Below, in pieces: positions 1 to 64,000 of a stretch of 64,000 nt of DNA. Under the pieces are notes generated by a model that was not told the origin of the DNA, ran no database searches, and was given only the letters and a program-made list of their open reading frames with translations. The DNA comes from Ischnura elegans (Eukaryota; Arthropoda; Insecta; Odonata; Coenagrionidae), in contig NC_060254.1 of assembly GCF_921293095.1 (NCBI RefSeq), forward strand, positions 105,176,917 to 105,240,916. The letters run 5' to 3'. The translations under genes were made by a program, and so were the position numbers. How positions within the stretch are numbered: the stretch's first letter is position 1; each line of letters opens with the position of its first letter.

Positions 1-212
1 AAAGAAAATACATTTAAATATCGACGATTTGATAAGCGTCAAAGAATTAGGAATTACACACTCTTGCATTTTTTTAATTTTAAAAATTTCTACACGCTTA
101 AAAATTAATATTTTCGAAACGGCTTTCTCGAAATGATATTTCTGAGCTGAGAGTCAACTTTTTATGTCTCTCCTTTGTTGGATTATGAGAATTTTTTGTT
201 ATATTACCACAG

Positions 213-1530
213 GTCAAGCTTGTGGACAACGACAGCGATTGCTTTTGGAGACAACTGTTCAGGTCCATGAAATTGACACCTGAAGGTTACTGTGCCTACA
301 ACTAGAGAATTGAGGATTTTATCGTGAAGAAATGAAGAATGAAGATAGGAAGAAAGAAGACACCAAGCCTGAAGATAGTTGTTTTTTTTGCATTTTTTGT
401 TGCAATTATTGTACAGGGTCTTTGTATATTATTTATTAATGCATGTTTTTTTCCAGCTATAGTTAGGATTTGCGGCAGGAGAGTAGGGATTTTATATTGC
501 GTCCTACCGTCGAGTAGAAATAACACAGATTAGGCAGGTCTTCGTGTATCGTGGCCACGATTCCGTATTTAGGCGTTTAATTAATTCATACGTATAAAGT
601 AGCATTTAGGTAGGCAGGGCTGTATGAATGGATGAATGTGATTTTATGAATGAGTGAATGGAATGTGATTTTATGAGTGAGTGTGTGCTTGTAGTAGTAG
701 TGGTACTAATGGTAGTGTTAGTAGCAATACTGACACTAACTCTCCCTTCCTTTCACTAAAAATCCCTCCCCACCCTCCCTCCCCCTCAAAATCCTAACTG
801 CTCCCTCTACGTGGGGAGGGGGATATACAGAGGAAAGTCTAATTGTCCAATCAATTGTTGATTTTAATGAATCATTTATGTCATCTCCTGCTTGAATTAC
901 AGCATTGGACTTTCCTCTGGCTAAAGCAGTATGGTATCCTAGTGCAATTTCAAATTCTGTATTTGTGCTTTGTATTTAGGAGGTTTGAAGTGATAGAATG
1001 TGATCAAATTTTTGGCTCGTGTAACTTTGTTCTGTTTATAATGTTTTCATTTTTTTATTCTTTTGTTTGAAATATGCTTCATGGTGACATTACTGATTTA
1101 TTTTTTTATTCACTTTTTTATTATTTTAGCTGATTTTATCCACCAATTTTTGGTACTGTTTTTTTATATTTTCTCATTACTTACTATGATATGGTGAATA
1201 AGTATTACTGTGTTCTTTTAAGGAATTAAAGTATTATAAAAATTATTTTCTGTATTCATTCATTTTCACTGCTCTTGATAATGTTGTGTTGTGTAATGGT
1301 ATATTCTATAAAATCTAATATTAACTTATATTCCCATTTAAGCATATTCTTTGTAAAATACGTTTTTGTTCCTCCTTTTCGTTGGTACTGGGGATCTTTT
1401 TTAAATGCATGATTCAACTGTCTCTACATGCTAAAATATGGCAATAATTTTTCTATTACCTTTGTGCATATTATTTTTTGTAAGTATAAGTAGAATTAGC
1501 TTGAATTAATAAAAATTTGAAGTACTGCTC
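213..1530 (+). ncRNA. Predicted terminal exon of the upstream paralogous transcript
   Basis: The duplicate of the terminal exon at 59120-60440. The acceptor is AG at 211-212, after a T-rich stretch. From 213 the first frame is open for 30 codons to a TAG at 303-305. The right copy has the same frame, stop position and peptide except for one residue near the end. An AATAAA lies at 1508-1513, followed by a T-rich tract. Purine-rich GAAGA runs occupy 325-375, as in the other exons of this family. The rest of this gene copy would lie to the left of the window. Exon status is inferred from splice signals and similarity; there is no transcript evidence. Confidence 0.4.
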
Positions 1531-3429
1531 TTTTTGAATCCCTTTTTTGTTAGGCTTTTCTTCGATGCTGTTATTATGTGCCCAGTCAGAGTTTCTGACC
1601 TGCCATACATGTTGATGGCTTCCGCTGAGAGTATCAATTTTGTAAGATTATGTTTGTCTCATTTACTGGTGAAAAATTTATAATGGTATTTTTACTCCTG
1701 GTTTTCATTTTAGTTACACTAACACCACACAGTAGAAGTTAGAATATTGTTGACCTCACAATGTGGGTCCATATGTAAAATTTTGCATGGGTTTTGCATG
1801 CTAAAAAATTTCGAGATTGAAAAACTTCTGAATATCTAGGTAAAAATGACACAACCACGGTTAAAGGTCTTGAGAAAATGAATACACTACTTTTTAATCA
1901 AAGAGGACTACCGTGGCCCTAATGAGGACTCAGGGGTGGTCACCACCCATGTGAAAGGGATGGCATAAGCAGTATGGTTGCTAAGATGTCCAAGTTTCCA
2001 AGTGTGCTCAAGTCAACATACCGATATTGTCAACTTGTGATCACCAGGGTTCATGCGTGCGGCAAATGTTTATGATGTTTAATTTGCTCTACCTGGGCAG
2101 CCGAACTGACTTACCATAGACTTTTTGCTTGGAAAAGTTATTGACGAGGTCTTCAGATCACCCAGTTCACCACCAACGGCTATACGGAGGTCTTTTGTTA
2201 TTGACGCATGAGGTGGAGTATCTGGACAAGCAAGGTGTCAATCGTAGTCTTGGACTATTGAATGACTATATGCTATGCAGGTTTGTTTTTTTTTGCTGCG
2301 GTTTCACCTTTTTTCACATGTCACCTTTCTTACGCGCTGTATTGCTTTCACTCCTAATTCGGTATTAGGGATTTTTCATAAAATGAATTGATGAATGAAG
2401 GATCTGATTCTTAAATCAATATTCATATATCGGAAAGTCACAATTTAAGGTAAAAAAATCACAAATTTTTGCCTCGAATATTAGAAAGAGGATCTTCTGT
2501 TTGTCCTCTGTGTTGCCACCCATCGCGATTTTAAATGGGTTTACTAAAGTCGCCACTCACGTCGCTAACGGACATATATATCCGAGTTTGATGGGGAAAT
2601 AAAGAGTAATTAGGAGCGTCCACTGAGGTTTACATTCATGATGATGTGATTTATCAAATAGTGGAACTGCAGAGTGATAAACTCTTTGAAATAAAGACAC
2701 TTAATTTCCATACGTTTTGCTTTGGGGGCTATATATTTTTTGAATTTATCACTATTCCTCTTGTTAATAGTGCTTTATGTTTTTGCTCTATATATGCATG
2801 CTGGGTGGGATATGCATACTCTTCGTCTATCTATATATGACCCAAGATAAGAAAATAAGCATAGGATTCGATGCGGATGTTTATTATGTGCTCATGTATT
2901 CGCATTTTTAATTGAGGTATATTTAACTAAAAACCACCGTTTGACGGACTAAAGATACTTAACATAAATTCAATCTTCGAAAGCGCTTACTATTCTATTT
3001 AAGAATAAACTAAAAATACAGGCGGAGTAATCTGAAGTAATGTGAGGACTGTAAATAAAGCATATGTTTCGATAGAGAGGTTCTTTTATTTGCCTTTCAA
3101 TTTCTTTTTATCAGAATGTGCCTGACTTTAACTCTTAATTTGATTGAAGAAAAGAACAGGTAGTATTCTCGCATTATAATTCAATACATTGTCATTAATT
3201 TCATTAAACTTCAGGTTTAAACTAAAGAAACAGGAGTTTCAGCTGATACCCTCAATGGCCAACGTTCAACTTGGTAAGCCTGGAGATGAATTTTAAGGAA
3301 TATAAGCGGATGTGAACATTAGGAACAACAGTGTTATGTGGTTACAAGATAATAAATGAACCAGAATATATACCCACTATATACAATGTGTAAAATATTT
3401 ACAAAGTAAACAATACTCGCTGATCCAGC
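1531..3429. other. No gene seen; duplicated unique sequence
   Basis: AT-rich sequence shared with the right-hand copy. Short open frames here (for example near 2129-2368 and 2646-2840) have no recognisable domain and are not preserved well enough between the two copies to argue for coding. No repeats or RNA genes were recognised. Confidence 0.6.
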
Positions 3430-3735
3430 CAGTGGCATAGAGAGGGAGGGGGGTTTGGGGGATAACCCCCCCCCCCAGAGTTCAGAGAAATTTTTAAGTT
3501 TAATCCGTTATACTTGATTGGATTGATATTACCAATAAAATAGCGTAGGGATTAATAAGGTACCCCTCACAAAGCTGTAAAACTCACCATTTTGAACCAT
3601 TTATCTTAAAAATCTGCAATTTACTAATCTCGCACCTACCACTTATCCTGGAGGGTATTCAATACCCCCACACACCTCAGTATTATTTGCACCTAAACCC
3701 TCCCCCTCCTGTCTTAATTCCTGGCTGCTCCCCTG
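3430..3735 (+). mobile_element. hAT-type MITE, family N1
   Basis: Starts CAGTGGCATAGAGAGG and ends in CCTGGCTGCTCCCCTG, imperfect inverted ends of the CAGTGGCG hAT type. G-rich then C-rich subterminal blocks lie just inside the left end. Flanking octamers GATCCAGC and CATCTCGC match at 5 of 8 positions, so the target duplication is decayed. The interior is shared with 4489-4785, 26874-27188 and, reversed, 28216-28465. It has no coding capacity. Confidence 0.7.
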
Positions 3736-3741
3736 CATCTC

Positions 3742-4115
3742 GCAACAGGGCAAGCAAAGGTGTTAGAAGATTAAAAGCAACCTGTATGTCTTTTTTGAAG
3801 GGTTATTCAAAATGGTTACTTTACGCGGTTTTCAGATGTCAGTGCGGTTTCAAGGAACAAATTCACAAAATAGATAATATAGGAGCATCATATATTTTTC
3901 AATTTTATAAGCAGTGAAATTTTCATCTTCCATATTATTTTTATTATGAAATTACTATTTTTATTAACTTTTATCCAATTTTTAAGATCCAGAATAGAAA
4001 CAAAATCCATTTCCCAGCATGCAATTCCTAAATTTTTCCGGGGGAGGATGGGCTCGATTCCACGGGTAAGGGGAGCCCTTGCCGAGGGCCCCCAACCACC
4101 TCTGACAGCCCCTAC
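3742..4115 (+). repeat. MITE-like repeat, family N2
   Basis: Shares an interior with 13680-14465: a GGGTTATTCAAAA block, then AGCAGTG(A/G)AATTTTCA, then a region rich in GGAGG and GGGCCC, ending near AGCCCCTAC. The end resembles a hAT CCCCTG terminus, but no clean left end or target duplication is visible here. Non-coding. Present again in the right copy of the large duplication. Confidence 0.5.
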
Positions 4116-4488
4116 AAGGAGGGACTAGAAGAGGGGGCCTGAGGGTAACCTCCCATCAGTAGTGGGGGGTCCGAACAAAATTGTAATTTATCTAGTGTAA
4201 AATTGATATACCACAGTTGGGGTCTATATCCTTTCTACACCCTGTCCCCTCTCTGGATCTGCCGCTGACTGTGATCCCCTCTCCCGTTCATCCGCCCTTC
4301 CCGGCAAAAACTAATAGCTTCAGGAAGTGAATGTGAAAGTCTTGGAATGGGGTACGATAGAATCATCTATTTCGTGGTGGGGAGATTGTTTCAAAGGCTC
4401 TCCTTGAAAGTTGCAGCGATGAAAGTGGAAACCATTGGTTGTAGCCACTGCTGAGGAAGGGTAACAAGGTCCAAGCTGCCCCCTTATG
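4116..4488. other. No gene seen
   Basis: Short spacer between two MITEs, shared with the right-hand duplicate. C-rich tracts and a weak minus-strand open frame without recognisable features. Confidence 0.5.
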
Positions 4489-4785
4489 CAGTGGCGCAGC
4501 GAGGGGGGTTTTGTGGGATAAAACCCCCCCCAGAGCTCACACAAATATTTAAGTTAAATCCATTTTACGTAATTAGATTAGGATTACTTATAGAATAGTG
4601 TTAGGATTAATCAAATATCCCTCAGAAAACTGTAAAAGTCGCCATTTTGAACCATTATTCTTAATATTTTCTGGAGGAGGGCCCCGGCAAATCCTGCTTA
4701 CCCTGGCGGGTATGCAATACACCCACACCCATAAGTATTATTTGTGCCTAAACCCCCCCAGCCTTAATTCTTAGCAGCGACCCTG
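4489..4785 (+). mobile_element. hAT-type MITE, family N1
   Basis: Begins CAGTGGCGCAGCGAGG and ends AGCAGCGACCCTG. Left flank is CCCTTATG and right flank CCTTTATT, a mutated 8-bp target duplication. The counterpart at 63371-63664 keeps CCCTTATG perfectly on both sides, which supports this reading. Non-coding interior shared with the other N1 copies. Confidence 0.8.
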
Positions 4786-5251
4786 CCTTTATTAACTTCT
4801 GAGATATCAAGTGAATCCTTTCAATAAGAAAAATCCGAATATACCCCATCAAATTAGGATTTAAAAAATTAAAAAATAGTTCTCCTACGGCCTTAGAGAA
4901 TGATTTTTTTCTCTTGAAAGTGTGGCAGATTTTTAAATTATTTGATATTTTGGTAAATTCATTATTATGAAGATTGTCTTATTTCAATAGCCGCTTAAAA
5001 TTTCTATTACATGCAGCAACTGTGACGTAACATTTGGGTTTCACATACCCTTGGTCATGAGGTAGTAATCCTGATTTTTCTATGATGTGTGAACATAAAA
5101 ACTGAAATCGCAGGTTGCCCAAGGCCGTAGCCATGGGGGATCAAAGGGGATATATCCCCCCCGAAATGAAAACAAAAATTAAACAGATATTATCGACTTT
5201 ATGCTTGCTTGGTGCTCACACGACAATGTTATTGCGGCGCAGTGGCATGAG

Positions 5252-5291
5252 GTAGTGAGTAGTGATACTACTTAGTATAACTACTCACTAC
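5252..5291. repeat. 12-bp perfect inverted repeat
   Basis: GTAGTGAGTAGT at 5252-5263 and its exact complement at 5280-5291, separated by 16 bases. It lies in the 5' part of the hAT element and could be a subterminal structure. Confidence 0.75.
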
Positions 5292-5623
5292 TAAATGTCA
5301 CTAGATAGCATGCACTACGCCAACTAAGGAAGCAACGAAACTTTGGAGTCTTGTTCGAGCTGTATTCAGGAATATTGGATACGCTTAGAGATTTTTCTCA
5401 ATGTTTCGTGGTGCCGCGTCTACGAAATAAATAACCACGCCGTCAAGCACGGAGAGGCAGTTCCGTCTTGGAAAGTGATCCAATGCGACTTAGGTCAATA
5501 TGTATCAAAGCGAAGTTGTAGGTGCAGTGCGTGTAGTTGCAGTGCAGTGTGTGAAATAATAGTCCTGTGAATTATAAGAGAGATGAGTGAGTTATGATTT
5601 TTTAAGAGTCCCTACCAAGTGAA

Positions 5624-5993
5624 CAGGGGCGTCGACTTATAAAAAATATCGTCCTATATCCTCCGATATGGGGGGGCCCATATCGGAGGTCTTGCTCCGG
5701 GAAGAGATTAAATTCAAAGTGTGTCTCAGCACCGAAACACTATCATGATTCATATCACTTGTTTTCAGTTAACCTGCGTACTACCTTATGATTTGTTTTA
5801 ACTCATTGTTGAATTTATTTTAAAAGGTAACTATCGTCAAGCATGGGGAATAAAAAATACCAATATATTTTTGTGATTTCACAAAGCATTATATAACTAA
5901 ATTATTTTCTTGAATTTTGAGGGGGCTCCGCCCCCCAAACGAATCTTTAAGGGGGCTCGGGCCCCCTCAGGCCCCATGGAGTCGGCGCCACTG
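5624..5993. mobile_element. Nested hAT MITE with perfect TSD
   Basis: Starts CAGGGGCGTCGACTTAT; the reverse complement of its right end reads CAGTGGCGCCGACTCCAT. Both flanks are the identical octamer CAAGTGAA (5616-5623 and 5994-6001). A 13-bp perfect hairpin (5660-5672 with 5677-5689, GGGG loop) lies near the left end. At 370 bp and without an open frame it is non-autonomous. It inserted into the larger hAT element, so it is the younger event. Confidence 0.93.
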
Positions 5994-6379
5994 CAAGTGA
6001 AACTTGCGTAGTGTAATATGCCTATCAATTTATCAATATCAAGCTGTTTAATATACGAATCGGTAGGTATTTCAATTTGGCATTGTATTTTTAGGGCACT
6101 GTATTAAATAAAACAAGCCGTTTCGGAGATAGAAAAGTTTGGAAAAAGGATCACGACTCTTTAGTGGCACGTACTTTTGAAGGTATGTAGATATTTGTGT
6201 TTGGATTTGATAACTACCGAGCGGGCGCGCCTGATATTTATACACGACCAGACGCGTGGCGTACTTTGTCCACGATAGATGCATTTATATGATAACTCTC
6301 GATTATTGTTAGAATTTATCTTTATTTGTAGAAATTCGTTCAGGCTAGTACATTTATAGGTGATATTGGTATAAAGGGC

Positions 6380-6645
6380 ACACAGATGGTAGAGGTGGTA
6401 CACCCTTGGTCGCGCGGCATACTTTATACGCCACGGGTGTCGGTTTCCTCTTGCCGATCTAAAAACATTTTTCTACAATAATTTGTACTTTTAAAAAAAT
6501 CACGCTGCAGATAGTGAAAATTACATTGTATGAATACACGAGACCATTCAAGAAAAGCGAAGCACGATGTACACGGCCGGTCGTGCGGCGTAATTTGAAC
6601 GCCACGGGTGTCGGTTCCTCTATTGCCGATCTAAAAATAAATTAC
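6380..6645. repeat. Direct repeats inside the hAT element
   Basis: A unit of about 55-60 bp occurs near 6408-6465 and again near 6578-6638. Each contains GCGGC, then an ACGCCACGGGTGTCGGTT block and TTGCCGATCTAAAAA. A weaker third version lies near 6215-6275. The units contain short GGCGT/ACGCC complements. Position in the 5' half of the transposon suggests transposase-binding or promoter repeats, but that is inference. Confidence 0.7.
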
Positions 6646-7133
6646 CTGCAATACTTCATCGAGCTTTGATGAGTCGCAATATAGACCGTCAAAGTACATT
6701 ATACTAATGAACGAGGCCATTCTAACCCAGAATGTACGTACAATGTTGAAATCCTTGGTATTCAATGATTGGCGTGTTTAACACGCGCTATAGCGCTCTC
6801 GCTCGAGAGTTAAAATCATAGCTTCAGTTTCGAAAATATGACGATTACGTAGTCAATTTAATTTTTTCAGGTCTGTTCAGCATTTCAAATGGCAAGAAAA
6901 AAATTAATAAATATTTATTTTTTTAAATCTCAACCTGATATTGCGCAAATAGCTGAAAATCGGACCTGAATTTAGCTTTGCATCACTGTTGCCAGGTTCA
7001 GCTTATTCGAAATGCTATTGGAATCATAAAATCGATTGGAAATTTTATCTAGTCCTAGGAAAAATGATCAAAGTGCCTAAAACTGAATATCGAAAAAAAC
7101 TTCCCCGAAACGCAATGGAAAAGCCTTGCGGCA

Positions 7134-7778
7134 ATGAGCCAGGCCCGTCGGGTTGAAAATCATGATGGGTTGTTAAGATTTAAAGAAATATATAAAGCAA
7201 TTTTGCGTACACTATACAACTTATGCAGTGACATGGATTCTGAAACATCTTTAAAGGCTGATTCTTTTCTAAGATCAGTCATTTCAAGTGATTTTGTTGT
7301 GAGCTTATATTGCTTAGGAATGTTGTTCCCTTACACACTGTCGCTATGCAGAACACTCCAATCTCCATTATGCGATTTGGCAGCAGCTTTACAACATGTC
7401 GATTTAATTATTAAGACTATTGAAGATGTTTGTCAAAATGTTGATATAAAATTTGCTGAACTTTTCATGAACGTGGAGAACTTACTCAGAACTATTTACG
7501 AGGAAATGAAAATTCCGCGAATAACAGCCCGCCAAGAGCATAGGTTGAACTACAACACAAAAGAGCTTGAGACTTATTTTAGAATTACTATAATGATTCC
7601 ACTTTTGGATGATTTCATTGATGAGATTACGTCGAGAGTACAAAATCACAAAGACACAGTATCATTTCTCAATATTTTAATACCATCTGTGCGTTGCCGC
7701 AGAGTAGACATCGACACCGAGGAGTTAATTAATTTGTTTGCTGCAAAGAAATCTAGAAGGCTAAATTTAATTATTTAA
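7134..7778 (+). CDS. hAT transposase C-terminal fragment (ZMYM1/THAP12-like)
   Basis: A 214-codon open frame. The frame is open further upstream, from just after the stop at 7065-7067, and the upstream residues include a WKAL segment where related proteins have a TRW motif, so the ATG at 7134 is probably not a true start. Visible hallmarks of the hAT group related to ZMYM1 and the THAP12/52-kDa-repressor proteins are KADSFLRSVISS, a SLYCLGMLFPYTLSLCRTLQ helix, the PRITARQEHRLNYNT block and the IMIPLLDDFIDEITSRVQNH block. The family's zinc-finger N-terminus and the terminal dimerisation segment are absent; the frame stops soon after the last block. A full transposase would be two to three times longer. 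It lies inside a complete hAT element, so it is the element's own decayed transposase, not a host gene. A domesticated role cannot be excluded. Confidence 0.75.
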   Translation: MSQARRVENHDGLLRFKEIYKAILRTLYNLCSDMDSETSLKADSFLRSVISSDFVVSLYCLGMLFPYTLSLCRTLQSPLCDLAAALQHVDLIIKTIEDVCQNVDIKFAELFMNVENLLRTIYEEMKIPRITARQEHRLNYNTKELETYFRITIMIPLLDDFIDEITSRVQNHKDTVSFLNILIPSVRCRRVDIDTEELINLFAAKKSRRLNLII

Positions 7779-7950
7779 TAATATGTTTATATTATCCTTT
7801 AAGGGTTTATAATAAATACGTATATAGTTAACCATATACGCTATTTTATTTATCTTATTTAATAATTTTATGTTTGTCTACTATTCCATAAAACCCCCCC
7901 GAAAATATTTCCTGGCTACGGCCTTGAGGTTGCCTGTAATGATTTGGTGT

Positions 7951-8046
7951 CATAGGCGAATCCAGACGGGGGCACGTACCCCGTTTTGTATTACAAGGTA
8001 TCCTTGTGCCTTCCCCCCCAAGAAAGAAATCCTGGATCCGCCCCTG
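7951..8046. mobile_element. Very short hAT MITE (96 bp)
   Basis: Begins CATAGGCGAATCCAG and ends CTGGATCCGCCCCTG, complementary ends. Flanks TTTGGTGT and TTTGGAGT match at 7 of 8 positions. Its interior is similar to the 194-bp element at 21947-22140 (TTTTGTATTACAAGG and a C-rich tract before the right end). Confidence 0.8.
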
Positions 8047-8054
8047 TTTGGAGT

Positions 8055-8648
8055 TAATTAGAACTGTATCATGCTCTCCGGCGCTTAGGCGGCTTGGGAT
8101 TCCTACCTCGAGATAGCCTACGACCGAATTTCAAAAAACATCACGCAAATGTTGGTGCTCTATTTTGGCACATTGCCTCAACTTTCAATTGGTATAGTAT
8201 CGAAAGTAATAACGCGACGACCGCTAGCGTGATTAAGAATACCCTTAGATTTATATTTCAATGTGTTCGAAAAATCGGCGAGGAGAAAAACCTGGTTTAT
8301 CGTAAACTTAGACCATATAAGCGAGTAGACCCACCGTTCGGGCGGAACGCTGTGGCCAACATCGCGCAGTGGGAAAGTGAGGGGGATAAGGGAGCGTGAC
8401 GTCACGGCTGGGAATGCAGAAGATATACTGTATATGCGCTTGAGATATTTTAACGCTCATCCGCTGCAAAGTCGCTGAAAAGTGAAGATGCTGGGCGGGC
8501 AAAATGATTATAGACTTAAAAAAGATATTTTTGCGATGAACTAAGGCATCTTATAGCATTGACTGTGTGCAAAAAGTTACATAAATCAAGATTAAGCAAG
8601 AAGCGATTGTATTAAATACATTGATTAAGACTGTCATATGTAAACATA
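8055..8648. other. No recognised gene; open frame and CRE-like site
   Basis: A 101-codon plus-strand frame at 8094-8399 has no domain, signal peptide or repeats that I recognise. A perfect TGACGTCA palindrome lies at 8397-8404 right at its end. There is nothing else to support a gene. Confidence 0.35.
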
Positions 8649-8758
8649 TGCATACCCAGTGAGGGGCAGGGGGGGGCAGCTGCCCCCCCTAGAAGCAAAA
8701 ATCGCAAAAGTCTTTAAGAAAAATTTACTGAATTGAAACTAAAGTATTCAACAAAATA
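8649..8758 (+). mobile_element. Truncated hAT MITE, family N3
   Basis: TACCCAGTGAGGGGCAGGG, then CCCCCTAGAAGC and the TCGCAAAAGTCTTTAAG to ACTGAATTGAAAC region, match the left half of the complete N3 element at 12727-13033. The right half and the right terminus are missing. Confidence 0.65.
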
Positions 8759-11700
8759 ATATTCAAATTCGATATTGGAGCTCTAGAAATCTGCTATTCG
8801 ACCCATCTCTAATAGTAACGCAAGAAATATACGACTTTACGTTTCTTGACCAGGGAGACAAATGATGGAATTGTCTATCAGAGATTTTTCTATGCCAACA
8901 AATGAATGCCATAAATGTATTTCTGGCACCTTGCCCCTTGGGAGCTGGTACATACCTCTTCCCCTCCTCATACATTACGTCTCTTTGTGGTAATCCAAAG
9001 CAAACCAATGCCCCCAGGAGGGTTTTAAACCAGGAAAGCAGGGAGTCCAAATAACCTCGGAGTCCTAGATAAAGTGGAGTCCCTGCTGAGATGGTCTCTT
9101 GCGACTCAGTCCAGCAGTCATGCTAAGGAGAGAACTCAGACCTCCCGCAAAGGTTAAATTCTTCCAATAAATCAGCTTTATTTCATCATGAAAGTTCATT
9201 TGTAACTATTTTATATTTACTTCATTTGCGGAACCTTACATAGCCAATATTAATGGAAGCTAGATTTTATGATTTAAATAGTGGTCTCTTTGAATATATG
9301 GAACGAATTGGAATAGTGATGAAGTAACTGTGAGTTGAATAATTTTAAAAGAAGTAATTTATATTATTTCATCTTAATTTGAAGAGATTCCATCGTGCCT
9401 AGCTGTCATGTCTTGTAAATTTTGCTCTATTTATGTTAATATGATTTATCATGTTATGTATCATCATTCTTTACCGTTATAATATCGGCACACATTTATG
9501 CCTCTTTGGAAAAGTAAGAGAGAATGTGTCCACCTCTCTCCTCCTCCCTGGGTTCCTCACTCTCTCCCCCATGGCTCAGCCAAGAGCGAGGAGATGCAGT
9601 GTGAGTTCATTCAGCTGAGGGAGAAGCTTCAGATATGCTCAATGAAAGTTTTTCAAGCTGTCTCTCTCCCTCTCATGCAATCACTCTCCTTCTACTGAAT
9701 GTGAAAAGTGGCCGTGACATGCAGGCAGAAATTTGCTTGGGATAGTTGGTGCTTTTTTGGTAAGGGGTTAGCCTATACTGATATTTCTCGATGACAATTA
9801 TGTACTTTCAAATCAATGAATGAAATGCAAGTTTGATAAAAATTCCTATGTCATTCCCATCCCCCCTGTCAGCCTGGGATTAATAGATAAAAGGTCTTTG
9901 AGCTGTACTTGGGTGTTTTGGGGGCCTTCTTTTGTGCAGAAAAGAAGAATAAAACAATCTCCCTTCAATGCATTGGGGGAGAAAATATTGATATCTTTTT
10001 TTTTAGCTATACCATACAACCAATGGAATTGATAAAGAAAATATGACTGATATTGATTAGCATGTAAATGCAAGTCCATCGATGCATTCACATCATTGTC
10101 TACTCTGGCAAAACAATAGATGACTAATCTGAAAGATTTTCCTACTCATAAATAAATGTTGATGTAAGCACAAAATATTTTACTGGTTATATGTGCTTTA
10201 ATTAATAATTTTCTCCAGGATTAAGAGCAAACACACATCAATCCTAGAGATATTTGTCAATAAATTCAATGCCAAGTTTAGGGTCTATAGGGATTATTTC
10301 GTGCAAAATAACTACGCCTTATGTAATAATGAACAACTATCAATTTATTGCGTCAGCAATACAATTGAGTTGCACTGAGAGAATCGGCGAACCGCGATGG
10401 CCGCTGTTTCAGTCCAGTTCCGCGCTACAGCAGGCAGGTCTAACTCGTGTGGGCTCAGGGATGCTACTCCCGGAGAAGGGTGCCAAATCCCTGTCCCGGG
10501 GTACCATTACCCTGCTGGCGCCAAAGGTCCTTCACCTGTCTCCCTCCAGGCGGTGCTGTCTTTCGTGGTAGTGTAAATGATTTGAACGCTACACCTAGCA
10601 CATAGAAACCACAATTAGACATGGGATTATATTCGGAGAAATACAGTACTAAAATTTTTGAACCTTTTTTCGGACCAAAAAACTAAATACCATTCAATCA
10701 TGGATACTTTCAAATAATTTCTAGCAATAATACTTCATACCTGCTTCTCCATCTTTCACATTTCAGACCTATGTATTCAATTTATTCAGACAGGAATGAT
10801 GTACCACTATAAATTGAATCGTATTCTCAGGAGCCATATGCCAGTAACAGTGTCATGTAAGCAATACTTAGGTGTAGGTAGTATGTTGCTATAGGTAGTA
10901 TGTAATGTTTCTTTTTAAAAGAGAAAATAATTTTGAATTCAATTCTTTCAGCACAGTTAGCAAGAAATTAACACTTAATGTGCGGATGACATATACATAT
11001 ATATGTCATGAGGGCTTTTCCACTCAGGCGGATGACATAAATGTATGTCTTCGGGAGTTCATTTTTCCACTGGTCACTAGGGTGCTCCGAGCGTGCCTAG
11101 CGTTACTTTTTCATCCTCTCATAGACGGAGAAAAATGCAGAAAGCATTTTCATCCGAAATCCTTCACCAAGGTCCTTCACTAAGGGCATAATGGATTGGA
11201 AGCCATTGGGCAGGGAGAACTGGAAACTTGGCTGGGCCTTCTTCTCCACAGGGGCGCAATTAGGTATAACACGATTTCTAACGATTGGAGGTCAGAATTA
11301 GTGCGAGTACCGATTTTCGGGAGAAAATGTGCCGTGATAGGTTTTTAGGAATGATGCAGGCTCTTCATTTCTCCGCTAACCGTGAAGGCATCCGTAGGAC
11401 AGTGACTACGATTTGCCCAGAATGTGAAGGTCAACCAGGGCTCTGTCTAAGTCCTTGCTTTTAAATACATCATAAAAATTTGTGAGAATTTTTATTGAAA
11501 TGTTTCAATGTTGCAATAACTCTGAGGTAACATAGATTTGCTTTGATAAAAAAAGATGCTTCTTCCATAAATATATATTTTTCTTGCCGTTCATTGTGTG
11601 TTCTACTTCTGTGACTCGTAAAAATTAAATCTACGGCCGTCGAAACAAATACACGTAAAACCTAATTCCAAGATATTTTCGTCATTAACCTAAGGAATCA

Positions 11701-12718
11701 ACGGTAGAAGAAGTATTATAAACGGAAATATGAAAAGTTCACTACTTCATACAAGGAAAATTGCATGTGTGTAATGTGGGTTGCGTGAATTGTCAATTAC
11801 TGGTGACGGGTGGCATACATGTATGTCATTAACGTTTTTTACAAATTGCGAGAAATAGAAACAAAAAAAATTGCAAATTCTGTTGTATTACTTCCAAGAC
11901 CACCGTTATGAAGGAAAATCACCCATCCGTCACTGGAGGTTTCGGCAAAAATATCATCTGCATTGAATGTGTTAAATGTATCATTACAGAAAATATGCAC
12001 ATGCAGTCTGATGTACTACAAGGAAATGAAAAGGCATTAGGTATGAACAGCAAAAAAAATGATTATGATAACCAAGTGAAAGAGAAGTAAAAGGCTTGAT
12101 ATGTTTTATCTCTGTATACAGTAGAGAATGTATTACTTGGGTCAATGAATAAAGATTAGGTATCTGTTTTTGAATAATATTAAGTTCAGAGAATTGACTC
12201 TTAATGGACAGTACACATTACTTAATTAATGTTTGGCATGGAAATCATCTCACATTAAGAGGTGACCATGTTTTGGTTGAATATAGTCAAGTCCACCCCT
12301 GAATGATAATAAAAGATGATGTGCTTGAATTTAGGATAAAATCACTACTTTACAAATAATAACATAGAACAACTTGAACTGGATGAAAATTATAAGTACC
12401 ACTCATATCCAGGGCTGATAAACCACCACAAACAATCTTTTTCTGTGCCAGACTGGAGCCTGGGTCGAAGACTTCTTGCAACTCATCACCATCTCCTTTA
12501 TTTTCATTGGGAAAAGGTGACAATACCATTCACAGAAGACATTCTTGCTTGATGCACTGATGTATGCACACTGCACAGACAATCATTCATTGATTCAGGC
12601 ATGAATATGTACTTCCAACTGATTCACAGGCATAAATGGATCATTCCTCTGAATTTCTGTCATTCTACGAGAAAATGAAATGGAGAAATAAGATTTTCTC
12701 ACTTTCTATGACTAATAC
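8759..12718. other. Long stretch without a recognised gene
   Basis: About 4 kb of AT-rich, apparently unique sequence. Small open frames (for example 8763-9050 minus, 10254-10571 plus and 11908-12090 plus) lack recognisable motifs. The higher-GC patch at 10380-10565 contains a pyrimidine tract ending in CAG near 10545, which could be a splice acceptor. A near-perfect 24-bp palindrome made of ATGACATATA and its complement lies at about 10986-11009. Confidence 0.5.
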
Positions 12719-12726
12719 AATTTGAA

Positions 12727-13033
12727 CACGGGCGTACCCAGCAAAGGGCAGGGTGGGGCAGCTCCCCCCCCCCCTTCCACTTAGAAACAAGAGTCGCAGA
12801 AGTCTTTGAGCAAAATCAGTACTGAATTGAAACAAAAGCATTCAACAAATTTTATTTAAACCCACGAAAAATGATATATATTAGTTTAAGATGTGTTACT
12901 AAAATAAAGCTATTTTTTCAAGGAAATAGTCTCATAAATCCTATTGCTGCTCCCCCCTCAGACCTTGGCTTGCACCCCCTCCCCCTAGAACACGGCTTGT
13001 CCCACCCTAGTAATGATTCTGGGTACGCCCTTG
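12727..13033. mobile_element. hAT MITE, family N3, perfect TSD
   Basis: Left end CACGGGCGTACCCAG, right end CTGGGTACGCCCTTG; these are inverted copies. The flanking octamer AATTTGAA is identical at 12719-12726 and 13034-13041. Subterminal C-rich tracts. 307 bp, non-coding. A truncated relative is at 8649-8758. Confidence 0.93.
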
Positions 13034-13319
13034 AATTTGAATGTACCTGAACAAATGGAAAAAAAATTAAATTGAAGTTTTACAATAGTACTTCTACTGA
13101 ACAGATTATTTGCAACCAAAAATTGTGTCAAATGGTAATTAACAAAAAAGGATTAACAAATACATATCAAAAAACAAATGATAGTCAAAAAGATCTCGCC
13201 ATGATCTTAGAGTAAAGAGAAGGGAGAGCCTTGAAAGTGAGCAAAGATTATATCATGCGTATTACTCTATACAAATTATTTTCATTATATATAATAAAGT
13301 TTAACCTTGGACTTTTATT

Positions 13320-13444
13320 TTGAAATTTGTCTGTTTTATTTGATTTTCACACTCACCCCTTTGCTTATCCTCATTTCTCAAAAGACTTATTTGCCTCAAT
13401 ATGTTTACATTCCATGGTCCAACATCCTCATCCACCACACTATC
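13320..13444 (-). pseudogene. LINE fragment, downstream half of a split ORF
   Basis: On the minus strand this reads DSVVDEDVGP followed by decayed sequence. That is what LINE polyproteins show after the WKEY...NRP linker found at 14480-14560, before the reverse-transcriptase domain. The two pieces are separated by the element at 13445-14469. Only a short stretch is recognisable, so the assignment depends on the pairing. Confidence 0.5.
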
Positions 13445-14469
13445 CAGGGGTGGTATGGCCGGGTCGGCTGATCGGTGACAGCCAATGGCCCCATAGCTTA
13501 TGGGCCCATCACAATGCTCGAGTCTATTGTGAAACGTACATGAATGGCGTTATAGAAAACTCAGATTACTTAAACATAAGATTTTTTTGCAATTACAAAA
13601 TTCTAGGTGTTCATTAGTTGCTTTATTTATGAAATAATGACAAAAATTATATAAAAAACAAATTAAGGTGCCAGAAGATAAAAGAGAACGTGACGCTTTT
13701 TAGAAAGGGTTATTCAAAAGGTTATTTTAGAGGTTTAGTTTAGATTTGAGTGCATTTTAAAGGAAATTAGGTATACTCTTAATAGATAATAAAACCATAG
13801 TAAGGTTTTAATTTTTATTAGCAGTGGAATTTTCACTTTTAGTGCTACTTTCTTTGTTTCCTTGTTGTGTGTATTTATTATTCCTTTTACCAATTTTCTA
13901 CTGATGCCATAAATATCCGACAGTACGTTTCTTTACCCAGGAGATGAAAGCCAGAAATATTCAATGGAGAATTTCCTACACATTTCCTATACCAAATAAT
14001 GACACAATTTCTCAATAAATTCCTCATTAATCTACCCAAACCTACTCCTGTCTTTTCTTATCTACCCATCCTTCCTTTGCTCTTAAATATTCTTAATGAT
14101 TTCTTCAGCAATCCACAGTTTCCTTATCCTATGCCTTTCCATCTTTTTGGAAAAGGGTATTTGAAGGGTTATTATATAGGTTTCTTTTATATTTCAGTGC
14201 AGCTTTAAGGAAACAATATTCTTAATAGTAGATGATAGTACCACAATAAAGTTTTAATTTTTACAAGCAGTGGAATTCTCACTTTGCTAGAGCTACTTTC
14301 CTTATGAAATTGCTATTTTTCATTAATGTTCATCTTATTTTTAAGAGCCAGAATAGCATGGACATACAATTTCCTAAAATTTTCTGGAGTGGGACCCCTG
14401 AATCCTCCAGGAGGAGGGCCCCATAGTGGACCCTAGCCGAGGGCCCCCAGTCACACTAAACTGCCCCTG
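13445..14469. mobile_element. hAT-like element (family N2) inserted in a LINE
   Basis: Begins CAGGGGTGGTATGGCC and ends with AAACTGCCCCTG, whose complement starts CAGGGGCAGTTT. Flanks ACACTATC and GCACTTTC match at 6 of 8 positions. Removing the element rejoins two LINE reading-frame pieces on the minus strand, which supports the borders. The interior holds two similar GGGTTATT...AGCAGTGGAATTTTCAC blocks (about 13700-13840 and 14155-14290). It also holds a stretch at 13880-14150 that is found again, in changed order, at 14750-15003. No transposase is visible. Confidence 0.6.
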
Positions 14470-14640
14470 GCACTTTCTCCCTTTAGGATCAACCTTGCTG
14501 GTCTATTCCATGTGTCATACAGTTCATCAATGTATTCTTTCCACTTATTCTGCATCATTCTATTATTTGGACAAATTGCTTCATTCTTAAACCTAATTCG
14601 CAGCATAGCCAGTCCTCCTTTAATACCAGATAGTGACACA
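14470..14640 (-). pseudogene. LINE fragment, endonuclease-RT linker
   Basis: The minus-strand frame reads NKWKEYIDELYDTWNRPARL, the characteristic linker between the endonuclease and reverse-transcriptase domains of many arthropod LINEs. The upstream residues resemble the MSLSGIKGG...R segment before that linker. The frame is cut at 14469 by the hAT-like insertion and continues at 13444. It has no catalytic RT motif and is a dead fragment. Confidence 0.65.
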
Positions 14641-15340
14641 GACTGGCTTATGATTCCCCTACCTCTTCTTCCCTCTCCAAGCTTCCCCTTTCACCAAATT
14701 GCCTCTTCCCCTAAATATACTTCAGCCTCCTTTTTTTCCGTGCCATGTATCATTAATCTACTCAAACCTTCTGCTGTCTTTTCTCATCTACCCATCCATC
14801 TTTTGCTCTTAAATTATCTTAATGATTTCTTCAGCAATCCGCAGTTTCCCTATCGTATGCCTTTCCATGTACTCCATAAATTTCTCAGTTGCATTTATTA
14901 TGTATTCCTTTTACCATTTTGCTACTGATGCCATAAATATCCGACAGTACGTTACTTGACCCAGGAGATGAAAGCCAGAAATATTCAATGGAGAATTTCC
15001 AACACAGGCGAATGAATGCCGTAAGTATCCAGCCCCTTGATCTCTCCCCTTTGTTAAAGAAAGCACCATAAGAAGTCCACTTATGGTTTCAAACCCCAAT
15101 TCAGGAAACTTTGGTAAGCCAACGTGAATAATAGAGACTTTGAAATGGATAGCTTGAGGCATCACTTGGTGAAATAGCTTCAAGTAGAATCAAAAAACTC
15201 TTTATTTCAGTTTATCACACAAAAAAAATATTCCTCTTATGTGAGCTTCCATGACTTCGTTTGAAAAAATGGCATAAGAAAAATGTTTTTTTTCACAAAC
15301 AAAATTCACTAACTCTTGGTTAACTATGTGGTATTCCATT
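14641..15340. repeat. Diverged direct repeats, no gene
   Basis: 14750-14870 is similar to 14020-14150 (CTAC(C/T)CAAACCT and CTTAATGATTTCTTCAGCAATCC-type sequence). 14900-15003 is similar to 13880-13985 (TACTGATGCCATAAATATCC and GAAAGCCAGAAATATTCAAT). The order of the two blocks is swapped between the two places. The minus-strand open frames here are short and unassigned; the blocks could be LINE-derived. Confidence 0.6.
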
Positions 15341-15410
15341 ATTTCCTGGATATAGACAGTTACTTATACCACTTGTAAGTGGTATAAGTAACTGTCTATA
15401 TCCAGGAAAT
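15341..15410. repeat. Perfect 34-bp inverted repeat, 2-base loop
   Basis: Left arm 15341-15374 and right arm 15377-15410 are exact reverse complements separated by GT. The arms start ATTTCCTGGATATAGACAG. A T-run follows the right arm. Such a perfect palindrome could form a cruciform or a long RNA hairpin. It may be recent, a MITE remnant or an assembly fold-back artefact. Confidence 0.95.
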
Positions 15411-15890
15411 GTTTTTTTTTTTTGACATAGGTATTGCTTCCTTGTTTATGGTAAATTTAAATTCTTCCTAGTGTAACCAGGTGAGCTTGGTCCATTGGAC
15501 ACTTAACGTACGTGATTAGTTACACATCATTGGAAGGTTAATATAAATTCTAAAACATTGCCTTCTAACAAGCATATTTTGGAAAATTTAAATATATATC
15601 TACATAATCCCTTGTGAGTTAACGCAATTGCGTGCAGCAAGGGATGAGTATTCAACAGTCATGCAACAGCAGGTTGCACTTGGATGCTTTCATGCACATT
15701 AGTGTGGTCCTTATTTTAAAAGTTTTCGAATTTATTTTGGGATGCCCCCCCCCCCCAGTTTTATCCCATTTGGTGAGAAAACAAATCATGAAAATTATAT
15801 TTTCAATTGGATACCAGGAAAACATGCCGCATCGCACTCAAAGTTTTGAAATTTTGGTATTTTTCAGCTTAGTAAAACCACTTGTCTGTT
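15411..15890. other. No gene seen
   Basis: AT-rich sequence with a C-run near 15745-15757 and a weak 110-codon plus-strand frame (15632-15964) that overlaps the Penelope tail on the other strand and is not credible as a gene. Confidence 0.5.
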
Positions 15891-16430
15891 TCCACACACT
15901 TTTATTTAAACCCACCATGGTTTCGACAACTCGTGCCATTATCAAGGTACATAGCCTTGGATGACAGCCTTTTTATGGTGGTAGAGTTTTTCAGGAGGGG
16001 GGAGGGTTATTGGGATGTGTTCATTCCAAGGTTAATGATGACGTCAATGGGTGATTGGTGGGAGGTAGGGGTGAGTGGAATGGGAACATATGGTCGTTAG
16101 ATAATTTAAAATTAGCAGGGCAATTAACAATTTCAAACTGTTCTAAGAAATCCAGTTTTTGCCTCTAGTCATGTATGTACTTGTAAAATTTTTGCAACAA
16201 AATTGCACCACTGGTATTCGTCATTCAAATGTCTTGCAATTCCTGATGAGTCGTCGTTATTTAAAAAACATCGTCTATGTTCTCTCATTCTCGTTTTAAA
16301 ACTCCTCCCAGTCTGGCGAATATATTTGGTTTCACAATCGTCACAAATCATTTCATACACTCCACCTTTATCATCATTACAATATTCACCAATAGAGTTA
16401 AACAATAATTTACCTAGTGTCAAAGTAGTG
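15891..16430 (-). pseudogene. Penelope-like element tail with GIY-YIG domain
   Basis: The minus-strand frame at 16423-16169 reads GVYEMICDDCETKYIRQTGR then SFKTRMREHRR. That is a GIY-YIG endonuclease core, with GVY replacing GIY, the YIRQTGR variant of YIGQTGR, and the conserved R and EH. After a frame disruption at about 16165, a KLDFLEQFEI segment matches the usual C-terminal region of these elements. The 3' trailer at 15891-15960 reads, on the minus strand, as the typical GGCACGAGTTGTCGAAAC...GGTTTAAATAAA tail. The reverse transcriptase is absent. This is a 5'-truncated dead copy. Confidence 0.8.
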
Positions 16431-16734
16431 TACCTAGTTAGGGTGTTTACTCATTAGACACTCGCAGAGTATCACCTCAAATTTCTTTCATTTCTGCCCT
16501 TTGGATTCCGAGATATCACACCGAGAGTGAGCGCCAGGCACCCCAGCCAGACAATTTGGGTGGCACGTGGGTTGCATACTCTCTACATTTGTTGTTCATT
16601 CCCACTCATCATGAAATCATAAAGTTCTTTAGATAAACTTTAAACTTGGTCAATATAATTTTGGATGCTCTATTTATCTCTATTAATTGACAAAACAGGC
16701 TAAGTAGCAGAGGTTTCTTCTCTATATCTAGAAT

Positions 16735-17314
16735 TTTATGTACATACGTATATGTAGAAATATGATAGCAAAAACGGATCTCATACCATTTTGATGATCT
16801 GCTAGAGGCCTGGGGCAGGTGTCATTCCCCAAATGTTGCGGTGGGACACGTTGTCAGCTGTTATGGGTGAAAAACAATTTAAATGATATTCATTAGTAAC
16901 CACCTTGAAATATATTTTGGATGTTGTATCCTTTTCAATATGTATGTTATTGTCCTTATATTATTTAGTATTAGTGCGATAAATTTCATGCACAATTGAC
17001 CTTAACTGAAATTAATACGTACTCTTGGCAATTAACGCAATCCTTGAGGGAATCCTTTGTGCATGAAATCATGTCAGTAGAATTGTTTTCAACTCATCTT
17101 TTTTTATTTCAACTTTGCGCAAAAATGAAAATAACGTAAATATAATCATGAAATTCCCAGCCAAAACTATCAGTATGATTATAAGGTAAGCCAAAAAACC
17201 TATACTTTGTTATCAACTAATTTTGGGTTATTTTTACTGTGTTCAATTTAGATGTTACTCCAAACAAAACAGCATGTATTTCCCTGTTAGTATTTCTCAT
17301 ATTAGTATTTACAC
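16735..17314 (+). repeat. Unclassified repeat family R1, copy i, first part
   Basis: Contains the R1 signatures: CATACCATTTTGATGATCTG, AATTTAAATGATATTCATTAG, and, further on, AAAACAGCATGTATTTCCCTG and TCTCATATTAGTA. The same blocks occur in order elsewhere up to 26470. The copy is interrupted by a hAT-like element at 17315 and continues at 17880. Non-coding; class unknown. Confidence 0.75.
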
Positions 17315-17879
17315 CAGTGGTGCAACTATGAGGGAATAGATACCCTAATAAGACTCAGAAGTGGAATAACTAGGAATATGCCTTTAGGGGAATTGGGGGG
17401 CTTTGAGAGGGGGGATTAGGTTGGGTAGTGGGGGCTATCCCCCAGAAAACGGGAAGTTAAGGAAAATTAAAAAATAAAATAAAATGCCTGAAAATGCATT
17501 TTACGTCATTTTGGCAATTTAAATTTAGCTTTGTGCGGATGCATTTGTTATGTGTCCAAACTAGACAATGGTTTTAAATAATATTTTTATTTCTCTGGTG
17601 CTTTGGGACGAATACACCCCCTCATCCCCCTCCCCATACTCAAACCACTAAGACTCAGAGCAATTAAAAAGAAAATATTTAAAACTATTACCCAGCATTG
17701 ACATGGAATAACTGCAACTACTTAAAGTTAAATCTTTAGTGCCTAAATAATGTAAAATGTATTCCTAGGCATGTACGATTTTTTAAATTTTCCCAGTTGC
17801 CAGGGAGGGGGGTTGCCACCCCACGCCATCTCACCCATTCCCCCCGCACCCCTAAAGCATATTCCTAGTAACGTCACTG
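17315..17879. mobile_element. hAT-like MITE inserted in repeat R1
   Basis: Starts CAGTGGTGCAACTATGAGG and ends TTCCTAGTAACGTCACTG. Flanks ATTTACAC and ATTAATAC match at 6 of 8 positions. The empty site is visible in another R1 copy, where TTTACAC runs directly into TATTATCC (near 22155), which confirms the insertion. The interior has G-rich and C-rich tracts and no open frame. Confidence 0.75.
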
Positions 17880-18270
17880 ATTAATACTATTATCCAGCTA
17901 TACCATGCACAATAATTATTGGTATGCATTCAAAGTATGTAGAAATTTTTATTACAAGTATCATTTTTTTGTTCAGATTTCAAAGTTAATTTTCATCTCA
18001 AAATTGAAAATCATTCATTCCTTGTCCCAAAAGTTCCCCAAATTTCACACATAGTCAGGTGTTATGGCTGTAAAATCAATTTACATGATATTATTTAGAA
18101 TCCATCTTAAATTGCAATGTGGATTTTCTACCTTATTATTACGTATATTACAGCTATTGCTCAATTATTACGCATGCTATTATTTGAGCCATCATAGCAC
18201 AAATCAGTTTCTGGAGGAATATTTGTCTACCACAGAAGTTTATGATTTTGAATGTGTATGTGTTTGTTGA
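17880..18270 (+). repeat. Repeat R1, copy i, second part
   Basis: Continues the R1 order after the insertion: TATTATCCA...CTA(T/G)ACCATG, TTCATTCCTTGTCCCAAAAG, then ACATAGTCAGGTGTTATGGC and AATCAGTTTCTGGAGGAAT. The last block is also found at 22890-22960. Confidence 0.7.
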
Positions 18271-18289
18271 TGGTTGGTAGTGTGGCTAA

Positions 18290-18500
18290 TATAAAAAAAT
18301 GTATATTCAGAAAAATGATTACAAAAACAGATCCCATACCATTTTGATGATCTGTTGAAGGCCAGGGGCAGGTGTCATTCCCCGAATGTCGCGTGTAGAC
18401 GCATAGTCAGCAGTTATGGCTGAAAAACAATTTAAATGATATTCATTAGGAGCCAGCTTACATTGAACTATGGATGATCTACCCTTATTATCTGAATTCA
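18290..18500 (+). repeat. Repeat R1, copy ii (partial)
   Basis: GATCCCATACCATTTTGATG through TGGATGATCTACCCTTATTA. About 95% identical by eye to copy iii at 19620-19805, suggesting that these two are a recent pair. Confidence 0.8.
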
Positions 18501-19596
18501 TGATTTAATTTATTATTATTAGCCATTAACATTCTTACATTCATTCCACATCTCTTTCTTCTACCGTTATTTATCCAAATGCATTTCTGAATTCTTGTGA
18601 CGTTCTGAATAATAAAATGCGGCCATTTTTCGGGAATGTCTGACTATGAAAAACTACAGCCAATAAGAAGCCCCAATTTTCCCCACCCCGAGCTCCTCAC
18701 CTTCTGTTGCCTTCGGAGCGCTTGGGCTTGCCCACTGCTGCGCACAAAGTTCGTGAGTGGGCAATTGTTGCTATTGCACGAGTTATCATGATGAAGAAAT
18801 GAGTCTTAAAGGTATTAGACAATTCCCACATTATCTAAAGCAGTACTGCTCCATAAACTCGACGTCGTGCGTATTTACTTGACTACTGTTGCGGGAGCAG
18901 ACGATCCTCTGGATCTCCACGCGAAGCTTAGCTTAAAAATACTTGATCTCGGAACGAAAGCAGACGACATTGGACAAATTTTGAAAGTAAATTTCAACTG
19001 TTTAATATAAAATTTTCTTGTAATTACGTCGTAATATAATAATCTTGCGTGTCATCAGTCGATATATCGATCGATTTCACAATCGAAATGGTATCATTCC
19101 AGAAGCGAATGTCTACGGCTGTTGCCGTAATTTGAAAGTCAATATAATTTTGCCCAATTTTTATTATGTTTAAAAAACCAGTTGACTTACTCCGCGTTGT
19201 TGTTATATTCTCCGAGTACGCTGTGAGAAAGAAAAATGACTTGTCTTCGCTTGTCTGAGCTTCACTCGTCCTCGTTCTGTAAATATATATAGGATTAATC
19301 ATGGGAGATAGACGCCGTAATCATGAAATCGTCTCCGGGATGTCCTTGAAAAATTGCGATTTTTATTCACATGGTATTGTTTTTCATGGTAGCGCTCATT
19401 TTCTTGATTTTAAATGTGAAAAGAGTTCAGGAAGGCGATCCTAGGAGAACTACCGATAGTAATTGTAATTATGACGACTTTTTCACTGATTGCAATATCC
19501 CCGACTGCTATTACTTACTTTCCTCGTTAGTACGTTTTCCTGGTTAGTACGTTGATTTTTCGTGGTCCCTTCAGAAACGTACTAACCAAGTTCCAC
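18501..19596. mobile_element. Possible pogo/Tigger-like relic
   Basis: The right end at 19520-19596 contains two GTTAGTACGTT-like units and ends CTTCAGAAACGTACTAACC... then CCACTG next to TA. This resembles pogo/Tigger termini, whose complement starts CAGTGGAAC and which insert at TA. No matching left end or clear transposase was found between the two flanking R1 pieces, so the identification rests on one terminus. The interior (18640-19470) is more GC-rich than its surroundings and has no convincing open frame. Confidence 0.35.
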
Positions 19597-19599
19597 TGT

Positions 19600-19860
19600 A
19601 TATAAAAAATGTATATCTAGAAAAAAGAATTATAAAAACAGATCCCATACCATTTTGATGATCTGTTGAAGGCCAGGGGCAGGTGTCATTCCCCGAATGT
19701 CGCGTTTAGACGCATAGTCAGCAGTTATGGCTGAAAAACAATTTAAATGATATTCATTAGAAGCCAGCTTACATTGAACTATGGATGATCTACCCTTATT
19801 ATCATGTATGTTAATGATTCTTGCATGTATAATAGTAGGATAAATTGTATATGCCATTGG
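19600..19860 (+). repeat. Repeat R1, copy iii (partial)
   Basis: Same blocks as copy ii, then ATCATGTATGTTAATGATTC as in other R1 copies. Ends at about 19860. Confidence 0.8.
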
Positions 19861-20208
19861 CCCTTAACCTGGCCTGTGTTGGGCCGCCAAGACACCCTCC
19901 TATACCGAAATTGACGAATTCTACTGTCAGAATACCAATATTACCCAGTTCCTTGATGTGAATCATGTCCCATTCAACAGCATAATTAACACCGTCTTGA
20001 GTAAAAAAAATAATAATTTAATTTAATATGATTCAATCTCGTAAGATTCAATTCAATCTCAAGAGGGTGAGGATATAAATTTCAAAATTAATTATTGTAT
20101 TCCACACCCCCACACTCCCCTGCAGTCCTCCCCCTGAATACTCCTGGCACCCTCTGCCCATGGCCGTCCACTGTCGTAAGATGGCGCCCAGCACAGGCCT
20201 GCCTTTAA

Positions 20209-21044
20209 CCCTTTCACACCAGACGTCGTGTGTGGCCGACGGGCATTTTCATACGCAGAAGAACTGAGGTCAGGTATAGCTATCACAGATTTTTCAATGC
20301 AGTCGACCGGATATATTGGCTCTGACCGATTTGAGGGATGGTAAGTGACCACTGAGGTAGCAATTGTTGGATGCATTCAGGCCCGGCCTGAGACCCAGCT
20401 TAGCGAGTCTTTAGGGCCACTCCTTAGCATTTATAAGCCGGACCCTTCAACTCATTTATGATCATCCTCACTGTAGGAATCCGTTGCGAGGTGATCATAT
20501 TGTCAATAGTTTTTTCAATGATATTATTTGTGCATACTACAATTTTTTTTAATACTTTGAAATGAATTTTTCATTTTGTTCTGCGTGTAATTAATTTGTA
20601 AAGGAAATTTTAGCGTTAAAAAATAACAGACTTAAGGACTTATAGCCTTATTACCTTATGCCGAGCTTATACATATTTACTAACTTTGTTGTTATTAACA
20701 CAAGAAACCGGTTCAAAATTCCACAATGCTTAAAAAATACTAGTTATTCTTTTAGAAGAGTAAATTATTGAAAATCAAATACAGTGTTTGGTTGAAAAAA
20801 CACTGGTAACGCAGTAAGTTGACCATGGATTCGTGCTATGATAGGGATAGAGGGTGTGGTCCAGTGGGTGGGGTAAGGGACGGACGCTAATCACTGGGCT
20901 TTGAGCTGGGTGCCAAAACAGAGGGACGAAAATACCCAGGCAACTCACCCCCAAAACAAGGCTCCGTACAGAGAGGTTTGAAATCTTCTAATGCTACATG
21001 TAGCACACAAACGTTTTCCTATTCTAGCGGCCAGTGCGAAAGGG
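20209..21044. mobile_element. piggyBac-like non-autonomous element
   Basis: TTAA at 20205-20208 is followed by CCCTTTCACAC; on the right, GTGCGAAAGGG is followed by TTAA at 21045-21048. TTAA target sites with CCCTTT-type inverted ends are the piggyBac signature. 836 bp without a transposase. An internal stretch (CATTCTCATACGC-like to GGGCCACT) recurs at 27540-27750, and a smaller relative is at 52590-53168. Confidence 0.65.
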
Positions 21045-21114
21045 TTAAATGAAGATGATAGGTATACTTGGAAATTAACATGTGCATTGAGGAAATGTTT
21101 TTTGAATGAAATGA

Positions 21115-21946
21115 CACTAATACATAAAAAATTTATATTCAGAAAAATCAAAACAAAAATAGATCTCATACCATTTTGATGATCATCTGGAGGCTAGGGG
21201 CAGCTGTCGTTGCCCAAAATTCACACATAGTCAGGTGTTATGGCTGAAAATCAATTTACATGATATTCATTAGGAACCATCTTAAAATGTTATTTGAATG
21301 ATCCACCCTTATCATTATGTATGTTGTTGCTCCTGGAATTTGTTATAATAAGTATGATAAATTGCAAGTGCCAATTGTAGCAGAAAGTACCTAACCTTGG
21401 GTTGGTATCTAAGGACTTTCCGTCGATGGGAAATGGTGAAGGTCCCAAGGTTGGTACTGGTGGTTACTTCCGGTATTCCCCATTACGGGAAAGTGATATG
21501 TAATGTCAAATAAATCTCTCGTATGGTATGAACTATCAAATAAATACGTAGCCATCCAGTGCCAGCTTGATCATTTAATCTCTATCACCCTCCTGGGCTA
21601 AAAATACAACACCAATGACCCTTAAATAAAGACAATAGGTACCTACTCTTGGAAATTTATGAGTACCTTGAGGAAACATTTTTTTTGCGAAATCATTTGT
21701 GTCGTTGTTTTTCAATTCAATTCCATTAATTGCATCATTTTTTATTTCAGATTTACATAAATTAAAATCAATAGTGATGCAATCACGAATTTCCTTGCAG
21801 ATATTATCAGTGTTATTTTAAAGCACATAAAAAATATATGTACTTTGTTAATAACAATATCTGGGTTTTTTTACTGCATTGAAATAAAATGTTACTCCAA
21901 GCAAAACAGCATGTATGTATTTCCCTGTTAGTGTTTCTCATATTAG
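21115..21946 (+). repeat. Repeat R1, copy iv, first part
   Basis: Carries R1 blocks in order: ATACCATTTTGATGATC, GTTATGGCTGAAAATCAATT, TTGTTGCTCCTGGAATTT, GATATTATCAGTGTTATTTT, GTTACTCCAAGCAAAACAGC and TGTTTCTCATATTAG. A CCAAGGTTGG-rich insert lies at 21400-21490. Confidence 0.75.
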
Positions 21947-22140
21947 CATTGGCGGATTTAGGAGGGGGGTGGGGGGAGCACAGGGGTATGTGCACCCTTA
22001 GACCCTTAAAAAATATACAAGATTTTTAATAATATCCCATTATCATTGCATTCATTTTGTATTACGAGGCAGCCTAATGCCCCCCCAGATCAAAATCCTT
22101 TTCTTGTGCCCCCCAGAGAGAAATCCTGGATCTGCCCCTG
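21947..22140. mobile_element. hAT MITE inserted in repeat R1
   Basis: Begins CATTGGCGGATTTAGGAGG and ends CCTGGATCTGCCCCTG. Left flank CATATTAG and right flank CATATTTA are a near-identical duplicated octamer. Other R1 copies lack the insertion at this point. 194 bp, non-coding; related to the 96-bp element at 7951. Confidence 0.85.
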
Positions 22141-22500
22141 CATATTTAGTACATGTTTACACTATTATCCAACTAGACCATGTACAATTACTTTTGATAG
22201 GTTCTCAAGGTATGCAGAAATATTTTTATACGAGTATCTTTTTTTTGTTCAGATTTCAAAATTCATTACCATCTCGAAATTCAAAATCATTCATTACTTG
22301 TCCCAAAAGTTTCTTAGTACCTATCTTGGCTGAAATGTGTTTTTAATGTTAAATCACAGGTTTGACAAACATACATATTTTTAAAGATGAAACATTGAAA
22401 TGTTTTGGCTATTGTTTAAATTAAGTTCTCATTAAAAATTTGAGTGTACTAATAAATTTTCTAACGCTCACAGGGCATGGTTGCAAGTAATTTGTTGCAG
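22141..22500 (+). repeat. Repeat R1, copy iv, second part
   Basis: Continues TTTAGTACATGTTTACAC, TCATTACTTGTCCCAAAAG, and ends near CTAACGCTCACAGGGCATGG. Equivalent to 26106-26460 in copy vi. Confidence 0.75.
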
Positions 22501-22885
22501 TAAAGAAACAAAAAATTCATTAACAATCTGCCCTACAATCTATGACATTGTTGTGATACGACATCTGCTATCATCTCAAAAAAGGTAAAAATTGGTGATT
22601 GGTCAAATCCACAATTTTAAGAAATTCAGATACAAAAAGAATCTTTCACCAATTTGAATAAAAATCTTGGATCCATATTCACAAAATCTATATTTAAAAA
22701 TATTTAAAATGCAAAAGTTATTAATAAAGGGTACAGGAAGAGCATGGCCTTATATATACAATGAGTTATTAGAGGAAGAAAGCTGGCCACGGCAGGTAAG
22801 CTAAGAAGGGGGGCATGGTTGTCATTAAGTTATTCAGAGTTACAAAACCTCTAACTAGAAACTCTTTCCCGTAAACAAAAGCTAT
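22501..22885. other. No gene seen between repeat copies
   Basis: AT-rich, no open frame of note, no recognised repeat. Confidence 0.5.
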
Positions 22886-23178
22886 CATAGCAATAATCAG
22901 TTTCTGGAGGAATTTGTCTACCATAAAGGTGTATGATTTTGAAAGTGTATGTATTTGTTTTTTCCATGAAATGAGACCGATTTACAAAAAAAGTGTACCT
23001 AGAAAAATGATAACAAAAACAGATCTCATACCATTTTGACGATCTGCCAGAGGCTGGGGGCAGGGGTCATTCCCCAAATTATGCAGTGGACTCGTTCCAG
23101 TCATGTGTTATGGCTGGAAAATCAATTTACATGATATTATTTAGAAATCAGCTTAAATTGAACTATGGATGATCTACC
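22886..23178 (+). repeat. Repeat R1, copy v, first part
   Basis: Starts with the AATCAGTTTCTGGAGGAAT block and runs through ATACCATTTTGACGATCTG to GGATGATCTACC, where a TIR element interrupts it; continues at 23668. Confidence 0.75.
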
Positions 23179-23667
23179 CCCAGTGAGAAATGGGTGGTGG
23201 AATCCACGTGGAACCCACGTGGAGATGTAACGTGGATACCACGTGTTTTTGGTCGTGGAATCAACGTGGAACCCACTTGGAAATTTGGTGGAAAAATTAA
23301 AACAGCAGTAGGTGCTGTCCTAAAACCATTAAAACCTCAACCACTCTATATCTAAACCTTCTATATATGTGTCTATGATTTTTCATGTGCTCTCATGGCT
23401 GCCTTTCCACGAATTATATAAAAATAGAATGTGCGATACATTTTCACATAACTAGCGTGGTTTCAGGATGATAAATGACGCAATGTCACCAGAGAGTTAA
23501 GTTCCACAAATTAGAAATTCTGTTTAACATTTTATGCTAATCACCACAAATCCACTTGAAATCAACGTGGATTCCAAGTGGGTCCAACCACTCAATATCC
23601 ACCACCATCATATATCCACGAGTCAACGTGGGTTCCACGTTGATTCCACCACCCATTTCTCACTGGG
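23179..23667. mobile_element. TIR MITE, CCCAGTGAGAA ends, ACGTGG-rich
   Basis: The terminal inverted repeats begin CCCAGTGAGAAATGGGTGG and are nearly identical for about 40 bp at both ends. The subterminal regions are packed with ACGTGG and CCACGT motifs. The site before insertion, read from other R1 copies, is CTACCCTTATTA or CTACCCTCATTA, which implies a target duplication of only about 2 bp (CC). 489 bp without a reading frame. No superfamily assigned: the ends are not those of hAT, and the short target duplication also argues against hAT. Confidence 0.88.
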
Positions 23668-23760
23668 CCCTCATTATAACTTATATTATTGCTCCTGGAA
23701 TTTTTTATAAATAGTATGAAAAATTGCTTATGCCAAATGTCCTATAAATAGACGTCCGTG
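23668..23760 (+). repeat. Repeat R1, copy v, second part
   Basis: CCCTCATTATAACTTATATT followed by ATTGCTCCTGGAATTTTTT matches 21308-21365. Confidence 0.7.
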
Positions 23761-25024
23761 GAAGACGTTTTATTTTTTGCTAAAATTCATTTTTAAACCA
23801 TGTGATTTTTGTGTTATAGAAAATCTTGGCAGTGTTTTATAATGCTACAATTTTTCCACATTTATAGCCATTTATTTTATGTTTCATGAATACTAATACT
23901 TTTATTAAGCATTTTACATAACATTTAACACAATTTCGATTGTACAAAATTTCTGATAAAACTAAATGAAGGAAATGGTCAAGTATGTGGTATTGGCATA
24001 TACGATCAGCTAATGGCAAATCCCCACTCCCTTATATATGTCTATACTTGGAGAGCCATTCCAGAATGTTTGGATTGTCAAGTTTCTCTACACTAAATAA
24101 AGCCTTTAAAAATGCTTCAGCAGTAGCGACAACAAGTTCCTCCTTCGCTTTCTTTGACTGAGTGACTGTGTGTTCAAATTCTTTAATTGCAAACTTAGCA
24201 CAGTAAAATGTGCTCTGTCTTTCACAAAAAATCCTTCCGAGTTGAATTCACTTACCCTGGTATGAGCAGTAGCACTAGCTTTTGGAATTTTAAAATTCGT
24301 TTCCATCGTTCGATATTTAAAGCTGGAACCACGATAAATAACAGTCCAACCGCAAAACACAACCTCTCATAATGGTGTTTTCAAACAGAGTGCTGGGTAA
24401 TTACGGTATTACCGTAGTACTGTATAACTTACAAATTGGCCAAAATATTTCATGTCGTGGGTTCCCTTTCGATACCCCTCACCCAGGTGTTGAGGGAAGG
24501 TAGGACATGCAGCTAGATACAACAAAATCGCTTAGTTTTGATTACAGCTGTTGCCAGTTGGCCAGGAAAGGCAGTGAAATAAGTACATGTAACTCAAAAT
24601 GATTGGATTCATAGAAACGGGAAAAATTATTTCCCATTTATCAATCCTAAAACATGTAGAATGAGGCTTTCTCACCCGAAGAAATAGATGTTAGATTTGG
24701 CCAATGTCAAAATGCTTTCTTTTTGCATTGAAGCTCAGTGGAGATCCGAATATCCGACCGCTTATAAGGAGAACCCCTCTCCTCCTGTCCTTTCTGTTCC
24801 TACCTTCCCTTCCCCAAATGCTAGCACTTTGTGCCTTCAAATAACTATCCGTGTGTATGGATGTCTTTTAATGAATCGAATCGCTCAGTTGACGGGATGG
24901 CACCGTTAACGGTCGCCTTGGTCACCACGACACCCATTTCAATGTGGCCCAGCAGTGCGCCGTTCACGGCGTGTAATAAAGGCAGTGCTACAGAGAGGCC
25001 GCTTTCTGAAGAAATGACTCTTTG
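23761..25024. other. No recognised gene
   Basis: Contains a short 24106-24360 minus-strand frame and two overlapping frames at 24831-25034, none with a recognisable domain. A TACGGTA/TACCGTA palindrome lies near 24401-24415. The GC-richer block 24740-25020 looks inserted relative to the R1 repeats, but its borders are not clear. Confidence 0.4.
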
Positions 25025-25195
25025 CAATCAATAATTTCCCTGCAGATATTATCAGTGTTATTTTAAAGCACATAAAAACTATACTATGTTAATACCAATA
25101 TTTGGAGTTATTTTTTCTGCATTCAAATCAAGTTAAACAAAACAGCATGAATTTCCCTGTTAGTGTTTCTCATATTAGTACATGTTTACATTACG
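25025..25195 (+). repeat. Repeat R1, copy vi, first part
   Basis: TTTCCCTGCAGATATTATCA, ATTTTAAAGCACATAAAAA and TGTTAGTGTTTCTCATATT match copy iv. Interrupted by the mariner copy and resumed at 26106. Confidence 0.75.
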
Positions 25196-26105
25196 AGAGG
25201 GGACCTAACGGTTGAGAGAGGGATCTGTTTTTCCCGTAAAGTGTTCCAAGCAGTGATATTTTCTGAGTCAGTGTGAGAATCCTGGTCGCCTCTGAGTGCA
25301 TCTGTTTGTCTTTGGGATTTTTTTGGTTAATCAACTTTTTCCGATAGAGCGAAAAGGTGTGATGGCTGACTGGCGGGGTGGACATGCGGCAGTGAAGTTT
25401 ATTTTATTTATTTTTTTTTGTAGGGGAAAACTCCCGCAGAAACTCTAGCGATGCTTAAAACTGCTTTTGGGAATAGTAATCTAAGTAAAGCACGTGTCTA
25501 CGACTGGTTTTCGCATCTCAACAATGGACAGATGTCGAGTGATGACCATCCTCATTAAGGGCACCCGTCAACATCAAGAACGGACGGCAATATTGAAAAA
25601 ATCCACTCCCTCATTCAAGAAGATCATTGCCGAACCATAGAAGAACTTTATAGGTATTTTGCAGAGGTTAAGGGAAACTATCCGGAAAAAAAGGGCTGAT
25701 CTTTGGCACACAGGTGATTGGTTCTTCCACCATGACAATGTAGCCGCCCACACCGCAATGTCCATGAAGTGGTTTTTGATAAAAAAAGGCATCACGCCAA
25801 TCGTTCACCCCCACTTTTCACCAGATATTGCCACCTGTTACTCTCTCTACTTCCTAGACTGAAAAGGGATATTAACGGAAAAGGTTTTGGGACGGTAGGT
25901 GAAGTAAAACAAAAATCGGTGAAAGGCCGAAAGAACATTGATTTTAGTGAATTAAAAAATTGTTTTGAAGTGTCGAAGTAACGATTAGATGAATGAATGT
26001 GTTGCAGTCAATGAGGATTACTTGGAAGGTGATAAAAATTTATTGAGAAAATATTGATTATTGATAAAGTTACTGCGCAATTCCTGTTATTTTTGTCTCC
26101 CCTCA
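25196..26105 (+). mobile_element. Internally deleted mariner element
   Basis: About 910 bp inserted in repeat R1. The ends TACGAGAGGGGAC and (complement of the right end) TACATGAGGGGAGAC are imperfect inverted repeats next to TA. It contains the two transposase pieces described separately. Full mariners are about 1.3 kb, so about 0.4 kb is missing. Confidence 0.75.
25386..25981 (+). pseudogene. Mariner transposase, broken
   Basis: 25386-25670 reads as the N-terminal helix-turn-helix part: GKTPAETLAMLKTAFGN, VYDWFSHLNNG, then, after an in-frame TAA, STSRTDGNIEKI and RTIEELY. A second frame (25659-25862) resumes much further along the family sequence with RLRETIRKKRADLWHTGDWF, HHDNVAAHTA and FSPDIATC. 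The HHDN aspartate and the later D region are seen, but the segment with the first catalytic aspartate is deleted. A frameshift then leads into KRDINGKGFGTVGEVKQK and ends near 25981. In mariner transposases these parts lie about 130 residues apart. It is dead. Confidence 0.85.
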
Positions 26106-26470
26106 TGTATTATCCAACTAGACCATTCACAATTACTCTTGATGGGAACTCTATGCAGATATTTTTTATTATGAGCACCTTATTTGGGTCAGATTTCAAA
26201 ACTCACAATCATCTTGAACTTCAAACTATTCATTTCTTATCCCTAAACTATGTCTTAGTATGAGGGCTGGAATGTCTTTTTGAATGTCACATTACGGGTT
26301 TTACAAATATAGGTATCTAAAGATGAGGTATTAAAATCTCAGGGAAATATTTAAATAAAGTTCACTTCAAAAACTACAATGCACTAATATGCTAATATAC
26401 TAGTATGTTTTATAACGCTCACAGGGAATGGTTGCATGTAACTTGCTCTCCTAGATTTTAGTGACAAGAT
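26106..26470 (+). repeat. Repeat R1, copy vi, second part
   Basis: TTATCCAACTAGACCATTC through AACGCTCACAGGGAATGGTT, the same order as 22155-22490. Confidence 0.75.
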
Positions 26471-26491
26471 TAAACAGTGGCATTTACCAGG

Positions 26492-26538
26492 ACCTACGTC
26501 ACCCTGGGCTTCCCAGGCAACTACCCAGGGTGGCGTAG
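26492..26538. repeat. Imperfect inverted repeat (15-bp stem)
   Basis: CTACGTCACCCTGGG and CCCAGGGTGGCGTAG are complementary except at one position, around a 13-15 base loop. The right arm contains GGCGTAGCTAGG, typical of hAT ends, so this may be a hAT terminus with an inverted copy of its own tip. Confidence 0.7.
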
Positions 26539-26873
26539 CTAGGGGGCAACCAAACGCCCAAACAGCAAAATTAAATTGTTTTCCAATTTTAAAATTTTTT
26601 ATTTTTTATTCTATCTCATGGTGTAAATTTATTTTTATTTTTGCGGAAGAAAAGGTAGACTTTGTGAAAAAAAACTCATAAAGTTTCATGGCTATTATCC
26701 ATGTATATAATAAAAATATATCACTGCCACTCATATTATGTTGGTTCTTGAAAAATATAAGTCTATTAAACTATTTGGATTAAAATGTTCTTATTACCTC
26801 TGAAAATGCTCTCTGGTATTTCTTTTTAACAAAAAATGTACACTGCATTACACACAAAAGAGGTGATGCTAAA
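26539..26873. other. No gene seen
   Basis: Very AT-rich (long T and A runs), no open frame. Confidence 0.5.
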
Positions 26874-27188
26874 CAATGGCTCAGGGAGGGGTCAGGCTTT
26901 GGAGGATAGACCACTTCCGCCCCGAATTCAGAGAAATTTTTTAATTCATTTCATTTTACTTACTTAATTGCATTGATATTAATTATGGAAAAGTGTAAGG
27001 ATCGATAGAATATCCCTGAGAAAGCTGTAAACCTCACCATTTTGAACCATTTACAAATCTTAAAATTTTCTGGGGGAGGTCCCAGCACCACCGGCTTACA
27101 ATGGCAGGCATTCCATACCATCCAGATCCCACAGCATTGATTGTCCCCTCTAAAATTCCCCTGTCCTTAATTCCTAGCTGTACCCCTT
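26874..27188 (+). mobile_element. Diverged hAT MITE, family N1
   Basis: CAATGGCTCAGGGAGGGG at the left, the shared interior (AATTCAGAGAAATTTTTTAA, GTAAACCTCACCATTTTGAA) and a right end CCTAGCTGTACCCCT. No target duplication could be recognised. The most decayed N1 copy in the window. Confidence 0.65.
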
Positions 27189-27535
27189 TCCCCGGACCAC
27201 TTAATTGGTATACATAATTGAGGGGTATTCCATACCAAACCCCCCTTAGTAGGGCAACACAACAGCAGTTTGCTCTGTGTTTTCCCTTGAGCGGTCCCTG
27301 GTATTGATGTACAAGTCATTTATATTTTGACCGTAATAAAGATAAGAGTGCTATCCACAAGCATTCTTGTTCTTTTCCGAATCCAATCAATTCCGCATTA
27401 CAATATTTGAGTGCTCGAATTTTGGGATTTGATGGATTTTAGGGTGTTTGCAGATTATAAAGCATACAAGCCTCAAAGTCTCAAAGTCTGGATCTACAGG
27501 CTTTATATAGTTGTGTTCGCTAGTTTCCTTGTGTT
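27189..27535. other. No gene seen
   Basis: A GGGGTATTCCATACC block echoing N1-type sequence lies at 27222-27245; otherwise unique. Confidence 0.4.
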
Positions 27536-27539
27536 CACC

Positions 27540-27750
27540 CATCCCTATTTCCTTTGATGCCAAACGTCGGGTTGAATCGACGAGCATTCTCATACGCAAA
27601 CGACCTGATGCCGGCTATAGCTGACATGGGGGAAGGAAGGTGACTGGTGAGATAGCTGTGGTCGTATGCATTCTGGCCCTGCCAGAGACCCAACTTAGGG
27701 AGACCTTAGGGCCACTGCACCGTAATTAAGCCCGACCCTCCCCTTATGGG
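27540..27750 (+). repeat. Fragment of the piggyBac-like family
   Basis: CATTCTCATACGCAAACGAC, GGCTATAGCTGAC and CAGAGACCCAACTTAGGGAG match the interior of the element at 20209-21044 in the same order. Neither terminus is present. Confidence 0.55.
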
Positions 27751-28207
27751 ATCTGCTTTTATCCCACTCCACAATGTTGATTGTAATGCATTTACGTACA
27801 TGAGTAGGAAAAAAATGGCTTGTGAACGCATAACTCAGCTAAAAGGTTTGCGCCGAGTGCATTTAAATGGGTTTATTATAGTATCCTTTGTGTTATGTTT
27901 TCACTTAGGGCGTGTCAAGAGGTGTGCCTACGCGGCAGGATGACCAGCCACAGAAATTGCATGATGTCGTACATGTGACATAAAACAAGCTAATGCAAAA
28001 ACAACAAAAAAAGGACAGGTGGGATACAACAAGAAGAGGAACTAAGGCGTTTTGGGAGGATGAGAAGTACTTGTGTACTAACTTGGGTAGCAATCTGTGC
28101 AGCCATGGTAATGCGCATAGCAGACAGACAAATAGACATCCACTTCTAAATATATGTAGAAGATGGTTAGCTAGATTTATAAAATCCCTTCTTACCTTTT
28201 ATAGGAG
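27751..28207. other. No recognised gene
   Basis: Overlapping short frames on both strands (27905-28256), none recognisable. Confidence 0.4.
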
Positions 28208-28215
28208 GAATAGGG

Positions 28216-28465
28216 CAGGGGCGCAGCTAAGGACAAAGGCTGGGGGGTGGGTTTAGGCACAACTATAATACTTTGGGGTGTGGGGGTATTGCATAACCGC
28301 CTTAAGATTAATGGTGTAAAATGGCGACCATTACGGTTTTCTGAGGGATATGTGATTAATCCTAATACTATTCTATAAGTAATACAAATCCACTAAGTAA
28401 AATGGATTAAACTTAAAAATTTCTCTGAGCTCTGGAGGGGTTTTATCCCCCTCGCTGCGCCACTG
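28216..28465 (-). mobile_element. hAT MITE, family N1, perfect TSD
   Basis: Starts CAGGGGCGCAGCTAAGG and ends CCTCGCTGCGCCACTG, with the octamer GAATAGGG on both sides (28208-28215 and 28466-28473). In reverse orientation relative to the other N1 copies. 250 bp, shortened in the middle. This copy fixes the true ends of the N1 family. Confidence 0.93.
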
Positions 28466-28473
28466 GAATAGGG

Positions 28474-29776
28474 GATGCTCAATTGAGTATTGAGTTTAAT
28501 TCTCAATTGAATTGCGGTGGAATGATTTGAATGGTAGAAAGTATTTCAATCTTGTAACAATCTAAGAGTGAGGGATCAATACTTATTCTAGGAATTAAGG
28601 TACAGCAATTCCAATGGAAAACCTTGAAAATGTCATATACCTCTGGGTGGTTGGCCGCCGACATGCCAGGGAGTTGTCCTTGATGTTATGGCCCTGAAAT
28701 AGTGAAGGCATATAATTGTAGATAAACCTCATTTATTGATGAAAATTAGAACTGTGTGACATCTTAAGATAACAGAACAAATGTTATTCTAGACCTAACG
28801 TTGTGTGTTTTTAATGTAATAACCACTATTATCCAAGATTATTACAAGTTTTTCCAAGAGAACTTTACATTTTTTAGAATAAGGGTGTTCATAGGGGAGA
28901 ATTCTTGTATTCAGAAATGTACTATGGGAGACATAAGTGATAATTACATAGGGGTCAGTGTTTGCCAATATCAATACCACCATGGGAATAGATTCTCCCA
29001 CAGCAAGGTACTATTGTTTTCAATAATTTGTTGAAAACCACACATCCAATTTTCCTATCAGGGCCAGACCAGTAAAACTTGGATAGCTGGCATACAAGGC
29101 TAATTGCACCCAAGGTCAAGGATGTGACGGAACTAGCAAAATTGGAGTCAAAGTATATGCGATGTGAGCAAAGTCTGGAAACGAGCACGTAGTCTCGTAG
29201 CTGATACTATTGCTATCATCATTGATTCATAACTAATTATATTCAAATGTGAGTTTGCACAGACTACTCTGAGTGCTTGAAGGAGCTTTGCAGCAGCCTG
29301 AAACTATGTACAGTGTCGTTAACCTCAGCTTCAATATTAGTGTGGCAATAGAAATGTAATTTAATTAATTATGAATTAATTTGATTAAAATCCTGTTACT
29401 TCTCCTTGTTTAAAAGTGATAAGTGCCATGGAAATTGAATTTTCAATGGAAATAAAGTACATCCAAATGAATGTTACTTCCAGAATCAGTTAATGAGCAA
29501 TCTTCCCAGCTATAGAAAAAGGAAAGCAGTCCAATGATCCGTGATTCTCCTATCCTATTAGGCAAGTTCAGAGGCAGAATATCACTCATGTTTGAATGGT
29601 GGCAGGAATGGATCCAGATTGCAGGGGGAGGCCCTCCTTTACATTGAGAGGAATCAAAACATCTGGGAGTCTACCATTTCAATCCTGTTGGCATTTGCAT
29701 GAGGTGGAAATCTCTCTAGCTTACGTCCACACCAATACTTCTATGCATACAAACATGTGATCCATTCACTTACCTC
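28474..29776. other. Long stretch without a recognised gene
   Basis: Apparently unique sequence with several overlapping short frames on both strands at 28795-29188, none with recognisable motifs. Could be intronic to the minus-strand exon candidate at 29778-30313. Confidence 0.4.
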
Positions 29777-29781
29777 TTGAG
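29773..29781 (-). promoter_or_regulatory. Strong splice donor (minus strand)
   Basis: ACTTACCTC on the plus strand is GAGGTAAGT on the minus strand, a perfect 5' splice-site consensus. Confidence 0.5.
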
Positions 29782-29818
29782 GTGGGACTTTGGGCCTCGC
29801 CGCGGGTCGCAGGTGGTT

Positions 29819-30313
29819 TCAATGGTCGTAAAACCTCCCATCCCCATCAGGATGGTTCCGCGACGTTCTCAGTTCCAGGGCCTGGCGGACAAGACCTTCC
29901 ATCCTTCGCTCTATGACCCCCACCATCCAGTCAATTTCGTTTATGATAGACGCTATATCCAGAATTATGATGCTATAGCGTTGCATGAATTCTTCAATTG
30001 ATGGACGGTGGAGGTCGGGCCCTGGAAACTCTTCCACCTCTGCCAGCTCCCTGGCAGGGCCCTGTTGTTCAGTGCCGAGGTCTTCTACCAGTCCTCCTTC
30101 TCCCGGAGGAGGAGAGGCGGGCGTTGATGGTCGGCCCGCCTCCAGGGGTGATGGAGCCTTGTCTATCGGCATCTCTGCTGTTGGCTGTAATACCACGTCA
30201 GCCCCTGGAGTCTCCAACTCCTCCGGGATAGGGCCCTCGGCGGCCAATTCCTCCACCTCTTTGCGTCCTAGGCATCTGCCTATTATAGAGAGGAATCCTT
30301 CTTGATCACACAT
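29819..30313 (-). CDS. Unassigned 164-codon ORF in a candidate exon
   Basis: GC-richer than its surroundings. The protein starts MCDQEGFLSIIGRCLGRKE. Its middle (about residues 25-100) is acidic and proline-rich and probably disordered. Its C-terminal third, including IEEFMQRYSIIILDIASIIN and IDWMVGVIERRMEGLVRQA, looks helical. I do not recognise the family. On the minus strand the ORF stop is followed about 40 bases later by GAG|GTAAGT (29778), a perfect splice donor, so the ORF may be part of an exon. Alternatively the true reading frame enters by splicing and the stop lies in a different frame. It could also come from a transposon accessory gene. Plus-strand open frames opposite it are shadows. 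Confidence 0.45.
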   Translation of the reverse strand: MCDQEGFLSIIGRCLGRKEVEELAAEGPIPEELETPGADVVLQPTAEMPIDKAPSPLEAGRPSTPASPPPGEGGLVEDLGTEQQGPARELAEVEEFPGPDLHRPSIEEFMQRYSIIILDIASIINEIDWMVGVIERRMEGLVRQALELRTSRNHPDGDGRFYDH

Positions 30314-32310
30314 AAATTTGGGCCCATTTCAGTCCCACCCCATAGATTTTGCTATCGAAATGGATTAGTTAATGACACTTGTAGACTATGCAGCATAGAG
30401 AAAGATCGTTTAATTTGATTGTATAATTAGAAGAATTGGAGAAGAAGCATTCACCTGGGTTCCTCATGGGGAATCTAAGTGAACAGTTGGGCATTAGGGA
30501 CCCTAAGTGCCTTATATGTGTAACACCTAGTGAGGTTATCAAGGCTCTATTGCACCCTTGCAATGCCAAGGACCCATCTACTTCACTTGGGAATCAATCC
30601 AGTTACGACTCCGTACTAACTTACAAAAATTCCATAGCTCTAAAATACTACTACTAGAGTACTACTTCAGTGTTTTCCTAAAGAGGGGCTAATATGGCTT
30701 ATTGTCAGTGTGAGTTTAAAAAACTATTTGTATATGTTATTCTAGCAAGTCGTTCATTAATATGCCTTCACATAGAAATTATTGGGAAGATGTTTGCAAA
30801 GGAATGTGTTTATCTAGATATCTCATCGACCGGAGAAAAAATTCGCAGCAAACGCCACAAAAAATCATTATATGCATCGATTACATGTTCGATTCATGAT
30901 AAATATGATCTTCATGTCCGGTTTTTGAATTTGAAGGAGTAATACAATGCAACGGAATTGCTGGAGACTTACCGGAAAGGAAATCGATTAAATAATTCAT
31001 GACTACGATAAATTTCCGCCAGGAAAATTGAGGCTGGGAAATAACACCTTCATACGGGGCTCTAGCAATCTCTTCCTTGAGTAAATTTACCCGAAAACCA
31101 AGGAAAATGCGAGTTTCCTGGACATAAAATTATTTTTGAGAGAACCAGATCCTGGTTGCTAAGCAGCTATCTCTGTGGGATGTATTTGAACAAAAAATGG
31201 GAAAAATATATATTCTTAAGGGCGTATTACACGATATAATAAAGTTTAGAAGTTGTTTTGTTACTTACGTATGGTATTACCCATATTGAAAACTGTTTCC
31301 TCAAAAAACTGGCGTTTTTATGCGTATGCACTGTTGCTACGAGTACCTTTTACAAGGATTAAAGGCATATTAACGCACTCCTAGCAACGTGCGGCTGTCG
31401 TCTTCAGAAGGCATTGTTGTGAGGAAAAGCATGCGGCTGTGCATATATATATATTATGATTCATTTCATTGCAAATATGTATACTGTTCTAAGAATCAAT
31501 AAAGTGCCGTATTTTCAAATTAGTACAAGTATTTTCGCTGAAATTATCTACATGGAGTGGCGGTGGCCGGTAATTTTCATGCGGGTATTTTTTTTTCTGC
31601 GTGAATTTTTATTGCCACGGATTAGAATTGATTGTTTCGATCCTTGTTGATTTAGCGGGGTTAATTTATACACATATAAATATCCGTCGTCTAAATATTA
31701 GTGCGCTGCCAGTTTTGGCTGTAATAATTTTCGGATTTCCAATTTGTTTGTTCACGCCCTCTATTTACTTCACCCCTTCTATAGTTCAAGGAGGATATTT
31801 TACGCGGCAGAAAAAAAACATGGAAAATTTACGCGTGTTATTTAAAAAAATTAAATCTGAGCATAGAAATCATGTAAATTCCTCTCGATAAATATGAATA
31901 TAAGCTATTTATTCTGATTAAATATCAAACTGTTTATAACCGAATAAAATCTTAATTGCAGATTACATCGGCGTATTTAAGTGTCCAATAATATCTACCC
32001 TTTTCACACGGATATATTTACGTCGGATTAGTGTTCAATCTTTCAATCAGTGTCGCCGTTTCGTCATTGATATGAGCAATTGTGACCTTCGAATAAATTT
32101 CTTCCGCTGTCTCTTGGACGTTGAATAAAAAATTACATCCAATATTGTCCCACAGAAGAATCTCTCTCTTATTCCAATTGTAGATAGTAATGCCAATGTG
32201 TTGACAAAATCCATCCTGCTACGTTTGGGCAATAGTTAACGTTGTTGGAGCTTCTGAATATTTCTGCTCTTCTAGGTACCAAGGGATTATAGGTATGAAA
32301 TCATAACTAT
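30314..32310. other. No recognised gene
   Basis: Unique AT-rich sequence. Frames at 30694-30942, 31456-31650 and 31601-31891 are hydrophobic or low in information and not recognised. A TATATATA run at 31446-31455 is not followed by a convincing gene. Confidence 0.45.
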
Positions 32311-32319
32311 TAGTCAACA

Positions 32320-33060
32320 ATCCTAAGATTGATTTGACGCAGCTGTCAATTCTTCCTCCTATCCGCTAGCCTCTTCATGGTGACATATTTCTTCCCTTTT
32401 GCATCCTCATAACCTGTCCAATGTAACTCATTCGGGACCGTCCCTTGCCATTCTTCCCTCCCACCTGTCCTTCTATGATCGTGTTCATCAGGCCATCATG
32501 TCTCATAATGTGGACAAGGAACTATTCCCGTCTTCTGCTTAGGGATTTTAGAAGATTTATTTTTTTCCCCAACTTTCTTGGCACACCTTCATTACTTACA
32601 CGTTCGATCAATTTTATCTTCATCATTCTTCGGTAGCAACACATTTCGAATGCTTCCACTCTTTGACTTCTCTGCTGCTATCAACGTCCAAGCCTCACTT
32701 CCTTAGAGAATCATACTCCCTATGTAGCATATGATGTATTGTTTCCTTACATCTATGATTTCATTATCAGATGTAAGAAGATCCACCTTTTTGTAGTAAG
32801 CCATCTTCGGCAGCGTTAATCTACTGACCATTTCTGTCTTGCTTCGTCCATCGTTCGTAGTTCGGCTTCCCAGGTAAGAATACGCTTTCACATCTCATAG
32901 TTTTTTATTTCTTAGCTTAATGTTTGTCCTAGCCTCCTCTCTTTTTCTGCATACTAATATTCTTCTCTGTCTCGGCTATGACTGCTATGCCGTCAGCGAA
33001 TCATAGCATAGTTTTTTTCTCCGTTAATATTGACACTCAAAGCCTTCTCCTTCTAATCAC
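32320..33060 (-). pseudogene. LINE reverse-transcriptase C-terminal relic
   Basis: On the minus strand, ADGIAVIAETEKN (about 33000-32955) corresponds to the catalytic F(A/V)DDIAV motif with the second D changed to G. Further on comes AYSYLGSRTTNDGRSKTE (32890-32820), the YLG block that follows the palm domain, and then GSEAWTL, the usual GCETWT region. Finally there is a degenerate trailer. Stops and frameshifts break the frame. The first catalytic motifs are not recognisable. This is a dead 5'-truncated LINE. Confidence 0.75.
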
Positions 33061-33865
33061 CTAAAATTATAAGGTTTTCTTCACCCCTTACCTGTTTGAT
33101 TACTGCTATCTTCATAGACGCCTTAAACTTCTTCATCCTATAGTAGTCCGTCGTAGGTATGCGTTAACGTGTACCACTACGGAATCTACCGGCTTGGTCT
33201 CTAGCTTTACCATAATTTTCCTTTTATTTAGGACGGGACCTTTTTCCCTAAATTTCGATCGTATGCCCCTTATCTCTTACATAATTAATGGAAGGAGGAA
33301 TATTTCTCGTAGTTTTTCAAAGAAATTAGTAAAGCCCTTATAAATAAATTATCCCCTACGAAATTAAAGCGGGCCAAATGTTGGCAAAGTCGAATTCATT
33401 AGTTCGTAATCAGACATAGCTTAGTCCCAAGAAGATACATTGAATAAATCACACACCATTTGTACGTTGAAGATGTTGTTATAACATTGAAATCTAGGTC
33501 ACAATAACTTTTCTTATAATCGTATTGCAAGTGTTTCATTCAATATGGAAAAATTCCGCTCAATCGCGTTTGAATCTTCGGATTTTATTTGTAAGTTGAA
33601 TTAAGTATATGCTTTTATGTAGAGCGTTTGAAAATTATTAATCATTCTATCAAATTAAGCTGTTAAGCATGGAACGGAAACTAAATATTATCATCTACCG
33701 TACAGTGGTTAGAGTAATTTGTGAAAGAGTATATTCCAGCGTCACATTCAAAAGGTTTTGTGCTCTTACTCATACAAAGTACTGCATCCAACAAGTAACT
33801 TTGTATGCAGTCACGCGCGCGAGTGCATAGTTAAATACACCAAGTATGATATTCGGCATGAAAAA
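33061..33865. other. No gene seen
   Basis: 33061-33350 may be the decayed upstream part of the LINE; the rest is AT-rich and unique. Confidence 0.4.
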
Positions 33866-33870
33866 ATCAT

Positions 33871-33947
33871 TTGGTTAACCTGGGATTCGAACCCGGATAT
33901 CCCCGATGACCGGTCAAATATGCTACTAATTATACCACAAAGCCACC
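33871..33947 (-). repeat. tRNA-like (SINE-type) sequence
   Basis: The minus strand has GGTGGCTTTGTGGTATAA at the tRNA 5'/box A position, ATTAGTAGC like a D-loop, and CCGGGTTCGAATCCCAG as a perfect T-arm with box B. The acceptor and anticodon stems do not pair properly, so this is a tRNA-derived element, not a working tRNA gene. Confidence 0.55.
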
Positions 33948-34009
33948 TTTTTACTTGAATATGAGAATCTCTTTTTCCTTGTGACTAAGATTCGCCTAGA
34001 AAAAAAATT

Positions 34010-34085
34010 ACTTGGTAATACGTAACTTGTGTAACATAACTGACCGGCAAACGGGAGGATCTGGGTTCGAATCCCGGTTAAGCGA
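34010..34085 (+). repeat. tRNA-like sequence, opposite orientation
   Basis: CTGGGTTCGAATCCCGG (box B at 34064-34074) preceded by ACTGACCGGCAAACGG. It resembles the complement of the neighbouring tRNA-like sequence at 33871-33947, making a loose inverted pair. Acceptor stem not formed. Confidence 0.5.
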
Positions 34086-34439
34086 AATGTTTTTTTCGTG
34101 GCAATTAACAGTCTTGGTATATATGTGTCCTCATTCATGTTAAATAATAGTGGTGTATAAGAACTAAAATTCCCTTCGAAATTAAAAAGAAATGGGTAAC
34201 ATGTCAAGTACGAGACCTGACTTCAGTGCAGGGTACATCCCCGGAAGGGTCATACGGTGGCCTGAGTGGTAGAGAAAAATTGATCTTGTAATGCTCCTCA
34301 GAAATTTTAACTTCTTCCCAAGGCGGAGATGTTAGTATTGAAGAATTTTTAATGAAATTACATTTTGTTGTCATAAACTTCTAGAAGCATCATTATGCAG
34401 AAAACTTTCTACAGTTACACTTAATGAGTCTACCTGATG
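34086..34439. other. No gene seen
   Basis: GGTGGCCTGAGTGG at about 34256-34269 is a good pol III box A, but no box B follows. Confidence 0.4.
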
Positions 34440-34883
34440 TTTTCAAGTAGGCTTCCGTGGAGATTGTGATGATATTTAGTGATTTTTTCGGGTATTCTTC
34501 CGCGTTTATCCATTTTGAAGGACAATATTTCGCCAACGTTCCAGTTGGCTTCCTCAGGTCCACTGAAGTGTCGATGCAGAAAGTTGTTCATCTTATAAAC
34601 ACCTCGTTTGCCGCCTTTTTTGTGGAGGTGTGCCCTGATTGGTCAGGATCTTTGAAGACCCTTTTCCACGCGCTGGCGAGATTGTAGCCGTCTTCACGGT
34701 TGAAGTTCTTCGTTGTTTTGGCGATCTCAATTGCCTCCCTGATTATTCTCGGGTAGTAGCGGCCTTCTTTGTACAAAAGAGAGGCGTCGTCAAAGCCAAT
34801 ATTGTGCGTCGGTCCACTCCATTGGTGTTCCGCCGCCGCTGACTGGGTGAAATGTCTATTTTTTACGTGCCTTCTGTGCTCTT
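34440..34883 (-). pseudogene. Penelope-like element, C-terminal part
   Basis: The minus-strand frame contains EEHRRHVKNRHFTQSAAAEH, then a GFDDASLLYKEGRYYPRIIR stretch and EAIEIAKTTKNFNREDGYNL, then SAWKRVF. These are the conserved C-terminal blocks after the GIY-YIG core in Penelope-like elements. The 3' trailer at 34440-34600 carries CTGAGGAAGCCAACTGGAAC and GTTGGCGAAATATTG on the minus strand, a typical Penelope tail. The frame is broken at 34884 by a 1,145-bp TIR transposon, and the GIY-YIG core continues at 36029. Confidence 0.82.
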
Positions 34884-35339
34884 CCCTGATAAAAATAAAC
34901 TCCACAATGGTGGGTTAAGGAAGGGTAGTAGCCTTCATGGTGGGTAATTACCCTTGCACAACCCACGCTCTACCCACTATTAAGGGGAAGGGAAGGATAG
35001 AAAAATCCTTCGTCTACCCTTCCTTGGGACTTGGAATTTATAACTGAGGAAAACATATCGACATTGCCTCCTCAGCTACTTTCACCTGCTAAAGAGCATT
35101 GAGTTCTGTACAAGAACGTAAGCAGTCTTTGAATCGTACCCTCCGCCCCCCGAAATATAAAAACACAATCATTTTCCTTCATAAAAGAAAACAAAATATT
35201 AAAAAATAATGAATTAAGGAATATTTCTTTAACTATTGAAGTTTTTTCGATCATGAAAAGTGTTGGAATTAGTTGAAAACCCAATAATTAGTATCCTGGT
35301 TTTCAAAAATTTCCCCACCCGGTTTTGGACACCCCCCCC

Positions 35340-35376
35340 CCTCCCCCCCCCGAACGAAATTCCTGGTTACGCCACT
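35340..35376. mobile_element. hAT-type right terminus fragment
   Basis: C-run then AATTCCTGGTTACGCCACTG, a classic hAT end. The left end of this nested element was not found. Confidence 0.5.
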
Positions 35377-35621
35377 GTACACAATAGATTATATAATTGT
35401 GTGAAAAAAGCTCAGTTAGAAGTTCTTTCATTCACATTTTTAGGATGTAACCTATTTGCGTGGCTGACAATGGGACATGGGGGGAGTGATGTTCGGTATT
35501 TGTATGCCGATCTTATTTTCTGAAACGAAAAAGTCACAGCTTTCTTCCACATAGACTCGGGTGCGAATCTCATCTTAAGATTTTGTAGTATATGATCCGT
35601 TGAGAAGCCTTTCCTAAGTAC

Positions 35622-35700
35622 TACTTCGATAGCCAAGGTTGTTAAGGTACTAGTTTTTCATCCTCTTATATGTAGGTTCTGGGTTCAAGACCATGTTCGG
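35622..35700 (+). repeat. tRNA-like (SINE-type) sequence
   Basis: TAGCCAAGGTTGTTAAGG resembles box A and GGTTCAAGACC matches the box B consensus about 45 bases later. Not a functional tRNA, because the stems do not close. Confidence 0.4.
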
Positions 35701-36028
35701 TCAATTTTTTTCTGTCTTATAATTTTAGAAATCACTGTTATAATTCATCCCCATTAGTTTAATTTAGTTGCTTAGCGATTTTTTTTAAATTTACATGTTA
35801 ATTTATGGATTTTTAGTTTTCATATTAGTCCTACCCTTCCTGTACCCTTCGTTGAGGCTGGCAGAACCCTTCCCTTACACTCTAGGAAGGAGAGGGCCTA
35901 CCCACCAATGTTCTAAAATACCCTTCGTGTACCGTTGCTGAAAGTTATAGGAAGGGTACACCTATCCTTCCCTTACCCTCATTGGAGGGTAGACCTCCCC
36001 ACAATGGAGGAGTTTATTTTGTACAGGG

Positions 36029-36250
36029 TTGGACTCGGCATTTCAGTGCTCGTGATGTTTGGTCGATGTAGGAATCACCGCCGCTGCATTGTGGAGGAGT
36101 GGAAGCCCTCCAAAAACACAGCATCATGACCAGATTCGAATATCCTCGTCAAAATGAAAGAACACACCTTAATGACATCTGTGGAGGAGTATACCAGATT
36201 AAATGTAAATGAAATTGTCTTATACTTCTTAAAGTCTTCTTGTCTTATAC
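36029..36250 (-). pseudogene. Penelope GIY-YIG core, upstream half
   Basis: The minus strand reads GDSYIDQTSRALKCRVQP at about 36080-36029, matching the YIGQTGR...K.R core with D for G and S for G. It continues directly, across the inserted transposon, into EEHRRHV at 34870. Upstream (to 36250) the frame is disrupted. Confidence 0.65.
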
Positions 36251-37119
36251 TTGTAAAAATGATTTGCAGGTTTAATGTATTTCATGTATATATTTTTTGC
36301 ACACAACAAGCATATTTACGCAAATAGGAGATATGTAACGATTGAATTTGGTAATCTAGACGTCATCGCTGTATTACAGCGACCAAAAATCTTCCCCTGC
36401 TTAATGATATTGCAGTAATATAATTTCAAGTTAAATTTCTTTATTTTCGGTGACTCACGCAATAATTAGTAAAAGTAATTTCAATAGTTAGAATATCTTT
36501 TATAAGAAAATAACTTCCCGTAGTTTTTTCCCCGGTTGTAATTTATCGAGAAACACATTTTCCGGAAATGCGAGAAAAATTAACCAACGTGATACTTTTC
36601 GTATCGTGTTTTGATGACACAGCGGTTACTTTTGAAAATATTTAGACACTAAATGAAGATATGCACGTTATATTACCTACTCGGTGAAATATTTATTCTT
36701 GGTTAGCGTCAGCAAGAATTTAAAAGGAAATGGTGTAACCTAGAACCCAACTGATAATGTGCAGTATATTCTCTATATTCATCTTATTTTCAATGCTTGG
36801 TTCCAAAAAATTAATATATTATAGTCATAGCCGATACATTATCGAGAGGTACTTACTTTAAAGCAGTTTCTCCTTCTACCGTGTAAATTACATCTTTTGT
36901 AGCAGGTTTGGAATGACCAAAATGGTTAAAATAATTTGATAGTCTATTTATTAGCTTCATTACATTTTTAAAGGTTTTACATGGATGAAAATACGTGTCG
37001 AAAGATATTTAAACTGTTAATAATGTAGCACATTTAAAACGGATTTATATACTCACCATTATTCCTAGTACTTCATTTCCACCATCCCTCAAAAGATATG
37101 CTCCCTCTTTTCTCAGAAA
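36251..37119. other. No gene seen
   Basis: AT-rich unique sequence without long frames or recognised repeats. Confidence 0.5.
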
Positions 37120-38290
37120 TTGGTCTTCATATTCTTTTTCCTCTTTGATTTCCTTTCACTTTCTATGCAAAGGAACAGAAAACTTGAAAACTCGGGCTCG
37201 CCCCGTTCCAAGCACACCCTCGCAACTCAACACTGGGCTTCGGATGATAGAAAAAAACTGCTGGGGGGTGTTTCAGAGTCTCCCCTTCCGAGCGAATCGG
37301 GAGACTTGACGCGGATTCTACGTCACTTGCTAGCGGCCAGACAATCCGTGCGTTTCAGACTGGCTTCCTATCGACTAAATGACGGCTTTCCGATAGGATA
37401 GAAGTCGAGTGGGCTATAGGTGAAGGAAGCTCATTCCGGTTGGGAATGGTGATATGTTATACTGTTGGTTTTTATCAAGTATTTGGTTCTAATAAAATAA
37501 TACCACTTTATTTCATGAGTGCTGATGCATGTGGATATTCTGATAGAGTAATATTGGTGTAAGTGACTTTAATAATCGTGTAAATTAGACAATAGATGCG
37601 CAGACTGTATCACTGTCGGTGCAAGTTCATTTGCGTTGTTATTTGGACGAGTAATTTGGCAAAAAGAACGTTAAACAAGTTGGTATGCATGGCGTAATGA
37701 CTTACAAATATGTAGGTAGCATTATGCATTGGAAATGTGTCCGTGGGTTTGAAAGTATAACAATTCGTCTAGTTTGATATGATTGTGTGCATGGCCATTG
37801 GCATCGCAGTTACATCGGAATTAGGCGTGGTAACGTGCGTAATACAGTTGATTCTATAGAGCACATCCTAAATATTCGTTTTAATATGAGATGTTAGTTC
37901 AAGCATAACGGGAACAGCCACGGTAACAACTATACGGAAGCACCCTCACACAATCTTGTCATATATACTCCACAAATTTCGACGTCCTTCCCATGAGAAA
38001 TAGGGTGGTTTGCTATTGTTTTTTTATTCAGATTATTACTCCTGGAGTACGTATTTCACGCTTTTAGATTTTTAAATTACGATACCTATTTTTCGCGATT
38101 AAATGAAAATTGAAAAATTTCAAGCGCGCGAAAACGCGACGGGTAAGCATGAATGCCGGGAAAACTCCCGTGTGACGTCGTTCTGGTTCCCGCTGCCTTA
38201 AGCGAGGTGACCCTGGGGCGAGGCTCTGAGCGCTGATACGACGCAGGATGCTAGCATGTAGCAGAGTACCATGCTAGCTGATGGCGCTTG
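37120..38290. other. CpG-richer region, gene uncertain
   Basis: 37180-37430 and 38100-38290 are richer in CG dinucleotides than their surroundings. The first holds a 93-codon plus-strand frame without a recognisable domain. The second holds AAGCGCGCGAAAACGCG, a TGACGTCG half-consensus CRE and a 9-bp inverted repeat (38250-38258 with 38270-38278). These may be promoter-like islands, but no transcript start can be argued. Confidence 0.3.
38250..38278. repeat. 9-bp inverted repeat GCTAGCATG
   Basis: GCTAGCATG and its complement CATGCTAGC around an 11-base loop, in the CpG-rich patch. Confidence 0.7.
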
Positions 38291-41200
38291 GCTTAAATAA
38301 GGATTATTAATACTTAATCAAACGGGGAAAACTGTCCTACCTTAGCCAGTTTTAAAAGGTGATTATTAAGACATGTTTCCCTGATCTCTGTGCCTCATGC
38401 ATGCATTTGTAACCTCAGACGCTGTAAAACTCCTATCTACTCGTATAGAAACTGTGACGTTACGTGGAGTGGCATCGTATGCGCCAATCTGGCCTCTTTC
38501 AAATGAGGATAAAATTGTCCCTTGCCATTCGTCTAAACCAGTATTTCTAAAACCAAATAATTTGTATATTATGAATACAGTAATGGTGGGTAAGACATCG
38601 CAATCGACGCCTTTCGTTTCCTTTGATGAAGGAAACTACACAATTACACAAAATGATCATCGACTTACCCCGAAATATTTACCCAGATATATATGGAATT
38701 CTGTCGGGCGTGATGCTTAGAGATAAATAGCGACCGCCTGTGATAAAATAAAAAAGGGAGATAAAATTGCATCCGCCAGTCCAGCAGTCCGGAGACGGCT
38801 GCCGGCTGCGGGGATCACCGTACTCAACGGATGTTGGAAAGTGAATCTTTTAAACCAGGCGATTGATATAAAATCTATAATTAGACACGAACCCTTCTTT
38901 TCGTGAGCTACGTGTTTAAACAAATTTCGAAAGTAGAAACCTGCACTAACGGCGAATTTCTTTAAGAGCTATTTGACATGCATTCATTTAATTAATTTTA
39001 AAATAGGAAAAAGAGAATGTATGTAATTGTTTCTTAAGGTAACACTCTGGGGTCTAGTTGCTGTGATAACTAGAGTTATATATTTATATCAGTCATAACT
39101 AATTGCTCCCTGTGTAACCGGGTACAAATGCTAGTGGAGGCGGAGATTTTTCAAATATTGCACCTTGCTTGCCGTAGCACTTTGAGGACGGCGTTTGGAA
39201 CACATCCCTCTGTTCTTCGGAGGGTATGACAAGCCGCCATAACAATGAATACTTACCACAAATACTGACTTGATAGAACTACCATGGAACTGCTTTTTCT
39301 TTACCTCTTCACTCTTTCTGCTGCTCCTCCATAGTGGCTGATGTTTTCACTTTATTTATTATTAAAATATTGTTATACATTTAATTTTCTAAAATCAAGT
39401 AAGTGATTCTGATGGGTTGTTACAAATGCTAATGGCTCAAATTATGGCATCGACAAAAATTATCGTTAGAATATTTTACAGCAAACTTGGGCATTGCCAA
39501 AAAATTGATCCATGAACCTCATTAATTAAGCTACAATAGATAAATATCTCGCTACAGTATCTATTCGTCGTCAAGCCTAGTCAATAAGTTATTATTATTT
39601 AATACATTTATTAGTGACAATGTGGCAAACATGGTTAAGTCAAAATCATCTGGAACTCTCTTCTTCCGTGATGCCTTGTGATATGGTATTCGTCCGAAAC
39701 TTAAGGGAAGCCGATAAAACCCCCAAATAGACCACCGTGTGATGAGGATCAGGGCTGGTGAATAGATGGCGTAGAGTGTCCGCTGTGTTGTCTTGCGTCG
39801 CGCTCTCGTTGTCCTTTGCATTATTCGTACAGCGGATTTCATGGTGATGCTATTTGTGAGGTGCTGTGTTTTAAATAAATCGGAATTAGTCCACTACATT
39901 ATAACAATCTTTTATGATTGAAAAAACTCGTCCTTTTTGTTATAGCCTAGACAATAAGGCTCAGGTCATTGAGATAATTTACAATATATGTTTAAATTCA
40001 ATCGTGGAGAGCAGTTCCCATAAGTTCCCATTGCCACACCAATTGTTTTATGGCCACATGCGCATTTTTCAGGAAGTAATTGAACATTTATTATTTATAT
40101 TATTGATTGAATCATTTATTTTCTCAACTAATAGACTTAGTAATTAGAGAATAAAAGAGAGACAAGATGCCGCTGAAGGAAGGTAGATAGGAGAGAAATA
40201 TATGGTACTTAATGGGCGTAAGATGAAATTTAGAATGATTTAATAAAGTAGGTTTTATGCTATATCAAATTGGAATTTTAAGTATTTCATGTTATCTTAT
40301 ATTGGCTAGGTCGCGTAGAAATTTTCTTTCAGAAACATGTGGCAGATATTAACTTCGACGATGTTGTGAATTTTGGAATAATTTTGTCTCGAGCACCTAC
40401 CTCACATGTGACTCTAAAATAACTTTATAAAGAAGAAGACCAATGGACATCAAGTCATATTAGAATCACATGATGACCAATGAAAAATATATTCAATCGT
40501 GTGAAAAGAAGTTACTCTAAATTTTAAGATTAAGTAGCGCTCAGATAGTATGAGTATCATGGTAGACTACCTGAGATTAGAATTTGATGAAAAGAACGAT
40601 TTTTCCCTCATCCGTCCGCCTGCCCAATGGCCATCACCCGCTCATTCCAGAAACACCATCTGTTCCCCAACACCATCGCAAGCCGCGCTGTCCTGGACTT
40701 GGGCCACAGATGTTCTCTCAGTTGGACATGGGGAGATAGCAGGTCCACTTTGGCGACCACTGGCTCGGATGCAGGATCTGAGGAAGGGAGAAGGTAGAAA
40801 GCGATCGGTGACTCTGCGCCCGCCAGCCCTTCCGTTCTTTTGGACGCTGAGTGCCATTTCAATCTATTGCATGGATGGAGGAAGGGTACTGCAGGCAGCG
40901 GGCAACTCCACACCCTCCTTACCACAAGCTCAGTCATCTGAGAACATAAGTTGTCCGTTTAAGGCTAGTAGCAAGCCTCATTAACAATATCACAGCCATT
41001 GATTCTCTCGCGTTGTGAGAACCATGGAGCAACAAGAACGAAATTTGATGAATGGGAATTGAAATTTCTTGTCCTTTATGCTTTTAAAAGAGATATATAA
41101 AAAAATCAACTGTGGCCAAGGTTGAGACGTATAACATACTTACGACATATGACACCTGAAAGAAAGATACAGCATAAGCAATGGAGGCATTAAAAATCAC

Positions 41201-42049
41201 CAAGCAATTAAATGAAACTCAGGCGATCTTCAAACAATCGAATTATTATGCTTCTTTGTTTTGGGACAAATGAGACGTGTTACTTTTTGATTTCATTCTG
41301 CCGGGTTTAACGATAAATGCAAATACTTGGTCGATTGCGCGGAGCCATTCAAAATAAAATAAGAGACGTGCTAAAATTCTGTAAGTGTTCTGATACATGA
41401 CACCGCCCGTGCCCTAAACGCTTGTGCTACCCAACTGTTCTTTGAGCAATTTCAATGGGGCGTTTACGACAACCCTCCGTCCAATGATGAACTTGCGATT
41501 TTTGACTTGCATAATTCGCGGAGTGACAATTTGGCTAGGAAAAAGCGCTTTTAAGCGGACGATTAGATTCAGGAAAGCGGTAAAATCATTGGAAGGCATT
41601 CGCAGCAACGTCCTATGGAGAACAACCTTCGCCGAGGCCATTGCATCGAAAATGAAGCAAATGTGTACTTATTGTTTAGCAATGAAATGATTTTTGTTTT
41701 TTTCTTTTAGTCATGACCCATTGGAGGTATAAAAAAACAGCCCTCGGTAATGAGAAAGAACATACAAAGAATAATTAAAAAATAACCAATGCTCATGTAC
41801 AGAATATTAAATCAGGAAGATCAAAAAGATGTTCTAAATCTTCTAATTCAACATAATTCTCTGCGTGCCACTTTTCGGATGTTTGGCAGGGGATGATTAA
41901 TCACCATCTTGCAGCATGCAAGAGGACCACCGCTCCCGAACCGCACGGTCATTGTAATATTACGCATAATGGCATAATATACGTCCATATCAGGGGATTT
42001 GGTTCATTGATTCACGTGTTCACTCGTACTTGTAATTTCATTTGCTTTA
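38291..42049. other. No recognised gene; several weak open frames
   Basis: The frames at 38397-38720 (107 codons, plus), 39561-39842 (93 codons, minus, very basic N-terminus MKSAVRIMQRTTRARRKT) and 40550-40984 (144 codons, plus, opposed by 109- and 71-codon minus frames) were read for domains, and none was recognised. The last is in a GC-rich patch that is open on both strands, so length alone is weak evidence. Confidence 0.35.
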
Positions 42050-42200
42050 ACACAGTTAAGTTAACATAAGAGCTCACTCTGCGACTATACGCAGTAAAGC
42101 GTACCTCGTAACCTAAGTGCGTGACGTCAGGAGAGGATTACTGAGCGTCTCTTTTGTGGCGCCCTCACTCCCTTTCCCCCATCCCCTCTCCTTCTCCTTC
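42050..42200 (+). promoter_or_regulatory. Candidate TATA-less promoter with CRE
   Basis: A perfect TGACGTCA at 42122-42129 is followed by a long pyrimidine-rich stretch (about 42165-42215). This architecture resembles the 46.4-kb promoter. It precedes a splice donor at 42502. Confidence 0.4.
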
Positions 42201-42501
42201 AATACCTCCCCTTAACAACCAGCTCTCCACCCTACGACGCGCCAACCGAGCGCCTTCGCGATGCACTTGGACTCGAAATCAGGCCGACAATTTTGACTCT
42301 GACTTGAGCTATTTGTTCACGGCAACCTCCCCTGATATCCTAAGTGATTCCCCGCCCTCTTTACCTCTCAGGACTGTATGTTAGAAGCAGTGCGTCACTT
42401 GGGTTTCCCCCCAATTCCTCATTCCATCATACCTAGTGAAGTTTGAGTCTCACAGCAATTTGGATAGGGTAAGGTGTGTCCTCCCTCGCAGAAGGGTACG
42501 G
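42140..42501 (+). other. Candidate first exon
   Basis: It would end at CGG|GTAAGT (intron from 42502), a strong donor. No long open frame continues into the next exon. The 76-codon frame at 42154-42384 is C-rich and unconvincing. The start is only approximate. Confidence 0.35.
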
Positions 42502-42754
42502 GTAAGTCCTATTCTCGTAAATAACCTATTAATCCATGATAACCTACAAATTTAATCATAATTGTTCATTATTTTTGATCAAGTAGGAAACATTCTTTGG
42601 AAAATTATTTGGACACAATTATTGGAGTTTTTGTACCCACATCCTTGGTTTCGACTCCATGTTACTTCCGAGTATAATGATTAAGAACTGTTCCTTTCAT
42701 CAGTACCAAATTTTTAGTGATATATCTTAAAGCTACTTCTTGTTCTTTTTACAG

Positions 42755-43098
42755 TGTACAAAAGGTGGAGTGAACAATTCAATTAATTCAGTGATTGACA
42801 GTGCAATTCTAAAATCAAGTTGCCAACGATCTCTTCGAGCCTTTTCCTCAACGTTTGGATAATAATAAATGGCTCTTCATCACGATGAAAGCAGTGTGCA
42901 TGTCTCTTGGATTTATGTGAAGATACCAGAATGTGTTACTCATCGGCTAAAGAGTGAAGTGAAAGTGTCAAGGTTCCAACAAATAATTCATTGTCAGTGT
43001 TGTGTTCAATGTGAAGTGCTTATGAATATAAGTATTTTGGGGTGTCGCTGTTTTAAAGCTGAGCTCTGTCGTCGATGGACCTGGAAGCAAGTAGAAGG
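42755..43098 (+). CDS. Candidate second exon with unassigned ORF
   Basis: The acceptor is TTCTTTTTACAG ending at 42754. ATG at 42869 lies in a good context (ATAATAAATGG). The frame reads MALHHDESSVHVSWIYVKIP, then cysteine-containing CQCCVQCEVL and GCRCFKAELC segments, with WKQVEG near 43098. A weak donor, GTAGGG, lies there. Without that splice the frame runs to 43222 (117 codons). The clustered cysteines might bind metal, but I do not recognise a family. It could equally be chance. Confidence 0.3.
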
Positions 43099-43222
43099 TA
43101 GGGAGTCTTCTTCTCCTCTTGCAGTTTTATTCAACATGGAGGTTAAACAATTTTTGCATAAAATAATTTTAAACAGAAGTGATATCGCTCCATTTTTTCT
43201 GAGGAGAAGGAAAATTCTTTGA

Positions 43223-46130
43223 CCCAATTCGCGGAGTCTCCTAAAAATGAAAAATATTTCAGGAGTTTATTCGTAGAGTGTCTTTGAATGTTGGTGCTAT
43301 CGTTTTTTGTAGTATGGCGGGGTGAATAAAAAAGGATTTTCATATTAGTTCAATAGGTATAAATTTCCTAGTACTGCTCTTTCGCTATCGCGTGATCTGG
43401 CCACCAATTTCTACAGGTTCGACTAAGTTGATTTAAGATGCCTTGGGATGAATATTCCTAATGCTCGTATAGAGATTCGTAATGATCCAATGCTTTGATT
43501 TTACACCCCATACTGATACGCCATTTATAACTGTTTTTAATCTGTAAAGTGTCTGAAAATGCAATCAGTGTCGTGTACACTAAGTTCTCAAAAAGGTTTT
43601 TGTTCAGTGAAAACAGGGTCGGATAGAAAAGAACAACTGAATCACCTCTTTGGAAAAGAGAGTTGAAGTGAGAAAGGTGTTTGGTTGGTAGAAGTAGATA
43701 AGCTTCTTCTCCACTTCCCACTGCGCTTTATAAACATGAATGTGCAAACCTACGTGGACCAGTAACCGTATGACTCGCTATAATCTAAACCTATTCTTTT
43801 GCGTGTTTCATGGTATGTACCTTGATTTGATCCCTTGCGTGCCGACCGTGTAAATCTCAGACAAAACGCAAGCCATACGTGCTAATTCAATATTTCTGCC
43901 ACATTTGCTTCGTTCACTTTTTTATCCAAGATAACCCCTCTCCATATTTTTCCTTCGTCGTGTAGTTTACCGAAAAATCGAAACAGTTTGAAAGCTGAAG
44001 TAAACCACGACACCGTTCCCCTTGTACTGACATAACTCGTGAGTTGCGAAAGAATATTCTAATATATTGACAGAATACTTAGTCGGCTAATCTCATGTTT
44101 AAAAGTTATGAGGCGTACGAATTTTTATCCCTTCAGCTTTTGTTGACTACGACCATTATCATTAATGAACACAATACCGATAAGCAAACCACGCTGGCAA
44201 AGACTGAATTACACATTCAGAAATATTCCCATGCAGAAACGCGTTGATTACAATCCATAAACTCATTTAGTTTCAATTTGTCAATTGAAATTTCCCTCTA
44301 GTAAAGGTGACCAAGCTAATACCAATGAACTTGGCTTGTGTTGAAGTTGAAATTCATTGATTATTTCCGTACAGCTTTTTCTTGAAATTTGCAAGAATGT
44401 TAGTGTCGCATCATTGTGGCTTCGATGATCTGTTGCGAAATCTCCTTCACTTTAACCTCTACAAACACAGAACTTCGAATAGGCATGCCTGCTGGCGCCA
44501 AGAATTGAAGCCTAAAATCCGTAATAATTCTAGTCGACAATGGTTTTATTTCGGGGAAAATAAAACAAAAATTTGTATTAAATTAAAATATGTTTAAACC
44601 TACTCAAGATGCCAGTTTTTATGCCTTTACTGAAGAACAAAATTTGCTATATCAAAGATAATTAATTTGAGTCGTTACAAAATGATTAAATCTAATGATG
44701 AAATCATAACGACATGACTTACCTTGTGTAAAATTCGAAGATGAAGACCAAGATCCTTCACGGAAGAAATCAATTTCATCTGTCCTTCATTACGCTATCC
44801 TTGAAGTGGTAACTTTCGCTGGTGACTTATATCTTCAGTTGGTTCGTAATGAACCATTTAGCAATCTCTTTGTATAAAGAAGACGGCATCAGGTTACTCC
44901 ATCCGTTGGCCCAAGTTGAACTCTGCAATCAGGGAAACGAATCTGCGAATGACCAGAAAAATAAATACTACTATGTTATTTTTATAATTCAATCAAGAGC
45001 TACTAATTTCATCGGCGTGTACATTAAAGTATAATGCCATAATTATTCAGGCTTAGTTAGCGACACTACCTTGAGGCCAAGAAAGGTTTGATAGCTACTA
45101 ACTAACGCCATTATAAATGAACAAATGTAAAAGCGAGCATGCAAGTCTTCGATATTTTATCGATATCCGTGGCATAGTGGAAGAAGATGATCACATTGCG
45201 GACTTAATTGAAAAGCATAGATCACATAGAAGACTGAAGATCTTCGAAGCAATTGAAAGCTCTGTTTTGCACTGTCCAGATTTAATTGTTTACGCTCGGC
45301 TAATTAACAAAAAATGGAAAATATTTTTGGGTGTTTTTTAAATGCTTTTTTGCGATTAAACTTAAGGCAGCAATTATGAGATTATCGACCCATTCGCAGC
45401 TGACTTACAACGGACAAATGGATAGAACATTTCCGTTTCATGGAATCTTTACCACCGAAATAATGCGTAGAGAAGGAGTATTAATCTAAGCAATGCATTG
45501 AACCATGATTGAATTGAAACTACTAATGCTCAGTGTGGTTTTCATACTTAAATATTCGATAAATTTGAAACATCTGTGACAAATAATGGATCGTAAAGGA
45601 GAGATTTTTATGCGCTATTGAGAACACATAAATACTTATCCCATATGTACAAATCGCATAGTGGGATTAGCAATGCTCTTATCGCTCGCGAACTCACTAA
45701 ATATCTCCGCTAATCACTGTCGTATGGAGTAAGTTTACATGGTGAGCTACATTAGTAACATGTTAATGCTTGAGGACAATCATGATTAGAATTACTTTCT
45801 CTGTTCACTATCTCATAAAAATTACTTGTGCTCACTTACCTCAGTCAAAACCGCTGCATTTCTTCTAAGTATTTCTGTTGATATGTACGTCGTATAATCG
45901 CTCTCCATCCTCGTTTAGGCATAATGAGACGGTGACTTCAACGAACGAAGGAACGTTTAAAACAGTCCAGGAAATGAATTCAACAAATTGAAAACATTCA
46001 GAAGTGTGACTCTGCCGAAAGGCCGGTTGGTGCTTTCTTCGTAAATAAGGGGAAGGGGAGGTGCTGCTTTGCGGACGACAGTTGAATGCGGACCGTTGGT
46101 GTACTGTTATTCGTAATGCGGTGACGTGTT
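43223..46130. other. No recognised gene
   Basis: Unique AT-rich sequence. Frames at 43458-43721 minus, 44382-44597 plus and 45117-45341 plus have no recognisable domain. The last reads HIADLIEKHRSHRRLKIFEA and may be chance. Confidence 0.4.
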
Positions 46131-46164
46131 TTGCAAACGTACCTAATGACCTTCACACATGCCT

Positions 46165-46179
46165 AGAAAATTCTGGAAC
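46165..46179 (+). promoter_or_regulatory. Perfect heat-shock element
   Basis: AGAAAATTCTGGAAC fits nGAAnnTTCnnGAAn exactly over three units. It lies about 340 bp upstream of the proposed transcription start. Confidence 0.55.
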
Positions 46180-46443
46180 ATAGATCACGTGTGTTTCGAC
46201 CGTTGGCCGCTTGAGAATTTCCGCGCTATTTTTGTATAATAGCTGAATCATACGAACGAATCTTATTGGCCGAACGTTTTATTGATTTTCCGCGCGATTA
46301 ATTTTTTAATTATAATAAAAAATATTACCGTATTTATTGATGTACTTCATTGGATAAAATTTCAAAGGACCCACATCTAAGATATTCAGCGCTTTTTTTC
46401 GGTTTTTTGTTGATTAAATAAATAAATCGGTTCGAAATCATCG

Positions 46444-46514
46444 TGACGTCACAGGCACACGTCACGTGGCTGACGTAGTGTCGGAACGTCCCCTCCCTCC
46501 TTTTCTGGACTTCA
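46444..46514 (+). promoter_or_regulatory. TATA-less promoter: CRE, E-box, initiator
   Basis: TGACGTCA at 46444-46451, CACGTG at 46463-46468, a pyrimidine tract at 46489-46505 (CCCCTCCCTCC then TTTTCT) and TTCAGTT at 46511-46517 that fits the arthropod initiator. An inverted CCAAT (ATTGG) lies near 46265. A pyrimidine tract at the start recalls 5'-TOP genes, including snoRNA host genes. Confidence 0.55.
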
Positions 46515-46544
46515 GTTCGCGGCAAGCTCTGTTGGGATTAAGAG
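46514..46544 (+). ncRNA. Predicted exon 1 of the exon-array locus
   Basis: Runs from the TCAGTT initiator to AAGAG|GTGAGT, a perfect donor at 46545. It has no ATG. Transcript start is approximate. Confidence 0.5.
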
Positions 46545-47760
46545 GTGAGTACCTTAATTACTTGTTTGGTGATTCATTTTCATATTATTTTCAATGCACT
46601 TTCAATGTATTCTTTAAAGTGTAGGATCCTTCGCAAATGCAATTTGTTCATTTCCATTCAGTTATCGAGATTAGAGTGGCATACATGTTGAGTCAAAATA
46701 TTTATAACGCCAACTACCTCCATATTCCAAATTTTATTACCATGTGCCCGAAGTTAATATTAGTGACGGAGTAGTTTTTTTAAAGAACGCTAGTGATAGG
46801 GAAATCTCCTCTCGGATTAAAGCCATACTGTTTTCATTCTTAATCCTGTGACTTTTGAATTGAAATAATTTTTTTGTGAAAATTGGATGTTGGACGTCAT
46901 TGGACGAAATTCCATAATACTAGATTTATTGCCATAACGAATATTCGATCATTCAATTCGTTTGACCTTTGACAAAGCATCAACATTCGTTAGGAATATG
47001 TGTTAATTACATTCTGTTATGATGTGTCGACATTTGAAATGAGTAGGTAGTTTTATCTTTACATTTATCGAGGTTTATAGAACATCAAATATATCGATTT
47101 GATTGCAGTAATTATGATCCGTAATGATCTCTGATAGCTTACTTCTATTACTTCAGCAGGTTAGTTACTATTTTGACGAACGTCAAAATGATGAATTTTA
47201 TCGCGTTGACTGTAGGTATAAGATATTTACATTAGACGTGGAGCAGTGTATTTCATGCCAGCCACGCTGCTTCGTTGTTGATTGTGAGAGAACATTACGT
47301 TTCAAAGTGAAGCTTCTATCCGCGATTTCTTTAGTTGTTAGCCATTAGGATCCCTTATTCATGCTTTTACCATAATTGGTACCTGAATGCCGAGTTATTC
47401 CACGTAAGTAATTAATGTTTCAACGAGGTATTTTAAAAAGTCCTTGTTATTTGAACCTAGGAAATTGCAGTTAACTTATTTCGTTAATACAAGCACCAGC
47501 CTCACCGGAACCACTCCGCAATAATTTATCATATAATTTTGATGATGAGGAAAAGTAATAGAATATTGGAGGTCTTAATTGGATTTGCAGCACTTCACTT
47601 GGCAATTTATTTTTTCAACCTACTTCACCTTTGGAGTCGTTAGTATGATAATTTGTTGTAGCCTTTAATATCAACATAATCTTTAAGTTATGCTCCATGT
47701 AAAGTGTATATTTTTGTCGCGTGAATATTGTCAGCCTTTAACGCGAACTTTTCTTTTCAG
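46545..47760 (+). other. Predicted intron 1
   Basis: Starts GTGAGT and ends ACTTTTCTTTTCAG. No gene seen inside; a 74-codon plus-strand frame (47124-47348) is not recognisable. Confidence 0.45.
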
Positions 47761-47864
47761 GTCCTCCATTGAATAGGGGTGGCGGATCAGTTCCGTGAAA
47801 CGGTTAGGGTTGAATGGGGCATTTGCGAAGAGGTTTCAAGGAAGAGGAAGACTGAAGAAATATG
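47761..47864 (+). ncRNA. Predicted exon 2, ends exactly in ATG
   Basis: A 104-nt segment between a strong acceptor (TTTTCTTTTCAG) and a strong donor (ATG|GTGAGT). All three frames contain stops (TGA, TAG and TGA within the first 40 bases), so it is not an internal coding exon. A short upstream ORF (MGHLRRGFKEEED) ends at a TGA 11 bases before the terminal ATG at 47862-47864. The last 40 bases are purine-rich (GAAGAGGAAGACTGAAGAAA), like the later exons. If the terminal ATG is used, translation would begin in phase 0 of whichever exon is joined next. Confidence 0.55.
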
Positions 47865-48379
47865 GTGAGTCAATATCATTCACTTCATATGATAGGCCTC
47901 TGAATATTCCAATGCATAAATATTTGACTTCTCTATATCTCTGTTAGTAACTAATTAAGAACTAAATCCTGTGCGGTGCGCAAAAATTAACTTCTTCTGC
48001 GATAATTTTTATGATGATATTTCATCATTTCCTATTTCATAATAGTGTTTTGCGCTACGAATTCTCAGCTGTTTACTGGTATAAATATCCGTGACTATGA
48101 AGGCGAAGAGGAATTATAGCTGTTTTAATTTTACGTAGTTCAGGTGAATTTTGCGAGGTTCATTTTAGCATTTAAACATGCCACGGTCTCTCAAATGCTC
48201 TTTCATATCCTTCATTTTTGGTTTCTTAAATACGAAATCAAACGTCTTACTTTTCCGCTCTTACCAACCACTTGTCATTCGAGGATTGACTTCCTTAGAA
48301 CATCAAGATCAGTTTTTCAAGATATGTTCGATTGCAATGGTGTGTATTCCACTTTAAGTATTGACTAGGCTTCTATTCT

Positions 48380-50330
48380 CTCCCACTCTTCTGAGGAATC
48401 CCGCAGTCCTCACTCGAACGATGCATTTCATTTTCATACAGCCGAATAATACCCATCAGTTTCTTCACTGCTGTCATTGCCCATGATTCATTGCCATAGA
48501 GAAGCATACTCGAATTGTATGTTCTGATAAAATATTTCCAAACTTAATTTTCATCATAAAATTTCCTGCTTTTCTAAGCAAATTGATGCTTTATTTTTTC
48601 TGAAGTGTATTTTTGCCCTGGGCTGTCTAACTGATTATTTCTCTTTTGTTTCTACAATTGATTATTCTGCCTCCGAAATATTTAAACTGGTGACCTCTTC
48701 CAATCTTTCTTTCACTAGTTTTATTCTATTCTTAACTTCCTGCCGTTTGCTACACTCTAGTATTTGATGGTGATTTTCAGATGGCATTGGTATTTGCTCT
48801 GCCCAGCTTTACTAGAATGTTTTTCTATTTTACAAATATTTTAATCATGTCTCCTCGTGCATATTCATCCATGTAAACTCCCAATTTTTTCTTGGATGTA
48901 ATCGGTGCCTTTTTAGTTGTAAACTATGAAAATTACGGGAGAAATAACACCGCCTCAGATCACTTGACTTTTCTCCCAATACTTGATTCTTCATAGCTGG
49001 GCCCTATAATGTTGGCCCTACCCCTACTTGGTGTTTTTAAACGAATTGTGGATCATTCATATGCCATTGTTAATTAACTTCATTCAAAATTATAAGCATG
49101 GAACTCCAATCCACACTACTGCTGCGTCAAATTATTCAAGGAAGATAAAGACTAAAGGAATTTGGCGAGAAACTGGTCGACCTCTTCCAATGTTTTTTTC
49201 CCTAGTTTAATGCTATTCTTATGCTACACCTTAATGTATAATATTCGATATTCATTTAAATTGATTTCGTACTAAGTTAGTCGCCCTTCTATACACGTCT
49301 CATTCAGATATTCAATCCATCTCTTCGTTTTTATTAGTCATCAGTCAAAAGTTCTCCGTTTTTGTCACTTACGGTATTCATCATACGCTCATTAATTTGA
49401 AGAGATTCCCATAGCGAGCCTCTAATTTTCCTTGCGCACGATGTTTTCATATTCCTCGACCGCTTTTCTCTGGCCTCCTTGACTTTATGTCAAATATCGT
49501 TCTTTATTCTCCTTTGAAATTCCACGGCTTAAGTATTCTTGTACTTCAGTGGTGCCTCAGTTAGATTCGAGACTTTTTGCGTGATCCATTAAGATGATTA
49601 TCCTTCTCCCAAGAACTTCTTCAGCTGCTTCCAATAGCCCACTGCTCAAGTGTTTCTGACTCTCTTCTTCTGATTTCTCGGTCACATCCGATGCTACTTT
49701 GGTCTACTCTGCGTCTTCAAATTACACTTGATACCGAGTTTTCTTAATTTTTTACTTGCCAAATGTTTTTCACCGCTTTCTTCAGTTTTTAATTTTTTTA
49801 TTTTGGGTGAAATAGCATTGTCGCTGATGAGAGCCTTAAGGTAACTTTTACCGTCAATTTTCTAGTTCTTTAATTGTTTTATTTTCGCTATCGTATCATC
49901 CGTTAGTCGTTTTTTTCCTATAATCGCTTCGCCTGGGCTGTTCTACTGGTTATTTCTTTTTTGTTTCTACACCTGGTTATTCTGCTTCCAGTGTTTGTTT
50001 TACTGGTTTTATGCTATTCTTGACTCCTTGTGTTTTACTACACTGTAATATTTTATGGTGATAATGTTTCTGACTCTCTTCCCCTGATTTCTCGGTCATA
50101 TCCGATGCTATTTTGTTCCCCTCTACCTCCTGAAATTACACTTGATATCGATTTTCTTAATTTTCTGCCTACCAAATACTTTTCTCGGCTTTCTTAAGTT
50201 TTTATTTTATTATTTTTGGTGACATAACATCTCTATTGAGGCATAGTCTCGGTCGTTTTAAGTCTAAGGGTCACTTTTGCCGTCCATTTTATTGTCGATG
50301 AATCGTTTCATCTTCGTAGAATTTCATCAA
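48380..50330 (-). pseudogene. Scrambled LINE remnants inside intron 2
   Basis: On the minus strand, in LINE order: GLLEAAEEVLGRRII at 49640-49592 (end of the endonuclease domain), SLWESLQINERMMNTVSDK and NGELLTDD near 49420-49330 (the linker before RT), and LLYGNESWAMTA at about 48510-48475 (the C-terminal GCE.W block). The RT catalytic core is missing. Two direct-repeat pairs have reshuffled the region: 48640-48780 with 49930-50070, and 49665-49830 with 50065-50225. Many stops. A dead insertion, not part of the host transcript's exons. Confidence 0.65.
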
Positions 50331-51240
50331 CTTAGAATATATCAAGTCCACTATCACTTTCCTCTTTTTCTTCGACTATGATCATTTTTATTTTGTATTC
50401 GAAACCACTAGCTTGTGTTCTTTGTTAGTCTTTCATTTTGGATTTACATCATCCCTGTTTCTCGGCTTACCATCCATCTTAAACATCGTCAGTGATGGCA
50501 TTAAATTCACCGAGAATTATTACATTTTCTTCACCTTTAATCTGCATTATTATTCCCGCTGTATCTTGATTCACTTACTCCACTTCTGCATTTCTTAGCA
50601 ATTTTTTAGGTTTACAAACATTCGGAGATGCTGTAGTTATAGGTTTTGCTTTATATCTTAACCATTACCTACCTTTAATCATACATTTGGTGGCTTTTTA
50701 ATTGTCGCTTTTGATAAGCATTATACTTATTACAGCATTAATATTTAGCGATCCTTCGTGTATTAATCTGTAGCTTGCACTCCACAAGTCTCCCACTCCG
50801 GACAACTGTATTTCGCCGATTCGTAGCTATGACATAAAGGGATAGTTGTGGTGGTCGACCCTAGCCTTCTACGTCGCAGTATTTTAGGCATTTAATTGGC
50901 ATTACGGCGCCTGTAGTGAGTAAAGTATCGATTTTTTTTATAATACTCTCGGATGTTTCGTTAAAATCCTTTCCATCATTTCTTCCTTTAGGGTGTAGCA
51001 AAGTTCAACCTATTAATGCTTTACAGCCCCACCAACAAATTGATAGCGATAATCACTATGCCAACGAAAAAACTTTTCAGGCTATGTCGCTGCGTCAATT
51101 TTCGGGTGGCGCTAACATTTCCCGAAGAATGATGGTCTTCTATTGAAGTGAATCAGATGAAGTAGGAACTGTTATTCATACATATTTATTGTTAGTGAAC
51201 ACAGATAGATAGCCAGGAAATGGTGAAAAAAAAGAAATTC
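50331..51240. other. Intronic, no gene seen
   Basis: AT-rich; short frames at 50413-50598 and 50916-51146 not recognisable. Confidence 0.4.
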
Positions 51241-51249
51241 GGCTATTTA

Positions 51250-52090
51250 AGAATCAGTTAAAAACTTTTATTCATATATTTTTATTGGTATTCGTTTCAG
51301 GGGGGGAATGGGAGTTGGAGGAGTAGGCTGTTGAGTGTTTTTCCGAATTATGGTTTGACAAGTACGAATTATTTTAAGGCGGGTGTCTCTGTTAAGATTG
51401 TTCTTCTCCACTTTTTTTATTTCGATGGCTTCTCTGACGAGTCTTTTTTGAAAGCCTTTCACGTAGGCGACAATTTCTGTTCCTATAAGGTCGATTGCGT
51501 GGCCCAGCGCTGCGTGTTCGGCTGCCGTGGACTTGGTTGACTACCCCAGTTAAATTGCTCTCTCGTGTTCCTCCTGGCGTGTTCTAACTGATCTGCCAAT
51601 GTATTCTTCCCACAGGTTTGACAAGGGATCCGGTAGACTCCTTCGACTTGTAGTGGAGCTCTGTCCTTGACGGGTTTTAAGAGATTTTTTATCTGCACGT
51701 GAGGAGAGAAGATTGTCCTTATGTGATACGTTCTTAGGATATTTCCAAATCTGTCCGTTGTCCTATTTATATGCAGTAGACTTTCTTTTGGTCGCTGATG
51801 TTATTTGTTGAGGAGTTCGCTGTTTCTGCGGTGTCTGCTTTGTCCTCAACATTCTTTTTCATGACCTTAATCAGTGCTCGTGAGATAATTCTTTCGTCGA
51901 ATTCATTTCTCCGCAGAAAGGCTTCTAGTTTCCGCCTTTCTTCGGCAAAGTTGTTTTGGTCGATTATTGTGTTGGAGCGGTGACTCAGGGCGTTTACCAC
52001 TCCATGTATTTGTGCTGTGTGATGAGTATATGTCCATGTTCTACTCTCCTCCTTGTACTATTGAGTTTTCAATTGCATGTAGACACCCAC
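51250..52090 (-). pseudogene. Penelope-like element, decayed 3' half
   Basis: On the minus strand from high to low coordinates: IHGVVNALSHRSNTII, EERRKLEAFLRRNEFDERII and SRALIKVMKK. These form the thumb/linker block after the reverse transcriptase (52050-51850). Then PLQVEGVYRIPCQTCGKN, the GIY-YIG start with GVY, interrupted before the YIGQTGR motif, and LEHARRNTREQFN. Last comes KGFQKRLVREAIEIKKVEKN (51462-51400), the C-terminal block. Frameshifts separate the pieces and the RT core is not recognisable. A different subfamily from the copies at 15.9 and 34.4 kb. Confidence 0.75.
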
Positions 52091-52585
52091 GCACCCAGTC
52101 AGCAAATGGAATGCACTGAGGAAGAGTCTTGGAAGTGTTTTCTTTCGGGCTCCGTGGCGAATAATTTCCTCTCTTTAGATTTTACTTTCTTTAGAAAGTA
52201 TTTGTACCTACCGTCTATGTATAATTACTACATTATACTTTGCGTTGTAGTTATAGATATATACTATATCTCCTCCTCTAGGATCATCAAAACTATTTCA
52301 ACTAAGAATACATCGTACGTAAGAACGCATAGTAAGAATAGAATATTTAATGCGCGTTGTCGATACTAAGCGTAAGAATTTAACTCAATCGAGGATTGAC
52401 AGATATTGGTCGCATGCACACGATGATATAACTATGGCCACTTTCCTTGCTGATTTCCAAAGGATTTTATTTCCACATTTTTTTCAGCATTCAAGCAAAA
52501 TATACCACTTTCGTCTGTCAACTATATATTTACTCTGTATCGAACAAGCCAATTCCTACGAATATTACATCTTTGGGGGTATCCA
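52091..52585. other. Intronic, no gene seen
   Basis: The 137-codon plus-strand frame at 51956-52369 overlaps the Penelope relic and is hydrophobic and low in information; not credible as a gene. Confidence 0.4.
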
Positions 52586-52589
52586 TTAA

Positions 52590-53168
52590 CCCTTTCGACA
52601 CAGTGGTGTTGTTGCCTTAGCATGACTGTTGGACTGAGCCCCAAGGGTCCCTTCCGTCCCCTCTGTACGGACCATTTTGCAGGACATTGGTTAAGAAGGG
52701 TCTCACGGATAATCACACTCCCTCAGCGCCAATCTTTTTCGACTTTTCCGCATTATCTCGGGCTCAAAGTATAGTTGGTCTTCCTCCTTTCCGGGTTGAT
52801 AGCCCTAGTAGCAGAATTGGTTCCGGGTCAACTCATGATTAGTTTATGTGAATTTTCTACATGGATAATTGTTGTTTGCCCGTATGTTGCAGTCTTCGAA
52901 TTCAATTCCTCGGTTTTTTTTCTGTGTATTGTCAACTTTTGAACGGAGCTCTGCCGTCCTAACTAACGGATTTAATGCATTAACAATTTATATGTTGATG
53001 GTCCAGATAAGACTTCGCGTAGCCTCGACCGGCATAAAAGGGCAATGATACGGATATTTACGGCATTCCTTGGCCTGCGTCGGAAAATATATGACGAATA
53101 TTTGCGGCTTTCGTCCTCCGTGTCAAAAACCGTCCGGGCGAATATTTACTTTTTTAGTAGCGAAAGGG
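52590..53168. mobile_element. piggyBac-like MITE
   Basis: TTAA at 52586-52589 then CCCTTTCGACAC; at the right, GTAGCGAAAGGG then TTAA at 53169-53172. 579 bp without transposase. A CCCTCTGTACGGACC motif inside recalls TCCGTACAGAG in the element at 20209-21044. Confidence 0.7.
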
Positions 53169-53172
53169 TTAA

Positions 53173-54878
53173 TTATATGTGGCGTTTAGGAGGGGCGAGA
53201 GGGTCGAGTCGATTCTCACCCAATCTCACGTGCGGGACCAGGGGGTCCTTGCAAGTATCACGTAATTTTTTTCTAAAAAAATGATAAAACATTGCTTTTT
53301 AATAAATCTAACGAATGAAGGTTAGATTATGGTATTTACACTAAACATACGTTTTCAATTCTGTCGCGATAATAACGCATGGATATGGGTCATCGTTTTA
53401 AGTTATTGATTTTTTATTTTACCACTAAGATAACCCGTGAAATATAGAAATAAGGATCGCTTGACTGCCTCCTTTGTTTCCAGTATCAAGTTCAACGATT
53501 TATGTGAAGAGAGAAGGGAATTTTTATGCAAATATTGAATCTGATCATTGATTAAAAATTATCTTTCGTATTAATTTATCCAAAATAAACGTATCCAAAA
53601 TAAACTAGATAAAGTTAAATCGTGATCTCGGTGGAACAAAGCAGCTTTGGATTTGTACAAATTGGAATTCAAAGAATCATGTTTATCTTGTAATTTTATA
53701 CTATATCGTGTGGTCAATAAAATCAATTTTTTTAGTTATATATTTAAATTTTGCTGCCTGCCTCTTTTTTAAAACAAAAATTTGATACGGTGTAATAATT
53801 CCCAAAATGTTTGTTTGCTATGTATTTCTTTGGTACTGCTTATTCTACGAATTCTCTAGTGTTGCTATTATAATACTTAAATTTATATATTTCTGAGTCA
53901 GTTAACATATTTCTACAAATCTTTCACTGTTAAAATGAAGTGGATATAAAGAATTCCACATTAAAGTACAATGATTTCATCTGTTACGAGATATTTTAAT
54001 ATACCTACCCTATTCAATATCACTTTAGAAAGCTCCCAAAGAAATAGACTGTTGTTTAAAAGTCACTGAACAAATATGCGAATTTCCATTGAATTTTTTG
54101 GGTGTCCTTCTTTTTAAATAAACAGCCTTTGTTTTAGCATCCATTTCCACGATTTATAAAGACAGGCGGGTATAATATTTTGAGTCATTCCACCTCAATT
54201 TCAAAAAAGCTTGTCCCGTGTCAGATTTTGATGAATTCATGGTTGATAGTTTATAGTTGAACCTATGGGTCATACTACTATGATATAGACTACCAGTCTA
54301 TGAGTACACGTCCATAGACTAGTATTAAAAGTAATCGGAAAGCTGCACGGGAGAAAAAGTAAACGTTCAAATATTTCCAAAAAATATCATTCAGGAGTTG
54401 ATTTAATTTTAATTTTTGTTATTCTAAGGCAATGATTGAGCCTGCATTCTAAATATTAAATGCTTGGGCCACTTCCGAGATATGGGTTATTTGAAAAAAG
54501 TTGATTTGTTGAACAATGTTTTAAATATTTAGATATAACAATAATAGATAAGTGCACTTTAGCAATATTTTACTCAAAGTGACTACCGAAAGGACTTATA
54601 AGTAAAATAAGCAATAAATAATGTCTCTACGACAATTTGATAGTTGAATTGGTAGATTTATATGATTTAGCGCAATTTTTTTAGGAAAATATTTGATAAC
54701 GTATTAAAACCACATATGAAAAAAAGATCTCACGGTATTTAGTGTGTGGTTGATGAAGACCCATACAGGTATCAAAGTCTGAGTCTCTTAGGGACAAACG
54801 CTTGTTGAATTAAGGTGGATTGCCCCATGTTTAATAATCTAACCCCCGAATTTAACTTAATTTTTTGCTCTCTTCTAG
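53173..54878 (+). other. Last part of predicted intron 2
   Basis: AT-rich, no open frames or recognised repeats; ends with the tract TTTTTTGCTCTCTTCTAG. Confidence 0.45.
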
Positions 54879-55000
54879 GTGCAACCAATCCCCGGACATG
54901 AGGGGAAGAATGAAAGGTGGAGCAGGAAGAATAAAGAGGAGAAGAAGACGATGGCCTCGCGGGACATCCAATACTAATTCCTTTTATGTAATTCGGAGAT
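54879..55000 (+). ncRNA. Predicted purine-rich exon A
   Basis: Acceptor CTCTTCTAG at 54870-54878. The first frame is open for 32 codons (VQPIPGHEGKNERWSRKNKE onward) to TAA at 54975-54977. It is very rich in GAAGA-type purine runs. The right border is unclear. The 3' half of the ORF sequence (GAAGAAGACGATGGCCTCGC) resembles GACAGAAGAGGATGGCATCGC in exon C at 56303, suggesting paralogous exons. Confidence 0.45.
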
Positions 55001-55045
55001 ATTTGACTCGAATTTTAATCCTCTTTTTTGCTCTTTCAATTTCAG

Positions 55046-55096
55046 AATGAATATTGAAGAGTATGAACACCATTCATCGACTTGAGTTGAAGGCTG
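55046..55096 (+). ncRNA. Possible small exon
   Basis: Acceptor CTCTTTCAATTTCAG and donor GCTG|GTAAGA, 51 nt. Closed in frame 0. Weaker than its neighbours. Confidence 0.3.
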
Positions 55097-55504
55097 GTAA
55101 GAGTGCAGTTTTCCTCGGGCGCTGTGCATTGCCGTATATTTTCATCAGGTTTACATCAGGTAATCTAGAACGTGAAATGGTAAAATACGGCCGACCTAGA
55201 CCACACAACAGGAGTTATGAGAGACTCCTGGTGGAAAGTGAATTCACCCTCGATTATCAAAGCACGAGCTCTAGGTATCAACAGTACACGAAAGGTAACG
55301 GCTCGAAGGAGCAAGTTTGAAAAGGTTTCGAAACAGCGCTGAAACAAAGGTACCACAAAGTGCACTTTCAAGTTATTTACTACGAATGAGACCGGTCCCA
55401 GGAGACTAAGAATGCATTCTTAGGCAGGAAATCCACGTGGGTATTTTTGTGTGTAGTTTTTTAAGGTATTTGGGTGGGTTTTGTACTAACAGCATTTATT
55501 GCAG

Positions 55505-55600
55505 GAGTGAAGAATGAAGACGTAGCTGAGGCCCCGAAGATTGAAGACATCGAAGGGGGCCTCGAAGAATGAAGAGGGAAGATAATGTGTGTGTGTATCG
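55505..55600 (+). ncRNA. Predicted purine-rich exon
   Basis: A perfect TACTAAC branch site (55484-55490) and the acceptor TTTATTGCAG precede it. The sequence contains GAAGATTGAAGACATCGAAG and related repeats. Frame 0 closes at once (GAG TGA); another frame is open for about 21 codons (VKNEDVAEAPKIEDIEGGLE). The 3' end is uncertain. Confidence 0.45.
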
Positions 55601-55691
55601 GGAATGAGTGGATATTGATAATCACTCGCCTGAACTGGGTTTACTTTGTTTGTACTTAATTGTAACATGTCTGTAACTCCTTCCCTTCCAG

Positions 55692-55752
55692 CCATGAAGA
55701 TTGAAGACATCAAATTGAGCTCGAAGAACGGCAAGAATACGAGAACGTGTGT
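55692..55752 (+). ncRNA. Predicted purine-rich exon
   Basis: Acceptor CTTCCCTTCCAG. It shares AAGATTGAAGACATC with the exon at 55505. It contains its own ATG (MKIEDIKLSSKNGKNTRTC). The 3' end may be GAAC|GTGTGT near 55752. Confidence 0.4.
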
Positions 55753-55911
55753 TTTTTCATCTATCGTGTGATTTCGTGTGATATTTTTCTGCGTGTGATT
55801 ATTTATATTTGCGTGTGCTGCAAGTATTTTTCCGTTTCGTCGCGTTAGGGTTTGCGTGTTAGTGTTATTTATTTATTTGTTTGTGCATGCACTAATCTTA
55901 CCTCTTCACAG

Positions 55912-56080
55912 ATTCAAGCCATCGCTGGACTTCAAGGAAGGAAGAGTGAGGACTGCACGAAGAAGAGGAGATTGAAGACGCAAGTATTCACGGAAGAAAG
56001 AAGAGAAGCATCGTAGGAAGACGTGTGCGATATTTGCGGCTTAGTTTTGGGCCCTTATGGCCAATGAAAAAAAAATTTGC
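55912..56080 (+). ncRNA. Predicted purine-rich exon B
   Basis: Branch-like CACTAAT, then CTCTTCACAG. Begins ATTCAAGCCATCGCTGGAC, clearly related to exons C and D. The first frame is open for 34 codons to TAG at 56014-56016 and is rich in K, R and E. Donor TTTGC|GTAAGG at 56081, the same as in exon C. Exon 169 nt, following intron 222 nt. Confidence 0.55.
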
Positions 56081-56700
56081 GTAAGGCTAGGCGGTTATTC
56101 CGTGCGTTAGTTTTAGTTATTTTTTGCCGTGGTTTTGCATTACGGATTCCATTGCGTCATGCAGGAATGTGGCTGTGGCTAGGTAGGAAATTTATGATTT
56201 CCTATCGATGCCATTGTCTCCTTCTTGTTTGATGCTTTGGAGCGGTGCAAATCCTCGGAAGGGTTATTTATTTGTGTATGCACTAACCCGCTCTCTCCCT
56301 AGGTCCGCAAGCCATCGCTGGATGTGAAGAGAAGAATGAAGATTCATCGGAAGAATAGAAGACAGAAGAGGATGGCATCGCGGAACCAGAAGAAGGCGAC
56401 ATCTTAGCTTTGGGCCCTTTAGGCCAATGAACATAAATTTGCGTAAGGCTAGGCGTTTTTTCCGTGCGTTAGCTTTAGGTTTTTGTGCCGTGGTTTTGCA
56501 TTACAAATTCCATTGCGTCATGCAGGAATGTGGCTGTGACTAGGTAGGAAATTCATGATTTCCTATCGATGCCATTGTCTCGTTCTTGTGTGATGCTTTG
56601 GAGTGGTGCGAATCCTCGGAAGGGTTATTTATTTGTGTATGCACTAACCCGCTCTCTCCCTAGGTCCGCAAGCCATCGCTTGACATGCTGAGAAAAGGGG
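56040..56700 (+). repeat. Tandem exon-intron unit, about 362-bp period
   Basis: 56045-56325 and 56408-56686 are near-identical, covering the end of one exon, the whole intron and the start of the next exon. Each intron contains GGAAAT and ATTTCC hairpin arms and the CCGTGGTTTTGCATTAC block. Confidence 0.85.
56303..56442 (+). ncRNA. Predicted purine-rich exon C
   Basis: Branch CACTAAC (56281-56287) and acceptor CTCTCTCCCTAG. Begins GTCCGCAAGCCATCGCTGG. The first frame is open for 34 codons (VRKPSLDVKRRMKIHRKNRR onward) to TAG at 56405-56407. Donor TTTGC|GTAAGG at 56443. The preceding intron and the following one (221 nt) are near-identical copies. Confidence 0.6.
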
Positions 56701-56788
56701 AAAGAAGACACTTGGAAGAAGATGGGATGGTGCACCTCACCGAGCCGGCTTCTTGCGGCTCTACATGAGTTGCAGCAGATAAGGAGCG
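56664..56788 (+). ncRNA. Predicted exon D
   Basis: The same branch and acceptor as exon C. Begins GTCCGCAAGCCATCGCTTG. The first frame is open for 34 codons (VRKPSLDMLRKGERRHLEED onward) to TGA at 56766-56768, then donor GAGCG|GTATGA at 56789. Confidence 0.55.
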
Positions 56789-57662
56789 GTATGATCTCAT
56801 AATATTCATTCAAATTTGGTTCATGTTTCCCATATAAATTTTTTAATTAACGAGTTGATTGAGAATGTTCAATATTGCATTCATTAACGGAACTCAATTG
56901 TGCTTACACTGAACTTCTGATTTGCTCATAATGCCATTAAAATTAACAAATGAACTTAATATCCTCCTCAATTTAGTCATTCACTACTCATTGTCAGATT
57001 GAAAATTGTACTTGGTACTTAGTAACTGGAAGTGATATAATTTCATGGATCTATACTAACTTTGAATTGAATTGAAAAGTTATGAAAAAATATTTCCAAT
57101 GGGCAAAATATTTTTTGTGCCAACTTTTTTCTGGATGACTTATAATAACACATCAACGTATTTTCTTTACAAATGTTTTCGAGTCAAAATATCACCTCCC
57201 TTACCTGTCTCCGCAAAATATTTTCAAATTATAAAGCAGTACGAATAACTTTTATTTGTAATTAGTATCTAATTATCTGTTTATTCATAACAAACGTTAT
57301 TTTCCATCATGATTTTTCATTCTGAATCAGAGTTATTTAACTATTTTTTGTCCTGTGAAAGGTTACCCATTTCAAAATCAGTCCTTCATTTTTCCAATTC
57401 AAGGGAGATATAGTTCCATTTAATTGGAATCATTTTATTATAATAGGTATTATTAAGGAATAGAATATTATTTTAATTTCCTCTGCAATACGGGAAATGA
57501 TATTTTTCACTCCAAGTTTTTTAAATCTAATTCAAAGGTGAGCCTATTCACACTGTGACGTCCATGCGCCATAAGAAAATTTATCGATTGAATCGGCCAT
57601 GAGGCCGATTTTCAAGCGTATTGGTTTGTCTCTTTATGAGTGTTCGTTTTTTTCAATTACAG
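56789..57662 (+). other. Predicted intron
   Basis: AT-rich; begins GTATGA and ends TTTTTTTCAATTACAG. No gene seen. Confidence 0.45.
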
Positions 57663-57761
57663 AGTTCGATGGATCGTATTGTGTGAGTTGACTACTCGAG
57701 GCCTCGATGAAAGCACGTGCAAAGAGATCGAAAGAATACAGCTCGTTGCCGCAAGCAGACG
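57663..57761 (+). ncRNA. Predicted 99-nt exon
   Basis: Acceptor TTTTTTTCAATTACAG and donor GACG|GTAAGA, both strong. Frame 0 closes after 7 codons. The next frame is open throughout and would continue into the terminal exon for about 18 more codons. Confidence 0.5.
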
Positions 57762-59119
57762 GTAAGATTTCATTCATTCCTCTTCCAAGTTTTGAGTTCA
57801 GTTCAGAACCAATATTTAGTGATCACATAGGTACACTATGATTTTTACATTCAGGAACCTCGATGATAAAAGTAACGATTGCATGAGAAAATAAATTAAT
57901 ATTTTCACATTTCCTACGCGAAAATATTTAATTCAACCGCACCCAAAATTAAGATTTCTCGCTTATTTTGTAACACTCACAAAACTAAAATCCTGCGCTG
58001 AATCTCAAGGCATTGATTGGTTGGCGACGACGATAGCGTTTGCTTTCATATATTTCGATTTGAAACTTCATTTCTGAGAAATTATATAATTCGAATGAAG
58101 GACAGGTATGGGAATTGTCGTCAATCTATCATAAGTATTTACTTTGCTGTTTAATTTTCTCATTGTAATGCGGAGGTCGAGGTTTCCATATTGGCCTTGC
58201 TTTTGGTAACTCAGCATCCGTCATGCGTGCTCAAGTAATAACTTCCTCAAAGGCCCTATCTGAGTGAAACATGAGATTCCGGTAATATTTTCTACCTTTC
58301 TGAAATTTTCCGTGAATTATATATTCCGAGTATAAGTGACATATTTTAAAAAAAGTCGCAAAAATAATGTATTGATACTCTTTTTTGTTTAATTTTGGGT
58401 ACTTATTTTCCGTTGACGCTTTTTTCCTTGCTGTTAAATATTTATTAAGCCAATGGTGTCAGGAAATTCAGTATATATTTTTCATTTTTTTCGGCTGTTT
58501 TGTTTCTGATGTGATTACTCAGACCTCTGGTTCTTTGCATGATCTTGAGAAATAATTTATATTATTTCTTTCGTATCATTAGACTTAAATATTAAATTAC
58601 ATTCCACAATAAATTATTATAATACATTCTCCTGGATAGCGGTTTTATCCTTAATAAGGATGCCATATTTGTAACTTCTGTTTTCGTATTTTTAAATAAT
58701 TTCATCGTGTTGATTTTTATAATTTCATTATTGTTTTCCATTTCATAAAATAGTACATAAATTTTTGCTATCAATTTTTAGTAATACCCATGAAGTACAA
58801 GTAAGTCGTAAAAAAAGTTATATTAATAACACACTCAGCTCACTGTAATGATTTCCGGGAAAATTTTTAATATTGCCCAATATATCTTTAAAATTTTTAA
58901 TGAATAAAGAAAATACATTGAAATATCGCCGATTTGATAAGCGTCAAAGAATTTGGAATTACACACTCTTGCATTTTTTTTTATTTTAGAAATTTCTACA
59001 CGCTTAAAAATTAATATTTTCAAAACGTCTTTCTCGAAATAATATTTCTGAGCTGAGAGTCAACTTTTTATGTCTCTCGTTTGTTGGATTATGAGAATTT
59101 TTTTGTTATATTACGACAG
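57762..59119 (+). other. Predicted last intron; left border of the duplication
   Basis: AT-rich, no gene. Similarity to the left edge of the window begins at 58906 and continues without a break. Confidence 0.5.
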
Positions 59120-60440
59120 GTCAAGCTTGTGGACAACGACAGCGATTGCTTTTGGAGACAACTGTTCAGGTCCATGAAATTGACACCTGAAGGTTACTGT
59201 GCCGAAAACTAGAGAATTGAGGATTTTATCGTGAAGAAATGAAGAATGAAGATAGGAAGAAAGAAGACACCAAGCCTGAAGATAGTTGTTTTTTTTGCAT
59301 TTTTTGCTGCATATATTGTACAGGGTCTTTGTATATTATTTATTAATGCATGTTTTTTTCCAGCTATAGTTAGGATTTGCGGCAGGAGAGTAGGGATTTT
59401 ATATTGCGTCCTACCGTCGAGTAGAAATAACACAGATTAGGCAGGTCTTCGTGTATCGTGGCCACGATTCCGTATTTAGGCGTTTAATTAATTCATACGT
59501 ATAAAGTAGCATTTAGGTAGGCAGGGCTGTATGAATGGATGAATGTGATTTTATGAATGAGTGATTGGAATGTGATTTTATGAGTGAGTGTGTGCTTGTA
59601 GTAGTAGTGGTACTAATGGTAGTGTTAGTAGCAATACTGACACTAACTCTCCCTTCCTTTCACTAAAAATCCCTCCCCACCCTCCCTCCCCCTCAAAATC
59701 CAAACTGCTCCCTCTACGTGGGGAGGGGGATAAACAGAGGAAAGTCTAATTGTCCAATCAATTGTTGATTTTAATGAATCATTTATGTCATCTCCTGCTT
59801 GAATTACAGCATTGGACTTTCCTCTGGCTAAAGCAGTATGGTATCCTAGTGCAATTTCAAATTCTGTATCTGTGCTTTGTATTTAGGAGGTTTGAAGTGA
59901 TAGAATGTTATCTAATTTGTGGCTCGTGTAATTTTGTTCTGTTTATAATGTTTTCATTTTTTTATTCTTTTGGTTGAAATATGCTTCATGGTGACATTAC
60001 TGATTTATTTTTCATTCACTTTTTTATTATTTTAGCTGATTTTATCCACCAATTTTTGGTACTGTTTTTTTATATTTTCTCATTACTATGAAATTGTGAA
60101 TAAGTATTACTGTGTTCTTATAAGGAATTAAAGTATTATAAAAAATATTTTCTGTATTCATTCATTTTCACTGCTCTTGATAAAGTTGTGTTGTGTAATG
60201 GTATATTCTATAAAATTAAATATTAACTTATATTCCCATTCAAGCATATTCTTTGTAAAATACGTTTTTGTTCCTCCTTTTCATTGGTACTGGGGATCTT
60301 TTGTTAAATGCATGATTCAACTGTCGCTACATGCTAAAATATGGCAACAATTTTTCTATTACCTTTGTGCATATTATTTTTTGTAAGTGTATGTAAAATT
60401 AGCTTGAATTAATAAAAATTTGAAGTACTGCGCTTTTTGA
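59120..60440 (+). ncRNA. Predicted terminal exon with poly(A) signal
   Basis: Acceptor TTATATTACGACAG. The first frame is open for 30 codons (VKLVDNDSDCFWRQLFRSMK onward) to TAG at 59210-59212. A GAAGAATGAAGATAGGAAG purine run follows, then AATAAA at 60411-60416 with a T/G-rich tract after it. The sequence between stop and AATAAA is AT-rich without a conserved frame. Its duplicate is at 213-1530. Confidence 0.5.
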
Positions 60441-62315
60441 ATCCCTTTTTTGTTAGGCTTTTCTTCGATGCTGTTATTATGTGCCCAGTCAGAGTTTCTA
60501 ACCTGCCATCCATGTTGACGGCTTCCGCTGACAGTATCAATATTGTAAGATTATGTTTGTCTCATTTACTGGTCAAAAATTTATAATTGTATTTTTACTC
60601 CTGGTTTTCATTTTAGTTACACTAACACTACACAGTAGAAGTTAGAATATTGTTGACCTCACAATGTGGGTCCATATGTAAAATTTTGCATGGCTAAAAA
60701 ATTTCGAGATTGAAAAACTTCTAAATGCCTAGGTGAAAATGAGACAACCGCTGTTAAAGGTCTTGAGAAAATGAATACACTACTTTTTAATCAAAGAGGA
60801 CTACCGTGGCCCTAATGAGGACTCAGGGGTGGTCACCACCCATGTGAAAGGGATGGCATAAGCAGCATGGCTGCTAACAAGTTTCCAAGTGTGCTCCAGT
60901 CAGCATACCGATATTGTCAACTTGTGATCGCTAGGGTTCATGCGTGCGGCAAATGTTTATGATGTTTAATTTGCTCTACCTGGGCAGCCGAACTGACTTA
61001 CCATAGCCTTTTTACTTGGAAAAGTTATTGACGAGGTCTTCAGATCACCCAGTTCACCACCAACGGCTATACGGAGGTCATTTGTTATCGACGCATGAGG
61101 TGAAGTATCTGGACAAGCAAGGTGTCAACCCTAGTCTTGGGCTATTGAATGACTATATGCTATGCAGGTATGGTTTTTTTGCAGCGGTTTCACCTTTTTT
61201 CATATTTCACCTTTCTTACGTGCTACAGTGCTTTCACTCCTAATTCGGCATTTGGGATTTTTCATAAAATGAATTGATGAATGAAGGATCTGATTCTTAA
61301 ATCAATATTCATATATCTGAAAGTCATAATTTAAGGTAAAAAAATCACAAATTTTTGCCTCGAATATTAGAAAGAGGATCTTCTGTTTGTCCTCTGTGTT
61401 GCCACCCATCGCGAATCTAAATGGGTTTACTAAAGTCACCACTCACGTCGCTGACGAACATATATATCCGAGTTTGATGGGGAAATAAAGAGTAATTAGG
61501 AGCGTCCACTGAGGTTTACATTCATGATGATGTGATTTATCAAATAGTGCAACTGCAGAGTGATAAACACTTTGAAATAAAGACACTTAATTTCCATACG
61601 TTTTGCTTTGGGGGCTATATATTTTTTGAATTTATCACTATTCCTCTTGTTAATAGTGCTTTATGTTTTTGCTATATATATGCATGCTGGGTGGGATATA
61701 CATACTCTTCGTCTATCTATATATGACCCAAGATAAGAAAATAAGCATAGGATTCGATGCGGATGTTTATTATGTGCTCATGTATTCGCATTTTTAATTG
61801 AGGTATATTTAACTAAAAACCACCGTTAAACGGACTAAAGATACTTAACTTAAATTCAATCTTCGAAAGCGCTTACTATTCTATTTAAGAATAAACTAAA
61901 AATACAGGCGGAGTAATCTGAAGTAATGTGAGGACTGTAAATAAAGCATATGTTTCGATAGAGAGGTTCTATAATTTGCCTTTCAATTTCTTTTTATCAG
62001 AATGTGCCTGACTTTAACTCTTAATTTGATTGAAGAAAAGACAAGGTAATATTCTCGCATTATAAATCAATACATAGTCATTAATTTCATTAAACTTCAG
62101 GTTTAAACTAAAGAAACAGGAGTTTGAGCTGATACCCTCAATGGCCAACGTTCAACTTGGTAAGCCTGGAGATGAATTTTAAGGAATATAAGCGGATGTG
62201 AACATTAGGAACAACAGTGTTATGTGGTTACAAGATAATAAATGAACCAGAATATATACCCACTATATACAATGTGTAAAATATTTACAAAGTATACAAT
62301 ACTAGCTGATCCAGC
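60441..62315. other. No gene seen; duplicated sequence
   Basis: The counterpart of 1531-3429. Small frames differ between the two copies. Confidence 0.5.
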
Positions 62316-62617
62316 CAGTGGCATACAGAGGGAGGGGTGTTTGGGGGATAACCCCCCCCCCAGAGCTCAGAGAAATTTTTAAGTTTAATCCGTTATACTT
62401 GATTGGATTGATATTACCAATAAAAAAGCGTAGGGATTAGTAAGGTACCCCTCGCAAAGCTGTAAAACTCACCATTTTGAACCATTTATCTTAAAAATCT
62501 GCAATTTACTAATCTCGCACCTACCGCTTATCCTGGAGGGTATTCAATACCCTTACACACCTCTGTATTGGTTGCACCTAAACCCTCCCCCAGACTTAAT
62601 TCCTGGCTGCTCCCCTG
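62316..62617 (+). mobile_element. hAT MITE, family N1 (duplicate of 3430-3735)
   Basis: CAGTGGCATACAGAGG at the left and CCTGGCTGCTCCCCTG at the right. Inherited with the large duplication. Confidence 0.75.
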
Positions 62618-62624
62618 CATCTCG

Positions 62625-62998
62625 CAACAGCGCAAGCAAAGGTGTTAGAAGATTAAAAGCAACCTGAATGTCTTTTTTGAATGGTTATGCAAAATGGTTA
62701 CTTTACGCGGTTTTCAGATGTCAGTGCGGTTTCAAGGAACAAATTCACTAAATAGATAATATAGGAGCATCATATATTTTTCAATTTTATAAGCAGTGAA
62801 ATTTTCATCTTCCATATTATTTTTATTATGAAATTACTATTTTTATTAACTTTTATCCAATTTTTTAGATCCAGAATAGAAACAAAATCCATTTCCCAGC
62901 ATGCAATTCCTAAATTTTTCCGGGGGAGGATGGGCTCGATTCCACGGGTAAGGGGAGCCCTTGCCGAGGGCCCCCAACCACCTCTTAAAGCTCCTACA
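62625..62998 (+). repeat. MITE-like repeat N2 (duplicate of 3742-4115)
   Basis: Same blocks as the left copy, with minor substitutions. Confidence 0.5.
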
Positions 62999-63370
62999 AG
63001 GAGGGACTAGAAGAGGGGGCCTGAGGGGAACCTCCCAGCAGTAGTGGGGGGTCCGAACAAAATTATAATTTATCTAGTGTAAAATTGATATACCACAGTT
63101 GGCGTCTATGTCCTTTCTACACCCTGTCCCCTCTCTGGATCTGCCGCTGACTGTGATCCCCTCTCCCGTTCATCCGCCCTTCCCGGCAAAAACTAATAGC
63201 TTTAGGAAGTGAATGTGAAAGTCTTGGAATGGGGTACGATAGAATCATCTATTTCGGGGTGGGGAGATTGTTTCAAAGGCTCTCCTTGAAAGTTGCAGCG
63301 GTGAAAGTGGAAACCATTGGTTGTAGCCAGTGCTGAGGAAGGGTAACAAGGTCCAAGCTGCCCCCTTATG

Positions 63371-63664
63371 CAGTGGCGCAGCGAGGGGGGGTTTTGTGGG
63401 ATAAAACCCCCCCCCCCCGAGCTCAGACAAATATTTAAGTTAAATCCATTTTACGTAATTAGATTAGGATTACTTATAGAATAGTGTTAGGATTAATCAA
63501 GTATCCCTCATAAAACTGTAAAAGTCGCCATTTTGAACCATTATTCTTAAAATTTTCTGGAGGAGGGCCCCGACAAATCCCGCTTACCCTGGCGGGTATG
63601 CAATACCCCACACACACAAGTATTATTTGTGCCTAAACCCCCCCAGCCTTAACTCTTAGCTGCG
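63371..63664 (+). mobile_element. hAT MITE, family N1, TSD kept, last 6 bases lost
   Basis: Starts CAGTGGCGCAGCGAGG. Octamer CCCTTATG on both sides (63363-63370, 63665-63672). Compared with the left copy, exactly the six terminal bases (ACCCTG there) are missing next to the duplication. An imprecise excision attempt or a simple deletion could explain it. Confidence 0.85.
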
Positions 63665-63672
63665 CCCTTATG

Positions 63673-64000
63673 AACTTCTGAGATATCAAGTGAATCCTTT
63701 CAATAAGAAAAATCCGAATATACCCCATCAAATTAGGATTAAAAAAATTAAAAAATAGTTCTCCTACGGCCTTAGAGAATGATTTTTTTCTCTTGAAAGT
63801 GTGGCAGATTTTTAAATTATTTGATATTGTGGTAAATTCATTATTATGAAGATTGTCTTATTTCAATAGCCGCTTAAAATTTCTATTACATGCAGCAACT
63901 GTGACGTAACATTTGGGTTTCACATACCCTTGGTCATGAGGTAGTAATCCTGATTTTTCTATGATGTGTGAACATAAAAACTGAAATCGCAGGTTGCCCA
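63673..64000. other. No gene seen
   Basis: The counterpart of 4794-5121, AT-rich. Confidence 0.5.

What the first reader, a model, noticed from the sequence alone, without database searches (positions are those of the whole stretch)
46165..60440. Array of small GAAGA-rich exons: a candidate undescribed lncRNA or micropeptide locus
A promoter-like region is followed by exon 1 and by an exon 2 closed in all frames. Then come at least six purine-rich segments, each preceded by a good polypyrimidine-AG (several with TACTAAC or CACTAAC branch sites), and some followed by strong donors. A terminal segment carries AATAAA. Exons A, B and C share sequence with each other, so the array grew by exon duplication. 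No protein family is recognisable. Purine-rich GAAGA runs are classic exonic splicing enhancers, which could explain how so many tiny exons are defined.
Basis: partly seen in the sequence, partly recalled or inferred. Interest (0 to 1): 0.75.

Follow-up and report, generated by a model that had tools for sequence, protein, structure and literature searches.

The report
Hundreds-copy GAAGA noncoding gene family, damselfly
What looked like one odd gene made of small GAAGA-rich exons is one copy of a family repeated a hundred or more times across the chromosomes of the blue-tailed damselfly, apparently making a spliced RNA without a protein; its control region and its GAAGA motifs stay the same while the rest drifts, which suggests the RNA does something, but nobody has shown yet that it is made.

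Summary
The window is Ischnura elegans chr9:105,176,917-105,240,916. The single-locus view is wrong. Window 1-5121 is the 3' end of the previous copy (96.3%). The locus belongs to tandem arrays of units of roughly 60 kb: an exon-C1 25-mer has 316 copies and the promoter 22-mer 182 (reversed controls 0).

The family is constrained. TGACGTCA lies exactly 60 nt from TCAGTTCGCGGCAAG in 94 of 100 listed promoters, and 83 of those 100 have a perfect heat-shock element. Within the five exons tested, GAAGA positions diverge a third as much as others (pi 0.028 vs 0.081). None of six exons tested shows codon periodicity. Exons as a whole are not more conserved than introns and several donors decay.

Best reading: a multicopy, spliced, noncoding Pol II gene family whose GAAGA motifs are selected as SR/Tra2-type sites; a stress-induced RNA like SatIII or hsr-omega is plausible but untested. 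The unit also carries a divergent, fast-evolving protein exon (29822-30328, minus), open in 29 of 29 chr9 copies at 97-106 Mb. No transcript evidence was available.

The parts
46166..46178 (+). Three-unit heat-shock element GAAaaTTCtgGAA, 346 nt upstream of the initiator (start to start)
   Evidence: Perfect in 14 of 15 aligned promoter copies; 85 genome-wide matches of HSE+CAT 315-345 nt from TCAGTTCGCGGCAAG, control 0; not found in 17 of the 100 listed CRE-initiator promoters
46102..46230 (+). Conserved upstream promoter blocks (TGACGTGTTTTGC, CACGTG at 46186, CGTTGGCCGCTT, GCGCTATT)
   Evidence: Of 80 25-bp windows with pi under 0.05, 59 start at 46102-46195; column shuffles give 15 on average, 0 of 2000 reach 80; the single lowest window is not unusual (p 0.0975)
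46444..46451 (+). CRE/ATF-type site TGACGTCA, 60 nt before TCAGTTCGCGGCAAG
   Evidence: 15 of 15 aligned copies with spacing 68 start to start; 102 genome-wide, of 100 listed 94 with gap exactly 60, 5 with 59, 1 with 66
46512..46517 (+). Initiator TCAGTT (presumed start of transcription at 46514)
   Evidence: 15 of 15 copies; 22-mer around it 182 copies with up to 2 mismatches, control 0. Start site itself inferred
46514..46544 (+). Exon 1, 31 nt, donor AGAG|GTGAGTACC
   Evidence: Donor invariant over 13 nt in the 13 sequences used; start inferred from the initiator
47761..47864 (+). Exon 2, closed in all frames here (open in one frame in 5 of 13 copies)
   Evidence: Acceptor AG and donor GTGAGT in 13 of 13 copies; frames; no codon periodicity
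54879..54977 (+). Exon A (purine-rich); 3' end uncertain, no clear donor
   Evidence: Acceptor AG kept in the rows that cover it; body more diverse than introns (pi 0.102 vs 0.075)
55046..55096 (+). Exon A2, donor CTG|GTAAGA here
   Evidence: Acceptor AG kept in the rows shown; GTAAGA intact in 2 of 19 dispersed copies; body pi 0.115
55505..55586 (+). Exon B1, after TACTAAC...GCAG; donor weak (GTGTGT)
   Evidence: Branch site and exon core nearly invariant, acceptor lost in L053
55692..55746 (+). Exon B2, shares GAAGATTGAAGACATC with B1; donor weak
   Evidence: acceptor AG lost in L045
55912..56022 (+). Exon C1 (first unit of the exon+intron tandem repeat); donor weak
   Evidence: Acceptor -25..+1 pi 0.000 in window plus 19 copies; 25-mer over it 316 copies genome-wide with up to 2 mismatches
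56303..56399 (+). Exon C2 (second repeat unit); 3' end uncertain, no clear donor
   Evidence: 280-bp repeat 92.9% identical; acceptor CTCCCTAG
56664..56788 (+). Exon C3, donor GCG|GTATGA
   Evidence: Starts with the same GTCCGCAAGCCATCGCT as C2
57663..57761 (+). Exon D, donor ACG|GTAAGA
   Evidence: 93% identical to the chr4 copy with identical donor; following intron 89%
59120..60430 (+). Terminal exon with GAAGA run at its 5' end and AATAAA at 60411; 3' end inferred
   Evidence: First 180 nt 95% identical to chr4 copy against 89% for the intron before it and 91% for the rest; AATTAAA in the chr4 copy
1..1500 (+). Terminal exon and downstream flank of the preceding tandem copy
   Evidence: Window 1-5121 = 58906-64000 at 96.3%; neighbouring units
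29822..30328 (-). Protein-coding exon carried by the same unit, opposite orientation
   Evidence: Open in 29 of 29 chr9 copies at 97-106 Mb, stops in 28 of 31 matches on other chromosomes; gaps of 18, 12 and 9 nt between the window and two neighbouring units, all in frame; dN/dS 0.57-0.66; no significant Pfam or PDB relative

Best explanation
The segment is one copy of a large family of spliced, noncoding Pol II genes in Ischnura elegans, carried in tandem units of roughly 60 kb in many arrays and also as scattered copies. Shown from sequence: the family and its copy counts; a promoter with a CRE-type site at a nearly fixed distance from a TCAGTT initiator, usually with a three-unit heat-shock element; conserved signals of exons 1, 2 and C1; growth of the C exons by duplication; lack of codon periodicity in the exons tested; and conservation focused on the GAAGA motif. 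Inferred: the copies are transcribed from that initiator and spliced; GAAGA is bound by SR/Tra2-type proteins, which at least defines these small exons and perhaps is the RNA's business, namely to bind or hold splicing factors when the HSE and CRE switch the genes on. I put the noncoding-gene-family part at about 0.75 and the stress-induced splicing-factor-binding part at about 0.25.
For: Copies: 316 exon-C1 25-mers and 182 promoter 22-mers, reversed controls 0; of 54 listed promoters on chr1-6, 28 have an exact exon-C1 match 3-45 kb downstream on the same strand, 8 have one 31-45 kb upstream on the same strand (a neighbouring unit), and 0 have one within 45 kb on the other strand. Promoter: blocks of pi 0.02-0.09 beside a spacer of 0.205, order test 0 of 2000 shuffles, CRE-initiator gap exactly 60 in 94 of 100, HSE in 83 of those 100, with degenerate HSE positions varying while the core is kept in 14 of 15. 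Motif: GAAGA positions pi 0.028-0.036 against 0.069-0.085 elsewhere in the five exons, also lower than other non-CpG purines (0.070-0.096), in 10 of 10 defining copies tried; 20-26 GAAGA per 344-422 nt of exon against 0-1 per 922-952 nt of intron in 20 of 20 copies. Noncoding: no periodicity in 6 of 6 exons tested; none of the 10 window ORFs tested (of 16 of at least 110 aa) reaches a Pfam cut-off.
Against: No RNA data of any kind could be consulted. Exons overall are not more conserved than introns (pi 0.071 vs 0.075; exons A and A2 are more diverse) and five acceptors pooled are not significantly more conserved than random windows (p 0.115). Several donors are weak, the A2 donor is intact in only 2 of 19 dispersed copies, the poly(A) signal is not kept in the one other chromosome checked, and the heat-shock element is missing in whole arrays (0 of 8 in chr6 3.2-3.6 Mb, 1 of 6 in chr1 11.5-11.9 Mb). 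Copies inside one array are recent duplicates and not independent. Rfam has no match reaching a gathering score and the intron tested shows no conserved fold.
Confidence: 0.55

Rival explanations
1. Passive segmental duplication: the arrays are amplified for another reason (for instance the divergent protein gene), and the GAAGA gene is a hitchhiking, mostly dead noncoding transcript or pseudogene.
For: Exon and intron diversity are equal overall; the unit also carries a protein exon kept open in 29 of 29 chr9 copies at 97-106 Mb; promoter matches are fewer than exon matches (182 against 316); donors decay.
Against: Promoter blocks, a nearly fixed CRE-initiator gap and motif-specific GAAGA conservation across chromosomes are not expected of dead sequence; the protein exon has stops in 28 of 31 matches on other chromosomes, so it does not obviously drive those arrays.
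Confidence: 0.2
2. The conserved 46.1-46.5 kb region is a bidirectional promoter kept for the divergent protein gene, and the plus-strand RNA is a by-product or a regulator of it in cis.
For: On chr6 3.2-3.64 Mb each of 8 promoters has the protein exon 27-31 kb upstream in divergent orientation (by subtraction of the places), the same layout as here.
Against: It does not explain the conserved plus-strand donor after exon 1, the exon 2 splice sites or the GAAGA conservation. The protein gene's start was not located, and those chr6 matches contain stops.
Confidence: 0.12
3. A selfish mobile element of about 18 kb with its own Pol II gene, spread by transposition and then amplified in tandem.
For: Scattered single copies on several chromosomes among the 100 places listed; recurring edges of homology near 43963 and 62198.
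Against: No inverted repeats between the two edges; homology runs past the left edge in other copies; mid-unit sequence is shared too; none of the 10 ORFs tested reaches a Pfam cut-off, though some fragments in the unit resemble transposon proteins from memory.
Confidence: 0.08
4. A translated gene or micropeptide family that has decayed in the window copy.
For: Exon 2 has one open frame in 5 of 13 copies (L067, L068, L069, L075, L077), with a 3-nt length difference between two of them.
Against: No codon periodicity in 6 of 6 exons tested; exon 2 closed in 8 of 13 copies; with GT donors the longest ATG frame that starts before the terminal exon has 41 codons.
Confidence: 0.05

Closest known systems
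Human satellite III lncRNAs (HSF1-driven, nuclear stress bodies)
   Same: Many repeated copies, HSE, purine-rich short motif (GGAAU) in one strand, binding of SR proteins such as SRSF1 in the known case (PMC9032817, passages seen)
   Different: SatIII is a simple pericentromeric satellite without exons (recalled in part); here each copy is a multi-exon gene with its own promoter, units are tens of kb, and expression and binding are untested
Drosophila hsr-omega (omega speckles)
   Same: Insect noncoding gene with heat-shock logic and a role in holding RNA-processing factors (PMC9032817 passages; PMC3102753 search listing with abstract start)
   Different: [quoted passage not shown] few exons and a tandem-repeat tail are recalled. 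No sequence relationship was tested
GAAGAA-type exonic splicing enhancers (Tra2/SRSF1 targets)
   Same: Same motif, concentrated in exons and nearly absent from introns
   Different: Enhancers are best known in coding exons; here they sit in a noncoding family and are the most conserved exonic feature. The motif's binding proteins are recalled; the papers were seen only in the search listing
Tandem arrays of insect genes with transcriptional interference (ant odorant receptors, PMC12393541)
   Same: Arrays of related genes made by tandem duplication (title and abstract start seen)
   Different: Different protein, one separate divergent gene per unit here, no expression data

Membership tests
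HSF1-dependent satellite lncRNA (SatIII type) | Heat-shock elements in the repeats | tested here: met
   Perfect HSE in 14 of 15 aligned promoters, 85 genome-wide next to the initiator; absent from some arrays
HSF1-dependent satellite lncRNA (SatIII type) | Short tandem satellite as the transcribed unit | tested here: not met
   Unit is a multi-exon gene; tandem repeat finder lists only 8 short arrays in the window
HSF1-dependent satellite lncRNA (SatIII type) | Induction by heat and recruitment of SRSF1 | not testable with these tools
   No RNA or protein data
hsr-omega | Single-copy gene | tested here: not met
   182 promoter and 316 exon-C1 matches
Protein-coding or micropeptide gene | Codon periodicity and conserved frame | tested here: not met
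   Permutation p 0.13-0.88 in 6 exons of 11 predicted; C1 stop shared by 17 of 29 copies
snoRNA/miRNA/tRNA host gene | Known small RNA in introns | tested here: not met
   No Rfam match reaching a gathering score; the five weak ones, best E 0.055, lie outside the gene; ARAGORN 0 (bacterial settings); I expect insect snoRNAs to be poorly covered
Terminal-inverted-repeat DNA transposon | Inverted repeats at the ends of the shared unit | tested here: not met
   Only 9-12-nt chance matches between the edges; true ends uncertain
Spliced lncRNA gene | Transcribed and spliced RNA | not testable with these tools
   Only promoter and splice-signal conservation

The most novel reading that the evidence does not exclude
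A genome-wide, many-copy stress RNA system: arrays on most chromosomes of a damselfly fire together through HSE and CRE promoters and make a spliced RNA whose selected GAAGA clusters capture SR/Tra2 proteins, a gene-structured counterpart of satellite III and hsr-omega with dosage set by copy number.
Probability: 0.2. Interest if true: 0.85.

Novelty: new variant of a known kind. Interest (0 to 1): 0.62.

Why it matters
If the family is transcribed, it is a noncoding gene with a hundred or more promoter-bearing copies in an early-branching winged insect, kept at the promoter and at one splicing-type motif while much of the rest drifts. That gives many natural replicates for asking which parts of a lncRNA selection sees, and a direct test whether insects other than flies use a repeated stress RNA to hold splicing factors. 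It also warns that a single-locus view misses such families.

Tried and rejected
Exon 2 as an ancestral coding exon: open in one frame in 5 of 13 copies, rejected because diversity shows no codon phase. Micropeptide over B1-B2-C1: a 59-codon frame rested on exon ends set one base off; with the ends given in 'parts' it is gone. Conserved RNA structure in the 55105-55478 intron: rejected, z -0.50 and -0.34, 0 of 71 pairs compensatory. Small-RNA host: nothing. Transposon with inverted repeats: none. Finding further exons of the divergent protein gene by codon statistics between neighbouring chr9 units: uninformative, too little divergence; only listed minus-strand ORFs. A scan of GAAGAAGAAGAAGAAGAA in the genome shows little excess over the reversed control (428 vs 393), so the motif run itself is not the family's mark. 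Papers: searches list nothing on odonate lncRNA arrays; PMC9975421, PMC10781644 and PMC9032817 were seen as passages only, the others as search listings.

Caveats on my own numbers. In some searches some exon ends were set a base or two off the positions given in 'parts'; the ORF search was redone with the right ends, the diversity figures were not (one or two columns per exon). Sequences used: 19 dispersed copies; (exons A-C1), those 19 plus the window, those 20 less the defining copy; nine aligned chr9 copies were left out of all of these, and L010 and L019 were not aligned. Exon 2 figures: 12 sequences, one further chr9 copy left out; promoter pi figures: 13, two further chr9 copies left out. 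GAAGA was tested in exons A, A2, B1, B2 and C1 only. One search used only listed places (54 promoters on chr1-6: the exact ones and those one-mismatch ones that the list reached; 93 exact exons).

Full report
WHERE IT IS. The window lies at contig C9:105,176,917-105,240,916 of a 1,722,721,009-base genome in 110 contigs. Contig C19 carries matches up to 94 Mb, and in that table only X is left at such a size, so C19 is taken as X (inference).

The sequence shows the promoter-like stretch, a short exon 1 ending at 46544, exon 2 at 47761-47864, a set of GA-rich segments after pyrimidine tracts, exon D to 57761 and a terminal segment from 59120. GAAGA occurs 32 times in 54850-56810 on the plus strand against 4.4 +/- 2.0 in shuffles. 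Donors are good for exons 1, 2, A2 and D and moderate for C3; the rest are weak or missing. The C-type exons are a tandem exon+intron repeat of about 360 bp.

IT IS A FAMILY. Window 1-5121 repeats 58906-64000 at 96.3%. The 140 kb fetched around the window hold further units, mostly 93-99% identical in aligned pieces, with insertions between them. Probe searches scored 40 of 447, 40 of 365 and 40 of 542 candidates for the exon block, the promoter and the terminal block; these lists are lower bounds by design. Pattern counts are whole: 316 for the exon-C1 25-mer and 182 for the promoter 22-mer (up to two mismatches), reversed controls 0 and 0. The 100 listed CRE-initiator promoters fall in 29 clusters on nine chromosomes; chr6 3.21-3.64 Mb has eight at 60-63 kb spacing. 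Of 93 exact exon copies listed on chr1-6, 89 lie in the distal quarters of their chromosomes (49 of 53 clusters). A second stretch 442,857-442,858 bases upstream is identical to the window in the probes: a very recent duplication or an assembly artefact, so chr9 counts may be inflated.

THE PROMOTER IS CONSTRAINED. Fifteen promoter copies were aligned: three from the chr9 array, twelve from chr1, 4, 5, 6, 8 and two other chr9 sites. TGACGTCA and TCAGTT are present in 15 of 15 with a fixed distance of 68 between their starts, although indels occur elsewhere; the heat-shock element GAAnnTTCnnGAA is perfect in 14 of 15, the exception having one core change. Diversity is 0.02-0.09 in five chosen blocks, 0.205 in a spacer and 0.16 at the start of intron 1; the clustering of conserved columns was met by 0 of 2000 shuffles, though the single best window is not unusual (p 0.0975). 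Genome-wide, 102 CRE-initiator promoters exist; of 100 listed, 94 have a gap of exactly 60, 5 of 59, 1 of 66. In 85 places the heat-shock element (with CAT after it) sits 315-345 nt from the initiator; 83 of the 100 listed CRE-initiator promoters have it, and the misses are grouped (all 8 of chr6 3.2-3.6 Mb, 5 of 6 of chr1 11.5-11.9 Mb). Copies within an array are not independent.

THE EXONS. Over 19 dispersed copies, exons and introns have about the same overall diversity (0.071 and 0.075); A (0.102) and A2 (0.115) exceed the introns, B1 (0.059), B2 (0.023) and C1 (0.051) lie below. Pooled acceptors are not significantly conserved (p 0.115), although the C1 acceptor region is (pi 0.000), and the A2 donor is intact in 2 of 19. 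Inside the exons, however, positions within GAAGA have pi 0.028 against 0.081 for the rest and 0.091 for other non-CpG purines. Because the motif could be favoured by how it is defined, I repeated this with ten of the 20 copies as definition, each left out of its own count: 0.028-0.036 against 0.069-0.085, no rotation of the motif map as low in any. Exons have 20-26 GAAGA, introns 0 or 1, in 20 of 20 copies. None of six exons tested shows a codon phase. So what is kept in these exons is a nucleotide motif of the splicing-enhancer type (its binding by SR/Tra2 proteins is recalled knowledge).

THE UNIT CARRIES A PROTEIN EXON. Window 29822-30328 (minus) encodes 169 residues. Of 63 matches in the genome, 29 of 29 on chr9 at 97-106 Mb are open; chr9 14.96 Mb matches in two open pieces, chr9 25.4 Mb has stops; on chr1, 6 and 11 identity is 42-87% and 28 of 31 matches contain at least one stop, which may mean decay, exon ends or frame changes. 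Between the window and two neighbouring units the gaps are in frame, dN/dS is 0.57-0.66, and the window exon differs from its neighbours about three to seven times more than its flanks do, perhaps from exchange between two subfamilies. It has no significant Pfam or PDB relative. On chr6 3.2-3.64 Mb the same divergent layout is seen. The two genes may share a promoter; I did not find the protein gene's start.

HOW IT MOST LIKELY WORKS. Shown: family, promoter conservation, GAAGA conservation, no sign of coding in the exons tested. Inferred: Pol II starts at the initiator under CRE- and often HSF-type control; splicing joins GA-rich exons defined by GAAGA enhancers; the RNA, made from many loci, may bind SR/Tra2 proteins. 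SatIII and hsr-omega work in that general way (PMC9032817, passages), but membership fails on unit structure for SatIII and on copy number for hsr-omega. The rivals are passive amplification with the protein gene, a bidirectional promoter, and a selfish element.

LIMITS. No RNA data, no other odonate genome and no annotation of this genome could be consulted.

Noticed in passing
window 29822-30328 (minus) and copies on chr9, 6, 1, 11: A fast-evolving protein exon without significant known relatives, open in 29 of 29 chr9 copies at 97-106 Mb but with stops in 28 of 31 matches on other chromosomes; divergent to the noncoding gene in the window and in the chr6 3.2-3.64 Mb array.
   Followed up: partly
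chr9 104.78 Mb and 105.22 Mb: Two stretches 442.86 kb apart are identical in the six probes used: a very recent large duplication or an assembly error.
   Followed up: no
chr1-chr6, exon-C1 matches: Exact copies lie mostly in the distal quarters of the chromosomes (89 of 93), avoiding the middle.
   Followed up: partly
window 34914-34591 (-), 16450-16172 (-), 51270-52060 (-): Fragments that read like Penelope-type GIY-YIG endonuclease (recalled resemblance, no search made): transposon debris in the unit.
   Followed up: no
window 15332-15417: A near-perfect 70-bp palindrome that scores weakly as mir-132 on both strands, probably a small inverted-repeat element.
   Followed up: no
window 55105-55478: The intron between A2 and B1 has several nearly invariant stretches across 24 copies, without conserved fold.
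   Followed up: partly
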